Part shown: piece after piece, positions 1-64,000 of the stretch | Numbering within the stretch: the stretch's first letter is position 1 | Layout of the letters: each line of letters begins with the position of its first letter | Assembly (NCBI RefSeq): GCF_014696315.1 | Contig: NZ_JACJPX010000011.1 | Location: 1-64,000 of the forward strand | Direction: 5' to 3' | Source of the DNA: Calothrix membranacea FACHB-236 | Lineage (GTDB): Bacteria; Cyanobacteriota; Cyanobacteriia; Cyanobacteriales; Nostocaceae | Length of the DNA: 64,000 nt | Notes under the pieces: model-generated | Database searches by the model: none | Told to the model about the DNA's origin: nothing | What the model saw: only the letters and a program-made list of their open reading frames with translations | Translations under genes and position numbers: made by a program

Positions 1-129
1 CGAACCCTAGCTAATGCCACTGCCAAACTCAACCTCTGCTTCATCAGGCTAATGATTAAGAGGCTTGCAGACCCTTCCTAAGATGTCAAATGGGTTCTAT
101 AGGATTCATATTTGATTTTTGAAATACTT

Positions 130-216
130 GTAGGGTGTATTGTCGCGTAGCACAACGCACCAAAATGCTATAACCAAAACCAATTTAAGGTGCGTTAGCT
201 TACTGCACAACACACC
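130..216. repeat. Dispersed palindromic repeat pair
   Basis: Two neighbouring hairpin-like blocks can be seen. One is built on GGTGTATTGT and ACAACGCACC, the other on AAGGTGCGTT and ACAACACACCTT. Both are variants of the GGTGCGTT type of intergenic palindrome that is common in filamentous cyanobacteria. I see no convincing gene in the first 410 bases. Confidence 0.5.
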
Positions 217-410
217 TTTATATATTGAATCTTGCTCACTGAATTCCTTTAATTTAAAGTTTGAATTGCTCGTAGGGATTAGCTGGTATATTACAATCGT
301 TGATAATCTGACCCGAAATTAGGATAGATAGTATTTTTGGAAATTTACGAAATTATCTGATGATCAAGATTTTTAATTCAAAATCCCAAATCCCCCATCT
401 AAAATTGATA

Positions 411-788
411 TTAATTCCAACCCAAAATACCTGCTACCTGTTCCGCCAGCCTTAACGGGTCAAACGGTTTGTTAATCACACCTGCGATTCCTAACTGGGC
501 ATATTGTTCATGTTTGGTAGGCTCCACTTTAGCAGTGATCAACATAACTGGAATGCTTTGTGTGACAGGATTATTTTTTAATTCTTGTAACACAGTAAAT
601 CCATCTACATCAGGCATCATCACATCAAGCAAAATAGCATTCAGCTTTTCAGTTTGGGCTTTCAGTAAGCCTTCTCTACCTGATTCAGCTTTTAGTACTG
701 TCCAATCGGCTAAGTTTTCTAGACAGGCTTGAATCACAGTAGACAGTGATTTTTCATCATCAATCAAAAGAATACGTTTTCTAGACAT
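411..788 (-). CDS. Single-domain response regulator (CheY-like)
   Basis: This 125-residue protein is a lone receiver domain. The acidic pair is Asp10-Asp11, the phosphoacceptor is Asp55 in ILLDVMMPD, and the conserved Lys lies in INKPF near residue 107. There is no output domain, so it should act by protein contact or phosphotransfer in the cytoplasm. I chose the ATG at 788 (MSRKRILLIDD) because the longer frame adds nine residues that do not fit the family. It closely resembles the regulator encoded at 1362-1742, which suggests a local duplication. It lies 573 bp downstream of that gene on the same strand and probably has its own promoter. The partner kinase is not in the window. Confidence 0.9.
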   Translation of the reverse strand: MSRKRILLIDDEKSLSTVIQACLENLADWTVLKAESGREGLLKAQTEKLNAILLDVMMPDVDGFTVLQELKNNPVTQSIPVMLITAKVEPTKHEQYAQLGIAGVINKPFDPLRLAEQVAGILGWN

Positions 789-1361
789 ATTACAAACACT
801 AATTTTCAGTATCAAAATACTATAGATACGCGATTACTCAGTTACCCTAGATCTCGTGATCGGGTTATTAATAGTCGTCATCCCAACACAAGATTCGATA
901 TTGAAACGCCAGCGAACTTTCCCATAGGAGACGCTACGCCTAGCTTACTTACCCAATGGGGTAGAAGTTGGTTGCGATTCGCTATAGGTACTGACTCCTC
1001 TGAACAAAGGAAAACTTGAATCGAAAAATAGATTATCTAAGCGCGTATCAGCTGATATTTAACCAGCTGAAGGAAGATAAATAGTCAGCCAAACTATTTC
1101 TTTATCTTCCCATTGTTTACCGTTTCCCAACTAAACATACCATTTAGACTAAAAAATAATTATGAGGAAATTATGAGGTATTTTATCTGGCGAAAAATAA
1201 AAAATAAATGGGATACTCACTTGTAGCTTAGTTCTAATTGATCGCACTAATAGAGAACTGCTATGTGATTTTCGCAACAACTTCCTAAAACCCAAATAGC
1301 TTTTTCCCTGTTCTCTACTCCCCTGTTATTCAAGCATTGGGAGATTTGCTGATTTTAAGCC
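789..1361. other. Intergenic, no gene seen; contains repeat fragment
   Basis: No credible coding frame is visible. A piece of a Nostoc-type dispersed repeat (CATAGGAGACGCTACGCCTA) lies at about 925-944. The rest is AT-rich and should hold the promoter of the response regulator at 411-788. Confidence 0.5.
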
Positions 1362-1742
1362 CTAAAACTTCCATCCTAGAGTATTGGCAACTAGTTCTGA
1401 TAAGCGCAAAGGATCAAACGGTTTAGAAATCACCCCTGCAATTGCCAATTGGGAAAATTCGTTTAAATCTACTGTTTGTACTTTAGCTGTTAATAAAATT
1501 ACTGGAATTGCATTAGTAGTTAAATTGTCTTGCAAGCTGTGAAAAAGTGACATTCCATCAATATCTGGCATCATCACATCTAAGAGAATTGCATCAGGAT
1601 GTTCACTTTTTGCTACAGCTAGCCCTTCAGTACCAGACTGTGCCACCAGAACTTGCCAACGTCCAATATTTTCTAAACAAGCTTTAATCACTGTACATAG
1701 ATTTTTTTCATCATCAATGACCAAAATGCGTTTTTGTGGCAT
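1362..1742 (-). CDS. Single-domain response regulator (CheY-like)
   Basis: This 126-residue receiver domain has Asp10-Asp11, phosphoacceptor Asp55 (AILLDVMMPD), the LLTAK threonine region and the lysine in ISKPF. No DNA-binding or enzymatic output is attached. The gene begins 13 bp after the large hybrid regulator at 1756-3621, so the two are very likely co-transcribed and may be steps in one phosphorelay, since the large protein also carries an HPt domain. It is a near paralogue of the regulator at 411-788. Its cognate kinase cannot be identified here. Confidence 0.9.
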   Translation of the reverse strand: MPQKRILVIDDEKNLCTVIKACLENIGRWQVLVAQSGTEGLAVAKSEHPDAILLDVMMPDIDGMSLFHSLQDNLTTNAIPVILLTAKVQTVDLNEFSQLAIAGVISKPFDPLRLSELVANTLGWKF

Positions 1743-1755
1743 GGCATCACTCAGA

Positions 1756-3621
1756 CTACTGGTAATATTTATGTAATAATTTTTTGCTCAGATGTGTCCG
1801 TTCTAAGCGATTTAGAATCCGAGCAATTAATTCTGGCTCTACAATTGGTTTTCTGATGTAGTCGTCGGCTCCAACTAAATAAACTTGATAGAGTATTTCC
1901 GGTTCAAAATGGGCAGAGAGAAACAAAATTGGTAAGCGATGCCAACAATGATCATTCCTGATTATTTGGCATAATTCTATACCATTAAAATCTGGCATCT
2001 CAATGTCTAAAATTAACAGATCGGGTTTAGTAGATTCTAAGACTTCCCAAAATCTTTGAGACTCTTGTAATGGTGTAACTTGTAATCCCCAAGGTGAAAG
2101 TAAAGTAGTAACCTTCTTGAGTATGAGCGGATCGTCATCTACAACTAAAACTTTTGCATCTGTAGCAGTTTGTTGGTTGAGAGCTATATTAATAGCGGTC
2201 AACACTTCCACAGCAGACATAGTTTTGTTTAAAAAGCTCTGTGCGCCTAAACGAGCAGCTTCTACCCTGTTTTGCAGTTGATTATTAGTAGTCAATACTA
2301 AAACAGGAATCTCTGGATGTGTCTCACTCAATTCTGCTAGAAAAGTTAAACCATTCTCTTCTTTAGCAGGAAATGATAAATCAAGTAATATGACTTCAAT
2401 AGAATTTAAGGCAAGAATGTTTCTCGCCGTTTTGATATCTGCTGCTACCTCTACATGAAAACCCCAGGATATAGCTTCTAATTTAATTCGCTCCGTCAGA
2501 GTCGTATCATCATCAACAATTAGTAGGTTTGCTGATGATGTAATTTGAGTATTGGCAGGGTTAACTGGTGAAGATGGCTGTTGCTGCAATGTTTGTTTGA
2601 GTAATTTCAGTAACTCTACCAACTGCAAAGCTATTCTTTGGTACGGAACAGTATATCTTTCTAGCAGTTGTTCTATGTCACGAGCTATTTTGGAACCTTC
2701 CAGAAAACCGTAACATCCTAAAGAACCAGCTAAACGGTGAGCTTCTGCCTGTGCTTGTTTTAATATCCGCTTATCTGGAGTTACACTTGATAATTGAGCG
2801 ATCGCCTGTTCTAATAACTCAAACTTTTCGCTAAAACTTTTAAGAAACTCTTCCCGCATATTTGCTACTACAGCCATGACTTTGGCTTCGGCTTGTTCTT
2901 TTTCTGACAAATTAGTACTGGGAAGATTTTGCTTTTGCGGCTGATTTTTTGGTTCTTTCAGCCGATAACCTAAACCATATACTGTTTCTATGAAATCTGC
3001 AGTCATTCCTGCGGCTTTGAGCTTCTGGCGCAAACCCTTAATTTGGGTTGTCACAGCTTCTTCCCCAGGAAACTCATCAGCAGACCAAATTCTATCTAGT
3101 AAAACACTTCTACTAAATATCCGGCGCGGATTTTGCAAAAAGAGTTCTAACAAACCATACTCTTTAGGAGTAAGGTGCAGACGCTTGCTTGCATAGGTGA
3201 CTTCTTTGATATTAATATCAAGCTCTAAATTCTCCCAAACTAGCACCTTTGCGAGAATTGTCTTACCTCGCCGCATTAAAGCTCGGATTCTGGCGATTAA
3301 CTCTGATAGCTCAAACGGTTTGTTAATATAGTCATCTGCTCCCGCCTCTAAACCCATGACGCGCATACTGATATCTTCTTTAGCAGTCAGCATTAGAATG
3401 GGTACTTGAGATCCTTCCAAGCGGAGTTGGCGACAAAGACTAATCCCGTCCAATTTCGGTAGCATCACATCCAAAATCAGCAAGTCATAATCAAATGCTT
3501 TAGCCAACTCTAACCCAGTTTCACCATCGTTAGTGCTTTCTATTTGGTAACTCAGAGTTGAAAGCGCTTTGGCTAGGACTAAATTTGTCTGCTTGTCATC
3601 TTCTATTAAAAGAATTTTCAC
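1756..3621 (-). CDS. Hybrid response regulator: REC, OmpR winged helix, HPt, REC, REC
   Basis: This 621-residue cytoplasmic signalling protein joins several modules. REC1 spans about 1-118 (phosphoacceptor Asp51, Lys in NKPF near 101). An OmpR/PhoB winged-helix DNA-binding domain follows at about 125-222. An HPt domain spans about 245-350, with candidate phospho-His295 in AHRLAGSLG. REC2 spans about 364-480 (Asp414) and REC3 about 490-612 (Asp539). Usual OmpR-family regulators are near 230 residues, so the HPt-REC-REC part is an extension. It has no histidine kinase core and must receive phosphate from elsewhere. It heads a probable operon with the receiver gene at 1362-1742. The architecture is read directly from motifs. 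Target genes and stimulus are unknown. Confidence 0.9.
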   Translation of the reverse strand: MKILLIEDDKQTNLVLAKALSTLSYQIESTNDGETGLELAKAFDYDLLILDVMLPKLDGISLCRQLRLEGSQVPILMLTAKEDISMRVMGLEAGADDYINKPFELSELIARIRALMRRGKTILAKVLVWENLELDINIKEVTYASKRLHLTPKEYGLLELFLQNPRRIFSRSVLLDRIWSADEFPGEEAVTTQIKGLRQKLKAAGMTADFIETVYGLGYRLKEPKNQPQKQNLPSTNLSEKEQAEAKVMAVVANMREEFLKSFSEKFELLEQAIAQLSSVTPDKRILKQAQAEAHRLAGSLGCYGFLEGSKIARDIEQLLERYTVPYQRIALQLVELLKLLKQTLQQQPSSPVNPANTQITSSANLLIVDDDTTLTERIKLEAISWGFHVEVAADIKTARNILALNSIEVILLDLSFPAKEENGLTFLAELSETHPEIPVLVLTTNNQLQNRVEAARLGAQSFLNKTMSAVEVLTAINIALNQQTATDAKVLVVDDDPLILKKVTTLLSPWGLQVTPLQESQRFWEVLESTKPDLLILDIEMPDFNGIELCQIIRNDHCWHRLPILFLSAHFEPEILYQVYLVGADDYIRKPIVEPELIARILNRLERTHLSKKLLHKYYQ

Positions 3622-4325
3622 ACAATTTTTTCCCCAACTTTTGCATAACTCAGGTATTCACCTTTGCTTTTAAATTTCTACAGTCCCTACTCGACATTGC
3701 AAAAAAAATCTCTGACGATGGTCTGCTAGGAATATTATTCCCATCGCAACAGTAGATTTTACGATTTTTTATGATTTTTTATCACAAAATTACCCAAAGT
3801 GGGAACAGAATAACTGATTTCTTTTCCAGAATGTAGCGGATGGGAACTGCATTGAAAATAGGGACTAGGGCCTAGAGGCTAAAGGAGAGATTGTCATACC
3901 TAGTACCGCTACGTGGAGGTCAAAGGTCACAAGTCAAAAGTTAAAAGGTTAATTTACCAAGGCTTTTGATTGTTTGAAAGGATAGCTGTATTTACGCTGC
4001 GCTGTACTAGTCCTGTCATTACTTATGTAATTTATAACACAGGCATTTAGCTGCAAGATAGGGAACTTTGAATAATGAAGTTAGGATTTTTAACCTTTAT
4101 TTGTGTAATTTTCCCGTGATTGACTTATGAACAAAGTCCAAAGAGTTAATAACTAATCGCAGATAAAAACACTTATTATCTAACTAAAACAAAACTGGAC
4201 TCCATACCAAAATATACATACCAATAACAAAAACCTCAACTATACTCTAGAAAAGGTAATTTGACTTGCCTTATAGGCAAAATGCTATATGGTGTTGTAA
4301 ATTTCTTGCCGTGGTATTCCGGTAA
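3622..4325. other. Intergenic, no gene seen
   Basis: About 700 AT-rich bases lie between the hybrid regulator and the RRM protein terminator. They should contain the promoter of the regulator operon, which reads to the left. No tRNA, long hairpin or coding frame with family features is apparent. Confidence 0.4.
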
Positions 4326-4378
4326 GTAAAAAATTAAAAATTAAAAATCAAAAAAAATCTGATTTTTAATTTTTAATT
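4326..4378 (-). terminator. Rho-independent-type terminator of RRM gene
   Basis: A perfect 19-bp inverted repeat (4332-4350 against 4360-4378) with a 9-base loop lies just downstream of the RRM gene. On the minus strand it runs into a T-rich stretch. The stem is almost entirely A/T, so termination efficiency is uncertain. Confidence 0.6.
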
Positions 4379-4393
4379 GCTTTTGCATCAAGA

Positions 4394-4894
4394 TTAATTT
4401 GTAGTTTGTGCAGCTAGCATCTGCTTCAGCTTTTCTAATTCAGAAGCCCAACGGGGATCTGGACGAATAGCATCAGAGTCAGATGTTGTAGTTGTTTCGC
4501 GTCCGCTGCTAGCAGCACCACGCCGAGGCTTCTTAGAAGATTTCTCGCGACGGTTGCTTTCTTTATGGGTAACAGGAGCAGGATTACTGCTACCAGCGCT
4601 TTGGGTCGGTTTGGGTGCTTGCTCGTCACCTTCGTCGCCTTTAGTGCGTGGTAATGCCTTCTCTAGCTTGATGGCAGTGTCTTTGAACAATTGACCATTA
4701 TACTTTTCAATAATTTGATCGGCTTGTTCATCATTATTCACTGTGAGAAAGCCGAAGCCACGGCATTTGCCTGTTTTTCGGTCTTTAATTAATTTTGTGG
4801 TGACAGCATCACCTTCGGCAGCAAAAACTGCTTGCAGTTCTTGACGATCTATTTCTTCTTTTGGCAAATTGCCTATATATAGGCGAACAGACAT
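4394..4894 (-). CDS. RRM-type RNA-binding protein
   Basis: This 166-residue protein has one RNA recognition motif at about residues 3-80, with RNP2 (LYIGNL) and RNP1 (KCRGFGFLTV). A hydrophilic, basic, Ser/Thr-rich tail of about 85 residues follows and ends in a short helical segment. Cyanobacterial Rbp proteins of this type bind single-stranded RNA, and several are cold-inducible. The tail here is longer than the short Gly-rich tail of the RbpA class. A GGAGG ribosome-binding site precedes the ATG, and a long AT-rich leader lies upstream, as in cold-regulated rbp genes. The gene is monocistronic. The specific rbp letter cannot be assigned. Confidence 0.9.
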   Translation of the reverse strand: MSVRLYIGNLPKEEIDRQELQAVFAAEGDAVTTKLIKDRKTGKCRGFGFLTVNNDEQADQIIEKYNGQLFKDTAIKLEKALPRTKGDEGDEQAPKPTQSAGSSNPAPVTHKESNRREKSSKKPRRGAASSGRETTTTSDSDAIRPDPRWASELEKLKQMLAAQTTN

Positions 4895-5300
4895 GAACTA
4901 TACCTCCAGAGTTGAATGAACAAGGCAAATGAGAAAACAATCACTTGGCTTTGGCTTTCAAATATATGCTATTTCCCAAGACTGCCATAAACCAATTTTT
5001 TACTCAAAACTGTCAACCTATACAATACAATTTTTCGTCGGGGTCAAGCTTGTTTCATGCCAAATAGCAAACTAAGCTCAATTAAATACCACCTTTAGTT
5101 ATAAGAATTGTAATTTAATAGTTTACTGCCTGCTAAAGTAAACGTTTTCCTATGCCCCTGTTCGCAGAATTAAACACCATTCCTTACATTATCACGGTAT
5201 TTTCTACGTAGCTAGTTCAGCGCATACATTTCTGGCATATTCGTGTAATCGAATCGTAACATAAAATACAATTTTTTCTCAAGAGGAAACATTAGGAAAC
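4895..5300. other. Intergenic leader and promoter region of the RRM gene
   Basis: No coding frame is supported. The AT-rich stretch directly upstream of the RRM gene is long enough for a structured 5' leader, which would fit cold regulation, but I see no defined promoter. Confidence 0.4.
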
Positions 5301-5321
5301 AAAAACCAGCCGGTGGCTGGT
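5301..5321 (-). terminator. Terminator-like hairpin downstream of the M48-like gene
   Basis: A perfect 7-bp stem (ACCAGCC and GGCTGGT) with a 3-base loop is followed on the minus strand by GGTTTTTG. It is GC-rich and well placed to end transcription of the M48-like gene, although it lies about 215 bases beyond its stop codon. Confidence 0.55.
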
Positions 5322-5535
5322 CGGTTTACTGCTGTGTTGGGAGAATCACAAAGATAGATTGGCGCAAGCGTTGGTAATTAATAACTAAGCTAGACTGCCG
5401 AGTTTTATTAATTAGAAATGTTTATGTAAATAAATGTAACACTTGCTAGCAAGAATTGCAAATTTTCGTAATATTTTTTGGGCATGGGGCATTGGTGATG
5501 AGAATTATCTTCCTCTGCTTCCCCGTCTCTAGCTC

Positions 5536-7788
5536 CTAGCCTCTGAGGAAAATAAAAGCGCCCCAAGCTTGGGCCGCAACTGCAATGACTGTAGACCAAA
5601 TGGGATGAGCGCTGTTAACAGTTTGACCATTTTGGGTTTGCATAGTTTGGATATCAATCCAGGGGGTTGCACCGCGCCGGAACCAACCTGTAACTGTAAT
5701 TTGCCTACCAATAAAGTCCTGAGGATTTATGGATTGTCCCAGCCACGGAATGTGGTGCAACTTCACCAACCCAGTGTTGGTTTGCAAAATTAAGTCTTGT
5801 GCTAGGGAATTACTGATTCCCGGACGACCTAAGAGCTTACCAGCAAGGCAGACATTAATGCTATCGATAGGGATAGCTGAGGGGTTGGCTAAAAGGCTGG
5901 GTAGGCGATCGTCAGTTTGTAAAGCATGAGGTTGGATATCAGGAAAGAAAGAATTCATGCGGATAACCATACCGATGCTAAAGCCAATCAGCAAGCAACC
6001 TGCGACAAAAGACCAATCTTCATATATCCATGTGAGGTTTAAAATTTTGAGTCCATAGGCTATCTGCCAAACTAGCCAGATTAGGCCTGCAAATAAAAAA
6101 CCTAAGGGAATGCCCAACCAAGGAGCGATTTGTAAAAAGAAAGGGTGCTTTTTCGGTCTTAAGGATTGCTCGTTGATGAGATGTAGTTCTGGTTCTAAAT
6201 GCCAGTGACGAGCGATTTTGCTAAGGCGTTGAATGCGATCGCCAATTAAGGGATGACTATTATTAATAGTGAACCAACGGCGATGGGGATTGAAATTATC
6301 CCACATCAATAATGATGTAAAGGGAACCTGACCAGCTAGACTACCCAAGGAAATACTTTGTTGATGGCTCACAGGTGCTAGCAGATTCAAACTTTCTAAT
6401 TGCCAACTAGTTTGTTCTTGTTTGGCAATATCACCAGCTACACCAATAGTAATTTTGAGTAAGGCGCGGGTTAAAGCATTGGGATTCCCTGTAATTTCTG
6501 AGGCGGCGCGATCGCTATAATAAAGCCGCAACTTCGACAACCACAAAGCTATCCCAGTTAGTAAACACCAAATTCCATAGGTAAAACTAGCTAAAACTCT
6601 GGCTGGCCAACGCCCAAATTCCGATGAGATACTATTACCCCACTCGGATATGCTCTGATATATCCTGTGAACAATGATTGTCAGCAGCAATACCAAAGAC
6701 ATGACGATAAAATCTTTGTGAATGATATGCCCTAACTGCGTGGCGTAGATAACAGCAATTTCATCATCAGCCAGTTGATCTAATAATCCTTGACTGATCA
6801 CTATCCGGGTATTGCGTGCTAAATTACCATAGGTCAGGGCAATAGGGGCAGCCATTGGCAAAATCCGCAGTTTGGGAAAGGGCCAGCCTCTCTGTTGACA
6901 AGAACGTTGTAATACCCTAATTGCTTCGCGGCTGCGATTATTTAACTGCTCTTTGGGCAACTCCCGCTGTCCATAAAAATTTGTGAGTAACCGATCTAAT
7001 AACCAAGGTGATAAAGCTAGCGCTATGACTAATACCGCGATTACAACCACAGATGGATCGCGATATAAAAAGGGTAACGGCTCTAAGTAAGGTAATTTAA
7101 CTAAAATCTGATTTATTAAAACCATTACCAGCTTGAGCATTTCCCGCATTACCCAAAATAGAGCGAAAAATGTGCCAGTAGCTAGCAATTTTAAAGGTAT
7201 TAAATTTAGCTTATGTAGGGGTTGCCAAACTTTCGCTCGGCCTGCGTGTCGCCAATAAATGTTGAATAATTTAGGTTGTGAGCGATGGAGAGAACCAATA
7301 TAACCATTGGCTCCCATCATTGTGTCTACAGTAGTATTTTTAATACTACTGGCTGGTAAAGTTGATGTAGTGCCCGTATTGTTAGTGGCTTTTGCCACTG
7401 AATTGTTGGTCTGTTGTGGTGATGCAGTATTTACAGGCACTGCATCTGGTTTAGGAGAATTGTCAAAAGCAACAAATCCATTTGCAGAATTTTTTGATGA
7501 GGTATTTTTACGTTTTTGGTGCTTTTTTAAATGTTCAAGAGCGCGTTGTGCCCACTCTTGAACCTGCGGATTTGGACTCACAATCAGATTGTTACACACA
7601 GCGATCGCTTTGGGGACTTGGCCACTGCGCGCATAAGCCATAACCAAGCCCACCTGCGCCTGTAAGCCAGTTTTGTCATCTTTCTGGCTATTGGCAACAG
7701 GTTCCAGGTGAGCGATCGCTGTGGGATAATTTCCCTGTTTTAGAGCAACTAAACCAGCCTCCAAAGACGATTCGGCATGTGAAGGCAT
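5536..7788 (-). CDS. Membrane M48-like protein with TPR N-terminus and degenerate zinc site
   Basis: This is a 750-residue membrane protein. Residues 1-95 look like TPR helices, 100-165 are a low-complexity linker, and several hydrophobic segments follow (about 200-228, 246-265, 360-380, 400-420 and 555-605). The middle resembles M48 (HtpX/Ste24) peptidases, with DDEIAVIYATQLGHIIHKD aligned to the zinc site. The HExxH motif reads T350-Q351-L-G-H354, and the EYxAD ligand region reads LYYSDRAAS, so two zinc ligands and the catalytic Glu are missing. A C-terminal stretch (about 640-735) looks like an OB-type fold. It lies 94 bp downstream of prfC on the same strand. A structural or chaperone-like role is inferred, and proteolysis seems unlikely. 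Confidence 0.8.
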   Translation of the reverse strand: MPSHAESSLEAGLVALKQGNYPTAIAHLEPVANSQKDDKTGLQAQVGLVMAYARSGQVPKAIAVCNNLIVSPNPQVQEWAQRALEHLKKHQKRKNTSSKNSANGFVAFDNSPKPDAVPVNTASPQQTNNSVAKATNNTGTTSTLPASSIKNTTVDTMMGANGYIGSLHRSQPKLFNIYWRHAGRAKVWQPLHKLNLIPLKLLATGTFFALFWVMREMLKLVMVLINQILVKLPYLEPLPFLYRDPSVVVIAVLVIALALSPWLLDRLLTNFYGQRELPKEQLNNRSREAIRVLQRSCQQRGWPFPKLRILPMAAPIALTYGNLARNTRIVISQGLLDQLADDEIAVIYATQLGHIIHKDFIVMSLVLLLTIIVHRIYQSISEWGNSISSEFGRWPARVLASFTYGIWCLLTGIALWLSKLRLYYSDRAASEITGNPNALTRALLKITIGVAGDIAKQEQTSWQLESLNLLAPVSHQQSISLGSLAGQVPFTSLLMWDNFNPHRRWFTINNSHPLIGDRIQRLSKIARHWHLEPELHLINEQSLRPKKHPFFLQIAPWLGIPLGFLFAGLIWLVWQIAYGLKILNLTWIYEDWSFVAGCLLIGFSIGMVIRMNSFFPDIQPHALQTDDRLPSLLANPSAIPIDSINVCLAGKLLGRPGISNSLAQDLILQTNTGLVKLHHIPWLGQSINPQDFIGRQITVTGWFRRGATPWIDIQTMQTQNGQTVNSAHPIWSTVIAVAAQAWGAFIFLRG

Positions 7789-7882
7789 AGAATTTTTGGC
7801 ACTCCCATCTGTTCTAACTGATCCACGTTTATGCTCAAGGGCATAATGTTTAGATTCCCCAGCTAATACCTTGCGTCCGGAA

Positions 7883-9511
7883 TTATCCCTCCACTGATTG
7901 CTGAGTAGAATACACCGGGGCGATCGCGCTTAATTTTAACTTGGGATGATCTCCCTGTAATTGTTGGCAATTCCATTCATTACGGAAAAGCAATACTGGT
8001 CGTCCCATGTTGTCTTTGACTGTGGTGGTGTTAAATATTCGTCCCACCTCATTCAATGCTTCCCAACCGCCTTCAACCCAACGGGCAACGCTATAGGGTA
8101 GCAAGTCTAATATGGTTTCTACACCATACTCATTTTGTAAGCGAAACTGCACTACCTCGAACTGTAACTGACCCACCGCCGCTAAAATTGGATCGCGTTT
8201 GGCTTCGTCAATGGAGTACATAATTTGCACTGCACCTTCTTCCCGTAATTCCGAAATGCCTTTTTGAAATTGCTTAAACTTGGAAGGGTTGGGGTTCCTT
8301 AAAGTTGCAAACAATTCCGGTGAAAAATAAGGAATTCCTTCATATTCGAGCTTTTGTCCAGTGTAAATAGTGTCGCCGATCGCAAAAACACCAGGATTAT
8401 TCAAACCGATGACATCACCAGGATAAGCGACATCAATTGATTCTCGCTCTTGGGCGAAAAGTTTTTGTGGGCGAGACAGACGGACGATTTTGCCTGTGCG
8501 GGCGTGAGTCACCGTCATATCTTTTTCAAACTTACCCGTGCAGACGCGGATAAATGCCACGCGATCGCGGTGCTTCGGGTCCATGTTAGCCTGGAGTTTG
8601 AAGACAAAGCCAGAAAACTCTGGATAAGTAGGCGGAACTTCACCAACGCTACTATTATGAATTCCTGGTTTTAAGGCATAACCCAAGAAGTGCTTCAAGA
8701 ATAGCTCCACCCCAAAGTTGGTCATGGCACTACCGAAAAATACTGGTGTCATTTTTCCTTGATGCACTAAATCTAAATCTAGTTCCGGCCCGACTCCTTC
8801 TAAGAGTTCTAAATCGTTTTTCAGTTGGTAGTAGAGATCCTGCTCTAGGAGTTCCTCAATTTTGGCATCGCCCAAATCAACTATTGTGTCTTTCGCTTCT
8901 CTGCTACCGTGGGCGCTACGTTCAAATAAATGAATTTGTTGGTTTTGGCGATCAAATACACCTTTAAAGCGATCGCCCATGCCAATCGGCCAGTTGACTG
9001 CATAGGTTTGCAATCCCAATTCTTGCTCGATTTCGTCCAATAATTCCAGGGGTTCGCGTCCGGGACGGTCGAGTTTATTCACAAAGGTAAAGATGGGGAT
9101 ACCGCGCAACTTACAAACTTCAAATAATTTGCGCGTTTGGGGTTCCAAGCCTTTGGCAGCATCAATCAGCATCACTGCATTATCGGCAGCAGCCAGAGTA
9201 CGATACGTATCTTCACTGAAATCTTGGTGTCCAGGGGTATCTAATAAGTTGATATAACAGCCACGATATTCAAACTGCAATACTGTAGATGTGATAGAAA
9301 TACCCCGTTGCTGTTCCATCGCCATCCAGTCTGAGGTGGCTTTACGTTGCGCTCTGCGGGCTTTGACTGCGCCAGCTTCGTGAATTGCACCTCCGTATAA
9401 CAAGAGTTTTTCGGTCAGGGTGGTTTTACCTGCGTCGGGGTGTGAAATAATCGCAAAGTTGCGGCGAAGTTCAACAGCCTGATGCAGATCTGAGTTGAGT
9501 TCAGTGGACAT
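7883..9511 (-). CDS. prfC: Peptide chain release factor 3
   Basis: This 542-residue translational GTPase removes RF1 or RF2 from the ribosome after peptide release. The P-loop is [14 protein letters not shown] (about residues 23-36). Switch II is [11 protein letters not shown] and the guanine-specificity motif is NKLD. Length and the full set of domains (G, II, III) match bacterial RF3, and this is distinct from EF-G. The gene precedes the M48-like gene with a 94-bp gap, so read-through is possible. It shares a functional theme with prmC elsewhere in the window, which methylates RF1 and RF2. Identity is secure from family-specific motifs. Confidence 0.95.
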
Positions 9512-9799
9512 AAGTGTAATTGTTTGCTCTTTAGTTAACTTAACTTAATTTTTTTTCAAGATTGGTGAGTCTTTTCATCTTAGAACAACGATGCACGCGA
9601 TCGGGTCGTCAGATGGCGAACTACCTGCGTCGGGTACAAGGAATCGGGAAGTAAAAGCAATAGAGGTAAAAGTTGTTTTGGCCTATATCAAACACAAATC
9701 CTCAATAAAATCACCCGTCATGAACTAAGTAAGTCGATGGAAATAAACCAAACTATGTTACGAAACGTAAATAGCCTTGAAACCTTTACCAATGACCAA
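9512..9799. other. Promoter region of prfC
   Basis: No gene is seen. The stretch directly upstream of prfC is AT-rich (TTAACTTAACTTAATTTTTT) and contains one HIP1-like site near 9598. Confidence 0.4.
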
Positions 9800-9945
9800 T
9801 GACATAGACGCTTTAGCGGCTTCCCGCAGGGTAGGACAAAGCGCAAAGTCGAGCCAGTCGTGTGGGCGGGTCTCCCGACTTGAACGAACTGGCGTTGAGC
9901 GGAGGTTTCCTCCGTACACCAAAGGGGTTGCCGCAGGCATCAGAA
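9800..9945. repeat. Cluster of short dispersed palindromic repeats
   Basis: GC-rich blocks stand out from their AT-rich surroundings: GCTTTAGCGGCTTCCCGCAG, GGGCGGGTCTCCCGACTTG, a perfect CGGAGG-TTT-CCTCCG hairpin at 9900-9914 and GGTTGCCGCAGGCATCAGAA. Such modules recur between genes in Nostoc-type genomes. An open frame across this block on the minus strand seems accidental. Confidence 0.6.
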
Positions 9946-10455
9946 CTTTGTAAGAATGACAGCCTTGGCCAGTTATCTTTAATTGCACCGCCCTACTTAT
10001 GTATCTAGGGAAGGATGCAATTTTTTTGTTATTTATGTTTTTGGATTTGTACCGAATGTTGCTGAATTCAAAGGGTAAAAGCGTCAATTTGTACACAACT
10101 AATTAATAAAAATTCTTATTCTCTCAACCCCAGTCGGTAAATGGTATTCACAAAAAATGCCAAAGAATCTATTAATTTCTACTTTAATGTATGGCTTTGT
10201 GGAAGAATAGATTGCAGTACTACTTTAAGTAAACTTGAGATTATTCCCCTCATAGGTAAAGGGTATCTACTAAACTGGAGCTAATTATAGATTTGGGCAA
10301 TAGCACTGTTATTTAGCAACCCAGATTAACCATACCGTTAGGCGTTCAGTTGCAGAGGTTGTTTTGCGCCAATTATGGTACTTGGTAATTCCGCAGCAGT
10401 CATTAGGTAGTTGATAATATTTATAGTTGAGAAACAGCAGTTTCTGCACTACTCA
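9946..10455. other. Intergenic, no gene seen
   Basis: AT-rich sequence without a supported gene lies between the repeat cluster and the small reading frame in front of hemB. No tRNA or strong hairpin is visible. Confidence 0.4.
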
Positions 10456-10680
10456 TTACCAAATTTCTGCAATTAATTTAGGGGGATTTTTTATCAGTTT
10501 TTTTTGCAGTGCGTCGAAGTGATGTCTATCACGCTGTACAATACGAAATTGCCCCACAGCTTCATCAACAGTAGGGCAAAGGACAGTTAAGCACTGCTGG
10601 TAGTCTGTCCTAACTGAGTAAGGTTTTTCCTTGCTTTTGTGACGCTTTCTATTGTGTCCATTTGCGTTGTAATTCTTCAT
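10456..10680 (-). CDS. Possible small basic protein divergent from hemB
   Basis: This 74-residue frame begins with a strongly basic N-terminus rich in Lys, Arg and His. Its second half has a more ordinary composition. No family is recognised and no ribosome-binding site precedes the ATG. Its start lies only 8 bases from the hemB start on the other strand, leaving no room for two separate promoters. It may therefore be a chance frame lying over the hemB promoter. Confidence 0.3.
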   Translation of the reverse strand: MKNYNANGHNRKRHKSKEKPYSVRTDYQQCLTVLCPTVDEAVGQFRIVQRDRHHFDALQKKLIKNPPKLIAEIW

Positions 10681-10688
10681 AAAACTTT

Positions 10689-11669
10689 ATGTTTCCAACT
10701 CACCGCCCCCGCCGTCTGCGTACACATCCCCAACTGCGCCGGATGGTACGAGAAACTGTTTTATCAACAAGTGATTTGATTTACCCACTTTTTGCGGTAC
10801 CAGGTGAGGGAATTGCTAACGAAGTCAAATCCATGCCTGGAGTTTACCAGCTGTCGGTAGACAAAATTGTTGAAGAGGCAAAGGAAGTTTATGACTTAGG
10901 AATTCCCGCCATCATTCTATTTGGTATTCCCGCCGATAAAGATGTAGATGCTACTGGCGCTTGGCATGATTGCGGTATTGTGCAAAAAGCAGCTACTGCG
11001 GTGAAGGAAGCGGTACCAGACTTAATTGTGGTGGCTGATACTTGTCTATGTGAATATACAAGTCATGGTCATTGCGGTTACTTACAAGTGGGTGATTTAA
11101 CGGGAAGAGTTTTAAATGACCCAACTTTAGAATTACTGAAAAAAACAGCAGTATCCCAAGCCAAAGCTGGTGCTGATATCATTGCTCCTTCAGGGATGAT
11201 GGATGGCTTTGTGCAAGCAATTCGTGCGGGTTTAGATGAAGCGGGATTTCAGGATACACCGATTTTGTCTTATGCGGCTAAGTATGCTTCGGCTTATTAC
11301 GGCCCATTCCGGGATGCAGCGGATTCTACACCGCAATTTGGGGATAGAAGAACTTACCAAATGGACCCTGGTAACTCCCGCGAAGCGATTAAAGAAATTG
11401 AACTCGATATCGCGGAAGGCGCTGATATGCTCATGGTGAAGCCAGCCTTAGCATACATGGATATTATTTGGCGCGTTAAGGAAGCTAGCAACCTTCCTGT
11501 TGCTGCTTATAATGTTTCCGGTGAGTATTCGATGGTGAAAGCTGCTGCTCTCAATGGTTGGATTGATGAACAACGCGTAGTGATGGAAACTTTAACTGGC
11601 TTTAAACGTGCTGGTGCTGATTTAATTTTGACTTACCATGCTAAAGATGCGGCGCGCTGGTTAAAGTAA
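10689..11669 (+). CDS. hemB: Porphobilinogen synthase (delta-aminolevulinate dehydratase)
   Basis: This 326-residue enzyme condenses two 5-aminolevulinate molecules into porphobilinogen, an early common step to chlorophyll, haem, phycobilins and cobalamin. The metal-binding cysteine region reads [17 protein letters not shown]. The catalytic lysines are in [17 protein letters not shown] and [10 protein letters not shown]. The start ([11 protein letters not shown]) is typical for cyanobacterial HemB, and length matches the family. The gene is monocistronic here. Its promoter must overlap the small divergent frame upstream. An inverted repeat at 11707-11767 follows the stop codon. Confidence 0.96.
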
Positions 11670-11706
11670 TCTGCACAATTAATGTAAAAACTCATCATTT
11701 ATCCAA

Positions 11707-11767
11707 AATCTCACGCACAGGTACAAAGGCGCAAACTGCAAGTGTCTTGGTGTCTGAGCGTGAGATT
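11707..11767. repeat. Inverted repeat downstream of hemB
   Basis: AATCTCACGC (11707-11716) is exactly inverted as GCGTGAGATT (11758-11767), with about 41 bases between. It could be a hemB terminator without a T-tract or the ends of a small non-coding element. It lies just before the broken glycosyltransferase. Confidence 0.5.
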
Positions 11768-11787
11768 ATTATTTCGATAGCAGGGAC

Positions 11788-11799
11788 GCAAAGCTTTGC
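11788..11799. repeat. Perfect palindrome GCAAAGCTTTGC at gene breakpoint
   Basis: A 12-bp perfect palindrome lies in GGGACGCAAAGCTTTGCC, a sequence that recurs as part of dispersed repeats in Nostoc-type genomes. Recognisable glycosyltransferase sequence begins only a few codons downstream, so this marks the likely breakpoint. Confidence 0.5.
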
Positions 11800-12219
11800 C
11801 TTCCTACCTCATGTATTGGTGTCAAACGTGCGCTGCATAATGCGATCGCAGGCTTTGATGAAAAGCTGATGGTATTAGAAGATATTGACTACTGTTGGAG
11901 AATTCAACAAACAGGAGCCAAACTAGTTTATGTTCCAGAAGCGCTAGTTCACTTCCGCTATCGCGACACGATCGCAGGTTTATACAATCGCTGGTGGACT
12001 CTGTCTGTACATGATATTTTGTTACATAAAAAACACAGAAGAATGGGTATGCCTCAATTGATTAAATGGCAGCCAATTCTCAAAGAGTTTGTATTGTTAC
12101 CGTTAAAATTTCTAGTTAAAGTCCGTAATAAAGAAACTCTAGGAAAGTGGTTAATCGATTTTGCTCGGTTAACTGGGCAGTTGCGAGGATGTATTAAATA
12201 CAAATATCTGCCAATGTAA
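11800..12219 (+). pseudogene. Family 2 glycosyltransferase, 5' truncated remnant
   Basis: The translated frame carries the C-terminal half of a GT2-type glycosyltransferase: RALHNAIAGFDEKL, then LEDIDYCWRIQQTGAKLVYV with the conserved ED and CWR elements, and a basic C-terminal helix region. The GT-A nucleotide-binding half with the DxD motif is missing. An in-frame stop at 11761-11763 and a palindromic repeat precede the homology, so no full gene can be restored. The first ATG (11869) starts inside the conserved region, giving 116 residues, too short for activity. I read it as a deletion remnant. Confidence 0.75.
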
Positions 12220-12530
12220 ACCTTGTCAAACTTGGCTTTTGACTGTTGACAGTCAACACTCATAGATTTTTAAGATGAGAGCTAATAAAGAAATTGATTT
12301 ACTGAGAAAGTACTTATTTATAGATGGTTTTTATACGCGATAATACGGATATTTAAAATTTATATCAAAGATTTCTTACGGGATATTACAGAAATAAAGG
12401 GTTGCGGCGTTTGCCAGAGGGGTAGGCGATCGCTTATAAAGTATATAGTTAATAAAATGCTAACAATTGATATTTTATGTCAATTGATTTAATAAACAAA
12501 ATGTAAATTATTCAATAGGAGCATGGGATT
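12220..12530. other. Intergenic region upstream of the HTH gene
   Basis: No gene is seen. A small perfect palindrome (GTTGAC-A-GTCAAC, 12245-12257) follows the glycosyltransferase remnant and a HIP1 site lies near 12428. An AGGAG ribosome-binding site lies just before the HTH gene. Confidence 0.4.
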
Positions 12531-12821
12531 ATGGATATGCAAGTCCTGAGAGAACGTGCTGGGCTTAGCCGTGCAGAGGTTGCCTTCAGGCTTGCAATCA
12601 GTGAAACCAGTGTTCGCAACTGGGAAGCTGGGCGTACTGAACCCACAATGACACCAAAGAAATATTTAGATGCTTTGCGTTTGTTTAAATGCACACCTGA
12701 AGAATTGGCAGCAGCTAGCGAAAAGTCAATAAACCAGAGGCATAAACGCAAACCAGGAAGACCAAAACGCTTTCCAGACCCAGTGGTAGCTCAAGTCACT
12801 GATTCGCTTGCCAGTTTGTAG
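12531..12821 (+). CDS. Small XRE-type helix-turn-helix protein
   Basis: This 96-residue protein has an N-terminal XRE-type helix-turn-helix at about residues 5-60 (RERAGLSRAEVAFRLAISE, then SVRNWEAGRTEP). A basic tail (KRKPGRPKRFPDP) resembles an AT-hook. An AGGAG site 9 bases upstream supports the ATG at 12531. It probably binds DNA as a small transcriptional regulator. No toxin partner or linked target is visible, because the flanking genes are a glycosyltransferase remnant and pdhB. Target genes are unknown. Confidence 0.85.
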   Translation: MDMQVLRERAGLSRAEVAFRLAISETSVRNWEAGRTEPTMTPKKYLDALRLFKCTPEELAAASEKSINQRHKRKPGRPKRFPDPVVAQVTDSLASL

Positions 12822-13095
12822 TAGTTAGGGGCTGGGGACTGGGGGATAAGGGAGATGAGGGTACAAAGAGACCAGCACAATAATTCTTAACTCAGCACTC
12901 AGACCTCAGAACTCAGCACTCGGCACTTTCAAGCCAGAATGGACAGGGGAGATATAATACCTGTGCAATTTCTGATGCCCCATACCCAATGCCCTATGCC
13001 TTATGCCAAAATTTCCAAGTAGTGCGATCGCTCACGGTATTTGCCACGGTGGCGCGATAAGATTCTAAAACAATAATTGTGAATACAAGGTTTAA

Positions 13096-14079
13096 ATGGC
13101 AGAAACTCTTTTCTTCAACGCCCTCCGTGAAGCCATTGACGAAGAAATGGCGCGTGATTCTAATGTATTTGTTCTTGGGGAAGATGTCGGACACTATGGC
13201 GGTTCCTACAAAGTTACCAAAGACCTTTACAAAAAGTATGGTGAACTAAGAGTTCTTGACACCCCCATCGCCGAAAATAGCTTTACTGGCTTGGCCGTGG
13301 GAGCTGCGATGACTGGCTTAAGACCCATCATCGAAGGCATGAATATGGGTTTTTTGCTGCTTGCCTTTAACCAAATCTCTAATAACGCTGGGATGTTGCG
13401 TTATACTTCCGGCGGTAATTTTAAAATTCCAATGGTAATTCGTGGCCCTGGTGGTGTGGGTAGACAGCTAGGTGCAGAACATTCGCAACGCTTAGAAACT
13501 TACTTCCAAGCTGTTCCTGGGCTAAAAATTGTTGCTTGCTCTACACCTTACAACGCTAAAGGACTTCTGAAATCAGCAATTCGCGATGATAACCCAGTAC
13601 TGTTCTTTGAACATGTTCTGCTTTACAACTTAAAAGAAGACCTGCCAACAGAAGAATATTTACTTCCTTTAGATAAAGCTGAAGTTGTGCGTCGTGGTAA
13701 AGATGTCACAATTCTTACTTATTCACGGATGCGCCATCATGTATTACAAGCCGTGAAAACTTTAGAAAAAAAAGGTTACGACCCAGAAGTCATTGATTTA
13801 ATATCACTGAAACCATTAGATTTTGATACCATTGGCGCATCTATCCGCAAAACCCATCGCGTAATTGTAGTAGAAGAAGCGATGCGGACAGCAGGTATTG
13901 GTGCAGAAGTCATCGCTTCCATTAATGACCGCTTGTTTGATGAATTGGATGCGCCTGTACTACGCCTTTCATCCCAAGATATTCCCACACCTTACAACGG
14001 TAATCTAGAGCGCCTAACAATTGTTCAACCAGAACAAATCGTAGAAGCCGTAGAAAAAATGGTGGCTATGCGAGTGTAA
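13096..14079 (+). CDS. pdhB: Pyruvate dehydrogenase E1 component, beta subunit
   Basis: This 327-residue protein pairs with E1 alpha in the pyruvate dehydrogenase complex to make acetyl-CoA from pyruvate. Family signatures are present: [17 protein letters not shown] near the N-terminus, [18 protein letters not shown] and [12 protein letters not shown], as well as the C-terminal transketolase domain. AAGG lies 5 bases before the ATG. The alpha subunit gene is not adjacent, as is usual in cyanobacteria. The 270 bases upstream are low-information sequence with a HIP1 site near 13024. Confidence 0.95.
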
Positions 14080-14279
14080 GGCTAGGGGACTGGGGACAAG
14101 GGGACAAGGGGAAATGGGAAAAAACAGCAATTACCAATTACCCCTTACCCATTACCAATGCCCTATTCCCAATGCCCTATTCCCCGTATCAGTAACAATT
14201 CTTACTAATAACCAATAACTCATAACGATTAAAAAGAGCGCTATTATAGCCTTTGTCAGTTGCGAGTGATGGTTATGAT

Positions 14280-15707
14280 ATGCAGAGACAGCGATCGCTA
14301 TTAGCTTTAATTGTGGTGTTGATTATCGCCGCTTTTGCGGTGATTTTCACAATCCCTATTCCTTTGGGACTCGATTTACGGGGAGGTTCACAGCTAACAA
14401 TTCAGGTGAAAACAACACCAGAAATTAAACAAATCACCGAACGTGAATTGGTAGCTGTGCAAAAAGTTGTTGAAGGACGGATTAACGGTCTTGGCGTTTC
14501 GGAGCCAGTAATTCAAATAGTACCTAACACAGACAAAATTCTTGTACAGCTACCTGGTGTCAACGATCCAGCGCAAGCAGAACGTGTGTTAGGCGGTACT
14601 GCACAATTAGAATTCCGCTCACAAAAAGCAGGTACAGAGACTCAATTGTTTGCTTTTCAAGCATCCAGAGCCGAACTAAAAGCCAAGCAAGCAGAGTTAA
14701 TTAAGTCTAAGGATGCTGCGGGAATTGCGAAAAATCAAGAAGAGTTGCAGAAAAATAACGAAGCGATCGCAGAATTGTTTGAAAGCACAAACCCGCCACT
14801 GACAGGTCAATTCCTTAAAGATGCCTATGGCGAACCTACTCAAGGTGGTAATAATTGGAATGTTGCCATTCGCTTCGATCAAAAGGGTGGTGAACTGTTT
14901 GCAGATCTCACCAAACAGCTTGCTGGTACTGGACGCAGCATAGGTGTTTTTGTAGACAATGAACTGATCAGCGCTCCTAATGTACCTCCAGAATTTGCTG
15001 CTACAGGTATTACTGGCGGTTCTGCCGTGATTACCGGTCGGTTTACTCCCCAAGCAGCTAATGATTTAGGTGTGCAGCTACGCGGTGGTGCATTACCAGT
15101 ACCCGTAGAAATTGCCGAAATCCGCACAGTTGGGGCAACTTTGGGTAAAGACAGTATTCAAAGCAGTATCTATGCTGGGCTTGGTGGTCTAATTTTAGTA
15201 TTAATCTTTATGGTGGTCTATTATCGACTACCAGGCTTAATTGCTGATATAGCGCTGATTATCTACGCTTTACTAACTTGGGCTAGCTTTGCTTTATTAG
15301 GTGTGACGCTCACCCTACCAGGAATTGCTGGGTTTATCCTCAGTATTGGTATGGCAGTAGATGCAAATGTACTAATTTTTGAACGGACAAGAGAGGAATT
15401 GCGAGCAGGTAAAAGCCTTTATCGTTCCGTAGAATCTGGCTTTTACCGCGCCTTTTCCAGTATTCTAGACGGCAACGTCACCACAGTAATTGCCTGTGCT
15501 GCACTATTCTGGCTAGGATCTGGTTTGGTCAAAGGTTTTGCCCTAACCTTGGCTCTAGGGGTAGCTATGAGTATGTTTAGTGCCCTTACCTGTAGCCGTA
15601 CCTTTATGTTTTTAGCTATTTCCATTTCTTCTCTACGGAAACCAGAACTTTTCTGTCCGAACCTGCCAACATCAAATAAGGCAAATAAGGCAGAGGTGGC
15701 ACAATGA
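14280..15707 (+). CDS. secD: Protein translocase subunit SecD
   Basis: SecD works with SecF to drive protein export through SecYEG using the proton-motive force. In cyanobacteria this serves the plasma and thylakoid membranes. Visible elements are an N-terminal membrane segment ([17 protein letters not shown]), the family motif [16 protein letters not shown], a large periplasmic domain with an Ala/Lys-rich insert, and five C-terminal helices with [18 protein letters not shown]. The ATG at 14280 (MQRQRS) is preferred over an upstream TTG at 14253. The last four bases overlap the secF start (ATGA), showing translational coupling. Confidence 0.95.
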
Positions 15708-16705
15708 AAATAAGTATTAACAAATCGCGATCGCTTTGGTGGGCTATTTCTGCCGCAATCATTTTAGCTGGTATCGCCTCTATGGTGATTTCTTGGCAAA
15801 ATCCCAACATCAAAGCACCCTTACGTCCCAGTTTGGATTTTATTGGTGGTACAAGATTACAGCTAGAACGAGACTGTACCCAACCTGGTAACTGCGACAA
15901 ACCAATTGATATCAATGTTGTCCGAGAAGTAGCTAGAACCCAGGGTTTAGGCGATAGCAGCATCCAAATTGTCGCTGATAAAGACACAAAAGCAGAAAAT
16001 GGCATATTAATTCGCACAAAAACCTTAGATCGCGAACAACGTACTCAATTGCAAACTGCTTTAAGCGAAAAAATTGGTACTTTCGACGAGCAAAAAAACC
16101 AGATTGATACAGTTGGGCCGACATTGGGACGAGAGCTATTTACCTCTGGTATGATTGCCCTGATTGTGTCATTTGTGGGTATCACTATTTACTTAGCTTT
16201 TCGCTTCCAATTAGACTATGCTGTATTTGCCATTGTGGCTCTATTTCATGATGTTTTAATTACAGCAGGGATTTTCTCGATTTTGGGTTTAGTCCTCGGT
16301 ACAGAAGTAGACAGCCTCTTCATCGTAGCCCTACTGACTATTACTGGGTTTTCGGTCAACGATACCGTGGTAATTTACGATCGCATTCGAGAAACCTTGA
16401 AAATCAATCCCAACCGTCCGATAGCTGAGATTGTGGATGATGCGGTGAACCAAACCTTAGGAAGATCCATCAACACCACCTTAACGACTATGTTGCCTTT
16501 ATTTGCTATCTTGTTTTTTGGTGGAGAGACACTGAAAAACTTTGCTTTAGCTCTACTAATCGGCTTCATGGCGGGGGCTTATTCCAGTATTTTTATAGCT
16601 AGTACTTTGCTAACTCTATGGAGAGAACGTACTGGTACTGGTCAATCTGGTGCGGTAGTAGGTGCTGAGTCTATTGATACTTCTGTCAGTTCCCAAGATA
16701 CTTGA
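15704..16705 (+). CDS. secF: Protein translocase subunit SecF
   Basis: This 333-residue partner of SecD has an N-terminal membrane helix and the motif [13 protein letters not shown] periplasmic domain is followed by five transmembrane helices, with [16 protein letters not shown] in the conserved fourth segment. It overlaps the secD stop by four bases, so the two are made together from one mRNA. Length and topology fit the family. The Cys pair in [11 protein letters not shown] lies in the periplasmic part and could form a disulfide, but this is inference. Confidence 0.95.
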
Positions 16706-16874
16706 ATTTGCCTCTATTTGCTCGTTGGGTGAATCTCGAATTGCTAATACCAAATTGCCACAGATTGGATGATTCTAAATTGGTTTAATATCGCAAATAT
16801 TAGTTTCACCAATCAAAAATCTCAAATCCACAATTCTAAATTGATATCACCCATATCTTGCCGTTTTACGTTCT

Positions 16875-17309
16875 ATGGATCAATCGCAACAACCATCGCT
16901 TAATGGCGATCATATTCATAACTCTGACCCAGCTTTTGCTCAACAAGTGCAAAGGTTACATCAACTGACAGTCTACGGTCGATGGTTGTTTGTCGCCTGC
17001 TTGTGGTTTACCATTGCGCCTATTTGTTTGTGGAACTTACAAGCAGAAATTGCTCTATGGAAACAATACTTTACCTGGGTGGCAGTGCGATACGGACTTG
17101 TATACCATCCACTGTCTACCCTAGGTTTAGCATTTTGTATTGGGATGACAACTTCTGTCTTAATTTGGCAAAGTCGCAATATCTTGATTGGGCTACCAGA
17201 ACAGGAAAAGCAACGTTTAGAAAAGCAAGTTTTTCGCATCCGTCAGCAAGGCCCAACTCATCCTCTATGGAAATGGGTTTGTCAGCCTATGCAAAAAATG
17301 AAAGATTAA
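16875..17309 (+). CDS. Conserved small membrane protein of unknown function
   Basis: This 144-residue protein has two predicted membrane helices (about residues 36-56 and 80-100) and a soluble, basic C-terminal segment (RLEKQVFRIRQQGP). A short polar N-terminus contains no export signal. I recognise no named domain, but it looks like a cyanobacterial conserved hypothetical. It follows secDF by 169 bp on the same strand and may have its own promoter. Assignment to protein export would be guilt by association only. Overlapping frames lack such coherent hydrophobic segments. Confidence 0.75.
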   Translation: MDQSQQPSLNGDHIHNSDPAFAQQVQRLHQLTVYGRWLFVACLWFTIAPICLWNLQAEIALWKQYFTWVAVRYGLVYHPLSTLGLAFCIGMTTSVLIWQSRNILIGLPEQEKQRLEKQVFRIRQQGPTHPLWKWVCQPMQKMKD

Positions 17310-17717
17310 AAATACCTAAGCAACTTGATTTATCATCAAGTAAAAAATTAGAATACATTTCTCAGTCAACAAATTTAATAGTTCCTTAAATTACCACATA
17401 AGTTCACTATTATCTGCTAAATAAAAGCTGTAAGACATCACACCTGCACTTATAAGTAAATATCTTAATCAAGATTGAACCAAAAATTGCGTAATTTTTG
17501 GCAAGATGCTATGAATACCTTATCCTGTCGTTATTTGAAATTGCTAGATTAAAATAAACAAGCCATTATTGCCTTGTTGATTTGAGATTGTACGGATAAG
17601 AAAGATTGGTGCGATCGCTCGAGGTAATTACCCTTAAAATTAGCGCTGCATCTGTGGCAAAATCTGTAAAAATTGAGATAACCGGTAGTCAAAATACTGC
17701 TAAATCGGGTGTTGTAC
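17310..17717. other. Intergenic, no gene seen
   Basis: About 400 AT-rich bases with a HIP1 site near 17612 (GTGCGATCGCTCGAGG). It should hold the promoter of the GNAT gene. No hairpin strong enough to call is visible. Confidence 0.4.
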
Positions 17718-18185
17718 ATGAACTATCCTCAAATTCAATTTAGCGATCGCAAGTCTGAAATTGATCTAGAACAACTGCAACAGCTGTTTAATATCTGCGC
17801 CTTTTGGGCCAGAGAACGTAGTATTGAAGATTTGAGTATAGCGATTAGTAACAGTGAACCAGTAATTTCTGTATGTGATGGAAACCGACTCGTTGGTTTT
17901 GCTCGCGCCACTTCCGATGGTATTTATCGCGCCACAATTTGGGATGTTGTCATTCATCCAGACTATCGTGGTACAGGATTAGGCAGCAAATTAGTAGAAA
18001 CAGTCTTAAGTCATCCTCACATGAGGGTTGAGCGTGTTTATCTTATGACTACTCACCAGCAAGGTTTCTACGAAAAGATTGGTTTTCAGCGCAATACAAC
18101 TACCACTATGGTGTTATATAACCAAGCTAACCTTGAGCCTCTACCGACTGAGGAAATTCAGCTTCAGGAATTACGAGGGGGATAG
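17718..18185 (+). CDS. GNAT family N-acetyltransferase
   Basis: This GNAT-fold enzyme of about 155 residues is expected to transfer an acetyl group from acetyl-CoA to an amine or protein. The acetyl-CoA loop is HPDYRGTGLGSKLVE, preceded by the beta strand IWDVVIHP, and the C-terminal FYEKIGFQR is typical. The ATG at 17718 (MNYPQIQ) is chosen over a GTG at 17709. It is clearly related to the GNAT at 23050-23577, sharing GFARATSD and TIWDVV. Its 3' end overlaps the histidine kinase gene on the other strand by 59 bases. The substrate is unknown. Confidence 0.9.
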   Translation: MNYPQIQFSDRKSEIDLEQLQQLFNICAFWARERSIEDLSIAISNSEPVISVCDGNRLVGFARATSDGIYRATIWDVVIHPDYRGTGLGSKLVETVLSHPHMRVERVYLMTTHQQGFYEKIGFQRNTTTTMVLYNQANLEPLPTEEIQLQELRGG

Positions 18186-19080
18186 ATACTTGCAGCCTGG
18201 TTAATTCTGAAATTTCTGCTTGATGGGTTGGGAATGGCACAATTTCCAACTTTCCTCCCATTTCTTCTAACAAGGTTTGATTGAGTAATAGCCTCATTCC
18301 TGGGGTCAATGTAGAGTTCTCTGTTTTGTCCACAATAGCTTTGTCTGGCGAGTTGACGAAATCTATCGATTTAATAAAATCTATAGACTCGCTCCCAGGT
18401 AGAGTATGAATTGGCACATCCAACCAAATATACACAGAATCCTTGCTAGGTGAAATACTACTAGAAATGGAGATACCGCCCTCTTCCATTTGAGAAATGC
18501 TGGTGTCTACTAAGCTAATTAAAACTTGGCGCAGCCACCGAGGATCTGCCAAAACATAAATTCCGGGATCTGGTGGCGACACTTGCAACTTAAAGTTACG
18601 ATTTGCCGCCAACATATAAGTTAATTTATCAACTTCCTGTAAAACTTCTTTGAGTGATAGGGGTTGAATATCTAATTTATTCGTTCCATGCTCAACTCTG
18701 GCCACATTGAGAACTTCATCAATCAATTTGAGCAACTTTAATGCTCTTTCATGTGCTTGAGCCACAAATTCTCGCTCTTCCTCAGGATTTTCGCACAAAT
18801 CCGACAAAATTAACTGATGTAACCCAATTAAACCATTGAGAGGCGATCGCAATTCATGGGTAGTCCGTGCTAAAAAGCCCGCCTTGAACTGGCTCATCTC
18901 CTTTGCCATTTCGTATGCCAGCTGTGTTTGCTGTAGTTGTGAAAAATGTTGTTGTTGTGGCTGTGTAGTTTCTACTAGTTCATTGCTATTTTTAGCATTG
19001 GCAGATTTGGGAAATAACCACCGCAAACTTATACCCAGTGCCAGCCCCGATCCTAAATATACCCAATTCATCCAATCCAT
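18127..19080 (-). CDS. Histidine kinase-like protein with degenerate ATPase domain
   Basis: This 317-residue protein has an N-terminal hydrophobic segment (about 6-24), a Gln-rich linker and a clear HisKA dimerisation domain with His75 in TTHELRSPLNGL. The C-terminal region aligns with HATPase_c only weakly. The N box reads RQVLISLVDTSISQM with no Asn, and no DxGxG box is present, so ATP binding is doubtful. The family normally needs both. It may be a phosphoacceptor or scaffold, not an active kinase. No cognate regulator lies beside it. The gene converges on, and overlaps, the GNAT gene. Confidence 0.8.
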   Translation of the reverse strand: MDWMNWVYLGSGLALGISLRWLFPKSANAKNSNELVETTQPQQQHFSQLQQTQLAYEMAKEMSQFKAGFLARTTHELRSPLNGLIGLHQLILSDLCENPEEEREFVAQAHERALKLLKLIDEVLNVARVEHGTNKLDIQPLSLKEVLQEVDKLTYMLAANRNFKLQVSPPDPGIYVLADPRWLRQVLISLVDTSISQMEEGGISISSSISPSKDSVYIWLDVPIHTLPGSESIDFIKSIDFVNSPDKAIVDKTENSTLTPGMRLLLNQTLLEEMGGKLEIVPFPTHQAEISELTRLQVSIPLVIPEAEFPQSVEAQG

Positions 19081-19399
19081 AATATTTAGCAGTTATTCAG
19101 CTTTATTCGTTGACCGCAAACTCCCAAAATCAAGTTCCTACTTCTCATGATTGATAACGGTAAGATTTCCGAGGTTTTGCAGAAGTAAGAAAAACTGTAA
19201 CAAACCAATAGTGGTAAATAAAGATACCATACCCTAAAAAGTTATAGCAGTTGTTAATTTCAATCAGACTGTATCTAGAAGTAATATCAACGTGAGTTCG
19301 ACAGAAAAATCAACAGGTAAAGGTTAAAAGTTTTTTCTTTCCTTTAACCCTTACCCTTTTCTCTAAAAGTATAAAGATATAGTTAGCGCTTTTATACAG

Positions 19400-19984
19400 C
19401 TATAACTTGATCGACCCTTGTCGCAAAATCTGCCAGCTTGTCCCTGTCCATTTGGCGACTGTAGAAGGCACACCTATAGCTGAAATTTCTTTTTGAGATT
19501 CTTTGGTGATTAAAGTCAAGGCTTCAGGAAACTGGGCATCAATTTCTGCCATTGTCTGCAAAGGTGGCTGGCCAGAAAGATTAGCGCTAGTAGTAGCCAT
19601 AGGGCCCGTTTGCGCCAAAATTTGTTGGGCGATCGCACTTGCTGGTACTCTAATGCCTATTGTTGTGGGGTCTGTAGGGTTCATCTGTTTTGGTACTAAA
19701 GCTGATGCTGGTAAAACCAAAGTTAGACCCCCAGGCCAATATTTAGCTGTTAATTCTTGCCAAATTTGATATTCGCGATCGCTTCCTTGGACATACGGCC
19801 ATAAATCTACTCCGCTAGCTGCCATTAAAATCAACGGTTTATCTTGACTGCGCTGTTTAGCTGCAAATATTAAAGCCGCTTTTTCTGGTAACGTTGCCAG
19901 TGCGGGGACTGTATCTGTAGGAAAGCTAACTAAGTTGCCAGCACGTGCGCCAGCTACTAGTTCTGCCAAGGAAACTTGTGTCAT
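19400..19984 (-). CDS. tsaC: L-threonylcarbamoyladenylate synthase (YrdC/Sua5 family)
   Basis: This 194-residue protein is a YrdC-domain enzyme that makes threonylcarbamoyl-AMP from threonine, bicarbonate and ATP. This is the first step of the t6A37 modification of tRNAs that read ANN codons. Visible motifs are FPTDTVPALA near the N-terminus, KQRSQDKPLILM, and the ATTSANLSGQPP loop, with no C-terminal Sua5 domain. tsaD, which acts in the second step, is also in this window, at 25881. Length fits TsaC. The gene is probably monocistronic. Confidence 0.92.
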   Translation of the reverse strand: MTQVSLAELVAGARAGNLVSFPTDTVPALATLPEKAALIFAAKQRSQDKPLILMAASGVDLWPYVQGSDREYQIWQELTAKYWPGGLTLVLPASALVPKQMNPTDPTTIGIRVPASAIAQQILAQTGPMATTSANLSGQPPLQTMAEIDAQFPEALTLITKESQKEISAIGVPSTVAKWTGTSWQILRQGSIKL

Positions 19985-20080
19985 TGGAAGTATGAAGGAT
20001 GAAGAAAACTCATAAATATTATGAGGCTATGGTACAAATGCTTGCATTTTTAACTCAGAATTGGACTTTAGAAACAGCGA

Positions 20081-20118
20081 AAGGGAAAGGTTAAAGGCTG
20101 TTCTTGACCTTTTCCCTT
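20081..20118 (-). terminator. Hairpin downstream of prmC
   Basis: AAGGGAAAGG near 20081 and ACCTTTTCCCTT near 20107-20118 can form an imperfect stem. It lies about 90 bases past the prmC stop on the minus strand and probably ends the tic22-prmC transcript. The T-tract is weak. Confidence 0.4.
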
Positions 20119-20208
20119 ACCCTTTTCCCTTTAACCCAAAACTATTACGGGTTATTAGCATTTTCTTGACGAAGCAATTAGAGGCTAAAACCTCCAATTT
20201 TCCGCCTT

Positions 20209-21132
20209 TCATCCTTCATCCTTGATGTAAGCTAAGGCAAAACGTTCAATTCCCTCCAAATCAGAGTGAATTTGAATATTTCTATAGCTACCGTGATTTT
20301 GCAAAATTTCTCCCACGCTATCGGCCTGTCCTGCCATCATCTCAATGAGCCACACGCCACCAGGCCGTAAATAACTAGGAGAGATTTCAATTAAATGGCG
20401 GATGCAATCTAAGCCATCAGTACCACCATCTAAAGCTAAATGAGGTTCATGGCGAATTACTTCTGGTTGTAGGGTAGGTAAGGTACTGGTAGGAATATAA
20501 GGCGGGTTCGATACCATACCACTAAACTGACCTTTCATCGGTGTCAGTGGCTCCCACCAGGAACCTTGATAAAACCTAATTCGGTCGGCAAATCCTAAAT
20601 TTTGAGCATTTGCCGCTGCGATCGCCAAAGCTTCAGGACTGTAATCAACGGCGTGAATAGTTGACTCTGGAAAGACATTTGCTAGTCCTAGAGCGATCGC
20701 TCCACTACCAGTACCTAAGTCCACCCAATGTCCTTGTTTTAACGATGGGATAGTCCCAGTAGTTGCACCTGCCGTTACAGCTAAATCAATTAAGCATTCT
20801 GTTTCTGGCCTGGGAATCAAAACTGCGCTCGATACGGCAATTTTAAATTGTCGCCAAGGTGTAACTCCTGCAATGTACTGTACTGGCAAGCGATCGTCTA
20901 ACCGCCTATGCCACAACTGGTCTAAATCCTCTAAAGACAACTTCAGTTGAATTTGAGGCCAATTTTTGTAAGATTCCAAACGTAGTGCTAAACGATCTAA
21001 ACCAGCGATTTCTTGTAGCAGCCAATCAACTTCTGCTACTGGAACATCTGTGGCGATCGCAGCTTGAATTGCCTTCTGTCGCCACTGCCAAAGTTGTAAA
21101 CCAGAAATTACTTTTGGCTGTGTATCCGTCAT
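20209..21132 (-). CDS. prmC: Release factor glutamine methyltransferase
   Basis: This 307-residue SAM-dependent enzyme methylates the Gln of the GGQ motif in release factors RF1 and RF2. It has an N-terminal helical domain (about 1-95), the SAM-binding loop LGTGSGAIALGLAN, and the catalytic NPPY motif in SNPPYIPT. The length is close to the family norm. It starts 9 bases after the tic22 stop codon, so the two genes share a transcript. The link between them is positional only, since their known roles differ. Confidence 0.94.
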   Translation of the reverse strand: MTDTQPKVISGLQLWQWRQKAIQAAIATDVPVAEVDWLLQEIAGLDRLALRLESYKNWPQIQLKLSLEDLDQLWHRRLDDRLPVQYIAGVTPWRQFKIAVSSAVLIPRPETECLIDLAVTAGATTGTIPSLKQGHWVDLGTGSGAIALGLANVFPESTIHAVDYSPEALAIAAANAQNLGFADRIRFYQGSWWEPLTPMKGQFSGMVSNPPYIPTSTLPTLQPEVIRHEPHLALDGGTDGLDCIRHLIEISPSYLRPGGVWLIEMMAGQADSVGEILQNHGSYRNIQIHSDLEGIERFALAYIKDEG

Positions 21133-21141
21133 GCTTTCAGG

Positions 21142-21978
21142 TTATCGAGGCTTGGGAGCCTGGGTATTATTCCGAGCAGGAGCCGCAGGGGCCTTCGGTG
21201 CATTGGCATTATTATCCCTAGGCAGGGTCTTGATATATTCTCTAGATTCGGCGGATGGTACTAAAACAACTTGATTGAGCCAAGGATCGTTTTTATCCTG
21301 CAATGTTTTAATCACTCCATCTACATCGATTACCTGAATATCAGCTTTGGGATATTTCGGCTTTACTTGGTTTAACAAACCCTGTGCGTCTTGTTTACTC
21401 AAAAACAAAGGAATTAATTGCTGATTGTCAGCGCTCAGTTTAATGGGTACATATCCTTGATCTGGTGCAAATCTCACCGCGAAAATAGGCACACTCTTAA
21501 ACTGATCTACCTTTTGCCCACTTTGACGTAGCAAGTCCATTGCCCCTTGAATTTCCTGATCTACAGGTTTAAAGGCAAATAAAAGACGATTGGGCTGATT
21601 TTTGCTTTGTTGTAATTGCTGATAAATTACCCCCAGAGGTACTGCTGTCACCTGGAGACTTTTGAGCATCTCTTGAATTTTCGGGTCTTTTTCTTTTGTA
21701 TTTCGCAAATCGTTGATAAATTTTTGAGCTTCTTGTCGGCTCAAATAAACTCCTGTCACTGAACCACCAGCTTTTTGGCCGTTTTGGTTTTCTGGTAAGG
21801 GACGGCTCAGGGGTAAACCTTTCTCGTTAGTGACTAAATATACAGGTACAGAATCTAACTTCTCTTTTATTTGCTGTTCTGACAATGCCAGCACTGGCAT
21901 ATTACCTGCAAAGACTGTTCCCAGGAGAGTACTACCAACTAGACCCAATGTTGCGCCCCAGCGAACCAATGATTTCAT
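21142..21978 (-). CDS. Tic22-like periplasmic protein
   Basis: This protein of about 278 residues has an N-terminal signal-like segment (GATLGLVGSTLLGTVF, likely cleavage near ALA). A Tic22 domain repeats the same fold twice, with VPVYLVTNEKGLPL and VYLSRQEAQKFINDL, then VPIFAVRFAPDQGYV and LFLSKQDAQGLLNQV. Cyanobacterial Tic22 is reported in the periplasm and thylakoid lumen and takes part in outer-membrane biogenesis. The tail is rich in Ala, Pro and Asn. The ATG at 21978 is chosen because GAGGAG lies just upstream. It forms an operon with prmC. Confidence 0.9.
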   Translation of the reverse strand: MKSLVRWGATLGLVGSTLLGTVFAGNMPVLALSEQQIKEKLDSVPVYLVTNEKGLPLSRPLPENQNGQKAGGSVTGVYLSRQEAQKFINDLRNTKEKDPKIQEMLKSLQVTAVPLGVIYQQLQQSKNQPNRLLFAFKPVDQEIQGAMDLLRQSGQKVDQFKSVPIFAVRFAPDQGYVPIKLSADNQQLIPLFLSKQDAQGLLNQVKPKYPKADIQVIDVDGVIKTLQDKNDPWLNQVVLVPSAESREYIKTLPRDNNANAPKAPAAPARNNTQAPKPR

Positions 21979-22587
21979 GACTACTCCTCGTGTCAACAAT
22001 TTAATTCATTCAAACAAACAGTTGGATTTGCACAGTACCAACTTGTTTTAGTTATATAGCAATCCCTTAAAAATGTGAAAAATTGCTGCTATCTATTGAA
22101 TGTGAATAGACAACGCTCAAAAAATAATATTCTCCAATAATTTGGGATTGCGAGAGGATCGGCTTCACTTATTAATCGTGCTTAAATGCTGCTTACTCAA
22201 TGTTAACCAGGCTATTTTTGCTCTTGGGCAGAAAATGCCGTAGATGCTTATTATATGGTGCGATCCAGACTGGATAAATTGCTCAAATTATTTCAGCGCT
22301 AAATGTCATTTGATTTTCTTTACCCTGCTATAAATGACGACATTATATAGTGAATCGTTCCAATTGCCTTTAATTTAAAATCTACTAGAATTTATCTAAA
22401 TATGTATAATATTCAGGCTCTAGATAATTAGCTCCTAAACTTACAATTTGTCTACAATCGCTCGCACAATAGCCTAAGGGCAGGAAAGATAAATTACGCT
22501 TCTCCGAAAAAATATCTAATTTAGTGACACATTTATTGGACAAAAACAAACCCCCTATTAACTATTGATTTTTTTTATTGAATAACT
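21979..22587. other. Intergenic, no gene seen
   Basis: About 600 bases of AT-rich sequence upstream of the Tic22 gene. I see no coding frame, tRNA or clear hairpin. Part of it should carry the tic22-prmC promoter. Confidence 0.4.
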
Positions 22588-22626
22588 AAAAAACCGCAGC
22601 TCTATTTTATAGAACTACGGTTTTTT
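22588..22626 (-). terminator. Strong terminator of tRNA-Pro
   Basis: AAAAAACCGCAG and CTACGGTTTTTT form a long, nearly perfect stem whose inner part (CTCTAT with ATAGA) extends it to an AT-rich loop. On the minus strand a T-run follows. It lies 15 bases past the tRNA 3' end and could work in both directions. Confidence 0.8.
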
Positions 22627-22641
22627 AAATCTCAGATTCAA

Positions 22642-22715
22642 TCGGGATGACAGGATTTGAACCTGCGGCATCCTGCTCCCAAAGCAGGCGCGCTACCAAG
22701 CTGCGCTACATCCCG
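22642..22715 (-). tRNA. tRNA-Pro (anticodon TGG)
   Basis: Read on the minus strand, a complete 74-base cloverleaf is present. It has a 7-bp acceptor stem (CGGGATG with CATCCCG), a GCGC D-stem, anticodon stem CCTGC/GCAGG with loop TTTGGGA (anticodon TGG, proline), T-loop TTCAAAT and discriminator A. No CCA is encoded. A strong terminator follows directly. Confidence 0.97.
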
Positions 22716-23049
22716 TTAACCAATCTGTTTTTCAGGTGTGCGATCGCACTCTGAATAAACAGCTTAACTATTGAACGCTCATCAATGACTTACTAGTCAA
22801 TTTATTTAGACGTTCAAAGCACTATGCTGATTATATCACACTAAGCAGATATTTGCTAACTTTTTTATGCATCTGCCAATAGTCTACATTTTATCAGCTT
22901 TTAGTACCCATAAATATAATTAGCGCCAATCAAGGTTAACCATCAAGGTACTTGCTGGCATCTCAAATCAACCTTTTAAAATTAATTTTTAGGAGATTTG
23001 CCTATATTAACTATATGAAAGTGGCAAGTCGGTTATTTCTCTAAAAGAT
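22716..23049. other. Promoter side of tRNA-Pro; no gene seen
   Basis: No gene is visible. TTGAACG at 22771-22777 is inverted as CGTTCAA at 22811-22817, which may be a regulatory element or chance. A HIP1-like site lies near 22740. Confidence 0.35.
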
Positions 23050-23577
23050 TTAGTGAGGATACCAGAACATACCTTTGATACCTTCTGGGTCAGCCATAAA
23101 ACCCATAGTCCGGTAAAAATCGACTACATGGGGGTCAGCAAAGAGAGTCACATTGCTAATCTCTTCGCTTCTCAGTTTTTTGAGGACATATTTCATCAAT
23201 GCTTTACCCAGTCCTTTACCTTGAAAGTCCGGATGAACTACCACATCCCAGATTGTGGCATTAAAAGCATGATCGGAAGTAGCGCGAGCAAAACCAATGA
23301 GCCGCCTTTGGTTTCCTCGTACCTGCCACATTGTGGCGACGAGAAAACTATGCTCAATAGCTTTTTTAACTTTTCGCAACGGACGACGCGACCAACCAAC
23401 AGCATCACAGAGTTCTTCGAGTTCATACAAGTCAATCTCTCGCTCTGTACTAAAGACGATGCGATCGCTATTGGGACTAGAGTTGCCCATAACATCCGCA
23501 CTCATCTCTTCAAAGGAACCTGTTCTGGTTGCCGCAGTAGATTCAGAAGTACTAAACCAAGTTTTCCAAAAACCCAT
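23050..23577 (-). CDS. GNAT family N-acetyltransferase, plastid NSI/SNAT-like
   Basis: This 175-residue protein has a polar N-terminal extension of about 45 residues before a GNAT domain. The acetyl-CoA loop is [15 protein letters not shown], with IWDVVVHP before it and [10 protein letters not shown] near the end. Cyanobacterial proteins of this type are the relatives of algal Ycf52 and of plant chloroplast acetyltransferases (NSI, SNAT), which acetylate proteins and serotonin. The substrate here is not shown by the sequence. It is a paralogue of the GNAT gene at 17718. It is monocistronic. Confidence 0.9.
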
Positions 23578-24066
23578 GCCAACGCGGTTCGGGTAGTATA
23601 ACTGAATTGGTTACCACTCTAAAAAGTGGTGATTCACGTTTCACAAAGCCAGTACCATCTAGTATCCCTCACACTCAAGGTTGTTTTGGTGTTTTGCGGA
23701 TGCTCAATGGCAACACTCTGCTAGGGCGTGTTTCGCACCAATCATTTTCAACTTTAGCATTTTGTTGCAAAGCTAGGAGAAATTCACCAAAAGGGAAAGA
23801 TAAGTAGAGTGAATTTTATATAAGGATTAATGACTGAGTATGAGAAATGGAGAAATAATTAGTCGCCAGCGCCTATCTTTATATATATGGAGAAAAATTA
23901 TAGCTAACCGTATACTGCAACACTTGAGGCGTACTGACTTCTATCCAGCGCATTTACTCGTGGAGTTACTCAGTCCTTAGTGTCCATTGTTCATCTCTAA
24001 TTTCCTAGCTCCCAGTTCCTAGTCCTTAGTCTCTTGTTGACTTATCTTGCGAGTCTTACACCAAAG
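23578..24066. other. Intergenic between divergent GNAT and ACT genes
   Basis: No supported gene. A small hairpin (ACCACT-CTAAAA-AGTGGT) lies near 23611-23628. The rest should hold promoters in both directions and includes low-information cyanobacterial filler (CTAGCTCCCAGTTCCTAG). Confidence 0.4.
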
Positions 24067-24786
24067 ATGGCTTCTGGTTTAAAATCTTCCACACTTGAAC
24101 TTCTAAAGCGCTTTAACCGAGCGTTTCCCCAGTTTTATGAACAGTTTGTTAGTAGTGAAATTCAACTGCAAAATTTACGATTAGCCTACCGTCTCTATAA
24201 AACCAGACGCGCCGTAATCGAGCTAAAACCGGAAGGTAGTAAAAGTGCCCTGCATTTTGCCTACCGTAACCAGTCTTTTCTCCTCAGTGATATTTTTGGC
24301 GTACTGGCGGCTTATGGGCTAACAATTCACGGTTTAAGCTTATACGGTCAAATTCGAGTGCCGATGCTAGTTTTTATCAAACTGCTGGTGTCTCGCGGTA
24401 GCAAAGCTTTAACCGAAAAAACCGCTGATAATGTCTGTCGAGCAATTCGCGAGGCATTAGGGGGACGGTTTGAGGTAGAAGAAATGCTGGCTGTAGAATT
24501 CAACCTCGATAACGGCTTAGATTTAGTACAAACTGAATTTTATGTCGATCCAGTGTTTCATCTCCCTGCCCTAGTTATTGAGGCTGATAATCAACCGGGA
24601 TTATTCTACAAAGTCATGTACGCCATCTGGCAGGAAGACCTGTTGGTAGTCAACGCCAACTTACTCGTTTGGCGTGGGCGTACAAGACTGATTCTGTATT
24701 TGCTAGGCCCTAATGAAAGTCTCATCCCAGAATATTTAGGTCACAAAATTGCCGAAGGAGTCCGGCACCGATTATTAGGTAAATAA
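24067..24786 (+). CDS. ACT domain-containing protein
   Basis: This protein of about 239 residues probably has two ACT-like modules, one around residues 75-115 (DIFGVLAAYGLTIHGLSLYG) and one near the C-terminus (NQPGLFYKVMYAIWQEDLLV). The arrangement resembles the C-terminal regulatory part of GlnD, but no nucleotidyltransferase or HD domain is present. ACT domains sense amino acids or other small ligands. The ATG at 24067 (MASGLKSS) is preferred over an upstream TTG. No operon partner is evident. Function is unknown, and a regulatory role is inferred from the domain. Confidence 0.8.
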   Translation: MASGLKSSTLELLKRFNRAFPQFYEQFVSSEIQLQNLRLAYRLYKTRRAVIELKPEGSKSALHFAYRNQSFLLSDIFGVLAAYGLTIHGLSLYGQIRVPMLVFIKLLVSRGSKALTEKTADNVCRAIREALGGRFEVEEMLAVEFNLDNGLDLVQTEFYVDPVFHLPALVIEADNQPGLFYKVMYAIWQEDLLVVNANLLVWRGRTRLILYLLGPNESLIPEYLGHKIAEGVRHRLLGK

Positions 24787-24898
24787 ATTAAGAATTATTA
24801 ATTAAGCGCCAGAAAATTTTTCTCCCTTGGGCGTTTAGCCTTCATCCTGCTGTATTCCGTATTTAGTCGTACCCACCCTTGAAGGTACGATATTAAGT

Positions 24899-25807
24899 AT
24901 GGCAACCATCGAAATCTTGGGCGTTCCCCACGCATACGAATTAACAGCTCCCACCTCTTGCCCTCATACTTTAGTTTTTATCCACGGTTGGCTAAATAGC
25001 CGTGGATACTGGCAGCCTGTTGTTTCGCGGCTGTCATTAGATTTTCAGTGCTTGTCTTACGATTTACGGGGTTTTGGCGAATCGCAGTCCCAGCCAGAAA
25101 GGGATTTTGATCGAGAGCAAATTTCTGTAAATCTACTTCCCAGTCCCAGTAGTCCAGTTGGCTCAAGCTTCGATCCTCTATATACTCCATCTGCCTACGC
25201 TCAAGATTTAGCAGTACTGTTGCAGCAGCTAAATATTACTAGTGCTTGGCTGATTGGACACTCTTTAGGCGGTACGATCGCTCTTTGGGCAGCAGCACAG
25301 ATACCTGATTGTATTCAGGGAGTCGTCTGTATTAATGCTGGTGGTGGTATTTATCTCAAGGAATCCTTTGAGCAGTTTCGTTCGGCTGGACAGCGATTTT
25401 TACAGATGCGTCCTCGCTGGCTATCACAAATACCTTGGATTGATTTGCTGTTTACTAGAGCCAGTGTAGCGCGCCCTTTGGAACGTTATTGGGCACGTCA
25501 GCGAGTTATTGATTTTGTCGTAGCCGATCCAGAAGCAGCTTTGGGATCGCTGTTAGATTCCACAACAGAAGAAGAAGTTAACCGCTTACCACAATTAGTC
25601 TCCCAACTGAAGCAGCCAGTTTATTTTTTAACGGGAACCAATGACAAAGTTATGGAACCCAAGTATGTTCGCCATCTAGCTAGCTTTCATAGGCTATTCC
25701 AATACTCTGGAGACAATGTCATTGAAATTCCTGATTGCGGTCATTTGGCAATGTTAGAACAGCCAGACGCGGTGGCTAGTAATATTAGGTCGATAGTTGA
25801 AGCCTAG
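24899..25807 (+). CDS. Alpha/beta hydrolase
   Basis: This 302-residue alpha/beta-hydrolase-fold protein has an oxyanion region HGWLNSRGYW, the nucleophile elbow IGHSLGGT (catalytic Ser), an acid in GTNDKVM and a histidine in PDCGHLAML. There is no signal peptide, so it is probably cytoplasmic or membrane-associated. The lid region between about residues 150 and 215 is basic and aromatic. Relatives include haloperoxidase-like esterases and thylakoid-linked hydrolases of unknown substrate. It lies 112 bp after the ACT gene on the same strand and faces tsaD tail to tail. Confidence 0.9.
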   Translation: MATIEILGVPHAYELTAPTSCPHTLVFIHGWLNSRGYWQPVVSRLSLDFQCLSYDLRGFGESQSQPERDFDREQISVNLLPSPSSPVGSSFDPLYTPSAYAQDLAVLLQQLNITSAWLIGHSLGGTIALWAAAQIPDCIQGVVCINAGGGIYLKESFEQFRSAGQRFLQMRPRWLSQIPWIDLLFTRASVARPLERYWARQRVIDFVVADPEAALGSLLDSTTEEEVNRLPQLVSQLKQPVYFLTGTNDKVMEPKYVRHLASFHRLFQYSGDNVIEIPDCGHLAMLEQPDAVASNIRSIVEA

Positions 25808-25880
25808 AGATGAGGTCGCAGGGGAACAGAGGAAGCAGGAGAGCAATAACTTATACCCAATGCCCAATGCCCCATGCCCT

Positions 25881-26927
25881 CTAACTGTTTTGATACAACT
25901 TCATCACCTGAGCCAGCGATAACCTAGATTCTACGCCCAGCGTCATGGGAGAGGTATGCCCTCGCGATAAATGTTCGGCGGCGGCACAGGCAATCATAGC
26001 AGCGTTATCGGTACAAAATTTTAAGGGCGGGAAGAGGACGCGCAAGTTATGCTCGGTAGCAGCAGCTTGTAAGTTCTTTCTCAATCCGCTGTTAGCCGCT
26101 ACACCTCCACCCACAGCAATTGTACTGAGCCCATAATCTAAGGCACAGGCGATCGCTCTTTTGGTAAGCGATCGCGCTACAGTTTCTTGAAAGCTGGCTG
26201 CAACATCGGGGATAGGGATGGGAGTATTATTCTTCTCTAGTTGCTGCACTAATCGCAGTACAGCCGTCTTCAAGCCACTAAAACTGCCGTCATAGCGATG
26301 ATATCCCCCGCCAGGGAGGGAAACTTTACCTTCTGGCAAAGCAAAGGCGTGGGGATTGCCTGTTTGTGCCAATTTATCAATAACAGGCCCTCCTGGATAA
26401 CCCAGCTTTAGCAACCGCGCTATTTTGTCAAAAGCTTCTCCTGCCGCATCATCACGGGTTTCTCCTAGGGTTTCGTACTTACCACAATCCTTGACATAAA
26501 TCAAGCTTGTATGTCCTCCCGAAACGAGTAAGCTAAGGAAAGGGGGATTTAAAGTTGGCTCGCTCAAGTAAGTTGCGTAAATGTGGCCTTCGAGATGATG
26601 AACTCCCAAGAATGGCTTTTTTTGGATTATTGCTAAAGTTTTGGCAGCAGTTAACCCGACCAACAGCGCGCCGACAAGCCCAGGAGCGCAGGTGGCAGCT
26701 ATGCCATCAATTTGCTCCCAGCTTAACTGGCTTTGCTCTAAGGCTTGAGCGATCGCCCAATTGATCGTTTCTAAGTGCTGGCGAGATGCTACCTCTGGTA
26801 CTACTCCGCCATACTGCTGATGGATGGGAATTTGAGAAGCTATGATGCTGCTACAAACTTGACGATTGTTAACAATTGCTACGGCAGTTTCATCGCAGCT
26901 AGTTTCGATTGCTAAAACGGTTGCCAT
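25881..26927 (-). CDS. tsaD: tRNA N6-adenosine threonylcarbamoyltransferase TsaD
   Basis: This 348-residue ASKHA-fold protein transfers the threonylcarbamoyl group to A37 of tRNAs to complete t6A, working with TsaB and TsaE in bacteria. The N-terminal [14 protein letters not shown], the metal-binding histidines in HHLEGHIYA, and [11 protein letters not shown] are family hallmarks. Length is typical. The gene diverges from psaF across 292 bases. With tsaC at 19400, two of the enzymes of this pathway lie within 8 kb but not in one operon. Confidence 0.96.
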
Positions 26928-27219
26928 TGCTACACAAGAATTATGAGTATTGAATGGGGAGTCTAGAGTCCTGGGTTTTGGCGTTCATTTTTCAGCCATG
27001 AATTTGCTCAAATATTACGAAATTTTACTTGGCATTTGGCACGCTGAACTCAGAACTCGATAGAAACTTAATTGAGAAGCTTTAACTTTTATTTACTTAA
27101 ACTTTACTCGGTTCCCAGGCAAGAGTATGATGACTTGCTAGTTATCTAAATAAAGACTGTACAAGCCGCTTCGTTTTGTACAAAAAACTTTTTGTTTTGT
27201 AATAAAAGGAAACAACTCC

Positions 27220-27714
27220 ATGCGACGATTGTTTGCTTTGGCTTTAGCGATTTGTCTTTGGTTCAATTTTGCCCCACCCGCGAAGGCGCTGGGGGCTGAT
27301 CTGAAACCATGTGCAGACACTCCCGCTTTTCAAGAGCTAGCAAGAAATGCCCGTAATACAACCGCTGATCCCCAATCTGGGCAAAAACGCTTTGAGCGTT
27401 ATGCTCAGGAATTGTGTGGGCCTGAGGGTTACCCCCATTTGATTGTTGATGGTCGTCTCGATAAAGCAGGTGACTTTTTAATACCCAGCATTCTTTTCCT
27501 TTACATTGCTGGTTGGATCGGCTGGGTAGGTCGCGCTTATTTGCAAGCTATCAAAAAAGACTCCAACACCGAACAAAAAGAAATCCAAATCGACCTTGGT
27601 TTGGCACTACCAATTATGGCAACAGGCTTTGCTTGGCCTGCAGCTGCTATCAAGGAATTACTCTCTGGTGAATTAACCGCTAAGGATACAGAAATCCCTA
27701 TTTCCCCACGCTAA
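27220..27714 (+). CDS. psaF: Photosystem I reaction centre subunit III (plastocyanin/cytochrome c6 docking)
   Basis: PsaF sits at the lumenal edge of photosystem I. This 164-residue precursor has a signal peptide ([17 protein letters not shown], cleavage near AKA). The mature N-terminal domain has the Cys pair (KPCADT and [11 protein letters not shown]), followed by membrane segment [20 protein letters not shown] and a second hydrophobic stretch. AAAGGAAAC precedes the ATG. psaJ follows after 39 bases, forming the usual psaFJ operon. The divergent 292-base gap from tsaD should hold a light-regulated promoter, but I could not assign an HLR1 element. Confidence 0.97.
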
Positions 27715-27753
27715 TTCATCACCACTCATTAACTTGTTTAGGAGACTAAATTC

Positions 27754-27903
27754 ATGGCAGACAAAGGCGATAGCTCATCTTATCTGATTAAGTTTATTTC
27801 CACGGCACCTGTAGCAGCTACCTTGTGGTTGACAATTACAGCCGGGATTTTAATCGAATTTAACCGCTTTTTTCCCGACCTACTTTTCCATCCATTACCA
27901 TAA
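27754..27903 (+). CDS. psaJ: Photosystem I reaction centre subunit IX
   Basis: This 49-residue single-helix protein (TM about residues 16-36, [20 protein letters not shown]) lies next to PsaF in photosystem I and helps to hold it. The start is supported by TTAGGAGA upstream. The length and the [14 protein letters not shown] end are typical of PsaJ. It follows psaF by 39 bases in the same operon. A perfect 17-bp hairpin follows downstream. Confidence 0.95.
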
Positions 27904-28009
27904 ATTGAAGACGGTATTTTCAAAATTTGAATTTGTTGTCTTCAGTCTTATATTCTGTAGTTATATACTTCAACCTAATTGGGTGAAAATATAACTACAA
28001 TAGGCGTTA

Positions 28010-28062
28010 TCAATAAATGAAACTCGTAATGCTGTCAACAGGTTGCGAGTTTCATTTATTGA
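28010..28062 (+). terminator. Long perfect hairpin after psaFJ
   Basis: A perfect 17-bp inverted repeat (28010-28026 against 28046-28062, beginning TCAATAAATGAAACTCG) has a 19-base loop and lies 107 bases after psaJ. It lacks a T-run, so it may be an mRNA-stabilising 3' structure as well as a terminator. It separates psaFJ from psaL. Confidence 0.65.
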
Positions 28063-28169
28063 AATTAGCTAAATTAATTTTTCTAAACTTATCTGCCAAA
28101 AATCACCATTAGATACAATTATTATTAATATAAAACTGCCACAATTCTAAATTTAGAGGCAACTAAAAT

Positions 28170-28685
28170 ATGCAAGCAGTAGATGCATCCAAAAATAATC
28201 CCAGCGATCCTAGAAATCGTGAGGTTGTTTTTCCCGCAGGACGCGATCCACAAATAGGCAACCTAGAAACGCCAGTTAATTCTTCTCCCTTAGTGAAGTG
28301 GTTTATTGGTAACTTACCCGCATATCGCCCTGGCCTCACTCCTTTTAGACGTGGGCTAGAAGTTGGTATGGCTCATGGTTACTGGTTATTTGGCCCCTTT
28401 GCTAAATTAGGCCCATTACGGAATACGCCTAGTGCTAACTTAGCTGGTTTACTCGGAGCAGTCGGCTTGGTTGTACTTCTAACCGCTGCTTTGTCTTTGT
28501 ATTCTCACAGCAATCCTCCCAAAGCACTTGCTAGCGTTACCACTGGTAATCCTCCAGATGCTTTTACTAGCAATGAAGGCTGGAACAACTTTGCCAGTGC
28601 TTTCTTAATTGGTGGTATTGGTGGTGCAGTAGTTGCTTACTTCTTAACAATTAATTTGGCACTCATTCAAGGTCTAGTAGGTTAA
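28170..28685 (+). CDS. psaL: Photosystem I reaction centre subunit XI
   Basis: PsaL connects monomers in photosystem I trimers, or tetramers in many heterocyst-forming species. This 171-residue protein has a soluble N-terminal part and three membrane helices, including GLLGAVGLVVLLTAALSLY and FLIGGIGGAVVAYFLTINL. Family features include RGLEVGMAHGYWLFGPF. It has its own start region after the psaJ hairpin, 266 bases from psaJ. No psaI frame is visible in that gap. Two hairpins follow the gene. Confidence 0.97.
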   Translation: MQAVDASKNNPSDPRNREVVFPAGRDPQIGNLETPVNSSPLVKWFIGNLPAYRPGLTPFRRGLEVGMAHGYWLFGPFAKLGPLRNTPSANLAGLLGAVGLVVLLTAALSLYSHSNPPKALASVTTGNPPDAFTSNEGWNNFASAFLIGGIGGAVVAYFLTINLALIQGLVG

Positions 28686-28854
28686 ATTTATCTGTTGTCA
28701 TCCCAGCAATTGCTGTGGTGGATGAGAGCAAGCATAGGGCATAGGGCATAGGGTATGGGGTATGAGATATGAGACAAATATCAATGCCCTGTTCTCTATG
28801 CCCCAAGTATTTTGCTAACTGTTTATGCCATCATCCAAATGGAATGAACAAGCT

Positions 28855-28888
28855 AGCAATCCTATTTCACAACTGAAATAGGATTGCT
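28855..28888 (+). terminator. Perfect hairpin downstream of psaL
   Basis: A 14-bp perfect inverted repeat (AGCAATCCTATTTC with GAAATAGGATTGCT) and a 6-base loop. No T-run follows. It lies about 170 bases after psaL and precedes a second, T-tailed hairpin. Confidence 0.5.
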
Positions 28889-28920
28889 ATAGATTGCTGC
28901 CTAAGTTTAATTCAGCCACA

Positions 28921-28966
28921 AAGGACAGATAGAAACAGTCAAGTTGTTCTATCTGTCCTTTTTTTG
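28921..28966 (+). terminator. Rho-independent terminator after psaL
   Basis: AAGGACAGATAGAA and TTCTATCTGTCCTT form a 14-bp stem followed by a run of T (TTTTTTT). It is the clearest terminator in the window. It could also stop gmk transcription from the other strand, because gmk ends at 29009. Confidence 0.8.
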
Positions 28967-29008
28967 GTTAACTTTCACACCGCTCAAGCTGGGAATAAAA
29001 ATGCCAAA

Positions 29009-29608
29009 TTACCCGAATAAATTTGCTTCTAGTGCATTTAAAGCGGTTTCAAAATCGTCATTAACGATTTGAAGATCAAATTCATCTGCTGCTTGAATTT
29101 CTTCTTGAGCGCGGCGCAGACGACGAGCGATCGCTTCTTCAGAATCTTGAGCGCGACCACGTATCCGCTTTTCCAGTTCATCAAAGGAAGGTGGCAATAT
29201 AAAAATGCTATGGACACTAGGGAAAGAAGCACGAATTTGTCTTGCTCCTTCCAACTCAATTTCTAGTACCACTAACTTTCCACAATTGACCTGGTTAAGC
29301 ACTACTTCACGGGGTGTTCCGTAGTAATTACCAGCAAATTCTGCCCATTCCAAGAATTCGCCTTGGGCCACTAATTGTTCAAACTTGCTACGGCTAACAA
29401 AATAATAATTTTTGCCGTTGATTTCCCCAGGACGAGGAGAACGAGTCGTCATGGATACGGAGTAATAAAGTTCCGGATGACGTTGCAAAAGTACACGCAT
29501 TAAAGTACCTTTGCCAACTCCACTGGGACCAGTTAAAACAATCAGCCGACCATGAGGCGGGCATTCTTTAGTAGTAGCAGCACTCTGGATGGGTAGAACT
29601 TGCATCAT
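29009..29608 (-). CDS. gmk: Guanylate kinase
   Basis: This 199-residue enzyme phosphorylates GMP to GDP with ATP. It has the P-loop [17 protein letters not shown], the GMP-binding segment [19 protein letters not shown], and [15 protein letters not shown]. The length is normal, with a short N-terminal extension. In cyanobacteria gmk commonly follows remA, as here, with 168 bases between. The gene converges on psaL with two hairpins in the gap. Confidence 0.96.
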
Positions 29609-29776
29609 CCGCTAAACCTGTGAATTAATCGATAGACGTGATTTCTTAGTCTAGTATTCGTTAACTTGTAACTTTCGACTAAAAAATTAGTAACAGGGGT
29701 CACATAAAATATCGTCTAATTCACATAGTACTGCCGATGTGGTGCAAATAGGGTAGGGCTATTAGCCCACCCTAAT

Positions 29777-30043
29777 TTAATTTTCTACATTTTGATGTTC
29801 GCGGGAAATGACGAAGCGATTCGCTACAGTTTCCGGTTGAATCGCTGACAAAATGACATGGCTGGAATCAGTAATAATCACAGCTCTCGTCCTACGTCCA
29901 TAGGTTGCGTCAATCAGTTGACCTCTGTCGCGGGCATCAGTAATGATCCGCTTAATCGGTGCAGACTCTGGACTAACAATGGCAACTACGCGGTTGGCAG
30001 ATACGATGTTGCCAAAACCTATATTAATTAGTTGAATTTCCAT
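29777..30043 (-). CDS. remA: RemA-like DNA-binding regulator (DUF370)
   Basis: This 88-residue protein matches the RemA/YlzA (DUF370) family: [20 protein letters not shown] followed by [20 protein letters not shown] and [13 protein letters not shown]. In Bacillus RemA is a DNA-binding activator of matrix and osmoprotection genes that forms large oligomeric rings. The role in cyanobacteria is not established. Its place directly upstream of gmk is conserved across distant bacteria. The following 500 bases upstream have no gene. Confidence 0.88.
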
Positions 30044-30555
30044 AAAAAAACGGATACCAAATGGTATGTGAGCAGTCAGTACATAATTATTTCCATGTTA
30101 TCCCTAAAAAATTCGAGTTACAACGCTTAAATTCACGTTATTCCTAGTTTTTATATAAAAATTGCTATCTTTAGCGATTTATACACCAATTTTCCCAAAA
30201 ATCATCCTAAAGATATATGCGAAATAAATATTAAACAAATTATACTTACACGTCTTTTTTAATACATGAACCTATTAATACCAATTCTCTAGAATTTGGC
30301 AACAGGCTCACACCCTCAAGGCTATAGTATCCGAGATTTTCGTAGTTTCTAATGGGTATAAAATTGCCAGCAGTGCTTAGACAGATTAAAAATATTTTAA
30401 GCAGCACATTAGTAATTTACATAGATGCGCTAAATTATGCCATAACGTGTTTATATTCATTAATTGATACAAGGCTAGAAAAAAGCAAAAAAATAAGGGA
30501 TAAATCATTATTCCCTTACTTTATGCTGCCAAATATAGTGAGAAAGCCTAAGACA
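30044..30555. other. Intergenic, no gene seen
   Basis: AT-rich sequence between remA and the transglutaminase-like gene. A small palindrome (TACCAAATGGTA) lies near 30056. A frame on the plus strand running into the neighbouring gene is not convincing as coding. Confidence 0.4.
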
Positions 30556-32904
30556 TTAATTTTTTGAATTCGGTTTATTAGTGCTAGTTTTCACTTCTTG
30601 CCATCGTTGTCGTAGTTGCTGCAAGTTAGGAGTATGGCTACCATAACGCCATTTCACATAGGCTTGACAAATCTCATCGATTATCTCGGCGTTTGTCGGT
30701 GAATGATGCTGGTAAGCTACTCTGGCATACTCTAAAGGTGTTTGTGCAGGATGCTTGCCTAAACCTTGTTTCGCTGTCCATTGCAGCATTTGTTGATAAA
30801 GGCTTTCCATTGGTGATAATCTCTTTAACCATCTGCGGTTGAGCCACTCGCGCCACTGTACCCAACCTAGCCAAGTAAAGAAAGCGGTTGTGGTGGACAA
30901 GATTAAGCCAGTCAACACACCCAGCCAACCTTGAGAAAATAAAGCAAAAAACCAAGCGATCGCTTTACTCAACCAGCTAAATATTGTCCCAAATAGATAA
31001 TCAAGCCAGGCTTTCACTGGGGAAGGTAACCAGCCAGCTACCCACCGCCACATTTGGTTGAGCACACTAAAAGTCTGGGTATCTTCTATTGATGGGGGTA
31101 TCAGAGGATGGTTAGGAATGGGATCGAAGGCAAACCAGCCATATTTAGGAAAGTAAACTTCTGTCATGGCATAGGCATCAGTATTGCGGACAACGTACAT
31201 TCCCGTAAACGGATTGAACTGTCCTGGGCTAAACCCTGCTACCAAGCGTGCGGGAATGCCTATAGAACGCAGCATGACAGTGAGTACTGTGGAGAAGTGA
31301 TCTGGGTAGCCACCTTGATACTTAAACAAAAAATTATCCACCAAGTCTTCTTTCTCATCCAAATAAGGTAGCCCTAAGGGATTATCAGGAATAGAATAGT
31401 TTTGTTTTAAGTACTGGGCTAGGTAAAGCGTTTTTTCATAGTTAGAATCTAGGGTTTTATTTGACTTTGCTACCCGTTCTTGATTGTAGTTAGCGAGAAT
31501 TTTTTCTGTGCGTTGTCTAACTTTTTCGGCAATTTCTGGGGGGATTTGCAGATAATAATTTTTGATACTTTGAGGATATTTAGTAGACGCTTGTCCTAAC
31601 TTAGTGCGATCGCGGTATGGGACTTCCGAAATGACTGTATAGGTGAGATCTTCTGATAATGCCACAGGCGATCGCAAGCTATTTTCTTGATCGACAGCGA
31701 TGATCGATGTGGGAAAGTAAATTTCTTTGGGATAACTCAGTGCGGGGATTAAGTTAGGTAAATCTGAGACCACTGTATAAGTTTGTACTATCTCTTGAGT
31801 TTTGCCCCCAATAATCGGCCGCGGAAGAAAAATTTGGGAAGACCAAGGCGCTCGCCGCAGGGTAGTAACATCATCGTTGCGAGATACTTCCCAGCCCTTA
31901 CCTGTATAGCGATCAAATGCTAATACTCGCCAAAACCCCTCAGCCTGTGATCGCACCCGCATCACAACCTTGGGCTTCATTGCGCCTCGCAGGTTTTGGT
32001 TCATTTGGCTATTAAAACCGTAATAAAAATTATCATCTATTTTGCCAGGTGTGCCGTTTGCACCTTGGCCATTGCCATTGTTACCATTGTTGCCATCGCC
32101 TTGACTTTTGTTATTGCCTTGGCGGACATAACCAGGATTAATAATGCTCCGTCCTGTAAAATTACCTTTGATAGGAATAGAGGAACTGACAGGAAAGGTA
32201 CGTAATTGATAACCTGGGAACCTGGGCAAAACTGCAAAAATCGCTAGCCCCAGAACCAAAACTAGTGTAAATATTAAAAAATAAAAAGGTAAAAGAGAAG
32301 ATAATTTTTTCTCTTTTACCTTTGCTTGTTTTAGGTTTAGTTTCTCCAAGCCTAGTCTGGAGCGATAATCTTGGACTAAAGTTGGCAGTGCGATCGCTAA
32401 AAACAATAACAGCACAGGCGCAAATGCTAAAGTTTGACTTAGTGTTGCTGCCACACCTAGTAAAATTAGCCCAATGACAATTGAATAGCCCAAATCTTTC
32501 CGACGGGGCGTATCAAAGCTGTGGAGTATTTGAAGTTGAATTAGCAACTCTGCTAAACCCAACCGCGTATCATTTAATTCCCCTAATAACCGCCCAAAGA
32601 AAGCACCCAGTGCTACTAACATTCCTATGGCAATGCAGAACTTGACGGTAATATTGGCATTGCGGCGATTGCGGTAACTCCAAATTGCACCCATGACGCT
32701 TACAGGAATAGCCCAAAGACTAAAATTAGTCTGGGCGGCAATATCCGTCGCCACGATTCCCGTAATTACTAAAGCAATCACTAGCACCCGTAAGGCAATT
32801 GAATCTTCCACTTCTATAAAAGGCGACTTCTGCTTATTTGGTCGCCAGTCGTCATATCCTACAGGTAGACGCCAAAACCGATTGATCCTGGATAAGTTAA
32901 ACAT
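30556..32904 (-). CDS. TgpA-like membrane protein with inactive transglutaminase fold
   Basis: This 782-residue protein has the DUF3488/TgpA plan. Five or six N-terminal membrane helices (about 35-185 and 205-230) come first, then an Asn/Gly-rich linker and a transglutaminase-like domain (about 440-600). A further hydrophobic region (about 635-680) and a cytoplasmic DUF4129-like tail (about 700-770) follow. The catalytic triad is damaged. Where active members have GHCEYF this protein has GYPDHF (Pro534), and the DAHAW histidine is Tyr578. Only the Asp of FDP (about 594) remains. The fold is otherwise intact and no frameshift is seen, so it is probably a binding protein. It lies downstream of hetZ-patU, 325 bases away. 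Confidence 0.85.
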   Translation of the reverse strand: MFNLSRINRFWRLPVGYDDWRPNKQKSPFIEVEDSIALRVLVIALVITGIVATDIAAQTNFSLWAIPVSVMGAIWSYRNRRNANITVKFCIAIGMLVALGAFFGRLLGELNDTRLGLAELLIQLQILHSFDTPRRKDLGYSIVIGLILLGVAATLSQTLAFAPVLLLFLAIALPTLVQDYRSRLGLEKLNLKQAKVKEKKLSSLLPFYFLIFTLVLVLGLAIFAVLPRFPGYQLRTFPVSSSIPIKGNFTGRSIINPGYVRQGNNKSQGDGNNGNNGNGQGANGTPGKIDDNFYYGFNSQMNQNLRGAMKPKVVMRVRSQAEGFWRVLAFDRYTGKGWEVSRNDDVTTLRRAPWSSQIFLPRPIIGGKTQEIVQTYTVVSDLPNLIPALSYPKEIYFPTSIIAVDQENSLRSPVALSEDLTYTVISEVPYRDRTKLGQASTKYPQSIKNYYLQIPPEIAEKVRQRTEKILANYNQERVAKSNKTLDSNYEKTLYLAQYLKQNYSIPDNPLGLPYLDEKEDLVDNFLFKYQGGYPDHFSTVLTVMLRSIGIPARLVAGFSPGQFNPFTGMYVVRNTDAYAMTEVYFPKYGWFAFDPIPNHPLIPPSIEDTQTFSVLNQMWRWVAGWLPSPVKAWLDYLFGTIFSWLSKAIAWFFALFSQGWLGVLTGLILSTTTAFFTWLGWVQWREWLNRRWLKRLSPMESLYQQMLQWTAKQGLGKHPAQTPLEYARVAYQHHSPTNAEIIDEICQAYVKWRYGSHTPNLQQLRQRWQEVKTSTNKPNSKN

Positions 32905-33229
32905 TTAAAGTATGAGCCAAGCGATGATGTAGACGCTAAGACACTATGCTGGGTATGGAAATTAACTAACCTGCCTCCAGCTACTACCCTACCCTACTCT
33001 ATGAAAATGCCTTTAGCGAATGGGAATTCCCTAAGTAAAGTGGTAGCAAAATATAAATAGCATCTCTGTGAATCTACGCGTCTTGTGCTAGGTTCTACCA
33101 ATCAATATATGTTTGCGTAGGATCCTTCAATACCGCTTGTTGAAAAAAAAGATAAGTTTCAAAACCAGGATAATCTGCAATTATCTATTGACGTTTATCA
33201 AAATAGGGTGCTAGGAGTGACCATTTCAC
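32905..33229. other. Intergenic, no gene seen
   Basis: About 325 bases between patU and the transglutaminase-like gene on the same strand. No strong hairpin is seen, and it may contain a promoter for the latter. Confidence 0.35.
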
Positions 33230-34207
33230 TTATGTAGGATTAATAACAAACACAAGTGGCTGTTGGTCTATTTCTGGGAAATCCACTTCCAAAGTATAAG
33301 TTTGGTTAATCTGCTGGCAGGGTAATTCTACAACCAAGCTTCCAGTATTAGAAGACTGTGCTACAGCTTGGGTAGCATCACCTTGAAGTTGAAAAATACC
33401 TCTTGTGGGTAACTCACCTTGAACACGCAGTTTTCCTCTTTGGGATTGGTATTCTATTTTTAACTTCAGAATACCTGCACTAGTTAGCCATTCTCTTTCT
33501 ACCACTGGATGGGTTAGTGAGATGGGTATAGTCAAAGTGTCTAACAGTTGTTTAACTGTGAGTAATGACAATGCCATTTGTTGAGGTTCTCTTAAATCTG
33601 AGTAATCGCTCTGGAGATTAGGCATGGCCTCCAGTGCGTCTATAGATCGACTAGTACCACTTCTGAGAACTAATCCAGCTATATCGTTTAAGGTTTGGGG
33701 ATTATGGCTAGGGAATAACTCTTCTACAGCCTGAACTAATTTTGCCCCCAAAGGTAGGGAAGATGTCAGCAATAGTTGACATTTTTCTAACAACTGACGG
33801 AAAATGCTTTCCGGCAGTGCAATCGGCAAATTCAGCTTTGACTGTTGTGCTATCCAACCCCAAGCGGGAACAAAAGCTACCGATGGCTCGTCGGCGTAAT
33901 CGGGATAGTCTACTAATTGTGTTTCCCAAGGGAATAAGGGAGGACGGTTTTGAATTTGAAGTTGTAACCGATGTTTAATGACGGCTTGAAAACGTTCTTG
34001 CACAGTAGGAATTTCTCCCAATTGAAAGGTTTGGGGTGTCCCACCCAACTCTTGCTTCCCACCTTCAAATCCGGCAGTTTGCTTAAGTGGGTTTTCCACC
34101 CCGTTAATTTCCTGACAATCTACCGAGGAGAACTCAGTGGTGGTGACATCGTCTGCCAACACCAAACTAAGTAATTGGTGATGAAAGGATTCTGAGTCAC
34201 TATTCAT
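33230..34207 (-). CDS. patU: Heterocyst pattern protein PatU (undivided form)
   Basis: This protein of about 325 residues directly follows hetZ, which is the position of patU. In Anabaena PCC 7120 the locus is split into patU5 and patU3, whereas Nostoc punctiforme has a single patU, and this window has the single form. Visible parts are an acidic N-terminal region, a middle domain with FPWETQLVDYPDYADE, and a C-terminal beta-rich segment. The ATG at 34207 overlaps the hetZ stop by eight bases, so translation is coupled. PatU3 is reported to counteract HetZ in heterocyst spacing. Identity rests on context and my recollection of the family. Confidence 0.7.
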   Translation of the reverse strand: MNSDSESFHHQLLSLVLADDVTTTEFSSVDCQEINGVENPLKQTAGFEGGKQELGGTPQTFQLGEIPTVQERFQAVIKHRLQLQIQNRPPLFPWETQLVDYPDYADEPSVAFVPAWGWIAQQSKLNLPIALPESIFRQLLEKCQLLLTSSLPLGAKLVQAVEELFPSHNPQTLNDIAGLVLRSGTSRSIDALEAMPNLQSDYSDLREPQQMALSLLTVKQLLDTLTIPISLTHPVVEREWLTSAGILKLKIEYQSQRGKLRVQGELPTRGIFQLQGDATQAVAQSSNTGSLVVELPCQQINQTYTLEVDFPEIDQQPLVFVINPT

Positions 34208-35390
34208 GAGTAGATGCACCCGATCCGGACACTAAAGAGTTACGAATTTCCCAAGCTTGTTCTAAAATTTTAAACCAGCGTTTTTGCAGTTGTGCCATAG
34301 ACAAACCTAAGGTTTTGGCAATTTTTTCATCTGGTTCTCCTTGTTGCTTCATATCTAGTAGAGACCGCTGTTTTTCATCTAGCTCTGCTGTGTATGCTTG
34401 CCATTGCTGGGGTGTCAAACCTAAATTCGTAGGCAATGAAGCTTCTAACCATTCATGAACCAATTCCCAACGATGCAATAAGGCAAACCGAATTAAATGA
34501 TATTTAAAACGTTGTTGTAAGTAATCCCTCTGGCGGGGGGTTAAGCCCAAAATCGACTCTATTTCTTGTGCTGAGAGATCCTGAAGGCGGAGGCTGAAGT
34601 AATCGGCACAGTCGTTTTGTTGACGTTGTTCAAGATAATTTAATAGTTCCGTAATGACAACAGAGCGTAGTGTGTCTTCTTCGGGTTCTGGTTCTGCTTG
34701 CGTGGCCATTGCCGAACGCAGTTGTTGTACAGCTGGTTCTTCCCAAGAACCATCAGCTTCATTGGCACTACCTTCTGAGGCTTGTTCAATATCTACACTG
34801 GTTTCTGGAGGTTGCTGCTGCGAGAAGGTTTGCGCGCGGAGAATAATGAGCTGCTGTTGTCGTCCAGGCAAAGGTATGCGGCGCTTACCATAGCGCTCAG
34901 TAAATGCCATGTATTCTGCCAATTCCAATAGTGTTTGGGGGCGATAGGCACTACCCAATTGATTTTCACGGCGGAAAGCGTTCAAAGCTTCCAAATAAAA
35001 GCTCTGTAGAAAATCTTCAATGATAGTTAGCCGCCCTTGATAACTCAATTGCTTCTGAGGCGGGTTAATATAGCGATAAATGATGGCACTCAAAGTGCTA
35101 TGTAGTTCGACCCTCCCCCGATTTGAACCTAACTGATAGTATCTAATACACTGTTGCAGTCGGTGCTTAGCTAGGGTCATTGCTGAGTTTTCTATAGCAC
35201 CGGAAGCTTGGATACGTTTACTCTCGGTGCAAATGCGGTATACTTCGGCGGCAATTCGTGTTGCCACATCATGGCAATTCCGTTCCGAAGCTTTGGTTGA
35301 CTGTTTAAGCTCCTTAAATAGGAGTTGAAATATCACCTCCACGCCGATAGAATCTTCTCCCTGAATAGTTGCGGTTGCGGCTGAATTCAT
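34200..35390 (-). CDS. hetZ: Heterocyst differentiation regulator HetZ
   Basis: HetZ is a DNA-binding regulator that acts with HetR early in heterocyst differentiation. This 396-residue protein has a helical N-terminal half and an acidic linker (about 205-245). In the C-terminal part, two helix-turn-helix-like segments recall sigma-70 region 4: LSAQEIESILGLTPRQRDYL and EKIAKTLGLSMAQLQKRW. Length is close to the roughly 400 residues of the Anabaena protein. It is followed by patU with overlapping codons, and diverges from a hypothetical gene across about 200 bases that must contain its promoter. I could not recognise a HetR palindrome there. Confidence 0.85.
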   Translation of the reverse strand: MNSAATATIQGEDSIGVEVIFQLLFKELKQSTKASERNCHDVATRIAAEVYRICTESKRIQASGAIENSAMTLAKHRLQQCIRYYQLGSNRGRVELHSTLSAIIYRYINPPQKQLSYQGRLTIIEDFLQSFYLEALNAFRRENQLGSAYRPQTLLELAEYMAFTERYGKRRIPLPGRQQQLIILRAQTFSQQQPPETSVDIEQASEGSANEADGSWEEPAVQQLRSAMATQAEPEPEEDTLRSVVITELLNYLEQRQQNDCADYFSLRLQDLSAQEIESILGLTPRQRDYLQQRFKYHLIRFALLHRWELVHEWLEASLPTNLGLTPQQWQAYTAELDEKQRSLLDMKQQGEPDEKIAKTLGLSMAQLQKRWFKILEQAWEIRNSLVSGSGASTHE

Positions 35391-35594
35391 AGTCTCTGTT
35401 TTTAAAAGACCCTAACATACTTAAACACAACCTGTACGACCGTGGGTGTTGGCTTGATGATTTTGCGTATAAGCTAAACGCAGACCAATCCTGCATCCAG
35501 GATTCGGTTTAATTTATTATTCCCAACTTGATTGGGTTGATCATACTCTGTTTTGATGTTATGGCCATTACCCAGGAGCCGTGGACAAGTCATT
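35391..35594 (-). promoter_or_regulatory. hetZ-patU divergent promoter region
   Basis: These 204 bases separate the divergent hetZ and hypothetical-gene starts and must hold both promoters. I looked for the HetR-type palindrome and an NtcA box (GTA-N8-TAC) by eye and found no clear match. Confidence 0.4.
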
Positions 35595-36068
35595 ATGGAT
35601 TTAGAAGCACAAATTCAATTGTTGATTGATAATGCACCTCACGATGGTATAACACCACAACTTGTTACAGCAATTGCCCCTGCTTTAAAGGCGATCGCTC
35701 ATCAGTTAACTCACCCTCAGTATTATATTCTCCAAAGTGTGGAGTCTGAGTGGGTTTTAACTACATTGAGCAATCGGGCAAACCCAGGATTAGAAAAACG
35801 TGTTATTTACGCATTTCCTACCTTAAAAGATGCCTCACTGGCCTCATCTGCGGGGGTTGAAGAGCAATTAATAGCTACAGACATTCCTGTAACTCACATT
35901 TTGTTTCAACTGGTGGCGCTAGAATCCGTAGATAGTATAGTGTTTTTAGAAACTTCTGGCATGAGTACAAACGCTGTGGAGGTGCGGCGATCTGATTTAC
36001 AAAATCGGATTCAGCAACAACTACAAAAAAAGCGATCGCCAAGACAAGTACCACCTGATATTGCTTGA
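35595..36068 (+). CDS. Conserved hypothetical protein divergent from hetZ
   Basis: This protein of about 157 residues is soluble and has no membrane segment or signal. It has an N-terminal helical part (LEAQIQLLIDNAPHDGITPQ), a beta-rich centre (YYILQSVESEWVLTTLSNR), and a basic C-terminal tail. I do not recognise a named domain. The ATG at 35595 (MDLEAQ) is preferred over a start 14 codons upstream whose extra residues look unrelated. Its divergent position beside hetZ, which appears conserved, might mean shared regulation. That is inference. Confidence 0.75.
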   Translation: MDLEAQIQLLIDNAPHDGITPQLVTAIAPALKAIAHQLTHPQYYILQSVESEWVLTTLSNRANPGLEKRVIYAFPTLKDASLASSAGVEEQLIATDIPVTHILFQLVALESVDSIVFLETSGMSTNAVEVRRSDLQNRIQQQLQKKRSPRQVPPDIA

Positions 36069-36088
36069 AGGAAATGGGGCATTGGGGA

Positions 36089-36133
36089 GGCAGTGACGGG
36101 TACGCAGGGGTTTCCCTAAGTGGAGCAACTGCC
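36089..36133. repeat. Dispersed repeat with palindromic ends
   Basis: GGCAGT (36089-36094) is inverted as ACTGCC (36128-36133), with AGGGGTTTCCCT inside. It resembles the Nostoc-type repeat that includes CGCAGGGGTTTCCC. It sits between two convergent genes and may aid termination. Confidence 0.45.
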
Positions 36134-36186
36134 GTCATTGGGTATGGGGTATTTTCGTATACAACCCAGTCTCTAGCCCCTCATCC

Positions 36187-37158
36187 TTAATACAACCTAC
36201 TCAGTACATAGGTAGCCATGTCAATCAAGGCTTGACGTGATTCTGAAGGTGGTAAAACTGCAATATGTTCAGTTGCAAGTTTTGCATGATGATCTGCTAA
36301 TTCTCGTGCCTGCTGTATTCCTTGGCTTTCTTGAATCAGCCTTAGTGCTTGCTCTAAATCTCCATCTTGAGCAAACTCTCTCTCAATCAATACTTCTAAA
36401 TATGGTTTTTCTGCTAGAGCAAATAAAACTGGTGCAGTAAGATGTCCACTTTTGAGATCAGAGCCCACTGGTTTACCTAAAGTTTCTACCGAACTCGTGA
36501 AATCGAAAATATCATCCACAATCTGGAATGCTAGACCAAGATGACGACCGTAGTTATATAAATGCTCGGCGGTTTCTGAGGATACATCACTAAGTAAGCC
36601 AGCTGCTTTAGAGCTGTTGGCAATTAATGAAGCAGTTTTGTAATAGCTCTTTTTTAAGTAAGTCTCTATTGAGATATTAGTATCAAAACGATTTAGTCCC
36701 TGCTGGATTTCTCCAGCCGCCAAATCCATAATCACTTCAGAAAGCAATTTTACAACTTCCAAATTATCCAAGTTGGCTAAATACCAGGATGATTGAGCGA
36801 AGAGAAAGTCTCCTGCTAATACGGCTATGCGGTTACCAAACAAACTATGAACAGTTGGGACACCACGTCGCATCTGAGATTCATCAACTACATCATCATG
36901 TACTAAGCTTGCTGTGTGGATCATTTCTGTAATCTCAGCTAAGCGTCGGTGACGGGGCGTAATGTCTTGTTCTAGCATGGATGCTCGTGCTATCAGCAGA
37001 ACGATAGCTGGTCTAATGCGCTTTCCCCCAGCACCAAATAGGTGTTCGGCGGCTGCATAAAGTATGGGGTGGCGATTTCCAACTAGCTGTTTGAGATTAT
37101 CTGCTAGTATTCGCAGGTCTGCTTCCACAGGGGTAAACAGGGAGGTGGCTGGGGTCAT
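36187..37158 (-). CDS. sds: Solanesyl/polyprenyl diphosphate synthase
   Basis: This 323-residue trans-isoprenyl diphosphate synthase has the first Asp-rich motif in LVHDDVVDE and the second in FQIVDDIFDF. The residues before the first motif are small or aliphatic (Ala, Ser, Leu), as in long-chain enzymes. In cyanobacteria this enzyme makes the C45 side chain of plastoquinone-9. The GGKRIRPAI motif near residue 50 binds substrate. Short-chain geranylgeranyl synthase (crtE) is the main alternative, but the sequence reads more like the solanesyl type. The gene is monocistronic, with a very long upstream gap. Confidence 0.85.
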   Translation of the reverse strand: MTPATSLFTPVEADLRILADNLKQLVGNRHPILYAAAEHLFGAGGKRIRPAIVLLIARASMLEQDITPRHRRLAEITEMIHTASLVHDDVVDESQMRRGVPTVHSLFGNRIAVLAGDFLFAQSSWYLANLDNLEVVKLLSEVIMDLAAGEIQQGLNRFDTNISIETYLKKSYYKTASLIANSSKAAGLLSDVSSETAEHLYNYGRHLGLAFQIVDDIFDFTSSVETLGKPVGSDLKSGHLTAPVLFALAEKPYLEVLIEREFAQDGDLEQALRLIQESQGIQQARELADHHAKLATEHIAVLPPSESRQALIDMATYVLSRLY

Positions 37159-38101
37159 GGATGGGCGGACTCTGGCTTAGGTTACGAAAGTTTACATATC
37201 CTATACTCATTTTAAGATAACCCAGGTACAGCGCAAAGTTTTGATCCGGGAATACCTCACTCAGAACTCTTCTGTAAGCGGTGAAAGTCTTGTTATTCCT
37301 GATTTATTTGTCTTTTTATGTTGATTAAAATAGTCGGCAGGGAATAATTAACTGTAATCAGCAGCAGTAAAATTCTCATAATTTTTGTCTGAGACACCAA
37401 AATCTATTGCCTTTTATCTGCTTTGAGAAGATACTCATGCCTAGTGGCTATAGCAAAAGTCTTGCCAAGTTCTTAGGCTTTTAGCACGGTCTTACCTAAG
37501 AAATGCTGACGCGCTGGCATGAACCTCTGGTAAAAACTAAGAGGGTAAATATGAGGGACTAAGCTTCTTAGCCGTTCGCCCGAAATTATTAAGTAAAATG
37601 TATCTTTAGTTACAGCAAAGTGTTATAATTATCTGAATATGATTTCCCTAGACAAATTTGGCATCTATTCAGATTTTTAGGCTTTTGGGATATGTTCAAA
37701 ATATCTTTACAGATAAATAACAGAATCACGTAAGTAGTACCGTATTATTTCGTTACAAGAGTTACTTTAAGTACTCTCAGAAATTCTGCCTAAAACAATT
37801 TTTTAGAGCTATATTTCTTTTTTCACAAAATTTATTCGGCAAAATTTATTTACTTAGTTACTTTTATTGCAATAAATAAATTCTACAGCCATAAAATTTT
37901 TAGTGTAAAGTAATACATTTAATACTAAGTGTTAAGCTAAATTTTTCTCACTTGTTTAAGCCATTGAGAAATTTTAAAATTTAGCCACAAAGTTGGCTTA
38001 AAAGTCGGGAACCTTGTGTTACGCTAAGATCTAGGGATTTTAAATTTTTCAGATATTCACTCGCCAAAAGTAAATTACCACTAGGTAATTATACTTTTTA
38101 G
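37159..38101. other. Long AT-rich intergenic region upstream of sds
   Basis: More than 900 bases with no plausible gene. It should contain the sds promoter (minus strand). Near its right end, TATACT at 38090-38095 could be the -10 element for the structured region that follows on the plus strand, although no good -35 is visible. Confidence 0.4.
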
Positions 38102-38290
38102 GTCTTGTGAGTCAATAAATGTCGCGGTTGAGTCGAGGGAGTAATTCCTGATTTGATAGCTGCGGCCTGCAAGCCTGTTGGTTTGGAGTTATACGCTACC
38201 CATACAGGGAACCGCTCGGTTTTACTTGACATTGAGCTTTGGCGTTACTCCTGTAAAAGCGGTGCGAGCAGCAATAACACGGGCTAGGTA
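38102..38290 (+). ncRNA. Candidate structured non-coding RNA, possibly 6S-like
   Basis: This block is richer in GC than its surroundings and has nested pairing potential. GGAGTAA (38138-38144) pairs with TTACTCC (38245-38251). A hairpin CAAGCC-TGTT-GGTTTG forms at 38170-38185, and AACC-GCTC-GGTT at 38210-38221, all inside the long stem. CCTGT and ACAGG offer an alternative inner pairing. A possible -10 box lies just upstream. The size (about 150-190 bases) and long closing stem recall cyanobacterial 6S RNA, but I cannot confirm this. A structured leader of the small gene downstream is the main alternative. Confidence 0.4.
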
Positions 38291-38301
38291 GACTGCTGAA
38301 G

Positions 38302-38341
38302 AGAGTAGTTAATAATTGTCATTTGGCAATTTAACTGCTCT
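38302..38341 (+). other. Strong hairpin upstream of small membrane protein gene
   Basis: AGAGTAGTTAA pairs with TTAACTGCTCT through one G-T pair, and an inner AATTG/CAATT stem extends it, giving a hairpin of about 16 pairs. No T-run follows, so this is not a classic terminator. It may be part of a 5' leader or of the adjacent RNA. Confidence 0.5.
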
Positions 38342-38519
38342 GGAATGTGTAGTCCGTGAAAAATTAAGTCAAATACTAAATCCGTCTTCCGTAGGGAATT
38401 TATCCATACGGAGTAGTCTAGCATAGCAAACTACAGCCATCAAGAATCCTCTTGGGTGGTAGAAGTTTTACTTATGTATTTAAAGTGCATATTCGTTTGA
38501 CAAAGGTGCTGGTAGAACA

Positions 38520-38717
38520 ATGATTTACGGAAATATGCCTATGATGATTTTTATTTTAGCTGCTGGATATTTGTTCACCGTTTATCTACTCTTAGCACTA
38601 GCAAAGCGAACAGGAAAAAACAGTGATCCTACAAATGTAACTTTGGCAGGGCAGCAGAAACATACACAAGAGCTATCAGTAGCACCAAAGGTGACTGAAG
38701 TTGTTAATAGTCAGTAG
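38520..38717 (+). CDS. Small single-helix membrane protein
   Basis: This 65-residue protein has one membrane helix (about residues 7-27, MMIFILAAGYLFTVYLLLAL) followed by a basic and then polar tail. I recognise no family. Its short length and topology recall accessory subunits of thylakoid complexes, but that is only analogy. It stands alone between the structured region at 38.1-38.4 kb and murI, which converges on it. AAAGG about 18 bases before the ATG is rather far for a ribosome-binding site. Confidence 0.65.
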   Translation: MIYGNMPMMIFILAAGYLFTVYLLLALAKRTGKNSDPTNVTLAGQQKHTQELSVAPKVTEVVNSQ

Positions 38718-38720
38718 TCA

Positions 38721-38785
38721 AGTGTCAAAAGTCAAAAGTCAAAAGTCAAAAAATTTTTCTGGACTTTTGACTCTTGACTTGTAAA
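38721..38785. terminator. Bidirectional terminator built from inverted GTCAAAA heptamers
   Basis: Tandem GTCAAAA heptamers (GTGTCAAAAGTCAAAAGTCA) are followed by CTTTTGACTCTTGACTTG in the opposite direction, forming a hairpin between the convergent small-protein gene and murI. It combines a short tandemly repeated repeat with a terminator role. Confidence 0.6.
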
Positions 38786-38806
38786 CACTTCTACAAACAA
38801 ATTTTT

Positions 38807-39670
38807 TTATAGATAAGAAGCTTTAGCTTCACTGAAGCTAACTTCCTCAACTAATGGAGTATAGCCTAACCACTGCAATCCTGATTGGGCAAACTGTTGG
38901 GCACAGCCGCTAACCGCAAAGCGTGTGGGTAATGGGGGATGGGTATTCCTTAAACCTAATAAGTCTAAATCTTGGATACAAGCGGCGACAACATTAACAG
39001 CTGGATCAACTAGCTGCACATGGGAAGGAAGAAGCGATCGCAGGACAGGGGCAAGGTGAGGATAATGGGTACAACCGTAAACTAAAGTATCAATTTCCTG
39101 CTTGATTAAAGGTTCTAAATATGAGCGCGCCACTTCAGTGGTGTAGGGGTCATGAATCCGGTTTTGCTCAATTAGGGGTACAAATTCTGGGCAACCAACT
39201 TGCCAGACTTGGACATTGGGATCAATTTCTAGTATAGCTTGCTTATAAGCATTACTTTTAGCAGTTGCGGGGGTAGCAATCACGCCAATCCGCTTACCTT
39301 GCTGTACTGCGGCTCTAGCTCCTGGGAGAATAACGCCGAGAATTGGCAGATTAAATTCTGCGCGGACAATGTCGAGAGCTAAAGCTGAACTGGTGTTACA
39401 AGCCATAATTACCATTTTGACCTGTTGCTGTTGCATCCAGGTCAAAATTTCGCGCACATACTGTAGAATTTCTGCTTGTGAACGAATGCCATAGGGCAAT
39501 CGGGCCGTATCGCCAAAATAAATAACAGATTCGTTAGGAAGTTGCCGATAAACTTGCCGTAATACCGTTAAACCCCCTACGCCACTATCAAAGATACCTA
39601 TGGGCGCACGTTGGGGTTCTTGCTCAGAAAAATTATAAAGATTGCCTTCAAAGATGGAAGATGAATACAC
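38807..39670 (-). CDS. murI: Glutamate racemase
   Basis: This 287-residue cofactor-independent racemase supplies D-glutamate for peptidoglycan. The two catalytic cysteines lie in MACNTSSA and YGCTHYPHL, and the N-terminal motif GIFDSGVGGLTVLRQV is typical. A short polar N-terminal extension of about 20 residues is present, so the true start could be later. It lies downstream of the two amidase genes on the same strand (129 bases after the nearer one), giving a small cell-wall gene group. Confidence 0.94.
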   Translation of the reverse strand: MYSSSIFEGNLYNFSEQEPQRAPIGIFDSGVGGLTVLRQVYRQLPNESVIYFGDTARLPYGIRSQAEILQYVREILTWMQQQQVKMVIMACNTSSALALDIVRAEFNLPILGVILPGARAAVQQGKRIGVIATPATAKSNAYKQAILEIDPNVQVWQVGCPEFVPLIEQNRIHDPYTTEVARSYLEPLIKQEIDTLVYGCTHYPHLAPVLRSLLPSHVQLVDPAVNVVAACIQDLDLLGLRNTHPPLPTRFAVSGCAQQFAQSGLQWLGYTPLVEEVSFSEAKASYL

Positions 39671-39799
39671 GGGCAGATATTGGTTGAGGTTTTTTGATTT
39701 AAGATACAGGATTTAGTAGCCAATTTGCTAAGACTTATAAATCCTGTACGCAAAAGAAGTCTGATATCACCTCTTTAACTAGTAAGTTCTACAACATTT

Positions 39800-41725
39800 T
39801 TACCTTCTTTGTAAGTACTTGAGAACTCCATTAGCGATCGCATCCGCCATGCGATTCTGGTAATCTGGGTTACCTAGTCTTGGATTATCCTCTCTACCAG
39901 TCATATAGCCAGTTTCTACCAAAATTGAAGGCATAGAACTCTTTCTGAGGACGTAGAATCGCGCTTTACGCGTGCCGCGGTCTTTGATTGTCCCGATATT
40001 TTGGAGAATACTCTTGCGAACTGCTTCGGCTAGACCATAACCGCTGTCGTAATAATAGACTTCTAATCCATTAACCTCAGGGCGATTCCCTACGGAATTG
40101 GCATGAATGCTGACAAATAAAGTCGCATTTACTCGCTCGGCGATATCTACTCGTCCTTGAAGTTCAACAAAAAAGTCAGCATCCCTGGTTAGCACTACTT
40201 GTACGCCATTTTGCTGCAAAATTGAGGCTACCCGTTTGCCAATGGGTAATACCACATCTTTTTCTAGCAGTCCCCCTAAACCAGGTGCGCCAGAATCCTT
40301 ACCACCATGTCCAGGGTCAATAACTACTAACAATTTGCCTCTGGGAACTGTGGGACGTGGTGTTGGCTGTGGTATAGTCCGGGGATTATCCGCGGGGTCT
40401 GGTAATTGCCCTTGGGTGGGTGGTAGAGGTGGTAAAGCTACAGGGGGTATTCTGGGCGATGTAATTGCACGAGAGCGTTGTAATTGTAACGCTACTAACT
40501 GATTACCAATTTGATTAAGTTCGCCAATTTGGACTCCAGCAGCTGGTTGGACAAAGACAACCACGGTATTTGGTTCTTGGGGTTGCAGTTTCACTCGCAG
40601 AATTGGGCTAGTAGCATTCAAAGCTGGCCCATTCACCCTAGGAGCTAACTTAGCATTAGGAATTGTAATGCGGAACAGACCAGAAGATCTATCCCAACCA
40701 CCCGTAGCAGATAAAGCTTGGTCACCGCGAATTAGTAACTGTGTACCATTTCCAGCTAATTCTACAGATTGAATCGTGGCTGGCGAGTTGGTACTGGGGA
40801 TGACAACATTGGCATTATTATTCCCCCCAGGTAACCTTACCTCACTTCTATTAGGTAAAAGTACAAAGCCACCTACACTGCTATTACTTGCGCGCCAATC
40901 GGGACTATTGCTATCCACCCGCATTGTCATCCGTACTACAGGCGGTTGAGATTGTAATTGGCTAAATTGAATGCGATTCACGCCATAGCGGTTAATTGAG
41001 ACATCCTGCTGCTCAAATGTGGGCGCTAAAGCAGCCCCAGCAATATCAATATTAATTGTCTTTTTGTCTTCAGTGCGATTGACCTGAATCTTGGGGTTAC
41101 CGCCACTGGTACGGATGAAAAATCCATCACCTGTAGGTTGTAATTTCTGAATTTGAGTTGCGCCTGAACTAGAGTTAACCGCAGTTCGATTATCGATGGG
41201 GGTAACAGGGCCAGTTCTAACTACGTTGTAAATATTTCTCGACGGTAATGCAGTGGCTGGTGGTTTAGCAGGAGTGATAGTTCTAGGAACTGGAGTTTGT
41301 TGTGCTGGAATATTATTAGACGCAGACACCTGCTCCATTTTAGGATTAGGTAACTTTACCGACCAACGACTGGCAGTGATACCTGTAAATTTTATTTGTT
41401 GGGGGTCTAGGGTGTAACCTGGGTTAAGTTCGACAACAATGCGAGTTGTTTCTGGGTCAAACTGTCCCACACGCACGGAACGAATTCCACCACCTACTGG
41501 TTGCGTCACCTGGGGACGACCAAATACAGTTTGAGGTAAATCAATTACTAAACGGGTAGGGTTAAAAATGAGTTGTGCCTTTGGTTGTACACCACCAGCA
41601 GTGTTGATTTCTAACTGATTTTGACTGGCATCAAAACGCCAAGATTCTAGTCTCGCTGCAAAAGCCGGCGACGACAGTATGAAGATAGTTCCAAAAGTAC
41701 CGGGTAGTAACCAGTGTAATTTCAC
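39800..41725 (-). CDS. amiC2: N-acetylmuramoyl-L-alanine amidase, AmiC2/HcwA-like
   Basis: This 641-residue exported amidase cuts the bond between muramic acid and the stem peptide. It has a signal peptide (cleavage near AFA), an AMIN domain (about 25-125), further AMIN-like repeats (about 190-420), a Pro-rich hinge, and a C-terminal Amidase_3 domain. The zinc site is in VIDPGHGGKDSG, LEKDVVLPI and VSIHANS, and the catalytic Glu in LVETGYMTG. In Anabaena, the paired AmiC enzymes drill septal nanopores needed for cell communication and filament integrity. The start codon is GTG, preceded by a nine-codon leader ORF. Assignment as AmiC2 follows from its position beside murI. Confidence 0.88.
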   Translation of the reverse strand: MKLHWLLPGTFGTIFILSSPAFAARLESWRFDASQNQLEINTAGGVQPKAQLIFNPTRLVIDLPQTVFGRPQVTQPVGGGIRSVRVGQFDPETTRIVVELNPGYTLDPQQIKFTGITASRWSVKLPNPKMEQVSASNNIPAQQTPVPRTITPAKPPATALPSRNIYNVVRTGPVTPIDNRTAVNSSSGATQIQKLQPTGDGFFIRTSGGNPKIQVNRTEDKKTINIDIAGAALAPTFEQQDVSINRYGVNRIQFSQLQSQPPVVRMTMRVDSNSPDWRASNSSVGGFVLLPNRSEVRLPGGNNNANVVIPSTNSPATIQSVELAGNGTQLLIRGDQALSATGGWDRSSGLFRITIPNAKLAPRVNGPALNATSPILRVKLQPQEPNTVVVFVQPAAGVQIGELNQIGNQLVALQLQRSRAITSPRIPPVALPPLPPTQGQLPDPADNPRTIPQPTPRPTVPRGKLLVVIDPGHGGKDSGAPGLGGLLEKDVVLPIGKRVASILQQNGVQVVLTRDADFFVELQGRVDIAERVNATLFVSIHANSVGNRPEVNGLEVYYYDSGYGLAEAVRKSILQNIGTIKDRGTRKARFYVLRKSSMPSILVETGYMTGREDNPRLGNPDYQNRMADAIANGVLKYLQRR

Positions 41726-41751
41726 AGTCCTTTCTCCTGATTCGCATTCAT
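41722..41751 (-). CDS. Short leader ORF overlapping the amiC2 start
   Basis: ATG at 41751 opens a nine-codon frame, MNANQEKGL, whose TGA overlaps the GTG start of the amidase gene. GGAG and AAAGGA inside it serve as the ribosome-binding site of amiC2. The paralogous amiC1 gene has a matching leader (MNVNQQK). It may be a translational-coupling device or conserved untranslated DNA. Confidence 0.4.
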   Translation of the reverse strand: MNANQEKGL

Positions 41752-42564
41752 GGGAGCCGTTAAGCTTTCAAAATATTGATAAATCCTCACACCGTCACCG
41801 CCCAAACATTAGCTTTAATGCAGCAAAAACATTTTGCGCTGACATTAACAACATACTTAATGGCGTGAAATTTTAGCATATCTTTGTAAGTTTGCCATGC
41901 TGTTAATGCTGCTAAAATCCACCTCCAAAGCATCAGGGTACACCAAAAAAAGATAATTAGAATTAAACTGACCATTCAAGTATGAAAGATAAAGGATTAA
42001 GCATGTAACAACAGAACTTTGTACAAAGTAAGTAAATTTAATTAGGTCAAACAAGAAAGATATATTTCGAGGGTGAACTGCGATAGGAATTAGGCATCTT
42101 GTTTTGAGCTAGCCGATTTATCTTTCATGTCTGAGCTTCATACTTTACGCTGGATACTTTGTCCTTCAATTAACTGTTTGATTGCTAGTAATTAATGCAC
42201 CTAGTGTAAAAATCCAACTACTCTTAACTTGTGTACCTAGGCTGGTGACAGCCACTCTTTAATATTTAGAAAAATATTTTATAGATGGGTGTGTCGAACT
42301 GTACAGATAAGGTTAATTGCCTTTATAAGAGATTTGGTATTGTCTGGAAAATATGGCTGACTGTTGATTGTTGATGGGGAAGAAAGATTTTCATAGGTAA
42401 TTGTGGGATGTTACTTTTATTAGCTGTTTTGAAAAGAGAAAATGAGTATGAGATATTCACAGATAAGTATTTTCATCCTGGACTAGGTGATAGATTTACA
42501 TAATTGTCTATCTTGGAGAAGAAATTGGGCTATCTAGTAAAATTCCTCTAATTTTGCAATTTCA
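41752..42564. other. Intergenic between the two amiC genes
   Basis: About 810 bases without a supported gene. The first 45 bases upstream of amiC2 closely match those upstream of amiC1, showing that the duplication included the leader and perhaps the promoter. The remainder is AT-rich and not shared. Confidence 0.5.
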
Positions 42565-44385
42565 TTATCTTTGTTTGAGATACTGGAGGATACCCCGAGC
42601 GATCGCTTCCGCCATTTGATTTTGATAATTAGAGCTTTGGAGGTTGGCAACATCCACTCGACCAGTTAAATAGCCAGTTTCTACCAAAATAGAAGGCATC
42701 GAACTTTTTCTGAGGACATAAAACCTAGCTCGTCGCACTCCGCGGTCTCTGATATTTAAACTTTGGAGAATGTTGCTATGAACAATGCGAGCTAAACTTA
42801 GGCCACTGTCGTAATAATACGTTTCCAATCCATTCACATCAGGACGACCTGCGCCGGCTGAATTAGCATGAATACTGACAAAGACATCAGCTCTTGCTCT
42901 TGCTGCCATAGCAACTCGCCCTTCCAAGCTGACAAAATAGTCAGAATTACGGCTCATAATTACTTGCACGCCATTTTGCTGTAATATCTCTGCCACCCTA
43001 CTACCAATTGGTAGGATAATGTCTTTCTCACGCACCCCGCCAATACCAATGGCTCCTGGATCTTTACCCCCATGTCCAGGGTCAATTAGCACTACCATTC
43101 GCCCATTGGGAATTGTGGGACGTGAATCAGGTTGGGGAAGATTGCTATCTGGCAGGTTTAAAGGCGGTAGCTGCGGTGAATTTAAAGGTGGTCTAACTTG
43201 AGAAAAGCGTTGTAATTGTAGAGCTATCAGCTGACTACCAACTTGGTTAAGTTCGCCAATTTGTACTCCGGATGCTGGTTGAACGAAAACAACTACTGTA
43301 TTTGGTTCTTGGGGTTGAAGCCTTACCCGCAAAATCGGACTTGTAGCATCTAAAGCTGGCCCCTTGACCCTAGGAGATACCTTCGCGTTGGGAATTATAA
43401 TGCGGAATAAACCAGAAGATCTATCCCAACCACCTGTAGCAGATAAAGCTTGGTCACCACGAATCAGCAATTGTGTGCCATTTCCCACTAATTCTACAGA
43501 TTGAATATTTACTGGGGAACTGGTAGCAGATGTCACCGGAGGTCGATTATCATCTTCGCCTAATGCCACGCCACTACTATTGGGCAAAACAACTAACTCA
43601 CCTACTCTGCTACTCATAGCCCGCCAATCAGGACTATTACTCTCTACCCGCATTGTCATCCGCACTACAGGCGGTTGATTTTGTAATTGGCTAAATTGAA
43701 TCCGATTCACGCCATAACGGTTAATTAATACATCTTGTTGCGCGAATCTTGGTGATAAAGCAGCGCCGGAGATGTCGATATTAATTAACCTTTTATCCTC
43801 AGTCCGATTCACCTCAATCTTGGGGTTACCACCACTCGTCAGGATAAAAAATCCATCTCCCGTGACTCGTAATCTTTCAATTTGAGTAACTCCGGCTGTG
43901 GCGTTAATTAATGGGGGTAACTCAGGTTTGGGTGCAGAGTCTCTGGGAGTTGCATTATCAACATTACGATCGCCAGATGGTAATTTGACTACTTCTGGAT
44001 CGGGTAATTTGACTAGCCAACGGCTGGCATTAATCGGTGTAAATTGCACCCGCTGGGGGTCTAAGGTATAACCCGGGTTGATTTCGACAACAATGCGGGT
44101 TGTTTCTTGGTCAAACTGCCCGACACGAATTGAGCGAATTGCCCCACCCAAAGCTTGTGTGATTTGAGGACGGCCAAATACAGTTTGTGGCAGATCAATT
44201 ACTAGACGAGTAGGGTTGAAAAGTAATTGTGCTTTCGGTTGCACAGCACCTATTGTATTGATTTCTAGCTGGTTTTGATTGGCATCAAAACGCCAAGAAT
44301 CTAGCCTAGCTGCCAGCGTTGGTGATGCTAACAACAAAACAGTTCCTAACGTACCAGGTATTAACCAATTTAGTTTCAAAGTCAT
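42565..44385 (-). CDS. amiC1: N-acetylmuramoyl-L-alanine amidase, AmiC1-like
   Basis: This 606-residue protein is a paralogue of the neighbouring amidase, with the same order of parts: signal peptide (cleavage near TLA), AMIN domain (about 28-125), AMIN-like repeats to about 400, Pro-rich hinge, and Amidase_3 with LIDPGHGGKDPGA, REKDIILPI, VSIHANS and LVETGYLTG. All zinc and catalytic residues are kept, so both copies should be active. It is shorter than its twin in the linker. In Anabaena PCC 7120, AmiC1 is needed for septal nanopores and heterocyst differentiation. The ATG overlaps a seven-codon leader ORF. Confidence 0.88.
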   Translation of the reverse strand: MTLKLNWLIPGTLGTVLLLASPTLAARLDSWRFDANQNQLEINTIGAVQPKAQLLFNPTRLVIDLPQTVFGRPQITQALGGAIRSIRVGQFDQETTRIVVEINPGYTLDPQRVQFTPINASRWLVKLPDPEVVKLPSGDRNVDNATPRDSAPKPELPPLINATAGVTQIERLRVTGDGFFILTSGGNPKIEVNRTEDKRLINIDISGAALSPRFAQQDVLINRYGVNRIQFSQLQNQPPVVRMTMRVESNSPDWRAMSSRVGELVVLPNSSGVALGEDDNRPPVTSATSSPVNIQSVELVGNGTQLLIRGDQALSATGGWDRSSGLFRIIIPNAKVSPRVKGPALDATSPILRVRLQPQEPNTVVVFVQPASGVQIGELNQVGSQLIALQLQRFSQVRPPLNSPQLPPLNLPDSNLPQPDSRPTIPNGRMVVLIDPGHGGKDPGAIGIGGVREKDIILPIGSRVAEILQQNGVQVIMSRNSDYFVSLEGRVAMAARARADVFVSIHANSAGAGRPDVNGLETYYYDSGLSLARIVHSNILQSLNIRDRGVRRARFYVLRKSSMPSILVETGYLTGRVDVANLQSSNYQNQMAEAIARGILQYLKQR

Positions 44386-44405
44386 TTCTGCTGATTCACA
44401 TTCAT
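44382..44405 (-). CDS. Short leader ORF overlapping the amiC1 start
   Basis: ATG at 44405 starts MNVNQQK, and its TGA overlaps the amiC1 ATG as ATGA. The amiC1 start itself has no good Shine-Dalgarno site, so coupling through this leader is plausible. The matching leader before amiC2 differs in several codons but keeps the frame and the overlap. Confidence 0.4.
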   Translation of the reverse strand: MNVNQQK

Positions 44406-45079
44406 GGGAGTAGTTAATATTTCAACATATTGGTAAATTGTCACACTTGCATCACCTAAAATAAATTTTTATGCCTATTTGAGCTTGAACATTGCCATCA
44501 AGACATAGATATAGGCATAAAATTTTATACGCACTTTGATTTTGCTATAAGGCGATCGCATCCGGTCACAACCACAAAAAATCACCAGAATTGACTTTAA
44601 GCAGTAAATCCCAGTCAGTAAAACTTGAATTAGTCAGGAATTAAGTTCAAGTTGTGCGATCGCTAGCAAAAGTTCTCAGTACAGTGTCCTAGTAAAAAAT
44701 ACTAGTCTCTAGTCCCTTGCTGATCAGTGGTGTATGCCGTTCATGACTACTACTTATTTCCTCACTGCTGAAACAATAACCAAACAAAGAGAGTAAAACA
44801 GGGAAAAGCTAGCAACCGAATCACATGCCAAATGCTGGTCTGAATGAGAAAAAACTCAAACTGATAATTTTAGGGGACGGACACTCAAAGCTATAAGTTT
44901 CCCGTGGCCATAGGAAAATACTCAACTACATTGAGAATCATGACCAAAGAATCCTACGTAGCTAACACCGAGAGCGATCGCATTTAGTGTGACTGAGTTC
45001 TGAATAATGACAACTCAGAACACAGTCTTAATCTACCTCAGTAGGTAATCAACAGGGTGTTTCTACCTAAGAAATCCAA
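44406..45079. other. Intergenic upstream of amiC1
   Basis: About 670 bases without a gene, containing HIP1-type sites (near 44554, 44659 and 44976). It holds the amiC1 promoter on the minus strand and the 3' end of the antiporter transcript. No clear terminator is visible. Confidence 0.4.
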
Positions 45080-46558
45080 TTAACTCTCTGAAGAATCCGG
45101 AGCTGATTCTGAATTAGCCACATCTGGCGATTGTGAGATTAGCAACTGAGGTTGTTCCATTGTCAAGGATGTAGCTCCAGCACTATCTAATATCAATTTC
45201 TCTGGATCTGTTGTTTCCTTAGCTGAATCTGGAAAGACAAAACGTAAAAATGGTGGCGCTAAAAAGGTTGTCAAAATTACCATCATGATAATTGCTGCCC
45301 CTAGTGGTTTGGAGAGTGCCCCACTAGCAGCCCCAACACCAGCAAATACCAATCCTACTTCACCTCTGGGAATCATTCCCACACCAATTGCCAAACGGTT
45401 GATTTCAGGCTGACCAAAAACCGTTAAGCCTGTAATTACTTTACCAAGAATGGCTACGAGAATCAGGAAACTAGCCATGACTAAACCTTCCCGATTGCTG
45501 GGAATAGCAGGGTTTAATACCCCTAAATCGGTTTTTGCACCGACAGCTACAAAGAAAATTGGCACAAACATATCAGCAATGGGAATAACTTGCTTTTGCA
45601 ATTCTTTGCGCTTATCTGTTTCTTCCAAAACTAAACCAGCCGCAAAAGCTCCCAAGATGGCTTCTAACTGAATCACAGCAGCAAGATATGCCATCACAAA
45701 GGCGAAAATGAATGCTGGAATTACCAACTCTCCTCGCGTTTTGAGACGGTTGACGATTGCCACAAAAGACTTATTAAAAAAATTGCCTAGCAAAATCGCA
45801 CCCAGCAGGAAAGTAGTTGCACTGATCATTAGAAAAATGACTTTAGTGACATCTACTTCGCCTTCTTTAGCTAAGCTGGCAACCACTGCCAAGACAATAA
45901 TTCCTAGTACGTCATCAATTACAGCCGCACCCAGAATAATCTGCCCTTCTTTAGAATTGAGCCGCCCAATTTCTGAAAGTACCTTGGACGTAATCCCAAT
46001 ACTAGTAGCAGTCAACGCTGCGCCTGCAAAAATCGCCGGAACAGCATCGATACCAAACAAAGTCATCAACCCCACAGTACCCGCAGCAAAAGGTGCTACT
46101 ACCCCGACGACTGCAACAATCGTGGCTTGGATACCAACTGCCATTAAGTCTTTTAAGTTTGATTCCAAACCAATTTCAAATAGCAGAATGATCACACCCA
46201 ATTCTGCTAAGACAGAAATGACTTCTGACTGTGCTGCAAATACACCATCTGCAGCTTGTGGAGTTAACCCAGCAGTAGATTGCAGGAAGGCGATAATTAA
46301 AGAGCTCGAACTATCTGTACCACCTTCAGGAAATACTAAAAGGTGCAACACAGAGATACCGACGACAACACCGCCTACGAGTTCGCCTAAAACTGGCGGT
46401 AAACCGACCCTGTTGGATAACTCTCCGCCAACTTTGCTGGCGAAGTAAATTACCACTAAACTCAGCAGCACTGCTGCCATTACCATTGAACTGTCTACTG
46501 TTTCTGTGGCGCTGGCCAACAGGGGAACAGAGGAGTTGATTGCATTTAAAAACTGCAT
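45080..46558 (-). CDS. Cation:proton antiporter (CPA2 family)
   Basis: This 492-residue membrane protein has about 12 hydrophobic segments and no C-terminal TrkA-N domain. This makes it a Na+/H+ or K+/H+ antiporter-like member of CPA2. The acidic pair in GAAVIDDVLGIIVLA matches the ion-binding Asp-Asp of electrogenic members, and GEVGLVFAGVGAASG is in the conserved last bundle. Transport helps with salt or pH balance across the plasma or thylakoid membrane. The tail is polar and acidic. Ion specificity cannot be read from sequence. The gene appears monocistronic. Confidence 0.9.
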   Translation of the reverse strand: MQFLNAINSSVPLLASATETVDSSMVMAAVLLSLVVIYFASKVGGELSNRVGLPPVLGELVGGVVVGISVLHLLVFPEGGTDSSSSLIIAFLQSTAGLTPQAADGVFAAQSEVISVLAELGVIILLFEIGLESNLKDLMAVGIQATIVAVVGVVAPFAAGTVGLMTLFGIDAVPAIFAGAALTATSIGITSKVLSEIGRLNSKEGQIILGAAVIDDVLGIIVLAVVASLAKEGEVDVTKVIFLMISATTFLLGAILLGNFFNKSFVAIVNRLKTRGELVIPAFIFAFVMAYLAAVIQLEAILGAFAAGLVLEETDKRKELQKQVIPIADMFVPIFFVAVGAKTDLGVLNPAIPSNREGLVMASFLILVAILGKVITGLTVFGQPEINRLAIGVGMIPRGEVGLVFAGVGAASGALSKPLGAAIIMMVILTTFLAPPFLRFVFPDSAKETTDPEKLILDSAGATSLTMEQPQLLISQSPDVANSESAPDSSES

Positions 46559-46667
46559 TGGTTCTGCGAAAATCTTTCTCTTTATTTTTACCTGTTTACA
46601 CGAGAAGGCTGCCGCTATCTCTTGAGATTAAGGACTTTTTAGGCAGGGGAAGTAGAGGAGGAACTGA

Positions 46668-47081
46668 TTAAACTTTGCTGTCTGCTAACTGCATTAGGTG
46701 TTGCCAATATAAGTCTGAAACTGGGACGACAGAAAGCCTCGGGAGTTTTAGTAAGTCAAAATCTGTAAAAAAGCTCTCCTGCTTAATTTGGGCTAAAGTC
46801 ACAGGCTGTTTTACTTTTTGTATTGCCCGCACATCTACAACTGCGCGTTTAGCATCATTTAATGCTGGATCGGCGTAAGGTTGACTGACTATTTCTGCTA
46901 GACCTACAATCTGTCGTTCTTTACCTGTGTGGTAAATCAAAGCCAAGTCACCGCACAGCATTGTCCGCAGATGTTTCAAAGCCAGAGGATTGTTTACTCC
47001 ATCCCAAACTGTATTACCATCTCTTTCTAAATCAGAGTAGGAATAATTATCAGGTTCAGTTTTCAGCAGCCAATACGCCAT
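46668..47081 (-). CDS. EVE domain-containing protein
   Basis: This 137-residue protein is a complete EVE domain, a PUA-like fold, beginning MAYWLLKTEPDNYSYSDLER. It continues with TVWDGVNNPLALKHLR and a Tyr-His segment (LIYHTGKERQIVG). Family members bind modified bases in DNA or RNA, and bacterial ones occur both in housekeeping contexts and beside restriction systems. No restriction gene is nearby here, so a general role is more likely. The ATG at 47081 is chosen because the 38 residues before it do not fit the domain. Confidence 0.88.
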   Translation of the reverse strand: MAYWLLKTEPDNYSYSDLERDGNTVWDGVNNPLALKHLRTMLCGDLALIYHTGKERQIVGLAEIVSQPYADPALNDAKRAVVDVRAIQKVKQPVTLAQIKQESFFTDFDLLKLPRLSVVPVSDLYWQHLMQLADSKV

Positions 47082-47314
47082 CAAATTCTCCACAGTCAGA
47101 TGTAATTTTTTAGTTTCAAAAAATGAAACCATTTCCGTTTTTGACTGTAACAGTGTCAAAGTATAAACATACAAATCGTATCTATTCAATCCCATAAGAA
47201 TTGTGAAAACTTAGTGGTGACGGTTGACTATGCACAGTTAACCGTTAAATCTTGATTGTTAGATATGCTCTATGACAAATATCCGAGATAATTTTTTTGA
47301 GGAGTGCAAATTTT

Positions 47315-48067
47315 ATGTTGAGAGCCGCTTTATTATCCGGTTCAAGGTTTAATGTTGGCAATTTTTGTAAAACCTTGCCTTTAGCTTTGTTAGTTTGTGT
47401 AACTTTTATGCAGCCTGGGTTAGCCCAAGAAAAAGAAAAATTGTGGCGAACTCTGACTGTTAGTGGTCGTGGTATGGAAGCAATTCCTACGACTTTATCT
47501 TTAGTTAACTTAGGGGTAGAAATTCAAGGGAAAACAGCCCAAGAAGTACAGCAAGAAGCAGCCCGTAGGTCAACAGCAGTAGTTGCTCTACTCAAGAGCC
47601 GGAATGTGGAGAAGTTACAAACCACAGGTATTCGCCTGAATCCAGTTTATAGTTATACAAATAACGTGCAGCGAATTACTGGGTATGCTGCTAGCAACAC
47701 CGTTAGTTTTCGGATTGCAACAGAAAAAGCTGGCCCATTATTGGATGAAGCTGTAAAAGCTGGTGCTACACAAATTAATGGTATTAGTTTTGTGGCAACT
47801 GATGAAGCGATCGCAGCTGCTCAAAAGCAAGCACTCAAAGAAGCTACCCAAGACGCACAAGCACAAGCACAAGCAGTTTTCAGTTCCTTGGGTTTGACAT
47901 CTAAAGAAGTAGTTAGCATTCAAGTTAACGGTGCAAGTGCGCCACCGCCATTACCTGTTTTATACCGTGCTGAGTCTGCTAAGCTAGCTCAAGCTGATGC
48001 TTCAACTCCAGTAGTTGGTGGCGAACAGCAAGTAGAAGCATCAGTAACATTGCAAATTAGTTATTAG
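47315..48067 (+). CDS. SIMPL domain protein (DUF541), secreted
   Basis: This protein of about 250 residues has a signal peptide (LPLALLVCVTFMQPGLAQ, cleavage after LAQ) and a SIMPL/DUF541 domain: LTVSGRGMEAIPTTLSLVNL, then TTGIRLNPVYSYTNNVQRI and an Ala/Gln-rich helix. Members are periplasmic or outer-membrane-associated and form oligomers, but their function is poorly known. The ATG at 47315 is preferred because GAGGAG lies 12 bases upstream. It is convergent with ssb, and a shared terminator lies between. Confidence 0.88.
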   Translation: MLRAALLSGSRFNVGNFCKTLPLALLVCVTFMQPGLAQEKEKLWRTLTVSGRGMEAIPTTLSLVNLGVEIQGKTAQEVQQEAARRSTAVVALLKSRNVEKLQTTGIRLNPVYSYTNNVQRITGYAASNTVSFRIATEKAGPLLDEAVKAGATQINGISFVATDEAIAAAQKQALKEATQDAQAQAQAVFSSLGLTSKEVVSIQVNGASAPPPLPVLYRAESAKLAQADASTPVVGGEQQVEASVTLQISY

Positions 48068-48169
48068 TCAATCAATTTTAGATTTTGAATTTTAGATTTT
48101 GGATTGACTGAATGACTGGTAATGTAGCTTAGCTCTTTGTAGGAGTACAACATAATCTAAAATCGGAAG

Positions 48170-48215
48170 AGTCAAAAGTCCAGGGTCAATAGAATTTGAC
48201 ACTGGACTTTTGACT
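48170..48215. terminator. Bidirectional terminator between SIMPL gene and ssb
   Basis: A perfect 14-bp inverted repeat (AGTCAAAAGTCCAG with CTGGACTTTTGACT) and an inner TCAA/TTGA stem lie between two convergent genes. It uses the same GTCAAAA heptamer as the terminator at 38721-38785. Confidence 0.7.
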
Positions 48216-48226
48216 TTGGATTCATT

Positions 48227-48589
48227 TTAGAAATGTTCTGAGGACATATCTGTCATTGCCGCTTCATTATCGCGTTTAGAACCTAACAACTCTAGTTGGT
48301 CTACTCTGATAATGGGTGAAGATCTACTTGCTCCGGTTTGGCGATCGCTCCATGTGTCAAACTTTAAAGAGCCTTTGATACCAATTAAGCTACCTTTACG
48401 CACATAATTACCAGCAATCTCTGCTGTTTTATCCCATAATTCTAATGTGAACCAATCAGGCTCATCTCTATTTCGCGATCGCCTGTTTACTGCTAACGTC
48501 AATCTACACTTGACACTACCTGACTCAAAATATTTAATATCTGGGTCGCTGCCTACACGGCCAACAAGGGTGACAACATTGATGCTCAT
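48227..48589 (-). CDS. ssb: Short single-stranded DNA-binding protein
   Basis: This 120-residue protein is an OB-fold SSB: NVVTLVGRVGSDPDIKYF, then RNRDEPDWFTLELWDKTAEI and GIKGSLKFDTW. It ends shortly after the OB domain and lacks the acidic DDDIPF-type tail that recruits repair and replication proteins. Anabaena PCC 7120 has a comparable short SSB-like protein (Alr0088, from memory) alongside its full-length SSB. A LexA-box match lies 15 bases before the ATG, which predicts SOS-type control. AAAGGTAA is the likely ribosome-binding site. Confidence 0.92.
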   Translation of the reverse strand: MSINVVTLVGRVGSDPDIKYFESGSVKCRLTLAVNRRSRNRDEPDWFTLELWDKTAEIAGNYVRKGSLIGIKGSLKFDTWSDRQTGASRSSPIIRVDQLELLGSKRDNEAAMTDMSSEHF

Positions 48590-48603
48590 GTGCGTTACCT
48601 TTC

Positions 48604-48617
48604 AGTACATACGTACT
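48604..48617 (-). promoter_or_regulatory. LexA box upstream of ssb
   Basis: On the minus strand, AGTACGTATGTACT fits the cyanobacterial LexA consensus RGTACNNNDGTWCB at every position, and lies 15 bases before the ssb start. The palindrome would place LexA over the promoter or the 5' leader. Confidence 0.7.
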
Positions 48618-48922
48618 TATTTATTCTGAATTCCATGATAGCGAATTGTGAAAGTGTTGAAAATATGTTAAAGAATTAGCAATATAGTTGCGTCTAAAAA
48701 TGATACAAATTACTCAGAAGATTGTAGAAAAGTTTACGGATATACTGAGCCAATCACAGAAGATCAAAAAATAGAACGACTGAGTTGTCGTAAAGATTGC
48801 CAAAAGTTATTGAAAAAAATAGCCTGCTTTACTGGACTCAGGATCAAAAACATAATAGAATCCAGCACGATTAACCTAACCATTTTCATCATCAAGTATT
48901 GCAAATAGGGGGCGTAGGACGC
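48618..48922. other. Divergent promoter region of ssb and mreBCD
   Basis: About 300 bases between divergent genes. CATAATAG near 48850 is a possible -10 region for mreB. No other feature is clear. Confidence 0.4.
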
Positions 48923-49966
48923 GTGGGTCTTTTCAGGAACTTTCGCTCATCGTGGGATATGGGTATCGACCTCGGTACTGCCAATACCCTCGTTTATGTA
49001 TCTGGTAAAGGTATTGTACTTCAAGAGCCTTCAGTAGTAGCCATCGATCAAAACGAAAAGATTGCACTGGCGGTAGGCGAAGAAGCTAAAAAAATGCTCG
49101 GTCGCACACCAGGAAATGTGATTGCCCTGCGCCCCTTGCGCGATGGTGTAATCGCTGACTTCGATACAGCCGAGCTGATGTTGAAAAGCTTTATTCAACG
49201 TGTTAATGAAGGCAGATCACTGATATTACCCCGGATTGTCATTGGCATTCCCAGTGGCGTAACTGGGGTAGAAAGAAGAGCAGTGATGGATGCAGCTACC
49301 CAAGCTGGCGCTAGAGAAGTTTATTTAATTGATGAACCAGTTGCTGCGGCTATTGGTGCAGGATTACCAGTTGCTGAACCGACTGGTAACATGATTATTG
49401 ATATTGGTGGCGGTACCACAGAAGTAGCAGTACTTAGTCTTCAAGGTACAGTCATTAGTGAATCAGTCCGCATTGCAGGTGATGAACTAACTGAAGCCAT
49501 CCTGCAATATATGAAGAAAGTTCATAATTTGGTGATTGGAGAACGTACTGCGGAAGACATAAAAATTCGCATTGGTTCTGCCTATCCTACCAATGATGAT
49601 AATGATGCGATTATGGAAGTCCGAGGCTTACATTTGCTTTCTGGTTTACCTCGAACTGTGACTATCAAAGGCCCGGAAATTCGTGAAAGTATGTTGGAAC
49701 CGCTATCAGTAATTATTGAAGCGGTGAAACGAACATTAGAACGGACACCTCCCGAACTAGCAGCTGACATTATTGATCGAGGAATTATGCTGGCTGGTGG
49801 TGGTGCGTTGTTAAAAGGATTAGACACTCTCATTAGCCATGAAACAGGTATCGTCACACACATTGCTGCCGATCCTTTATGTTGTGTGGTTTTGGGAACG
49901 GGTCGTGTGTTGGAAAACTTTAAACAACTGGAACGGGTCTTCAGCGGTCGTTCTCGCAATATGTAG
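48923..49966 (+). CDS. mreB: Rod shape-determining protein MreB
   Basis: This actin homologue of about 347 residues forms membrane-bound filaments that guide wall synthesis. It has MGIDLGTANTLVYVSGKG (phosphate 1), IIDIGGGTTEVAVLSL (phosphate 2) and LAGGGALLKGLD (adenosine). The GTG at 48923 (read as MGLFRNFRSSWDMG) is chosen over an upstream TTG because the short amphipathic N-terminus is typical, and TAGGA lies just before it. It heads the mreBCD cluster, with a strong hairpin before mreC. In Anabaena, MreB influences cell shape rather than viability. Confidence 0.95.
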   Translation: MGLFRNFRSSWDMGIDLGTANTLVYVSGKGIVLQEPSVVAIDQNEKIALAVGEEAKKMLGRTPGNVIALRPLRDGVIADFDTAELMLKSFIQRVNEGRSLILPRIVIGIPSGVTGVERRAVMDAATQAGAREVYLIDEPVAAAIGAGLPVAEPTGNMIIDIGGGTTEVAVLSLQGTVISESVRIAGDELTEAILQYMKKVHNLVIGERTAEDIKIRIGSAYPTNDDNDAIMEVRGLHLLSGLPRTVTIKGPEIRESMLEPLSVIIEAVKRTLERTPPELAADIIDRGIMLAGGGALLKGLDTLISHETGIVTHIAADPLCCVVLGTGRVLENFKQLERVFSGRSRNM

Positions 49967-49972
49967 TAAAAA

Positions 49973-50020
49973 AATATCAGATATTGAGTTCTAAATACGT
50001 AGAATTCATTATCTGATATT
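49973..50020 (+). terminator. Hairpin between mreB and mreC
   Basis: AATATCAGATA pairs with TATCTGATATT, and an inner GAGTTCTA/TAGAATTC pairing extends the stem. There is no T-run after it, so it may reduce read-through into mreC or protect the mreB mRNA end instead of stopping transcription fully. Confidence 0.55.
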
Positions 50021-50088
50021 GGGTTTCCTATAAATAGAACCCAAAATTCTTCACAATATTCAAAGATATAAAAATCAGGTATGGATAG

Positions 50089-50904
50089 ATGGTTATCTTA
50101 CGTCGTTGGTGGGAACGCAAAGGCTTACAAGTTGGATTAATTGCTCTCGTCTTAAGTAGCGCTTGGATATTACGCCAAACCCAAGGCGCACTTTTGTTGG
50201 AGATGTATCAAACCATTACCCGTCCGTTGCAAATGTTACAGGCGGGGCCAACTCCAGAAGAACGCCTGAAGGATGCTCGGACACTGGAGTTGCGATCGCG
50301 CATCGCTGATCTAGAAAGTCAAAACAAAAAGTTACAAAATTTATTAGGCTATGTAGAGAAAGAGCCAATTACTTCTCGTCCCATTACATCCCGGGTAGTA
50401 GGGCGCAGCGCTGACCATTGGTGGCAGCAAATCACCTTAGATCGCGGCTCAAATTCAGGGATTCAAGAAGGTTATATTGTTAGGGCAGAAGGCGGATTAG
50501 TGGGTTTGGTAGAAAGTGTCACCCCTAATACTAGCCGCGTTTTATTAATTAGTGACCTGAAAAGCCAAGTTGGTGTGACAATTGGTCGCACCTCAGCCAA
50601 AGGAGTTTTGCGCGGAGATTCTTCGGCGGAAGCAGTGTTGGAATTTTATGAAAAAGTGCCCAATGTGAAGGTGGGCGATTATGTTTCTACCTCAACTTAT
50701 AGTCAGAAGTTTCCTGCTGGTGTCGCAGTTGGCAGAATTAAATCTTTAGATTTAAAGAAACTTCCAGCATCTGTAGCAAAAGTTGAACTTTTCCCACCAA
50801 TTCGGTCACTAGATTGGGTATCTGTGTATCCAAAACCCGAAAACCCCATCCCAGCTACAGAAAATCCTCAACCGACTAACCCAGAACCGCAAAAGTCTAA
50901 TTAA
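50089..50904 (+). CDS. mreC: Rod shape-determining protein MreC
   Basis: This 271-residue bitopic protein has one N-terminal membrane helix (about 14-28), a coiled coil (about 60-85, LELRSRIADLESQNKKLQNL), and a periplasmic double beta-barrel domain (SADHWWQQITLDRGSNSGIQ). A Pro-rich tail ends the protein. It links MreB filaments to the wall-synthesis enzymes. It follows mreB by 122 bases and mreD follows after 241 bases. Length and order fit the family. Confidence 0.93.
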   Translation: MVILRRWWERKGLQVGLIALVLSSAWILRQTQGALLLEMYQTITRPLQMLQAGPTPEERLKDARTLELRSRIADLESQNKKLQNLLGYVEKEPITSRPITSRVVGRSADHWWQQITLDRGSNSGIQEGYIVRAEGGLVGLVESVTPNTSRVLLISDLKSQVGVTIGRTSAKGVLRGDSSAEAVLEFYEKVPNVKVGDYVSTSTYSQKFPAGVAVGRIKSLDLKKLPASVAKVELFPPIRSLDWVSVYPKPENPIPATENPQPTNPEPQKSN

Positions 50905-50907
50905 TCA

Positions 50908-51118
50908 GTTCGTAATTCGTAATTCGTAATTCGTAGTTTGTAATTAAACATAGTTTCAAACGATTATTTTTGCTAACGACAGCAACATTAGTGGATTAAA
51001 TAGTAATCCACGCTGCACTGATGTCGAAAACTGCCAAGATGTCAAAAGCGCAAACTCTATAGATTTTTTGCGTCAATCCTCATTACGAATTAGAAATTAC
51101 GAATTAGTAATTAATTCT
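50908..51118. repeat. Inverted AATTCGTA repeats flanking the mreC-mreD gap
   Basis: Tandem octamers (TTCGTAATTCGTAATTCGTA) at about 50908-50945 reappear inverted (ATTACGAATTAGAAATTACG) at about 51080-51118. A very similar pair brackets the gap at 59273-59395. The two copies look like ends of a short non-coding element found between genes. Confidence 0.55.
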
Positions 51119-51145
51119 TACCCTCCCCATAACTGTTGCACCACC

Positions 51146-51763
51146 ATGAAGATGCCTGCATTTACTGGTCGCCGTCCAAATAAGTCAAAACCGTCAGTGC
51201 GGAGAGCCAAATTTAAAATCCCGCCGATCGCACGTTGGAATCCCCGCACACGTCAGTTTGTTGATTGGGCGGTGACAGTAGGATCGGTGTTGTTATGTTT
51301 ACTGTTGTTACCAGCCCGTTTACCAGGGATGGAACTATTGGGGATTGGGCCGAACTGGTTGTTAATTTGGGTGGTGGCTTGGAGTGTGAAACGCACAGTT
51401 TGGTCTGGGGCATTTGCTGGTATAGTTCTGGGCTTACTTCAGGATGGTATGACATCGCCTAATCCCACTCATGCCTTATCCCTGGGAATGGTGGGAATGT
51501 TGACTGGTTTGCTTCAGAAGCAGCGTTTTATTGAAGAAGACTTTATTTCTATTGCCTTGATTGTCTTTGTGATGGCAGTTGTCGCTGAGACAATTTTTGG
51601 AGTGGAGTTGAGTTTAATGGGCGATCGCAAAACTGAATACATTTGGACTTATTATCAGCGTGTTGCCTTAGCTTCTGCTATCCTCAGCAGTCTTTGGGCA
51701 CCAGTAGTTTACTATCCCCTGAATCGTTGGTGGCAAGAAATGAAATTGCTCGAGCAATCTTAA
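51146..51763 (+). CDS. mreD: Rod shape-determining protein MreD
   Basis: This membrane protein of about 205 residues has a basic N-terminal tail and five or six hydrophobic segments (for example VTVGSVLLCLLLLPARLPG and ISIALIVFVMAVVAETIFG). This matches cyanobacterial MreD, which works with MreB and MreC. The ATG at 51146 (MKMPAFTGRR) is chosen. The longer frame runs back through the octamer repeat and looks non-coding. MreD is poorly conserved, so identity relies on the operon position as well. Confidence 0.88.
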   Translation: MKMPAFTGRRPNKSKPSVRRAKFKIPPIARWNPRTRQFVDWAVTVGSVLLCLLLLPARLPGMELLGIGPNWLLIWVVAWSVKRTVWSGAFAGIVLGLLQDGMTSPNPTHALSLGMVGMLTGLLQKQRFIEEDFISIALIVFVMAVVAETIFGVELSLMGDRKTEYIWTYYQRVALASAILSSLWAPVVYYPLNRWWQEMKLLEQS

Positions 51764-51844
51764 ATTTGCTGCGCCAACTAGTTTTCAGGTGTAGTCAAGA
51801 TTAAGGAAAACACCATTTTGCAAGTAAATAAACCAAGCTGGGGG

Positions 51845-51873
51845 CACAACAATGTTGTGTCCTTTTGATTTTT
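51845..51873 (+). terminator. Possible terminator of mreBCD
   Basis: A perfect palindrome CACAACA-A-TGTTGTG followed by TCCTTTTGATTTTT lies about 80 bases after mreD. The single-base loop means that the real hairpin must open a few pairs. Moderate support only. Confidence 0.4.
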
Positions 51874-51893
51874 CAGCAACATTCAGGCTTGAA

Positions 51894-52145
51894 AGTGCAA
51901 CGTTCTCGTTTGGAACTCGAAGATTCTCATTTTGAGGTGCAACGTTCGAGCTTTTTGCTTTAACGTTCTTGTTTTGAAGTGCAATGTTCGAGTTTTTAAG
52001 TTCAACTTTCGTCTTCTGAACTCGAACGTTCTCGTTTTGAAGTGCAACTTTCTTGTTTAGAACTCGAACGTTATCGTTTTAAAGTCCAATGTTCGAGCTT
52101 TTTGCTTCAACTTTCGCCTTCTGAACTCGAATTATGCACCTTTGA
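51894..52145. repeat. Degenerate minisatellite: twelve 21-bp units
   Basis: Twelve consecutive units of exactly 21 bases, 252 bases in all, with no insertion or deletion. Units fall into families, starting AGTGCAACGTTC, ACTCGAACGTTC, AGTCCAATGTTCGAG or GCTTCAACTTTC, and mostly ending TTTTGA or CTTCTGA. No frame stays open through the array, although one frame gives a heptad-like pattern (VQRSRLE, LERSRFE) broken by stops. It sits between mreD and ribD. It is probably non-coding and may vary in copy number between strains. Confidence 0.85.
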
Positions 52146-52639
52146 AGACTTCCCATGAAGAAAATACCGAAATCGTCAGGGTATGGAAGGGATAAAATCT
52201 CTGTTTTACTGAAATTGTTTGGATGTCATGCCCCTACAGACGGGATAATTGATTATTTGATATGGCTTTATCAGCAAAATTACGCTCCTAACACAGTTTG
52301 ATTTGAGTCATGATCCGAATACTTTGGTAAGGGCGGGACAATGCCCCCTACGATAAATCTATCTACATCAAGGTATTGCTGGATTGTTATCACCCCAGAA
52401 CGCCAGGGAGGACAAGGATAATGAGGGAGCAGAGGAAGCAGAGGGGGATGAGGAAGATGAGGAAGATGAGGAAGAAATTCCAATTACCAATTACCAATTA
52501 CCCATTACCCCATACCCAATGCCCCATGCCCAAATCCCTGTAAGTTAAGATCACCAAAAGTAAAAGCTGAATATTACTGTGAAAATCTCGCGCAAAAGAG
52601 CAGCTAGCGTGGAAAATATTTAGAGTGTTGCCCAAAATT
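52146..52639. other. Intergenic upstream of ribD
   Basis: No gene is seen. It contains purine-rich low-complexity sequence (GAGGAAGATGAGGAAGATGA near 52448) and tandem octamers (CAATTACCAATTACCAATTA near 52479). The right part should hold the ribD promoter. Confidence 0.4.
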
Positions 52640-53827
52640 ATGGATAATTCCCCTGTGGTCACTCAAGCAGATGCATCTCGACCTAACTACACTCCAGAAA
52701 ATACGCTTCCAGTTGATTCGGCTGGGAACAGGGTAGGGAGTGATTTTGATTCCCTGATGATGCGGCGATGTTTGGAACTCGCCCGTCGCGCTTTGGGGCG
52801 AACTTCCCCAAATCCCTTGGTGGGTGCAGTGGTTGTTAAGGATGGGGAAATTGTGGGTGAAGGGTTTCATCCCCGTGCTGGTGAACCTCATGCGGAAGTT
52901 TTTGCCCTCAGAGCAGCGGGAGAAAGCGCTCGTGGTGCTACAGTCTATGTCAGTTTGGAACCTTGCAACCATTATGGGCGAACTCCTCCCTGTTCAGAAG
53001 GATTGATTAATGCGGGAGTTTCAAAGGTGGTTGTGGGTATGGTAGATCCAAACCCACTGGTAGCAGGGGGAGGGATTGCGCGGTTACGTGCTGCGGGAAT
53101 TGAAGTTGTAGTGGGCGTGGAAGAAGCAGCCTGTCAGCAACTCAATGAAGCTTTTGTACATCGCATTCTCTACAAACGCCCTTTAGGTATTTTGAAGTAT
53201 GCCATGACTTTAGATGGCAAAATTGCTACCACATCTGGTCATAGTGCTTGGGTAACAAATCAAGCAGCCCGCAGTGAAGTACATCAACTACGGGCTGCTT
53301 GTGATGCTGTTATTGTGGGTGGTAATACTGTACGGCAAGACAATCCTTACTTAACGAGCCATCAGGTAGGGGCCCATAATCCCTTGCGGGTGGTGATGAG
53401 TCGCCATCTCGACTTGCCAGAAAATGCTCACTTGTGGGAAACAGGGGAAGCTCCTACTTTAGTGTTAACGGAGGTAGGCGCTAATCCTAATCTTCAAGAA
53501 ACGTTACGGCAAAAGGGTGTAGAAGTGGTGGAGTTCACGTCACTCACACCAGATAATGTCATGGGGCACTTGTATGAGCGGGGTTTTTGTAGCGTTCTAT
53601 GGGAATGTGGTGGTACTTTAGCTGCAAGTGCGATCGCACAGAGAGCGGTGCAAAAAATTCTTGCCTTTATCGCTCCGAAAATCATTGGTGGTAGTAATGC
53701 TCCCACGCCTGTAGGCGATTTGGGTTTTACCACAATGACGGAAGCTTTAACTTTAGAAAATGTTCTTTGGCGTGTAGTTGGTTCTGATTGCTTGGTAGAA
53801 GGCTATTTACCCCGACAACATCAATAG
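52640..53827 (+). CDS. ribD: Bifunctional riboflavin deaminase/reductase
   Basis: This protein of about 395 residues catalyses two steps of riboflavin synthesis: deamination of the diaminopyrimidine, then reduction of the ribosyl side chain. The deaminase zinc site is PHAEVFAL, followed by SLEPCNHYGRTPPC. The reductase half has MTLDGKIATTSGHSAW and GGNTVRQDNPYL. An N-terminal extension of about 35 residues precedes the deaminase domain. The ATG at 52640 is preferred over an in-frame TTG at 52625. Other riboflavin genes are not nearby. Confidence 0.94.
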   Translation: MDNSPVVTQADASRPNYTPENTLPVDSAGNRVGSDFDSLMMRRCLELARRALGRTSPNPLVGAVVVKDGEIVGEGFHPRAGEPHAEVFALRAAGESARGATVYVSLEPCNHYGRTPPCSEGLINAGVSKVVVGMVDPNPLVAGGGIARLRAAGIEVVVGVEEAACQQLNEAFVHRILYKRPLGILKYAMTLDGKIATTSGHSAWVTNQAARSEVHQLRAACDAVIVGGNTVRQDNPYLTSHQVGAHNPLRVVMSRHLDLPENAHLWETGEAPTLVLTEVGANPNLQETLRQKGVEVVEFTSLTPDNVMGHLYERGFCSVLWECGGTLAASAIAQRAVQKILAFIAPKIIGGSNAPTPVGDLGFTTMTEALTLENVLWRVVGSDCLVEGYLPRQHQ

Positions 53828-53886
53828 CCAATAGCCCAAATTTACTGCCCTGACACGAGGACTAATATATTGCGATCGCTGTTGTC

Positions 53887-54102
53887 TTAACACTGTCGTT
53901 CATAAGCTAAATCGCGAATCAAAGACAAACGAGATTGTATGTAATCACACAGAAAATCCGTTTCTTTCGGTTCTAACAATGCTTGGGTGTTGGTTTGTTT
54001 GACTAACCATTGCACCAAGCTAGCATCGTCTAGCTGCAATAGGGTCTTGGTTTGCGCGGTTTCAACCACAGACCATAGCTGACGCATAATCGTAGGAGTC
54101 AT
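53887..54102 (-). CDS. Small conserved hypothetical protein
   Basis: This 71-residue, mostly helical, soluble protein has a coherent composition (RQLWSVVETAQTKTLLQLDD, then LEPKETDFLCDYIQSRLSLI). I recognise no named family, but it reads like a real cyanobacterial protein. The start is uncertain, since a second ATG lies at codon 6. It converges with ribD. No partner is evident. Confidence 0.65.
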   Translation of the reverse strand: MTPTIMRQLWSVVETAQTKTLLQLDDASLVQWLVKQTNTQALLEPKETDFLCDYIQSRLSLIRDLAYERQC

Positions 54103-54394
54103 CAGACCTCAATTTCATTATTAGCTTAGCTGTTTTCAGATTACACAATTACAGCAGTAAATAACGGAATGAATGTCGAAGCTGAGATAAGTATTATTAA
54201 AACCTTAATAAACTGATTTATTTCTTTATGAACGTTCAGAATCAGTTATTAAAATTGACATATACTTTTGAGGATTTGCCTAAAATTATACAGTATATAT
54301 GCTTAATTTTACTAGTGTTGTTTGAAAAAAGAAAATTTAGTGCAACTGCCTACAACCAAACACAATCACATATAAATTGGTATAATTTTCGACC

Positions 54395-54598
54395 TTATAG
54401 TTGTTGCTGGTAATAAATCTCTATTGCTTCTACAGCTTTTAATAAGGGTGAATCTAAATTCTCAATCCAATCAGCAACTTCCCGCGCCAAGCCTAGTGTG
54501 ACAGTTCCGCCTGATGGTTTTAGGCGATCGCTAATCGTGTAAGCTTTAATTTGCTGGAATACTAATAAAAAATAGCTTCCCGCATTAACATTGGGAAG
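54395..54598 (-). pseudogene. Possible coding remnant without start codon
   Basis: On the minus strand a 67-codon frame with no ATG or GTG ends at 54395. The downstream part reads like protein: SDRLKPSGGTVTLGLAREVA, then DWIENLDSPLLKAVEAIEIY. Its first third overlaps the queD terminator, so only the last 45 codons or so look genuine. It may be the 3' remnant of a lost gene. Family unknown. Confidence 0.3.
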
Positions 54599-54600
54599 CT
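54563..54600 (-). terminator. Rho-independent terminator of queD
   Basis: On the minus strand, AGCTTCCC and GGGAAGCT form an 8-bp stem with an 11-base loop followed by ATTTTTTATT. It lies 27 bases after the queD stop codon. Confidence 0.8.
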
Positions 54601-54627
54601 AGTAGCCAAAGCAAACTTTAGCGAAGA

Positions 54628-55014
54628 TTACTCGTGATACTCAACCCAGCTATTCGCTGTTTCTGAAACCCTTACTTTGAGTTCTACATTTGGCGGTAAC
54701 TGTTGCTTAGTTCGGTCATAAATATACTTGGCAATCATCTCAGCAGTAGTTTCATATTCTGGAGGTAAAACTTCATTAAGAACGCAGTGATCGAGTCCTC
54801 CTTTAGTTACGTCTTGTTTTGCCCAACGCAAAGTTCTAAAGTCAGCCACCATAACTGGATGTGGACAAAATTCTGAAGAGTGAAGTTGTGATGATTTTGC
54901 CTCCATTCTGACTTTATAGGTATGGCCATGCATCCGGCCACAAGGGCCATCGTAATCTTTGATGTAGTGAGCGCTATCAAATGTAAATTCTGTTACTAGT
55001 TTCCATTCGGGCAT
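54628..55014 (-). CDS. queD: 6-carboxytetrahydropterin synthase family protein
   Basis: This 128-residue protein belongs to the PTPS/QueD family and should make 6-carboxytetrahydropterin, an intermediate of queuosine and 7-deazaguanine synthesis. Zinc histidines are in FDSAHYIKDYDG and RMHGHTYKV, and the catalytic cysteine is in GPCGRMHGH. A second His is in DHCVLNEVLPP, and the Glu comes later. A role in pterin synthesis is the main alternative. It lies 40 bases downstream of the STAND NTPase gene on the same strand and may be read from the same transcript. It has its own terminator. Confidence 0.9.
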   Translation of the reverse strand: MPEWKLVTEFTFDSAHYIKDYDGPCGRMHGHTYKVRMEAKSSQLHSSEFCPHPVMVADFRTLRWAKQDVTKGGLDHCVLNEVLPPEYETTAEMIAKYIYDRTKQQLPPNVELKVRVSETANSWVEYHE

Positions 55015-55054
55015 TTTGCAATCACCATAACGAGTGCTATGTCAGGAAGCAATT

Positions 55055-56404
55055 TCAACTTAGCACACAGCATACTTGCCCCATTAGGTTGTCAGTTACG
55101 TATTCCATCACTACAGGTTGTTGGCTATAGCGTCCTGATTGCTGTTCGAGAAGCGATCGCCTTTGTAAAGACAAAAGTGCTTCTAATAATTCTCCTTCAG
55201 AGATTTGCGGTACAACATCCTGTTGCAATTCCGTTAGCGTTACCCACTTTTGTTTGATTGCTAGGGAGTACATGACTTGCTTTTCGTTAGCAGACAGGCG
55301 GTGAAACTGTTGCTCTAAAATTACCCAAATGTCGCCAAAAACAACTGGCCCTTGCTGTAAAAATTGGGAAATATCGCCATCAAATAAGCTCTGGATTGTC
55401 GTTGCAGCAATTTTCAATGCTAAAGGATTACCTGTGTAGGACTGAATTAACTGCTTAGTTTCAGCTGCTGAATTCGCTAATCCTTTGCTAGAGAGGATTT
55501 GCTGCGATTCTAATTGTGGTAACCCAGTTAATTGAAGCGATCGCACTGGCAAAGTTTCACCTTCCCTAGCAGTAAAACCGCTGGGAGTCTCTCTAGTAGT
55601 AAATATCAGACAACTTTGATGTACTTCGTCTCCCACACGCCGCAAAAGTTGACCATATCCCTCATATCCAGGACAATAATGTCCTGCAGTTTCCCCTTCC
55701 TGAAAAATCGATTCGATATTATCCAGCAAAATCAAACAGCGTTGGGAGCGTAAATACTTAATCAAACACGAAATTTGCCCATCTGTGGTTTCTGGTAAAT
55801 TTACTTCTGTATCTTGCGAGAGAAACAGAATTAAATCCCGCAGTAGAGCAGAAATCGGTGGACGATTTCGGAGACTACGCCAAATTACAAAATCAAACTT
55901 AACCTGTAACTGTTCTGCCACTTTTACAGACAAAGCTGTTTTCCCAATTCCCCCCATTCCTAGCAGCATCACTAAGCGGCATTTTTCTTGGATAATCCAC
56001 TTTTCCAGTAATGCTTGTTCTACTTTGCGTCCATAAAAAATCGCAACATCTATCGCTTCTCCCCAATCTTGACGGCGTTGGGGTTTCGGGATAGGAAATG
56101 CTGTAGTGTTAGATCCTGCTGATTCTGCTGGTACCAGGTTGGCATAATACCTTCGCAGCACTGTTTTGACGTTACTTTTAGCGATGTTTTCTCCCAGTGC
56201 TTTTGAAAGTGTCTGCCATAATCGAAAGCCTACATCTCGGATGTAATCATCGTCATAACCTGAGGTTTCAGCAATTTCTGCATAGGTATATCCTTTCCAG
56301 CACAATCGGAATACTAACTCTTGAATGTTACTTAAATGCTTTTTCTGCAACACTGTATCTAAAACCAGCATTGCTTGCTCAAAAGTTAATTCTAGGGCTG
56401 TCAC
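55055..56404 (-). CDS. NB-ARC (STAND) NTPase, shortened
   Basis: This 449-residue protein has an N-terminal helical, HTH-like domain (about 5-90), common in cyanobacterial NB-ARC proteins, and an NB-ARC domain. Walker A is LGMGGIGKTALS (about 149-157) and Walker B is CLILLDNIES (about 223-231). A sensor segment and a winged-helix region follow to about residue 440. Most relatives continue into WD40 or TPR repeats that sense the ligand. Here the frame stops right after VVMEYVTDNLMGQV, with a divergent end. It is either a naturally repeat-free form or a truncated gene. STAND proteins act in signalling and antiphage defence. Confidence 0.8.
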   Translation of the reverse strand: MTALELTFEQAMLVLDTVLQKKHLSNIQELVFRLCWKGYTYAEIAETSGYDDDYIRDVGFRLWQTLSKALGENIAKSNVKTVLRRYYANLVPAESAGSNTTAFPIPKPQRRQDWGEAIDVAIFYGRKVEQALLEKWIIQEKCRLVMLLGMGGIGKTALSVKVAEQLQVKFDFVIWRSLRNRPPISALLRDLILFLSQDTEVNLPETTDGQISCLIKYLRSQRCLILLDNIESIFQEGETAGHYCPGYEGYGQLLRRVGDEVHQSCLIFTTRETPSGFTAREGETLPVRSLQLTGLPQLESQQILSSKGLANSAAETKQLIQSYTGNPLALKIAATTIQSLFDGDISQFLQQGPVVFGDIWVILEQQFHRLSANEKQVMYSLAIKQKWVTLTELQQDVVPQISEGELLEALLSLQRRSLLEQQSGRYSQQPVVMEYVTDNLMGQVCCVLS

Positions 56405-56777
56405 ATAAGGTCGTCCTACTTAAAGCTGCACTAACCTATCAGCGCTTCATCAAGATTTTATGCGGTCAAACTAGAAATTTACATTTCTTAGTCAATTGGA
56501 ACTGGGATATTGGTAATAGGTAGTTGGTAATTGGTAATTGGTAATTGCTTCTTTGCTTCCTATCTCTCTCATTCCCAATCCCCAGTCCCCAATCCCCAAT
56601 CCCCAGTTAAAAATCCCCTCAGTGATATAGGGAAATCTAAAATATCACTAAGGGGATAATTTTTATCAAAAAAATTTCTCCAATATTTCACACCACTTAA
56701 CCCCTTGATCAAGGCAGGTAATATGTTATAATCATCTGCGTTGATTAGTGGTTAACGCTCGAAAACTGGGCGCAGCA
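56405..56777. other. Intergenic, no gene seen
   Basis: Contains tandem octamers (TTGGTAATTGGTAATTGGTA near 56523) and CCCAGTCCCCAATCCCC-type filler. A possible hairpin with CCCCTCAGTGATAT and ATATCACTAAGGGG lies at about 56614-56657 and may terminate or stabilise a transcript of the small gene to its right, which reads to the left. Confidence 0.45.
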
Positions 56778-57032
56778 TTAGTAATAATCGTGTTGTGGTT
56801 CCGGTTCTGGTTGAGTCATTGCAAAGTTTGATGCGTCGTAAAGGTAGCGGCTTGCTTCCTCTTCTAAACGATGAATCAAGTAAGGCTCGATTGCGTTGCT
56901 ATGCCGCAGAGCGGCGAGATATCCATCCAAATACATCCGCATATCATCCATGCGATAACCACGATTCCATAGCTCGACGAAGGCGTCGGTCAGTCTTTGG
57001 TAATAGCGGATGGTTTGTGTGTCTTGGAGCAT
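56778..57032 (-). CDS. Conserved cyanobacterial small protein (DUF6761-like)
   Basis: This 84-residue soluble helical protein has YYQRLTDAFVELWNRGYRMD, then YLDGYLAALRHSNAIEPYLI, and an acidic Glu/Pro tail. Similar proteins are widespread in cyanobacteria and I believe they are classed as DUF6761, though I cannot check. Function is unknown. It is flanked by non-coding sequence on both sides and is probably monocistronic. Confidence 0.8.
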   Translation of the reverse strand: MLQDTQTIRYYQRLTDAFVELWNRGYRMDDMRMYLDGYLAALRHSNAIEPYLIHRLEEEASRYLYDASNFAMTQPEPEPQHDYY

Positions 57033-57594
57033 AACTGCTGAATTAATCTCTTTGGAATGAGAATTGTAAATGATTCACGCGGAAATGTGAAGTGTCACTT
57101 TCCCCCTGGCATTGAGTCAAAATCAATATCTCTGTTTTGGGCATTACCCTCCAGCAGCTACAACGTATTTAGATCCTATTCCAGAAAATCGGGAATAAGA
57201 TTATTTGGTAAGCTATTTTTATAATTTACTTTTAGTAACATCTCAGCTTTATCGGTGTAAGTCAACACTAACTTGTGCAAGGTGCAATCTTTTTTCACCA
57301 TCCAGCTAAAAGATAAGAAACATAAATTGCTAAGGGTGAGCTTTTTGGTGATGGAGTTGTGATACCTTACCCCGTTTTGGGAGCTTTGATGTTCTTCTAG
57401 CACTAATTTAAATAATTATAACAAAAATTTAAGAAAATTACTAATTGGCTAGGGTCAAAGCATAAGTTAAACTTCTAGCCACTATTTCTATAAGGAAATA
57501 TAAAGGTAATAGTAATAGGAGTAACAAAGACTACAAAACCTTAGGACTGGGCTTGTTACTTTGAAATTCATCAACGCTAAGGGGTCTTGCCACC
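57033..57594. other. Intergenic, no supported gene
   Basis: Over 500 AT-rich bases. A 75-codon frame on the minus strand (57176-57403) has no family features and an odd composition, so I do not call it. The right end holds the promoter of the OmpR-type regulator. Confidence 0.4.
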
Positions 57595-58365
57595 GTGGGT
57601 TCGGTTTGTATTGAAATCGTTGAGGGGAATCCCCATCTCAGGTCGTTGCTAGGTTGGCACTTACAACAGTTGGAATATCGAGTACACCAAGCTGCCAGCA
57701 TTTATCAAGCAAGGGAAGTGTTTTTAAACCAGCAACCAACATTGGTAATTCTAGATGCTGATTTGCCTGATGGTGATGGCATTGAGTTTTGCCGTTGGTT
57801 GCATCGTCAGCAACAACCTTTAATTTTAATGCTATCTGCTCGTAGTAATGAAGCCGATATTGTCGCTGGTTTGAAGGCGGGAGCAGATGATTACCTGAGT
57901 AAACCTTTTGGAATGCAAGAGTTTCTCGCCAGAGTAGAAGCACTAATTCGCCGCAACCGCACACCAGTAGCACCTGCTTATCTGGATTACGGTTCGCTGC
58001 AAATTGATTTAGTGCAACGCCGGGTGAGATTTCAAGGGGAGTTTATTGACTTAACACCCCAAGAATTTAGTTTATTATACGTTTTAGCCCAAGCGGGAGG
58101 AGTACCTCTTTCTAGATCCGAGTTACTACGTCGTGCTTGGCCTGACGCTATTGACAATCCCCGAACTATTGATACTCATGTTTTATCGCTGCGGAAAAAA
58201 GTTGAACTAGATCCTCGCCAACCTAGTTTAATTCAAACCATCCGCAATGTGGGATACCGATTTAACATGGAAATTTTAAATTCCAATCTTCCCAACTCAC
58301 CAGCAAAGTTGGCTAAAGAGAGATTTAGCAATCAGCGTTCAACCCTTAGTACTCAACGTGTATAG
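57595..58365 (+). CDS. OmpR-family response regulator
   Basis: This 256-residue regulator has a receiver domain (about 4-118) with phosphoacceptor Asp in LVILDADLPDGDG and Lys in YLSKPF. A winged-helix DNA-binding domain (about 130-228) has LTPQEFSLLYVLAQAGG and DTHVLSLRKKVEL. In place of the usual Asp-Asp pair, the first strand reads IEIVEGNPH, so the acidic pocket is reduced and phosphorylation may be altered. It resembles the ManR/NblR group, but I cannot assign it. GTG is the start codon. No kinase lies nearby. Confidence 0.88.
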   Translation: MGSVCIEIVEGNPHLRSLLGWHLQQLEYRVHQAASIYQAREVFLNQQPTLVILDADLPDGDGIEFCRWLHRQQQPLILMLSARSNEADIVAGLKAGADDYLSKPFGMQEFLARVEALIRRNRTPVAPAYLDYGSLQIDLVQRRVRFQGEFIDLTPQEFSLLYVLAQAGGVPLSRSELLRRAWPDAIDNPRTIDTHVLSLRKKVELDPRQPSLIQTIRNVGYRFNMEILNSNLPNSPAKLAKERFSNQRSTLSTQRV

Positions 58366-58384
58366 CTGAATCAGAGGAGACAGG

Positions 58385-58450
58385 AAATTCAAAATTCAAA
58401 ATTAAGAAATTTTATAGATTTTTGACTTTTGACTTTTGACTTTTGACTCT
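58385..58450. repeat. Short tandem repeats between convergent genes
   Basis: AAATTCAAAATTCAAAATTA is followed by tandem GACTTTT heptamers (TTTTGACTTTTGACTTTTGA). This is the same heptamer family seen at 38721 and 48170. Position between convergent genes suggests a termination role. Confidence 0.55.
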
Positions 58451-58460
58451 GGACTCTTAA

Positions 58461-59249
58461 TCAACCCCATTCTTCAGATGCTTGAGCTTCTGCTTGCATC
58501 AAGCTTGCGCGTAAGTTTAACCAGTCTATTTCTGACGCTGGTTGATTTGTCAACAACCGACCTTGTTGTAGGTGTAAAAGTCGGGTGCAAAATTGCTGTG
58601 CTAGTTCTAGCTGATGATTTACCATCAAAATCGTGGTGTGATGAGTGGTAGCCAGCTGGGTTAAATTTTCTATAACATGAGAAGCTGTTCCAACATCCAA
58701 GGCAGAGGTTGGCTCATCTAATAATAAGATTTTTGGTTGGATAACTAAAGCACGTGCGATCGCTACTAGCTGTCGTTGTCCAGCAGAAAGTTGCACTTCA
58801 GTTCTTCCCAACCAGTCACTAGGGATACGCAGTTGTTCTATCCAATGACTTACTCGTTGCTGAATTGTCTGTTTGGATAAACCACGCAAAACTAGTGGAT
58901 AAGCTAAAGCTTGCTCAACTGTCATCCCTAAAAGCTTAGACTCTTGCAATACCAGTGTCACTACCTGGCGTAACTGGAATATAGGAATTTGGCGATATTC
59001 CTGATTTTCCAGAAATATTTTGCCATTAGTTGGCTCAATCAGGCGGTTAATCAGCTTGAGTAAGGCTGTTTTCCCTCCACCTGATGGGCCGACAATCGCA
59101 ATCCGTTCTCCAGCTAATACCTCAAAACTAATATCCTGCAATATTGGGTATCCTTCATGATTGCTGGAAATTTGGGTTTTGAGCTTCGTAAATAGATTGA
59201 CTTGCTCTAACCTGAGTGTGGCTTTAGGGGTGACATTATCCAAGTTCAA
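58461..59249 (-). CDS. ABC transporter ATP-binding protein
   Basis: This 262-residue ATPase has Walker A (IVGPSGGGKTALLKLI), Q-loop (LVLQESKLLG), signature (VQLSAGQRQLVAIARAL), Walker B with catalytic Glu (ILLLDEPTSALD), and the H-loop (LMVNHQLELAQ). No permease gene is adjacent, so its membrane partner lies elsewhere or is the 184-residue membrane protein upstream, which does not look like a permease. The closest general type is a phosphate/amino-acid-like or FetA-like importer or exporter ATPase. The substrate is unknown. Confidence 0.9.
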   Translation of the reverse strand: MNLDNVTPKATLRLEQVNLFTKLKTQISSNHEGYPILQDISFEVLAGERIAIVGPSGGGKTALLKLINRLIEPTNGKIFLENQEYRQIPIFQLRQVVTLVLQESKLLGMTVEQALAYPLVLRGLSKQTIQQRVSHWIEQLRIPSDWLGRTEVQLSAGQRQLVAIARALVIQPKILLLDEPTSALDVGTASHVIENLTQLATTHHTTILMVNHQLELAQQFCTRLLHLQQGRLLTNQPASEIDWLNLRASLMQAEAQASEEWG

Positions 59250-59272
59250 CTTGCTGGGGAAAGGGCCGATAT

Positions 59273-59395
59273 TAATTCGTAATTCGTAGTTAATCTTACT
59301 AGGCTTGAAAGAAGAAATAAATATTTATTTTTTCCTTCAATACATTAACTTACTTTGACTTTTTATTTACGAACTACGAATTACGAATTAGTAAT
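59273..59395. repeat. Inverted AATTCGTA repeat pair
   Basis: ATTAATTCGTAATTCGTAGT at about 59272-59292 reappears inverted as ACTACGAATTACGAATTAGT near 59372-59392. The same ends flank the mreC-mreD gap (50908-51118). It fills almost the whole gap between the two genes. Confidence 0.55.
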
Positions 59396-59949
59396 TATTG
59401 ATTTAAGGCTGTGGTGATAGTCCAGCTATCTACCAACAGTAATAATAACGTGAAACCTAACAAAATTATATACATCCAAGGCTGTGCTAACGGGCGAACA
59501 TCTGTAGTATCTATACCAGTTTTTTCTTGTACTTGTCTTACCAGTTTGGCAAATCCAGCTACACGCACTGGTAATAAATAAGCTTGTCCTGACTGGCTGA
59601 GAAAATAATATACTATCCCTCCTTGACCTGTGGTGCGAGGTTTTAATTCTTTGACATCAGACCAGTTTAATAACCAACCTTTACGAAAAAATCGCGGTAC
59701 CCAGACAGGATAAGTCACCTGAATTCCTTGGTCATCTAAAATGACTCGTTCTGTCAATACTGCATACAAAGCAATAAAACCAATTCCAATTCCTAGCCAC
59801 AATAAAGCTGGTGGTGTAGGTGCAGCTGTTACCTGCGCTAAAAATGGTAATGGAACTGTGAGTGCTAAGTATAAACTCAGCAGCGTTATTCTAATCAACG
59901 GCGAGAGACGAAAAATAGAAGCTGAAGTATTCACTAAGTTTGCTGTCAC
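59395..59949 (-). CDS. Hypothetical membrane protein with PH-like centre
   Basis: This 184-residue protein has hydrophobic helices at about 18-40, 48-66 and 158-176. A soluble part lies between (DDQGIQVTYPVWVPRFFRKG, then WLLNWSDVKELKPR) that looks like a bacterial PH-type fold. I recognise no specific family. It lies 145 bases upstream of the ABC ATPase on the same strand. Functional linkage is unproven. Confidence 0.75.
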   Translation of the reverse strand: MTANLVNTSASIFRLSPLIRITLLSLYLALTVPLPFLAQVTAAPTPPALLWLGIGIGFIALYAVLTERVILDDQGIQVTYPVWVPRFFRKGWLLNWSDVKELKPRTTGQGGIVYYFLSQSGQAYLLPVRVAGFAKLVRQVQEKTGIDTTDVRPLAQPWMYIILLGFTLLLLLVDSWTITTALNQ

Positions 59950-60161
59950 GGCTCAATTACAATTATTTGCTTTTATTTCATCCTAACTAAGGACTGAGCG
60001 AGCCGTTCATTTTTGCTTAGATTAAAGAGGTTTGCGCGTACTCTGATACATAAATAAGTAAGCTCTTTAGCGCTCTGTTAAAGACTAAAGTGCTTCTTAT
60101 ATTCTAGGGTTGCTTTTGCGATCGCATCCTTAATAGTAAATACGTACTACTAACTTAAGAA

Positions 60162-60623
60162 TTAAGGTAAATACTTTTGGACGACAATCCAACCTGTGAG
60201 TGATACCCAAGCAAAACCTATAAACAGAATAATATTTGTGCTTACGTGTAAAGTTCTAACCCAAGGCCTTTCGGGACTAATTTGGGTAGCACTAAAAGCA
60301 GATAGCAAAACTAATGCTACTACTACCAACCCAGCAACCAAGTGAGATGAATGTCCTAGTGAACCGAAATGGCCCAAAGTGCCAATAATACCAATTGCCA
60401 GTAGTAATAGCACTAAACCGACCATACTCATACCAATTGTATAGTGGAGCGATCGCATCCCCGCATTTCCTCTATTTAAGAAAGGGAAATTAGGAGGGTG
60501 TTGCGAACTTCTCGCTTTAAACATCCAAAAGCCTGTGGTCGCTAACATCACGTATGCTAGCAAGGATAATCCCATTGACCAAGCAGCTATTTTCCACAAC
60601 CAAAGAAAAGAAGGCAAATTCAT
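60162..60623 (-). CDS. DUF4079 family membrane protein
   Basis: This 153-residue protein has four hydrophobic helices (for example GLSLLAYVMLATTGFWMF and MSMVGLVLLLLAIGIIGTL) with conserved histidines at helix ends (LHYTIGM, GHSSHLVAG, LHVSTNII). The pattern resembles cytochrome b561-type four-helix haem proteins and matches DUF4079, which is common in cyanobacteria and plastid lineages. Haem binding is inferred from the histidines. The gene is monocistronic. Confidence 0.82.
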   Translation of the reverse strand: MNLPSFLWLWKIAAWSMGLSLLAYVMLATTGFWMFKARSSQHPPNFPFLNRGNAGMRSLHYTIGMSMVGLVLLLLAIGIIGTLGHFGSLGHSSHLVAGLVVVALVLLSAFSATQISPERPWVRTLHVSTNIILFIGFAWVSLTGWIVVQKYLP

Positions 60624-60807
60624 ACATTGATTGTAGAAGAGAAAGGGTCATGGGGATTGGGAATTGGGTACTGAGGATTGAATAAGAGATAAAAAAGCAA
60701 AGAGGGCAAAGAAACACACTATTAATAGGTAAATTCTCTCAAATCTATTCCCTAATACCTGTTAAAACTTTTTTCTAACCAACACCAAACAACTAAACAA
60801 CTACTCA

Positions 60808-60835
60808 ACAAAAAAGGCTGCTGGCTTCAGCAACC
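60808..60835 (-). terminator. Rho-independent terminator of DUF1830 gene
   Basis: On the minus strand, GGTTGCTG and CAGCAGCC form a stem with a GC-containing 4-base loop followed by TTTTTTGTTG. It lies about 20 bases after the stop codon of the DUF1830 gene. Confidence 0.75.
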
Positions 60836-60856
60836 CCTAATTTTGAGAAAATTTTT

Positions 60857-61252
60857 TTAATCAACGGAAGCTAAACCAGCGATTGTTAAAGGTTTTGTTG
60901 TATCGTCAGTTTTTGTATTAATTGGCTGCACTATTGGTGTTTTATTGATAGAGTCCATTGCTACTGATGAGCTGCTACCCAACTCATAAGTACCATCCTC
61001 TTTAATTGCAAGGCGAACACACGGAATAGTATCCGACAATATTGCGCTTGCCATCATCCCCGTATGAATCTCCATTTGAGCTTCTTTAGGGGCTTCAAAC
61101 ACGAGCCGTTGTCCAGGAAAAACAACCCTTTCAAAATACCAATTAGGAATGTTGGAGATGCGGGCAACCTGGATTTTGCTCGTGGCATTTACATAGCAGC
61201 AGAGAATAGTTCCCGATTGCTCAGGTGGTAGTGGATCTAATATTTGAGCCAT
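60857..61252 (-). CDS. DUF1830 domain-containing protein
   Basis: This 131-residue protein has a DUF1830 domain over residues 12-85 (ILCCYVNATSKIQVARISNI, then WYFERVVFPGQRLVFEA), and a polar Thr-rich tail. The domain is found almost only in cyanobacteria and its function is unknown. A CC pair sits in the first strand. It has its own terminator and is separated by about 600 bases from the radical SAM gene, which diverges from it. Confidence 0.85.
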   Translation of the reverse strand: MAQILDPLPPEQSGTILCCYVNATSKIQVARISNIPNWYFERVVFPGQRLVFEAPKEAQMEIHTGMMASAILSDTIPCVRLAIKEDGTYELGSSSSVAMDSINKTPIVQPINTKTDDTTKPLTIAGLASVD

Positions 61253-61872
61253 AACTGCTGAGGAGCTTTACGCCACAATTTTACATTACATAAGTAAAAG
61301 TAACACTGGGCGATCCCCATAAGCTGTAACTCCGACTACCAACTGCACATTTCTGCAATATTTCTATCTAAAGATATGTATAAGTTGTGAAACTTTTGTA
61401 AATATATCTATTTTTTCTATAATTATACACTATAAAGGAAGATCTTGTATATTCATTCCTTGATAAACAAGTTGTTATATAACTTCTCTAATCACAGAAA
61501 TTAGGTGTAGAAGATAACGATGATCCCCTAATCTCTAGCCTCTATTACAAGTAAATTTTGTTGTTCAGCCAATTCCTCGAGTTATAGATGAGAATCATCG
61601 CTTAAGGAATAGACTCAATGTTATGGTAAAGCTATAAGCAAAAAATCTTCATAAACCGAACTTACGGCAAACATACTTACTGGTACATACAGCAATTTTC
61701 GCTATTTCAAAAGTTACCAGTAGGTAATTCGTTTTGAGCGAAACTTAGCTTAAATGTTAAGTGCGATCGCTCTTGAACTAAGCAGTCTAAATCAATACAT
61801 ACAGTTAAAAACTGGATGTTTTTCACTCACTTTCCCCACAAAAACGGCAAGATGGCAGTTAACGCAAGCACA
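61253..61872. other. Divergent intergenic region, no gene seen
   Basis: AT-rich sequence between the DUF1830 gene and the radical SAM gene. It includes ACAAGTTGTTATATAACTTC near 61468 and a HIP1 site near 61763. Promoters in both directions are expected. Confidence 0.4.
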
Positions 61873-63441
61873 ATGGAAAATCGAATTCTTTACGTTCGCC
61901 TTCCCTGTAACCCCATCTTTCCCATTGGGGTTGTCTACCTTAGCGATCATGTCCACAAACAGTTTCCTAATATTGAGCAGCGCATCTTTGACCTGGGATG
62001 CGTACCACCTTTAGACTATGCTCAAGCTCTAGAGCGCTGTATCGATGAATTTAAACCCACACTGCTAGTATTTTCTTGGCGAGATATTCAAATATATGCG
62101 CCAGTGGGTGGTCGTGGCGGTAATCCGTTACAAAACGCCTTTGAATTTTACTACGCGAAGAATCCGCTAATCAAATTACGCGGAGCTTTGGGCGGCTTGC
62201 GAATTTTCATTGCTTACTACGTAGAGTTATGGCGCAATCTGGGATTAATTAAACGTGGTTTAAAACGCGCCCAGAAGTATGCGAAAACTGCGCGTGCAGT
62301 TGTTGGCGGTGGAGCAGTTAGCGTATTTTACGAACAGTTGGGTAAAAGCTTACCTGCAGGAACAATTATTTCTGTAGGTGAAGGAGAAACCCTGTTAACT
62401 AAATTTTTAAGTGGTAAAGAGTTTCGCGATGAACGCTGCTATGTAGTAGGAGAAGCGCAACCAAGACAGCGCTTAATTCACGAACAACCAACCCCCTTAG
62501 AAAAGACTGCCTGTAACTACGACTATATCGAAAGCATCTGGCCAGAATTTAACTATTATCTCCAAGGGCAAGACTTTTATATTGGTGTCCAAACCAAACG
62601 CGGATGTCCTCACAACTGCTGTTATTGTGTTTACACCGTAGTTGAAGGCAAACAGGTACGCATCAATCCAGCCGATGAAGTAGTAGCGGAAATGCGTCAA
62701 TTATACGATCGCGGCATTCGCAACTTCTGGTTTACCGATGCCCAATTCATTCCCGCTAGAAAATTTATCGATGATGCAGTGGAACTGTTACAAAAAATCG
62801 TCGATTCTGGGATGACGGATATCCACTGGGCAGCATACATCAGAGCTGACAACCTCACACCCGAATTGTGTGAATTGATGGCGAAAACTGGGATGAATTA
62901 CTTTGAAATTGGAATTACCAGTGGTTCTCAAGAACTAGTACGCAAAATGCGAATGGGTTACAACCTACGTACTGTCTTGCAAAACTGTCGCGATTTAAAA
63001 GCCGCTGGGTTCAATGATTTAGTGTCCGTCAACTACTCCTTTAACGTTATTGACGAACGTCCCGAAACCATCCGCCAAACGATCGCCTACCACCGCGAAC
63101 TCGAACGCATTTTTGGTGCAGATAAAGTCGAACCTGCCATTTTCTTTATTGGACTGCAACCACACACCCATTTAGAAGAATATGCCTTTAAAAAAGGTAT
63201 TCTTAAACCTGGGTATGATCCTATGAGCTTAATGCCGTGGACAGCCAAAAAACTGCTGTGGAATCCAGAACCCTTGGGTTCATTTTTTGGTGAAGTTTGC
63301 TTGCAAGCTTGGCAGCAAAACCCCAACGATTTTGGACGTGAAGTCATGAAAATCTTGGAAGAGAAATTGGGTTGTGCTGATTTAGAATCAGCACTATCAG
63401 CACCAATTGAGAAAAACGACAAACAATTGGTAGGTGTTTGA
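61873..63441 (+). CDS. B12-binding-type radical SAM protein, photosystem II-linked in cyanobacteria
   Basis: This protein of about 522 residues has an N-terminal cobalamin-binding-like region (about 5-200, with LLVFSWRDIQIY and VVGGGAVSVFYEQLG) and a radical SAM core. The core has the 4Fe-4S cysteines C245, C249 and C252 in RGCPHNCCYC. The ATG at 61873 (MENRILYVRL) is preferred over earlier in-frame ATGs. Cyanobacterial proteins beginning this way are, as I recall, annotated as photosystem II high light acclimation radical SAM proteins, but I cannot verify this. The reaction and substrate are unknown. No pigment-pathway gene is adjacent in the window. Confidence 0.88.
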   Translation: MENRILYVRLPCNPIFPIGVVYLSDHVHKQFPNIEQRIFDLGCVPPLDYAQALERCIDEFKPTLLVFSWRDIQIYAPVGGRGGNPLQNAFEFYYAKNPLIKLRGALGGLRIFIAYYVELWRNLGLIKRGLKRAQKYAKTARAVVGGGAVSVFYEQLGKSLPAGTIISVGEGETLLTKFLSGKEFRDERCYVVGEAQPRQRLIHEQPTPLEKTACNYDYIESIWPEFNYYLQGQDFYIGVQTKRGCPHNCCYCVYTVVEGKQVRINPADEVVAEMRQLYDRGIRNFWFTDAQFIPARKFIDDAVELLQKIVDSGMTDIHWAAYIRADNLTPELCELMAKTGMNYFEIGITSGSQELVRKMRMGYNLRTVLQNCRDLKAAGFNDLVSVNYSFNVIDERPETIRQTIAYHRELERIFGADKVEPAIFFIGLQPHTHLEEYAFKKGILKPGYDPMSLMPWTAKKLLWNPEPLGSFFGEVCLQAWQQNPNDFGREVMKILEEKLGCADLESALSAPIEKNDKQLVGV

Positions 63442-63743
63442 TAGAGCATTTGGGGTAGGTTTTTACCTACTCCAAATTTGATACTCGCATCAAAATGGCG
63501 ATCGCATCTTCAAAAGCAACCCACAACCAAACAAGAAAATCTTTCTTCTCTAGTCCCTCATCCCTATTGCCAAAGCAGTAGCAATTACAACAGCTTGATT
63601 TACATAAGTTAACTTTTGTATAAATATTCAGACTTTTGGTCTGTAGCGTAATTCATACAGCAAAAAGTAAACTGAAAAAGTTATAGACAAAATTAAAATT
63701 TTTTATCTTACGCCCACCTTCGCGGTTGATTTAAACAAACCCC
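63442..63743. other. Intergenic before the DICT gene
   Basis: About 300 bases without a gene, with a HIP1-type site near 63499. It should hold the promoter of the partial gene at the window end. Confidence 0.35.
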
Positions 63744-64000
63744 ATGTTAGAAGGCTCCATACTCCAACAATTAGAAAGTAATCATCGCCGTAGTGTTAGA
63801 CCAATTCGCTTCGGAGTGTATTACAAAAATACCCTAGTTGCCTTGTGTCATGCCTTGGAAGACCATATCCTCAAAGATGATGGTAAACCCTTAGTAATTA
63901 CTGCCTTCCAACGAGGTAAATGGTATCTTCAAGAAGCAGAAAGATACGCAGACATCGCCCAAAATAGCGGTCAGATTGCGATTATGGCTGCCTCCGATAG
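63744..64000 (+). CDS. DICT sensory domain protein (partial, runs off the window)
   Basis: An open frame starts with ATG at 63744 and continues to the window end (85 codons). It begins MLEGSILQQLESNHRRSVRP and contains GVYYKNTLVALCHALED and ITAFQRGKWYLQEAERY, which fits the start of a DICT sensory domain. Cyanobacterial DICT proteins often continue with GGDEF, HAMP, histidine kinase or further sensory modules. The C-terminal part lies outside, so its output is unknown. Confidence 0.75.
   Translation, partial: MLEGSILQQLESNHRRSVRPIRFGVYYKNTLVALCHALEDHILKDDGKPLVITAFQRGKWYLQEAERYADIAQNSGQIAIMAASD

Follow-up and report, generated by a model that had tools for sequence, protein, structure and literature searches.

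A cyanobacterial M48-family membrane protein without its zinc site, conserved beside rbpG

The protein studied here, encoded on the minus strand of a window of 64,000 nucleotides (the whole stretch of DNA analysed) from Calothrix membranacea FACHB-236, is in our judgment probably an old, selectively maintained pseudopeptidase of the M48 family, and most likely a non-catalytic membrane scaffold facing the cytosol. This reading is drawn from sequence comparisons: loss of the zinc ligands throughout a large clade, purifying selection on that clade, and retention of the elements that surround the former active site. A conserved rbpG neighbour, which is new relative to the original prediction for this DNA, adds a possible setting. 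The features discussed are collected in Table 1.

Table 1. Features of the pseudopeptidase gene and its surroundings (window coordinates).
Feature	Coordinates	Strand	Basis or remark
M48-family pseudopeptidase gene	5536..7788	-	750 aa, ATG start; orthologues known
N-terminal TPR-like helices, residues 1-95	7504..7788	-	Pfam TPR_16 below cut-off, model, Foldseek
TM1, ~residues 206-225	7114..7173	-	hydropathy
TM2, ~residues 246-264	6997..7053	-	hydropathy
M48 domain, residues 287-525	6214..6930	-	Pfam PF01435
Degenerate HExxH: T350 Q351 L352 G353 H354	6727..6741	-	alignment of clade members
TM3, ~residues 355-380	6649..6726	-	hydropathy
TM4, ~residues 398-416	6541..6597	-	hydropathy
Degenerate third-ligand motif, L422 to D426	6511..6525	-	clade vs active-sister alignment
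Retained HPx4R active-site-plug motif, HPLIGDR, H512-R518	6235..6255	-	clade alignment
TM5, ~residues 552-580	6049..6135	-	hydropathy
TM6, ~residues 593-611	5956..6012	-	hydropathy
OB-like C-terminal domain, residues ~640-725 (GWFRRGATPWIDI)	5614..5871	-	model, VIA-align, Foldseek
TM7, ~residues 730-748	5545..5601	-	hydropathy
Terminator-like hairpin between pseudopeptidase gene and rbpG	5304..5322	-	promoter/terminator scan
rbpG-type class II RRM protein, C-terminal PDPRWA motif, downstream neighbour	4394..4894	-	conserved adjacency
prfC (peptide chain release factor 3), upstream neighbour	7883..9511	-	placement less conserved outside window's family

An M48 membrane protein and its missing zinc ligands

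With a score of 62.5 bits (cut-off 20.3, E 6.1e-17) the 750-aa frame matches the Pfam Peptidase_M48 model, and PF01435 is matched by 39 of the 40 members of alignment A2 (E up to 0.01). Eight HtpX models also have matches to the frame, all far below their cut-offs (best NF002669, E 6.6e-23), and the status of an HtpX equivalog in NCBIfam is not reached (best 81.3 bits against 341). The genome of Calothrix membranacea FACHB-236 contains 13 M48 matches including this frame; eight of the 12 others were examined, and all eight have the HExxH and E..(A)D motifs intact. Hydropathy gives about seven membrane segments. Frame, Pfam match and hydropathy together bear out the intact, 750-residue, M48-like membrane protein that had been proposed.

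The flanking parts of the protein were examined by profile and fold searches. At the N-terminus TPR_16 matches under the Pfam cut-off (E 9e-4, 20.1 bits against 32.7), residues 1-90 are modelled as helical with a pLDDT of 60-86, and most Foldseek rows for the full-length model, all of them weak (best E 0.059), show TPR proteins such as BamD, LapB and Fis1. This full-length model, made from 40 Nostocales-type sequences, has a mean pLDDT of 50.5, too poor to show the geometry of the M48 core or zinc site. The C-terminal domain, modelled separately (mean pLDDT 64), has six predicted strands, and the VIA-align rows shown for it are largely OB folds (Rim1, PriB, SSB, Asp/AsnRS), the best at Z 6.2 over 74 residues and 2.7 A and none at Z 8, a level that may reflect a common arrangement alone. 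Foldseek reached a best E of 0.014 with this domain, and at E up to 1 the domain of the window protein has no match in Pfam or, by profile search, in the PDB. The domain is common to the pseudopeptidase clade and its active sister group, with GWxRRG and Asp712 conserved. The predicted TPR N-terminus has partial support, its profile match lying under the cut-off, and the predicted OB-like C-terminus weaker support, from the model and the fold searches.

With the segments counted from a cytosolic N-terminus, that count and the charge of three of the four large loops would place the TPR part, the groove of the former protease and the OB-like domain all on the cytosolic side. The loops of the TPR and M48 parts are positive (basic to acidic residues 21:10, 12:8 and 15:10), and the loop of the C-terminal domain is neutral (7 basic, 7 acidic), so that the side given to this domain rests on segment counting.

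The description of the active site on which the original prediction was founded is exact: TQLGH stands in place of HExxH at residues 350-354, and LYYSDRAAS, beginning at residue 422, in place of the third-ligand region. TQLGH is also found in the closest named relatives, L039 from Nostoc linckia FACHB-104 (96% identical) and L040 from Nostoc carneum (94%). For the clade as a whole we aligned the 91 orthologous frames L009-L099 with 54 from deeper relatives, which gives 145 members, 141 of them distinct and not independent of one another, since many are close relatives. The first zinc-ligand His is present in none of the 91 frames and in none of the 145 members, and the same holds for the third-ligand Glu (0/145), replaced by Leu in the window protein. 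The second His (H354) is kept in 93 of 145 and the general-base Glu of HExxH (E351) in 34, leaving one of the three zinc ligands in 93 members and none in 52. In a validation set of 20 further loci, hand-picked from profile-search matches and previously unused, both the first His and the third-ligand Glu are gone in 20/20, with E351 present in 18. HExxH in most orthologues, an outcome that would argue against a conserved pseudoenzyme, was accordingly not found among these 145 and 20 sequences. Position 350 carries 13 residue types and the exact TQLGH, whose conservation it had been proposed to check, occurs in 60/145; the members examined thus have in common the lack of a zinc site and not the string itself. 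For six far members on long branches (L150, L154, L172 and L174-L176) the motif columns are less sure; the ligands are found in none of them.

Other parts of the site have been kept. Asp426 is present in all 145 clade members, and the HPx4R plug, a motif reported to be conserved throughout the M48 Pfam family (PMC7950410), retains H512 in 141, P513 in 132 and R518 in 145, with all three in 130. Because Asp426, HPx4R and the fold signatures remain, a non-catalytic groove is likely retained.

Selection, origin and relatives

Compared with eight relatives the window protein gives dN/dS values of 0.09-0.17 (for instance 0.019/0.193 and 0.167/1.143), and seven other usable pairs give about 0.12-0.30, a weaker constraint than near the window protein. 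The M48 pseudopeptidase clade is under purifying selection. We rejected, with next to no probability left to it, the explanation that TQLGH results from a sequencing error or a decaying pseudogene, because orthologues share the loss and dN/dS is low: frames are open and the same loss recurs in many genomes, whereas nothing speaks for error or decay of the window gene and the one sign of it is a TAG codon that stands in frame within the part of the far relative G185 that was matched. The loss of two ligands in all members examined, the frames that have stayed open and the purifying selection agree with the proposal of a maintained pseudopeptidase over one in decay. By its sequence the protein qualifies as a pseudopeptidase, the catalytic residues being lost throughout orthologues that are under purifying selection.

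A tree of 101 sequences was calculated by a quick search with both motif stretches removed; it is rooted at its midpoint and has long branches, several of which meet. One branch (SH-aLRT 100) separates 74 thinned inactive sequences from 27 others, these being 23 active sequences and the inactive pairs L169/L170 and L171/L177. In these pairs, L169 and L170 (genomes G332 and G177) and L171 and L177 (G193 and G282), YAQALGR and YAYQLGR replace YAHELGH. The two pairs look like separate zinc-site losses and, because they sit within the active sister group, the site was apparently lost more than once. The wider M48 family is active, and it is on this that an ancestral activity rests, the root of the tree being a midpoint with no outgroup.

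In the genome of the window the active sister group is represented by L005 (668 aa, HELGH, TREYFAD), the closest same-genome relative of the pseudopeptidase, with 35% identity over residues 250-736. The group shares with the pseudopeptidase clade the membrane segments, the M48 domain and the OB-like C-terminus, but differs in having HExxH in 23/23 sequences (the set was chosen so) and the third-ligand Glu at position 422 in 23/23. Genomes were counted with score cuts of ~511 bits for the pseudopeptidase clade and ~650 bits for the active sister, set by eye, with divergent members below the cuts uncounted. Among the matches listed, the clade is clear in at least 93 of the 194 genomes of the class and the active sister in at least 60: both occur in 27, the pseudopeptidase alone in 66, the active sister alone in 33 and neither in 68, which corresponds to independent occurrence (p 0.64).

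With regard to known systems, HtpX has the M48 domain in common with the pseudopeptidase (its solved fragment 3cqb is matched by the clade profile at E 4.1e-7), but the pseudopeptidase has additional TPR and OB-like parts and lacks the zinc site. The E. coli protein BepA likewise combines M48 with TPR and has the HPx4R plug, yet is periplasmic and active, with zinc bound by H136, H140, E201 and H246 (PMC7950410). The corresponding residues of the pseudopeptidase, assigned by motif and not by structure, are T350, H354, L422 and H512, so that by this assignment the pseudopeptidase lacks an equivalent for two of the four residues with which BepA binds zinc. Bacterial pseudo-orthocaspases are also inactive protease homologues, tied by their authors to photosynthesis (PMC6426788), but have an unrelated cysteine-protease fold, and inactive metallopeptidase homologues likewise have a metallopeptidase fold incapable of catalysis (PMC11266112). 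A word search of the main text of the latter review found no M48, HtpX or Ste24, and a literature search that had most subscription journals outside its reach found no description of the M48 pseudopeptidase clade among the matches listed.

The rbpG neighbourhood

The downstream neighbour encodes an RNA-binding protein of class II, as defined in PMC9333190 and PMC11500504, and RbpG has been implicated in photosynthetic mRNA handling (PMC11500504). All 121 RRM frames in the loci fetched carry P(D/N)PRW. Adjacency was counted over 57 loci outside the window's family, from which seven with short downstream sequence and no rbpG were set aside; at 33 of the 50 eligible loci, and in 15 of 20 families, rbpG lies downstream in the same orientation, no more than 2.5 kb away. 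Adding four left-out, non-adjacent loci (L172, L174, L175 and L176, from families f23 and f24) changes these figures to 33/54 loci and 15/22 families; L118, where rbpG lies ~4.6 kb upstream, was counted as non-adjacent. For comparison, prfC is near the pseudopeptidase gene at 9 of 36 loci outside the window's family, and 12 other window genes are near it at 0/57, the farther of these having had little chance to appear because the flanks span ~5-6 kb. The adjacency that a partnership with RbpG would lead one to expect is therefore conserved. In Anabaena PCC 7120, where all4377 is rbpG (PMC11500504) and all4379 is release factor 3, the gene order implies that all4378 should be the orthologue of the pseudopeptidase gene; the papers matched by a literature search on these genes do not mention all4378.

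Between the pseudopeptidase gene and rbpG lies a gap (4895-5535) of ~640 bp, and many distant lineages have a gap of much the same size. It has no long open frame, and Rfam gave nothing at gathering scores on window positions 1-20000, the gap included. The gap may serve rbpG as a long leader or as a promoter region, and in the published rbpG complementation the promoter was the 512 bp upstream of the gene (PMC11500504). The promoter and terminator scan of the region gave site counts equal to those of shuffles. In view of the gap and the terminator-like stem, co-transcription with rbpG is not indicated. Elsewhere in the window, positions 1756-3621 encode a response regulator of 621 aa that unites three receiver matches, a Trans_reg_C domain and an Hpt domain in one chain.

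At the level of whole genomes the picture is different. The class II Rbp motif PDPRWA..L..L is found in 186 of 386 genomes. Nearly all genomes of the window's class have it, once each, with G294 the only one lacking it among the class genomes listed, and outside the class it is present in G050 only; a further scan found none in G391 and two in G407. The motif could serve as a marker of the class. Co-occurrence of RbpG and pseudopeptidase across genomes was not found, the motif being near-universal in the class and the pseudopeptidase clade clear in about half of it (the lower bound given above), so that RbpG must work without the pseudopeptidase in many species. A Glu after PDPRWAxxL in the Rbp tail, scored in 65 genomes among the matches listed, is present in 17/19 with adjacent genes, 0/11 with non-adjacent genes and 3/35 without the pseudopeptidase gene. 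Left out of this comparison were the window's family, f25, the unclear G116, G203, G229 and G336, the f23 pair G085 and G241 (non-adjacent, not Glu) and G011, which runs contrary to the correlation in having a Glu tail though rbpG is not adjacent downstream. Followed on the tree, the association comes down to three independent pairs and is not significant (p 0.25). In an Anabaena rbpG knockout, photosynthetic mRNA levels fell and the mRNAs stayed at the thylakoid (PMC11500504); since their location was unchanged, a simple tether model is weakened.

Possible functions

For the preferred reading, that of a membrane scaffold, we envisage that the groove and the TPR part would bind a polypeptide, that the OB-like domain possibly binds RNA or another partner, and that the bound polypeptide would be held at the membrane uncut, the pseudopeptidase acting as a scaffold or holdase. 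Because the position beside rbpG is conserved, the most likely setting is one in which photosynthetic mRNA and nascent membrane proteins are handled in connection with RbpG, a hypothesis put forward tentatively. More speculative, and in itself unlikely, is that the pseudopeptidase acts at the membrane as receptor of the conserved C-terminal tail of RbpG (PDPRWA...), the groove docking the mRNA carrier and the OB-like domain touching RNA.

The main rival, to which we give a minor but appreciable probability, is that the protein, in line with the membrane chaperone also offered originally, takes care of unfolded membrane proteins in general, as a chaperone or holdase with no connection to RbpG, and that the adjacency is an inherited accident of gene order. 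The retained groove elements and TPR part would suit it, as would the 17 of 50 eligible loci, and four more, without rbpG within 2.5 kb downstream, and the probably separate transcription of the two genes in the window; conservation of the adjacency in 15/20 families, set against 0/57 loci for the 12 other window genes, argues against this rival. That the protein regulates an active HtpX-like M48 protease, or pairs with one as a dominant-negative partner, a role offered originally as regulation of a true HtpX, we regard as improbable. Pseudoenzymes that regulate active cousins are generally described (PMC11266112), and the closest same-genome relative, L005, is such an active M48 protein; the independent occurrence of clade and active sister (27/194 genomes with both, p 0.64, among the matches listed) leaves the proposal unsupported for this sister and is why its regulation is not favoured, although other M48 proteases of the same genome could be the targets. 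Least probable among the functional alternatives is that the protein is still an enzyme that uses another metal or residue set and has lost the classical motif alone. H354, H512 and D426 are kept in 93, 141 and 145 of the 145 members, and E351 in the numbers given above (34/145 and 18/20), but the former ligand positions vary, with 13 residue types at position 350 and none of the three ligands in 52/145, which makes an unusual metalloenzyme very unlikely.

RNA-binding proteins are implicated in the way photosynthetic mRNAs and ribosomes reach the thylakoid of cyanobacteria, and the available parts of PMC11500504 and PMC10601611 name no membrane partner for the RNA-binding proteins linked to photosynthesis. 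A conserved, membrane-anchored and probably non-catalytic protein beside rbpG is a concrete candidate for such a partner. If the receptor reading were true, docking would take place at the very membrane on which photosystem proteins are synthesised, and lineages without the pseudopeptidase gene would use another anchor. For the family, the clade means that an M48 branch joins the metallopeptidase folds that are kept without catalysis, and the annotation "M48 metallopeptidase" is likely wrong as to the activity of its members.
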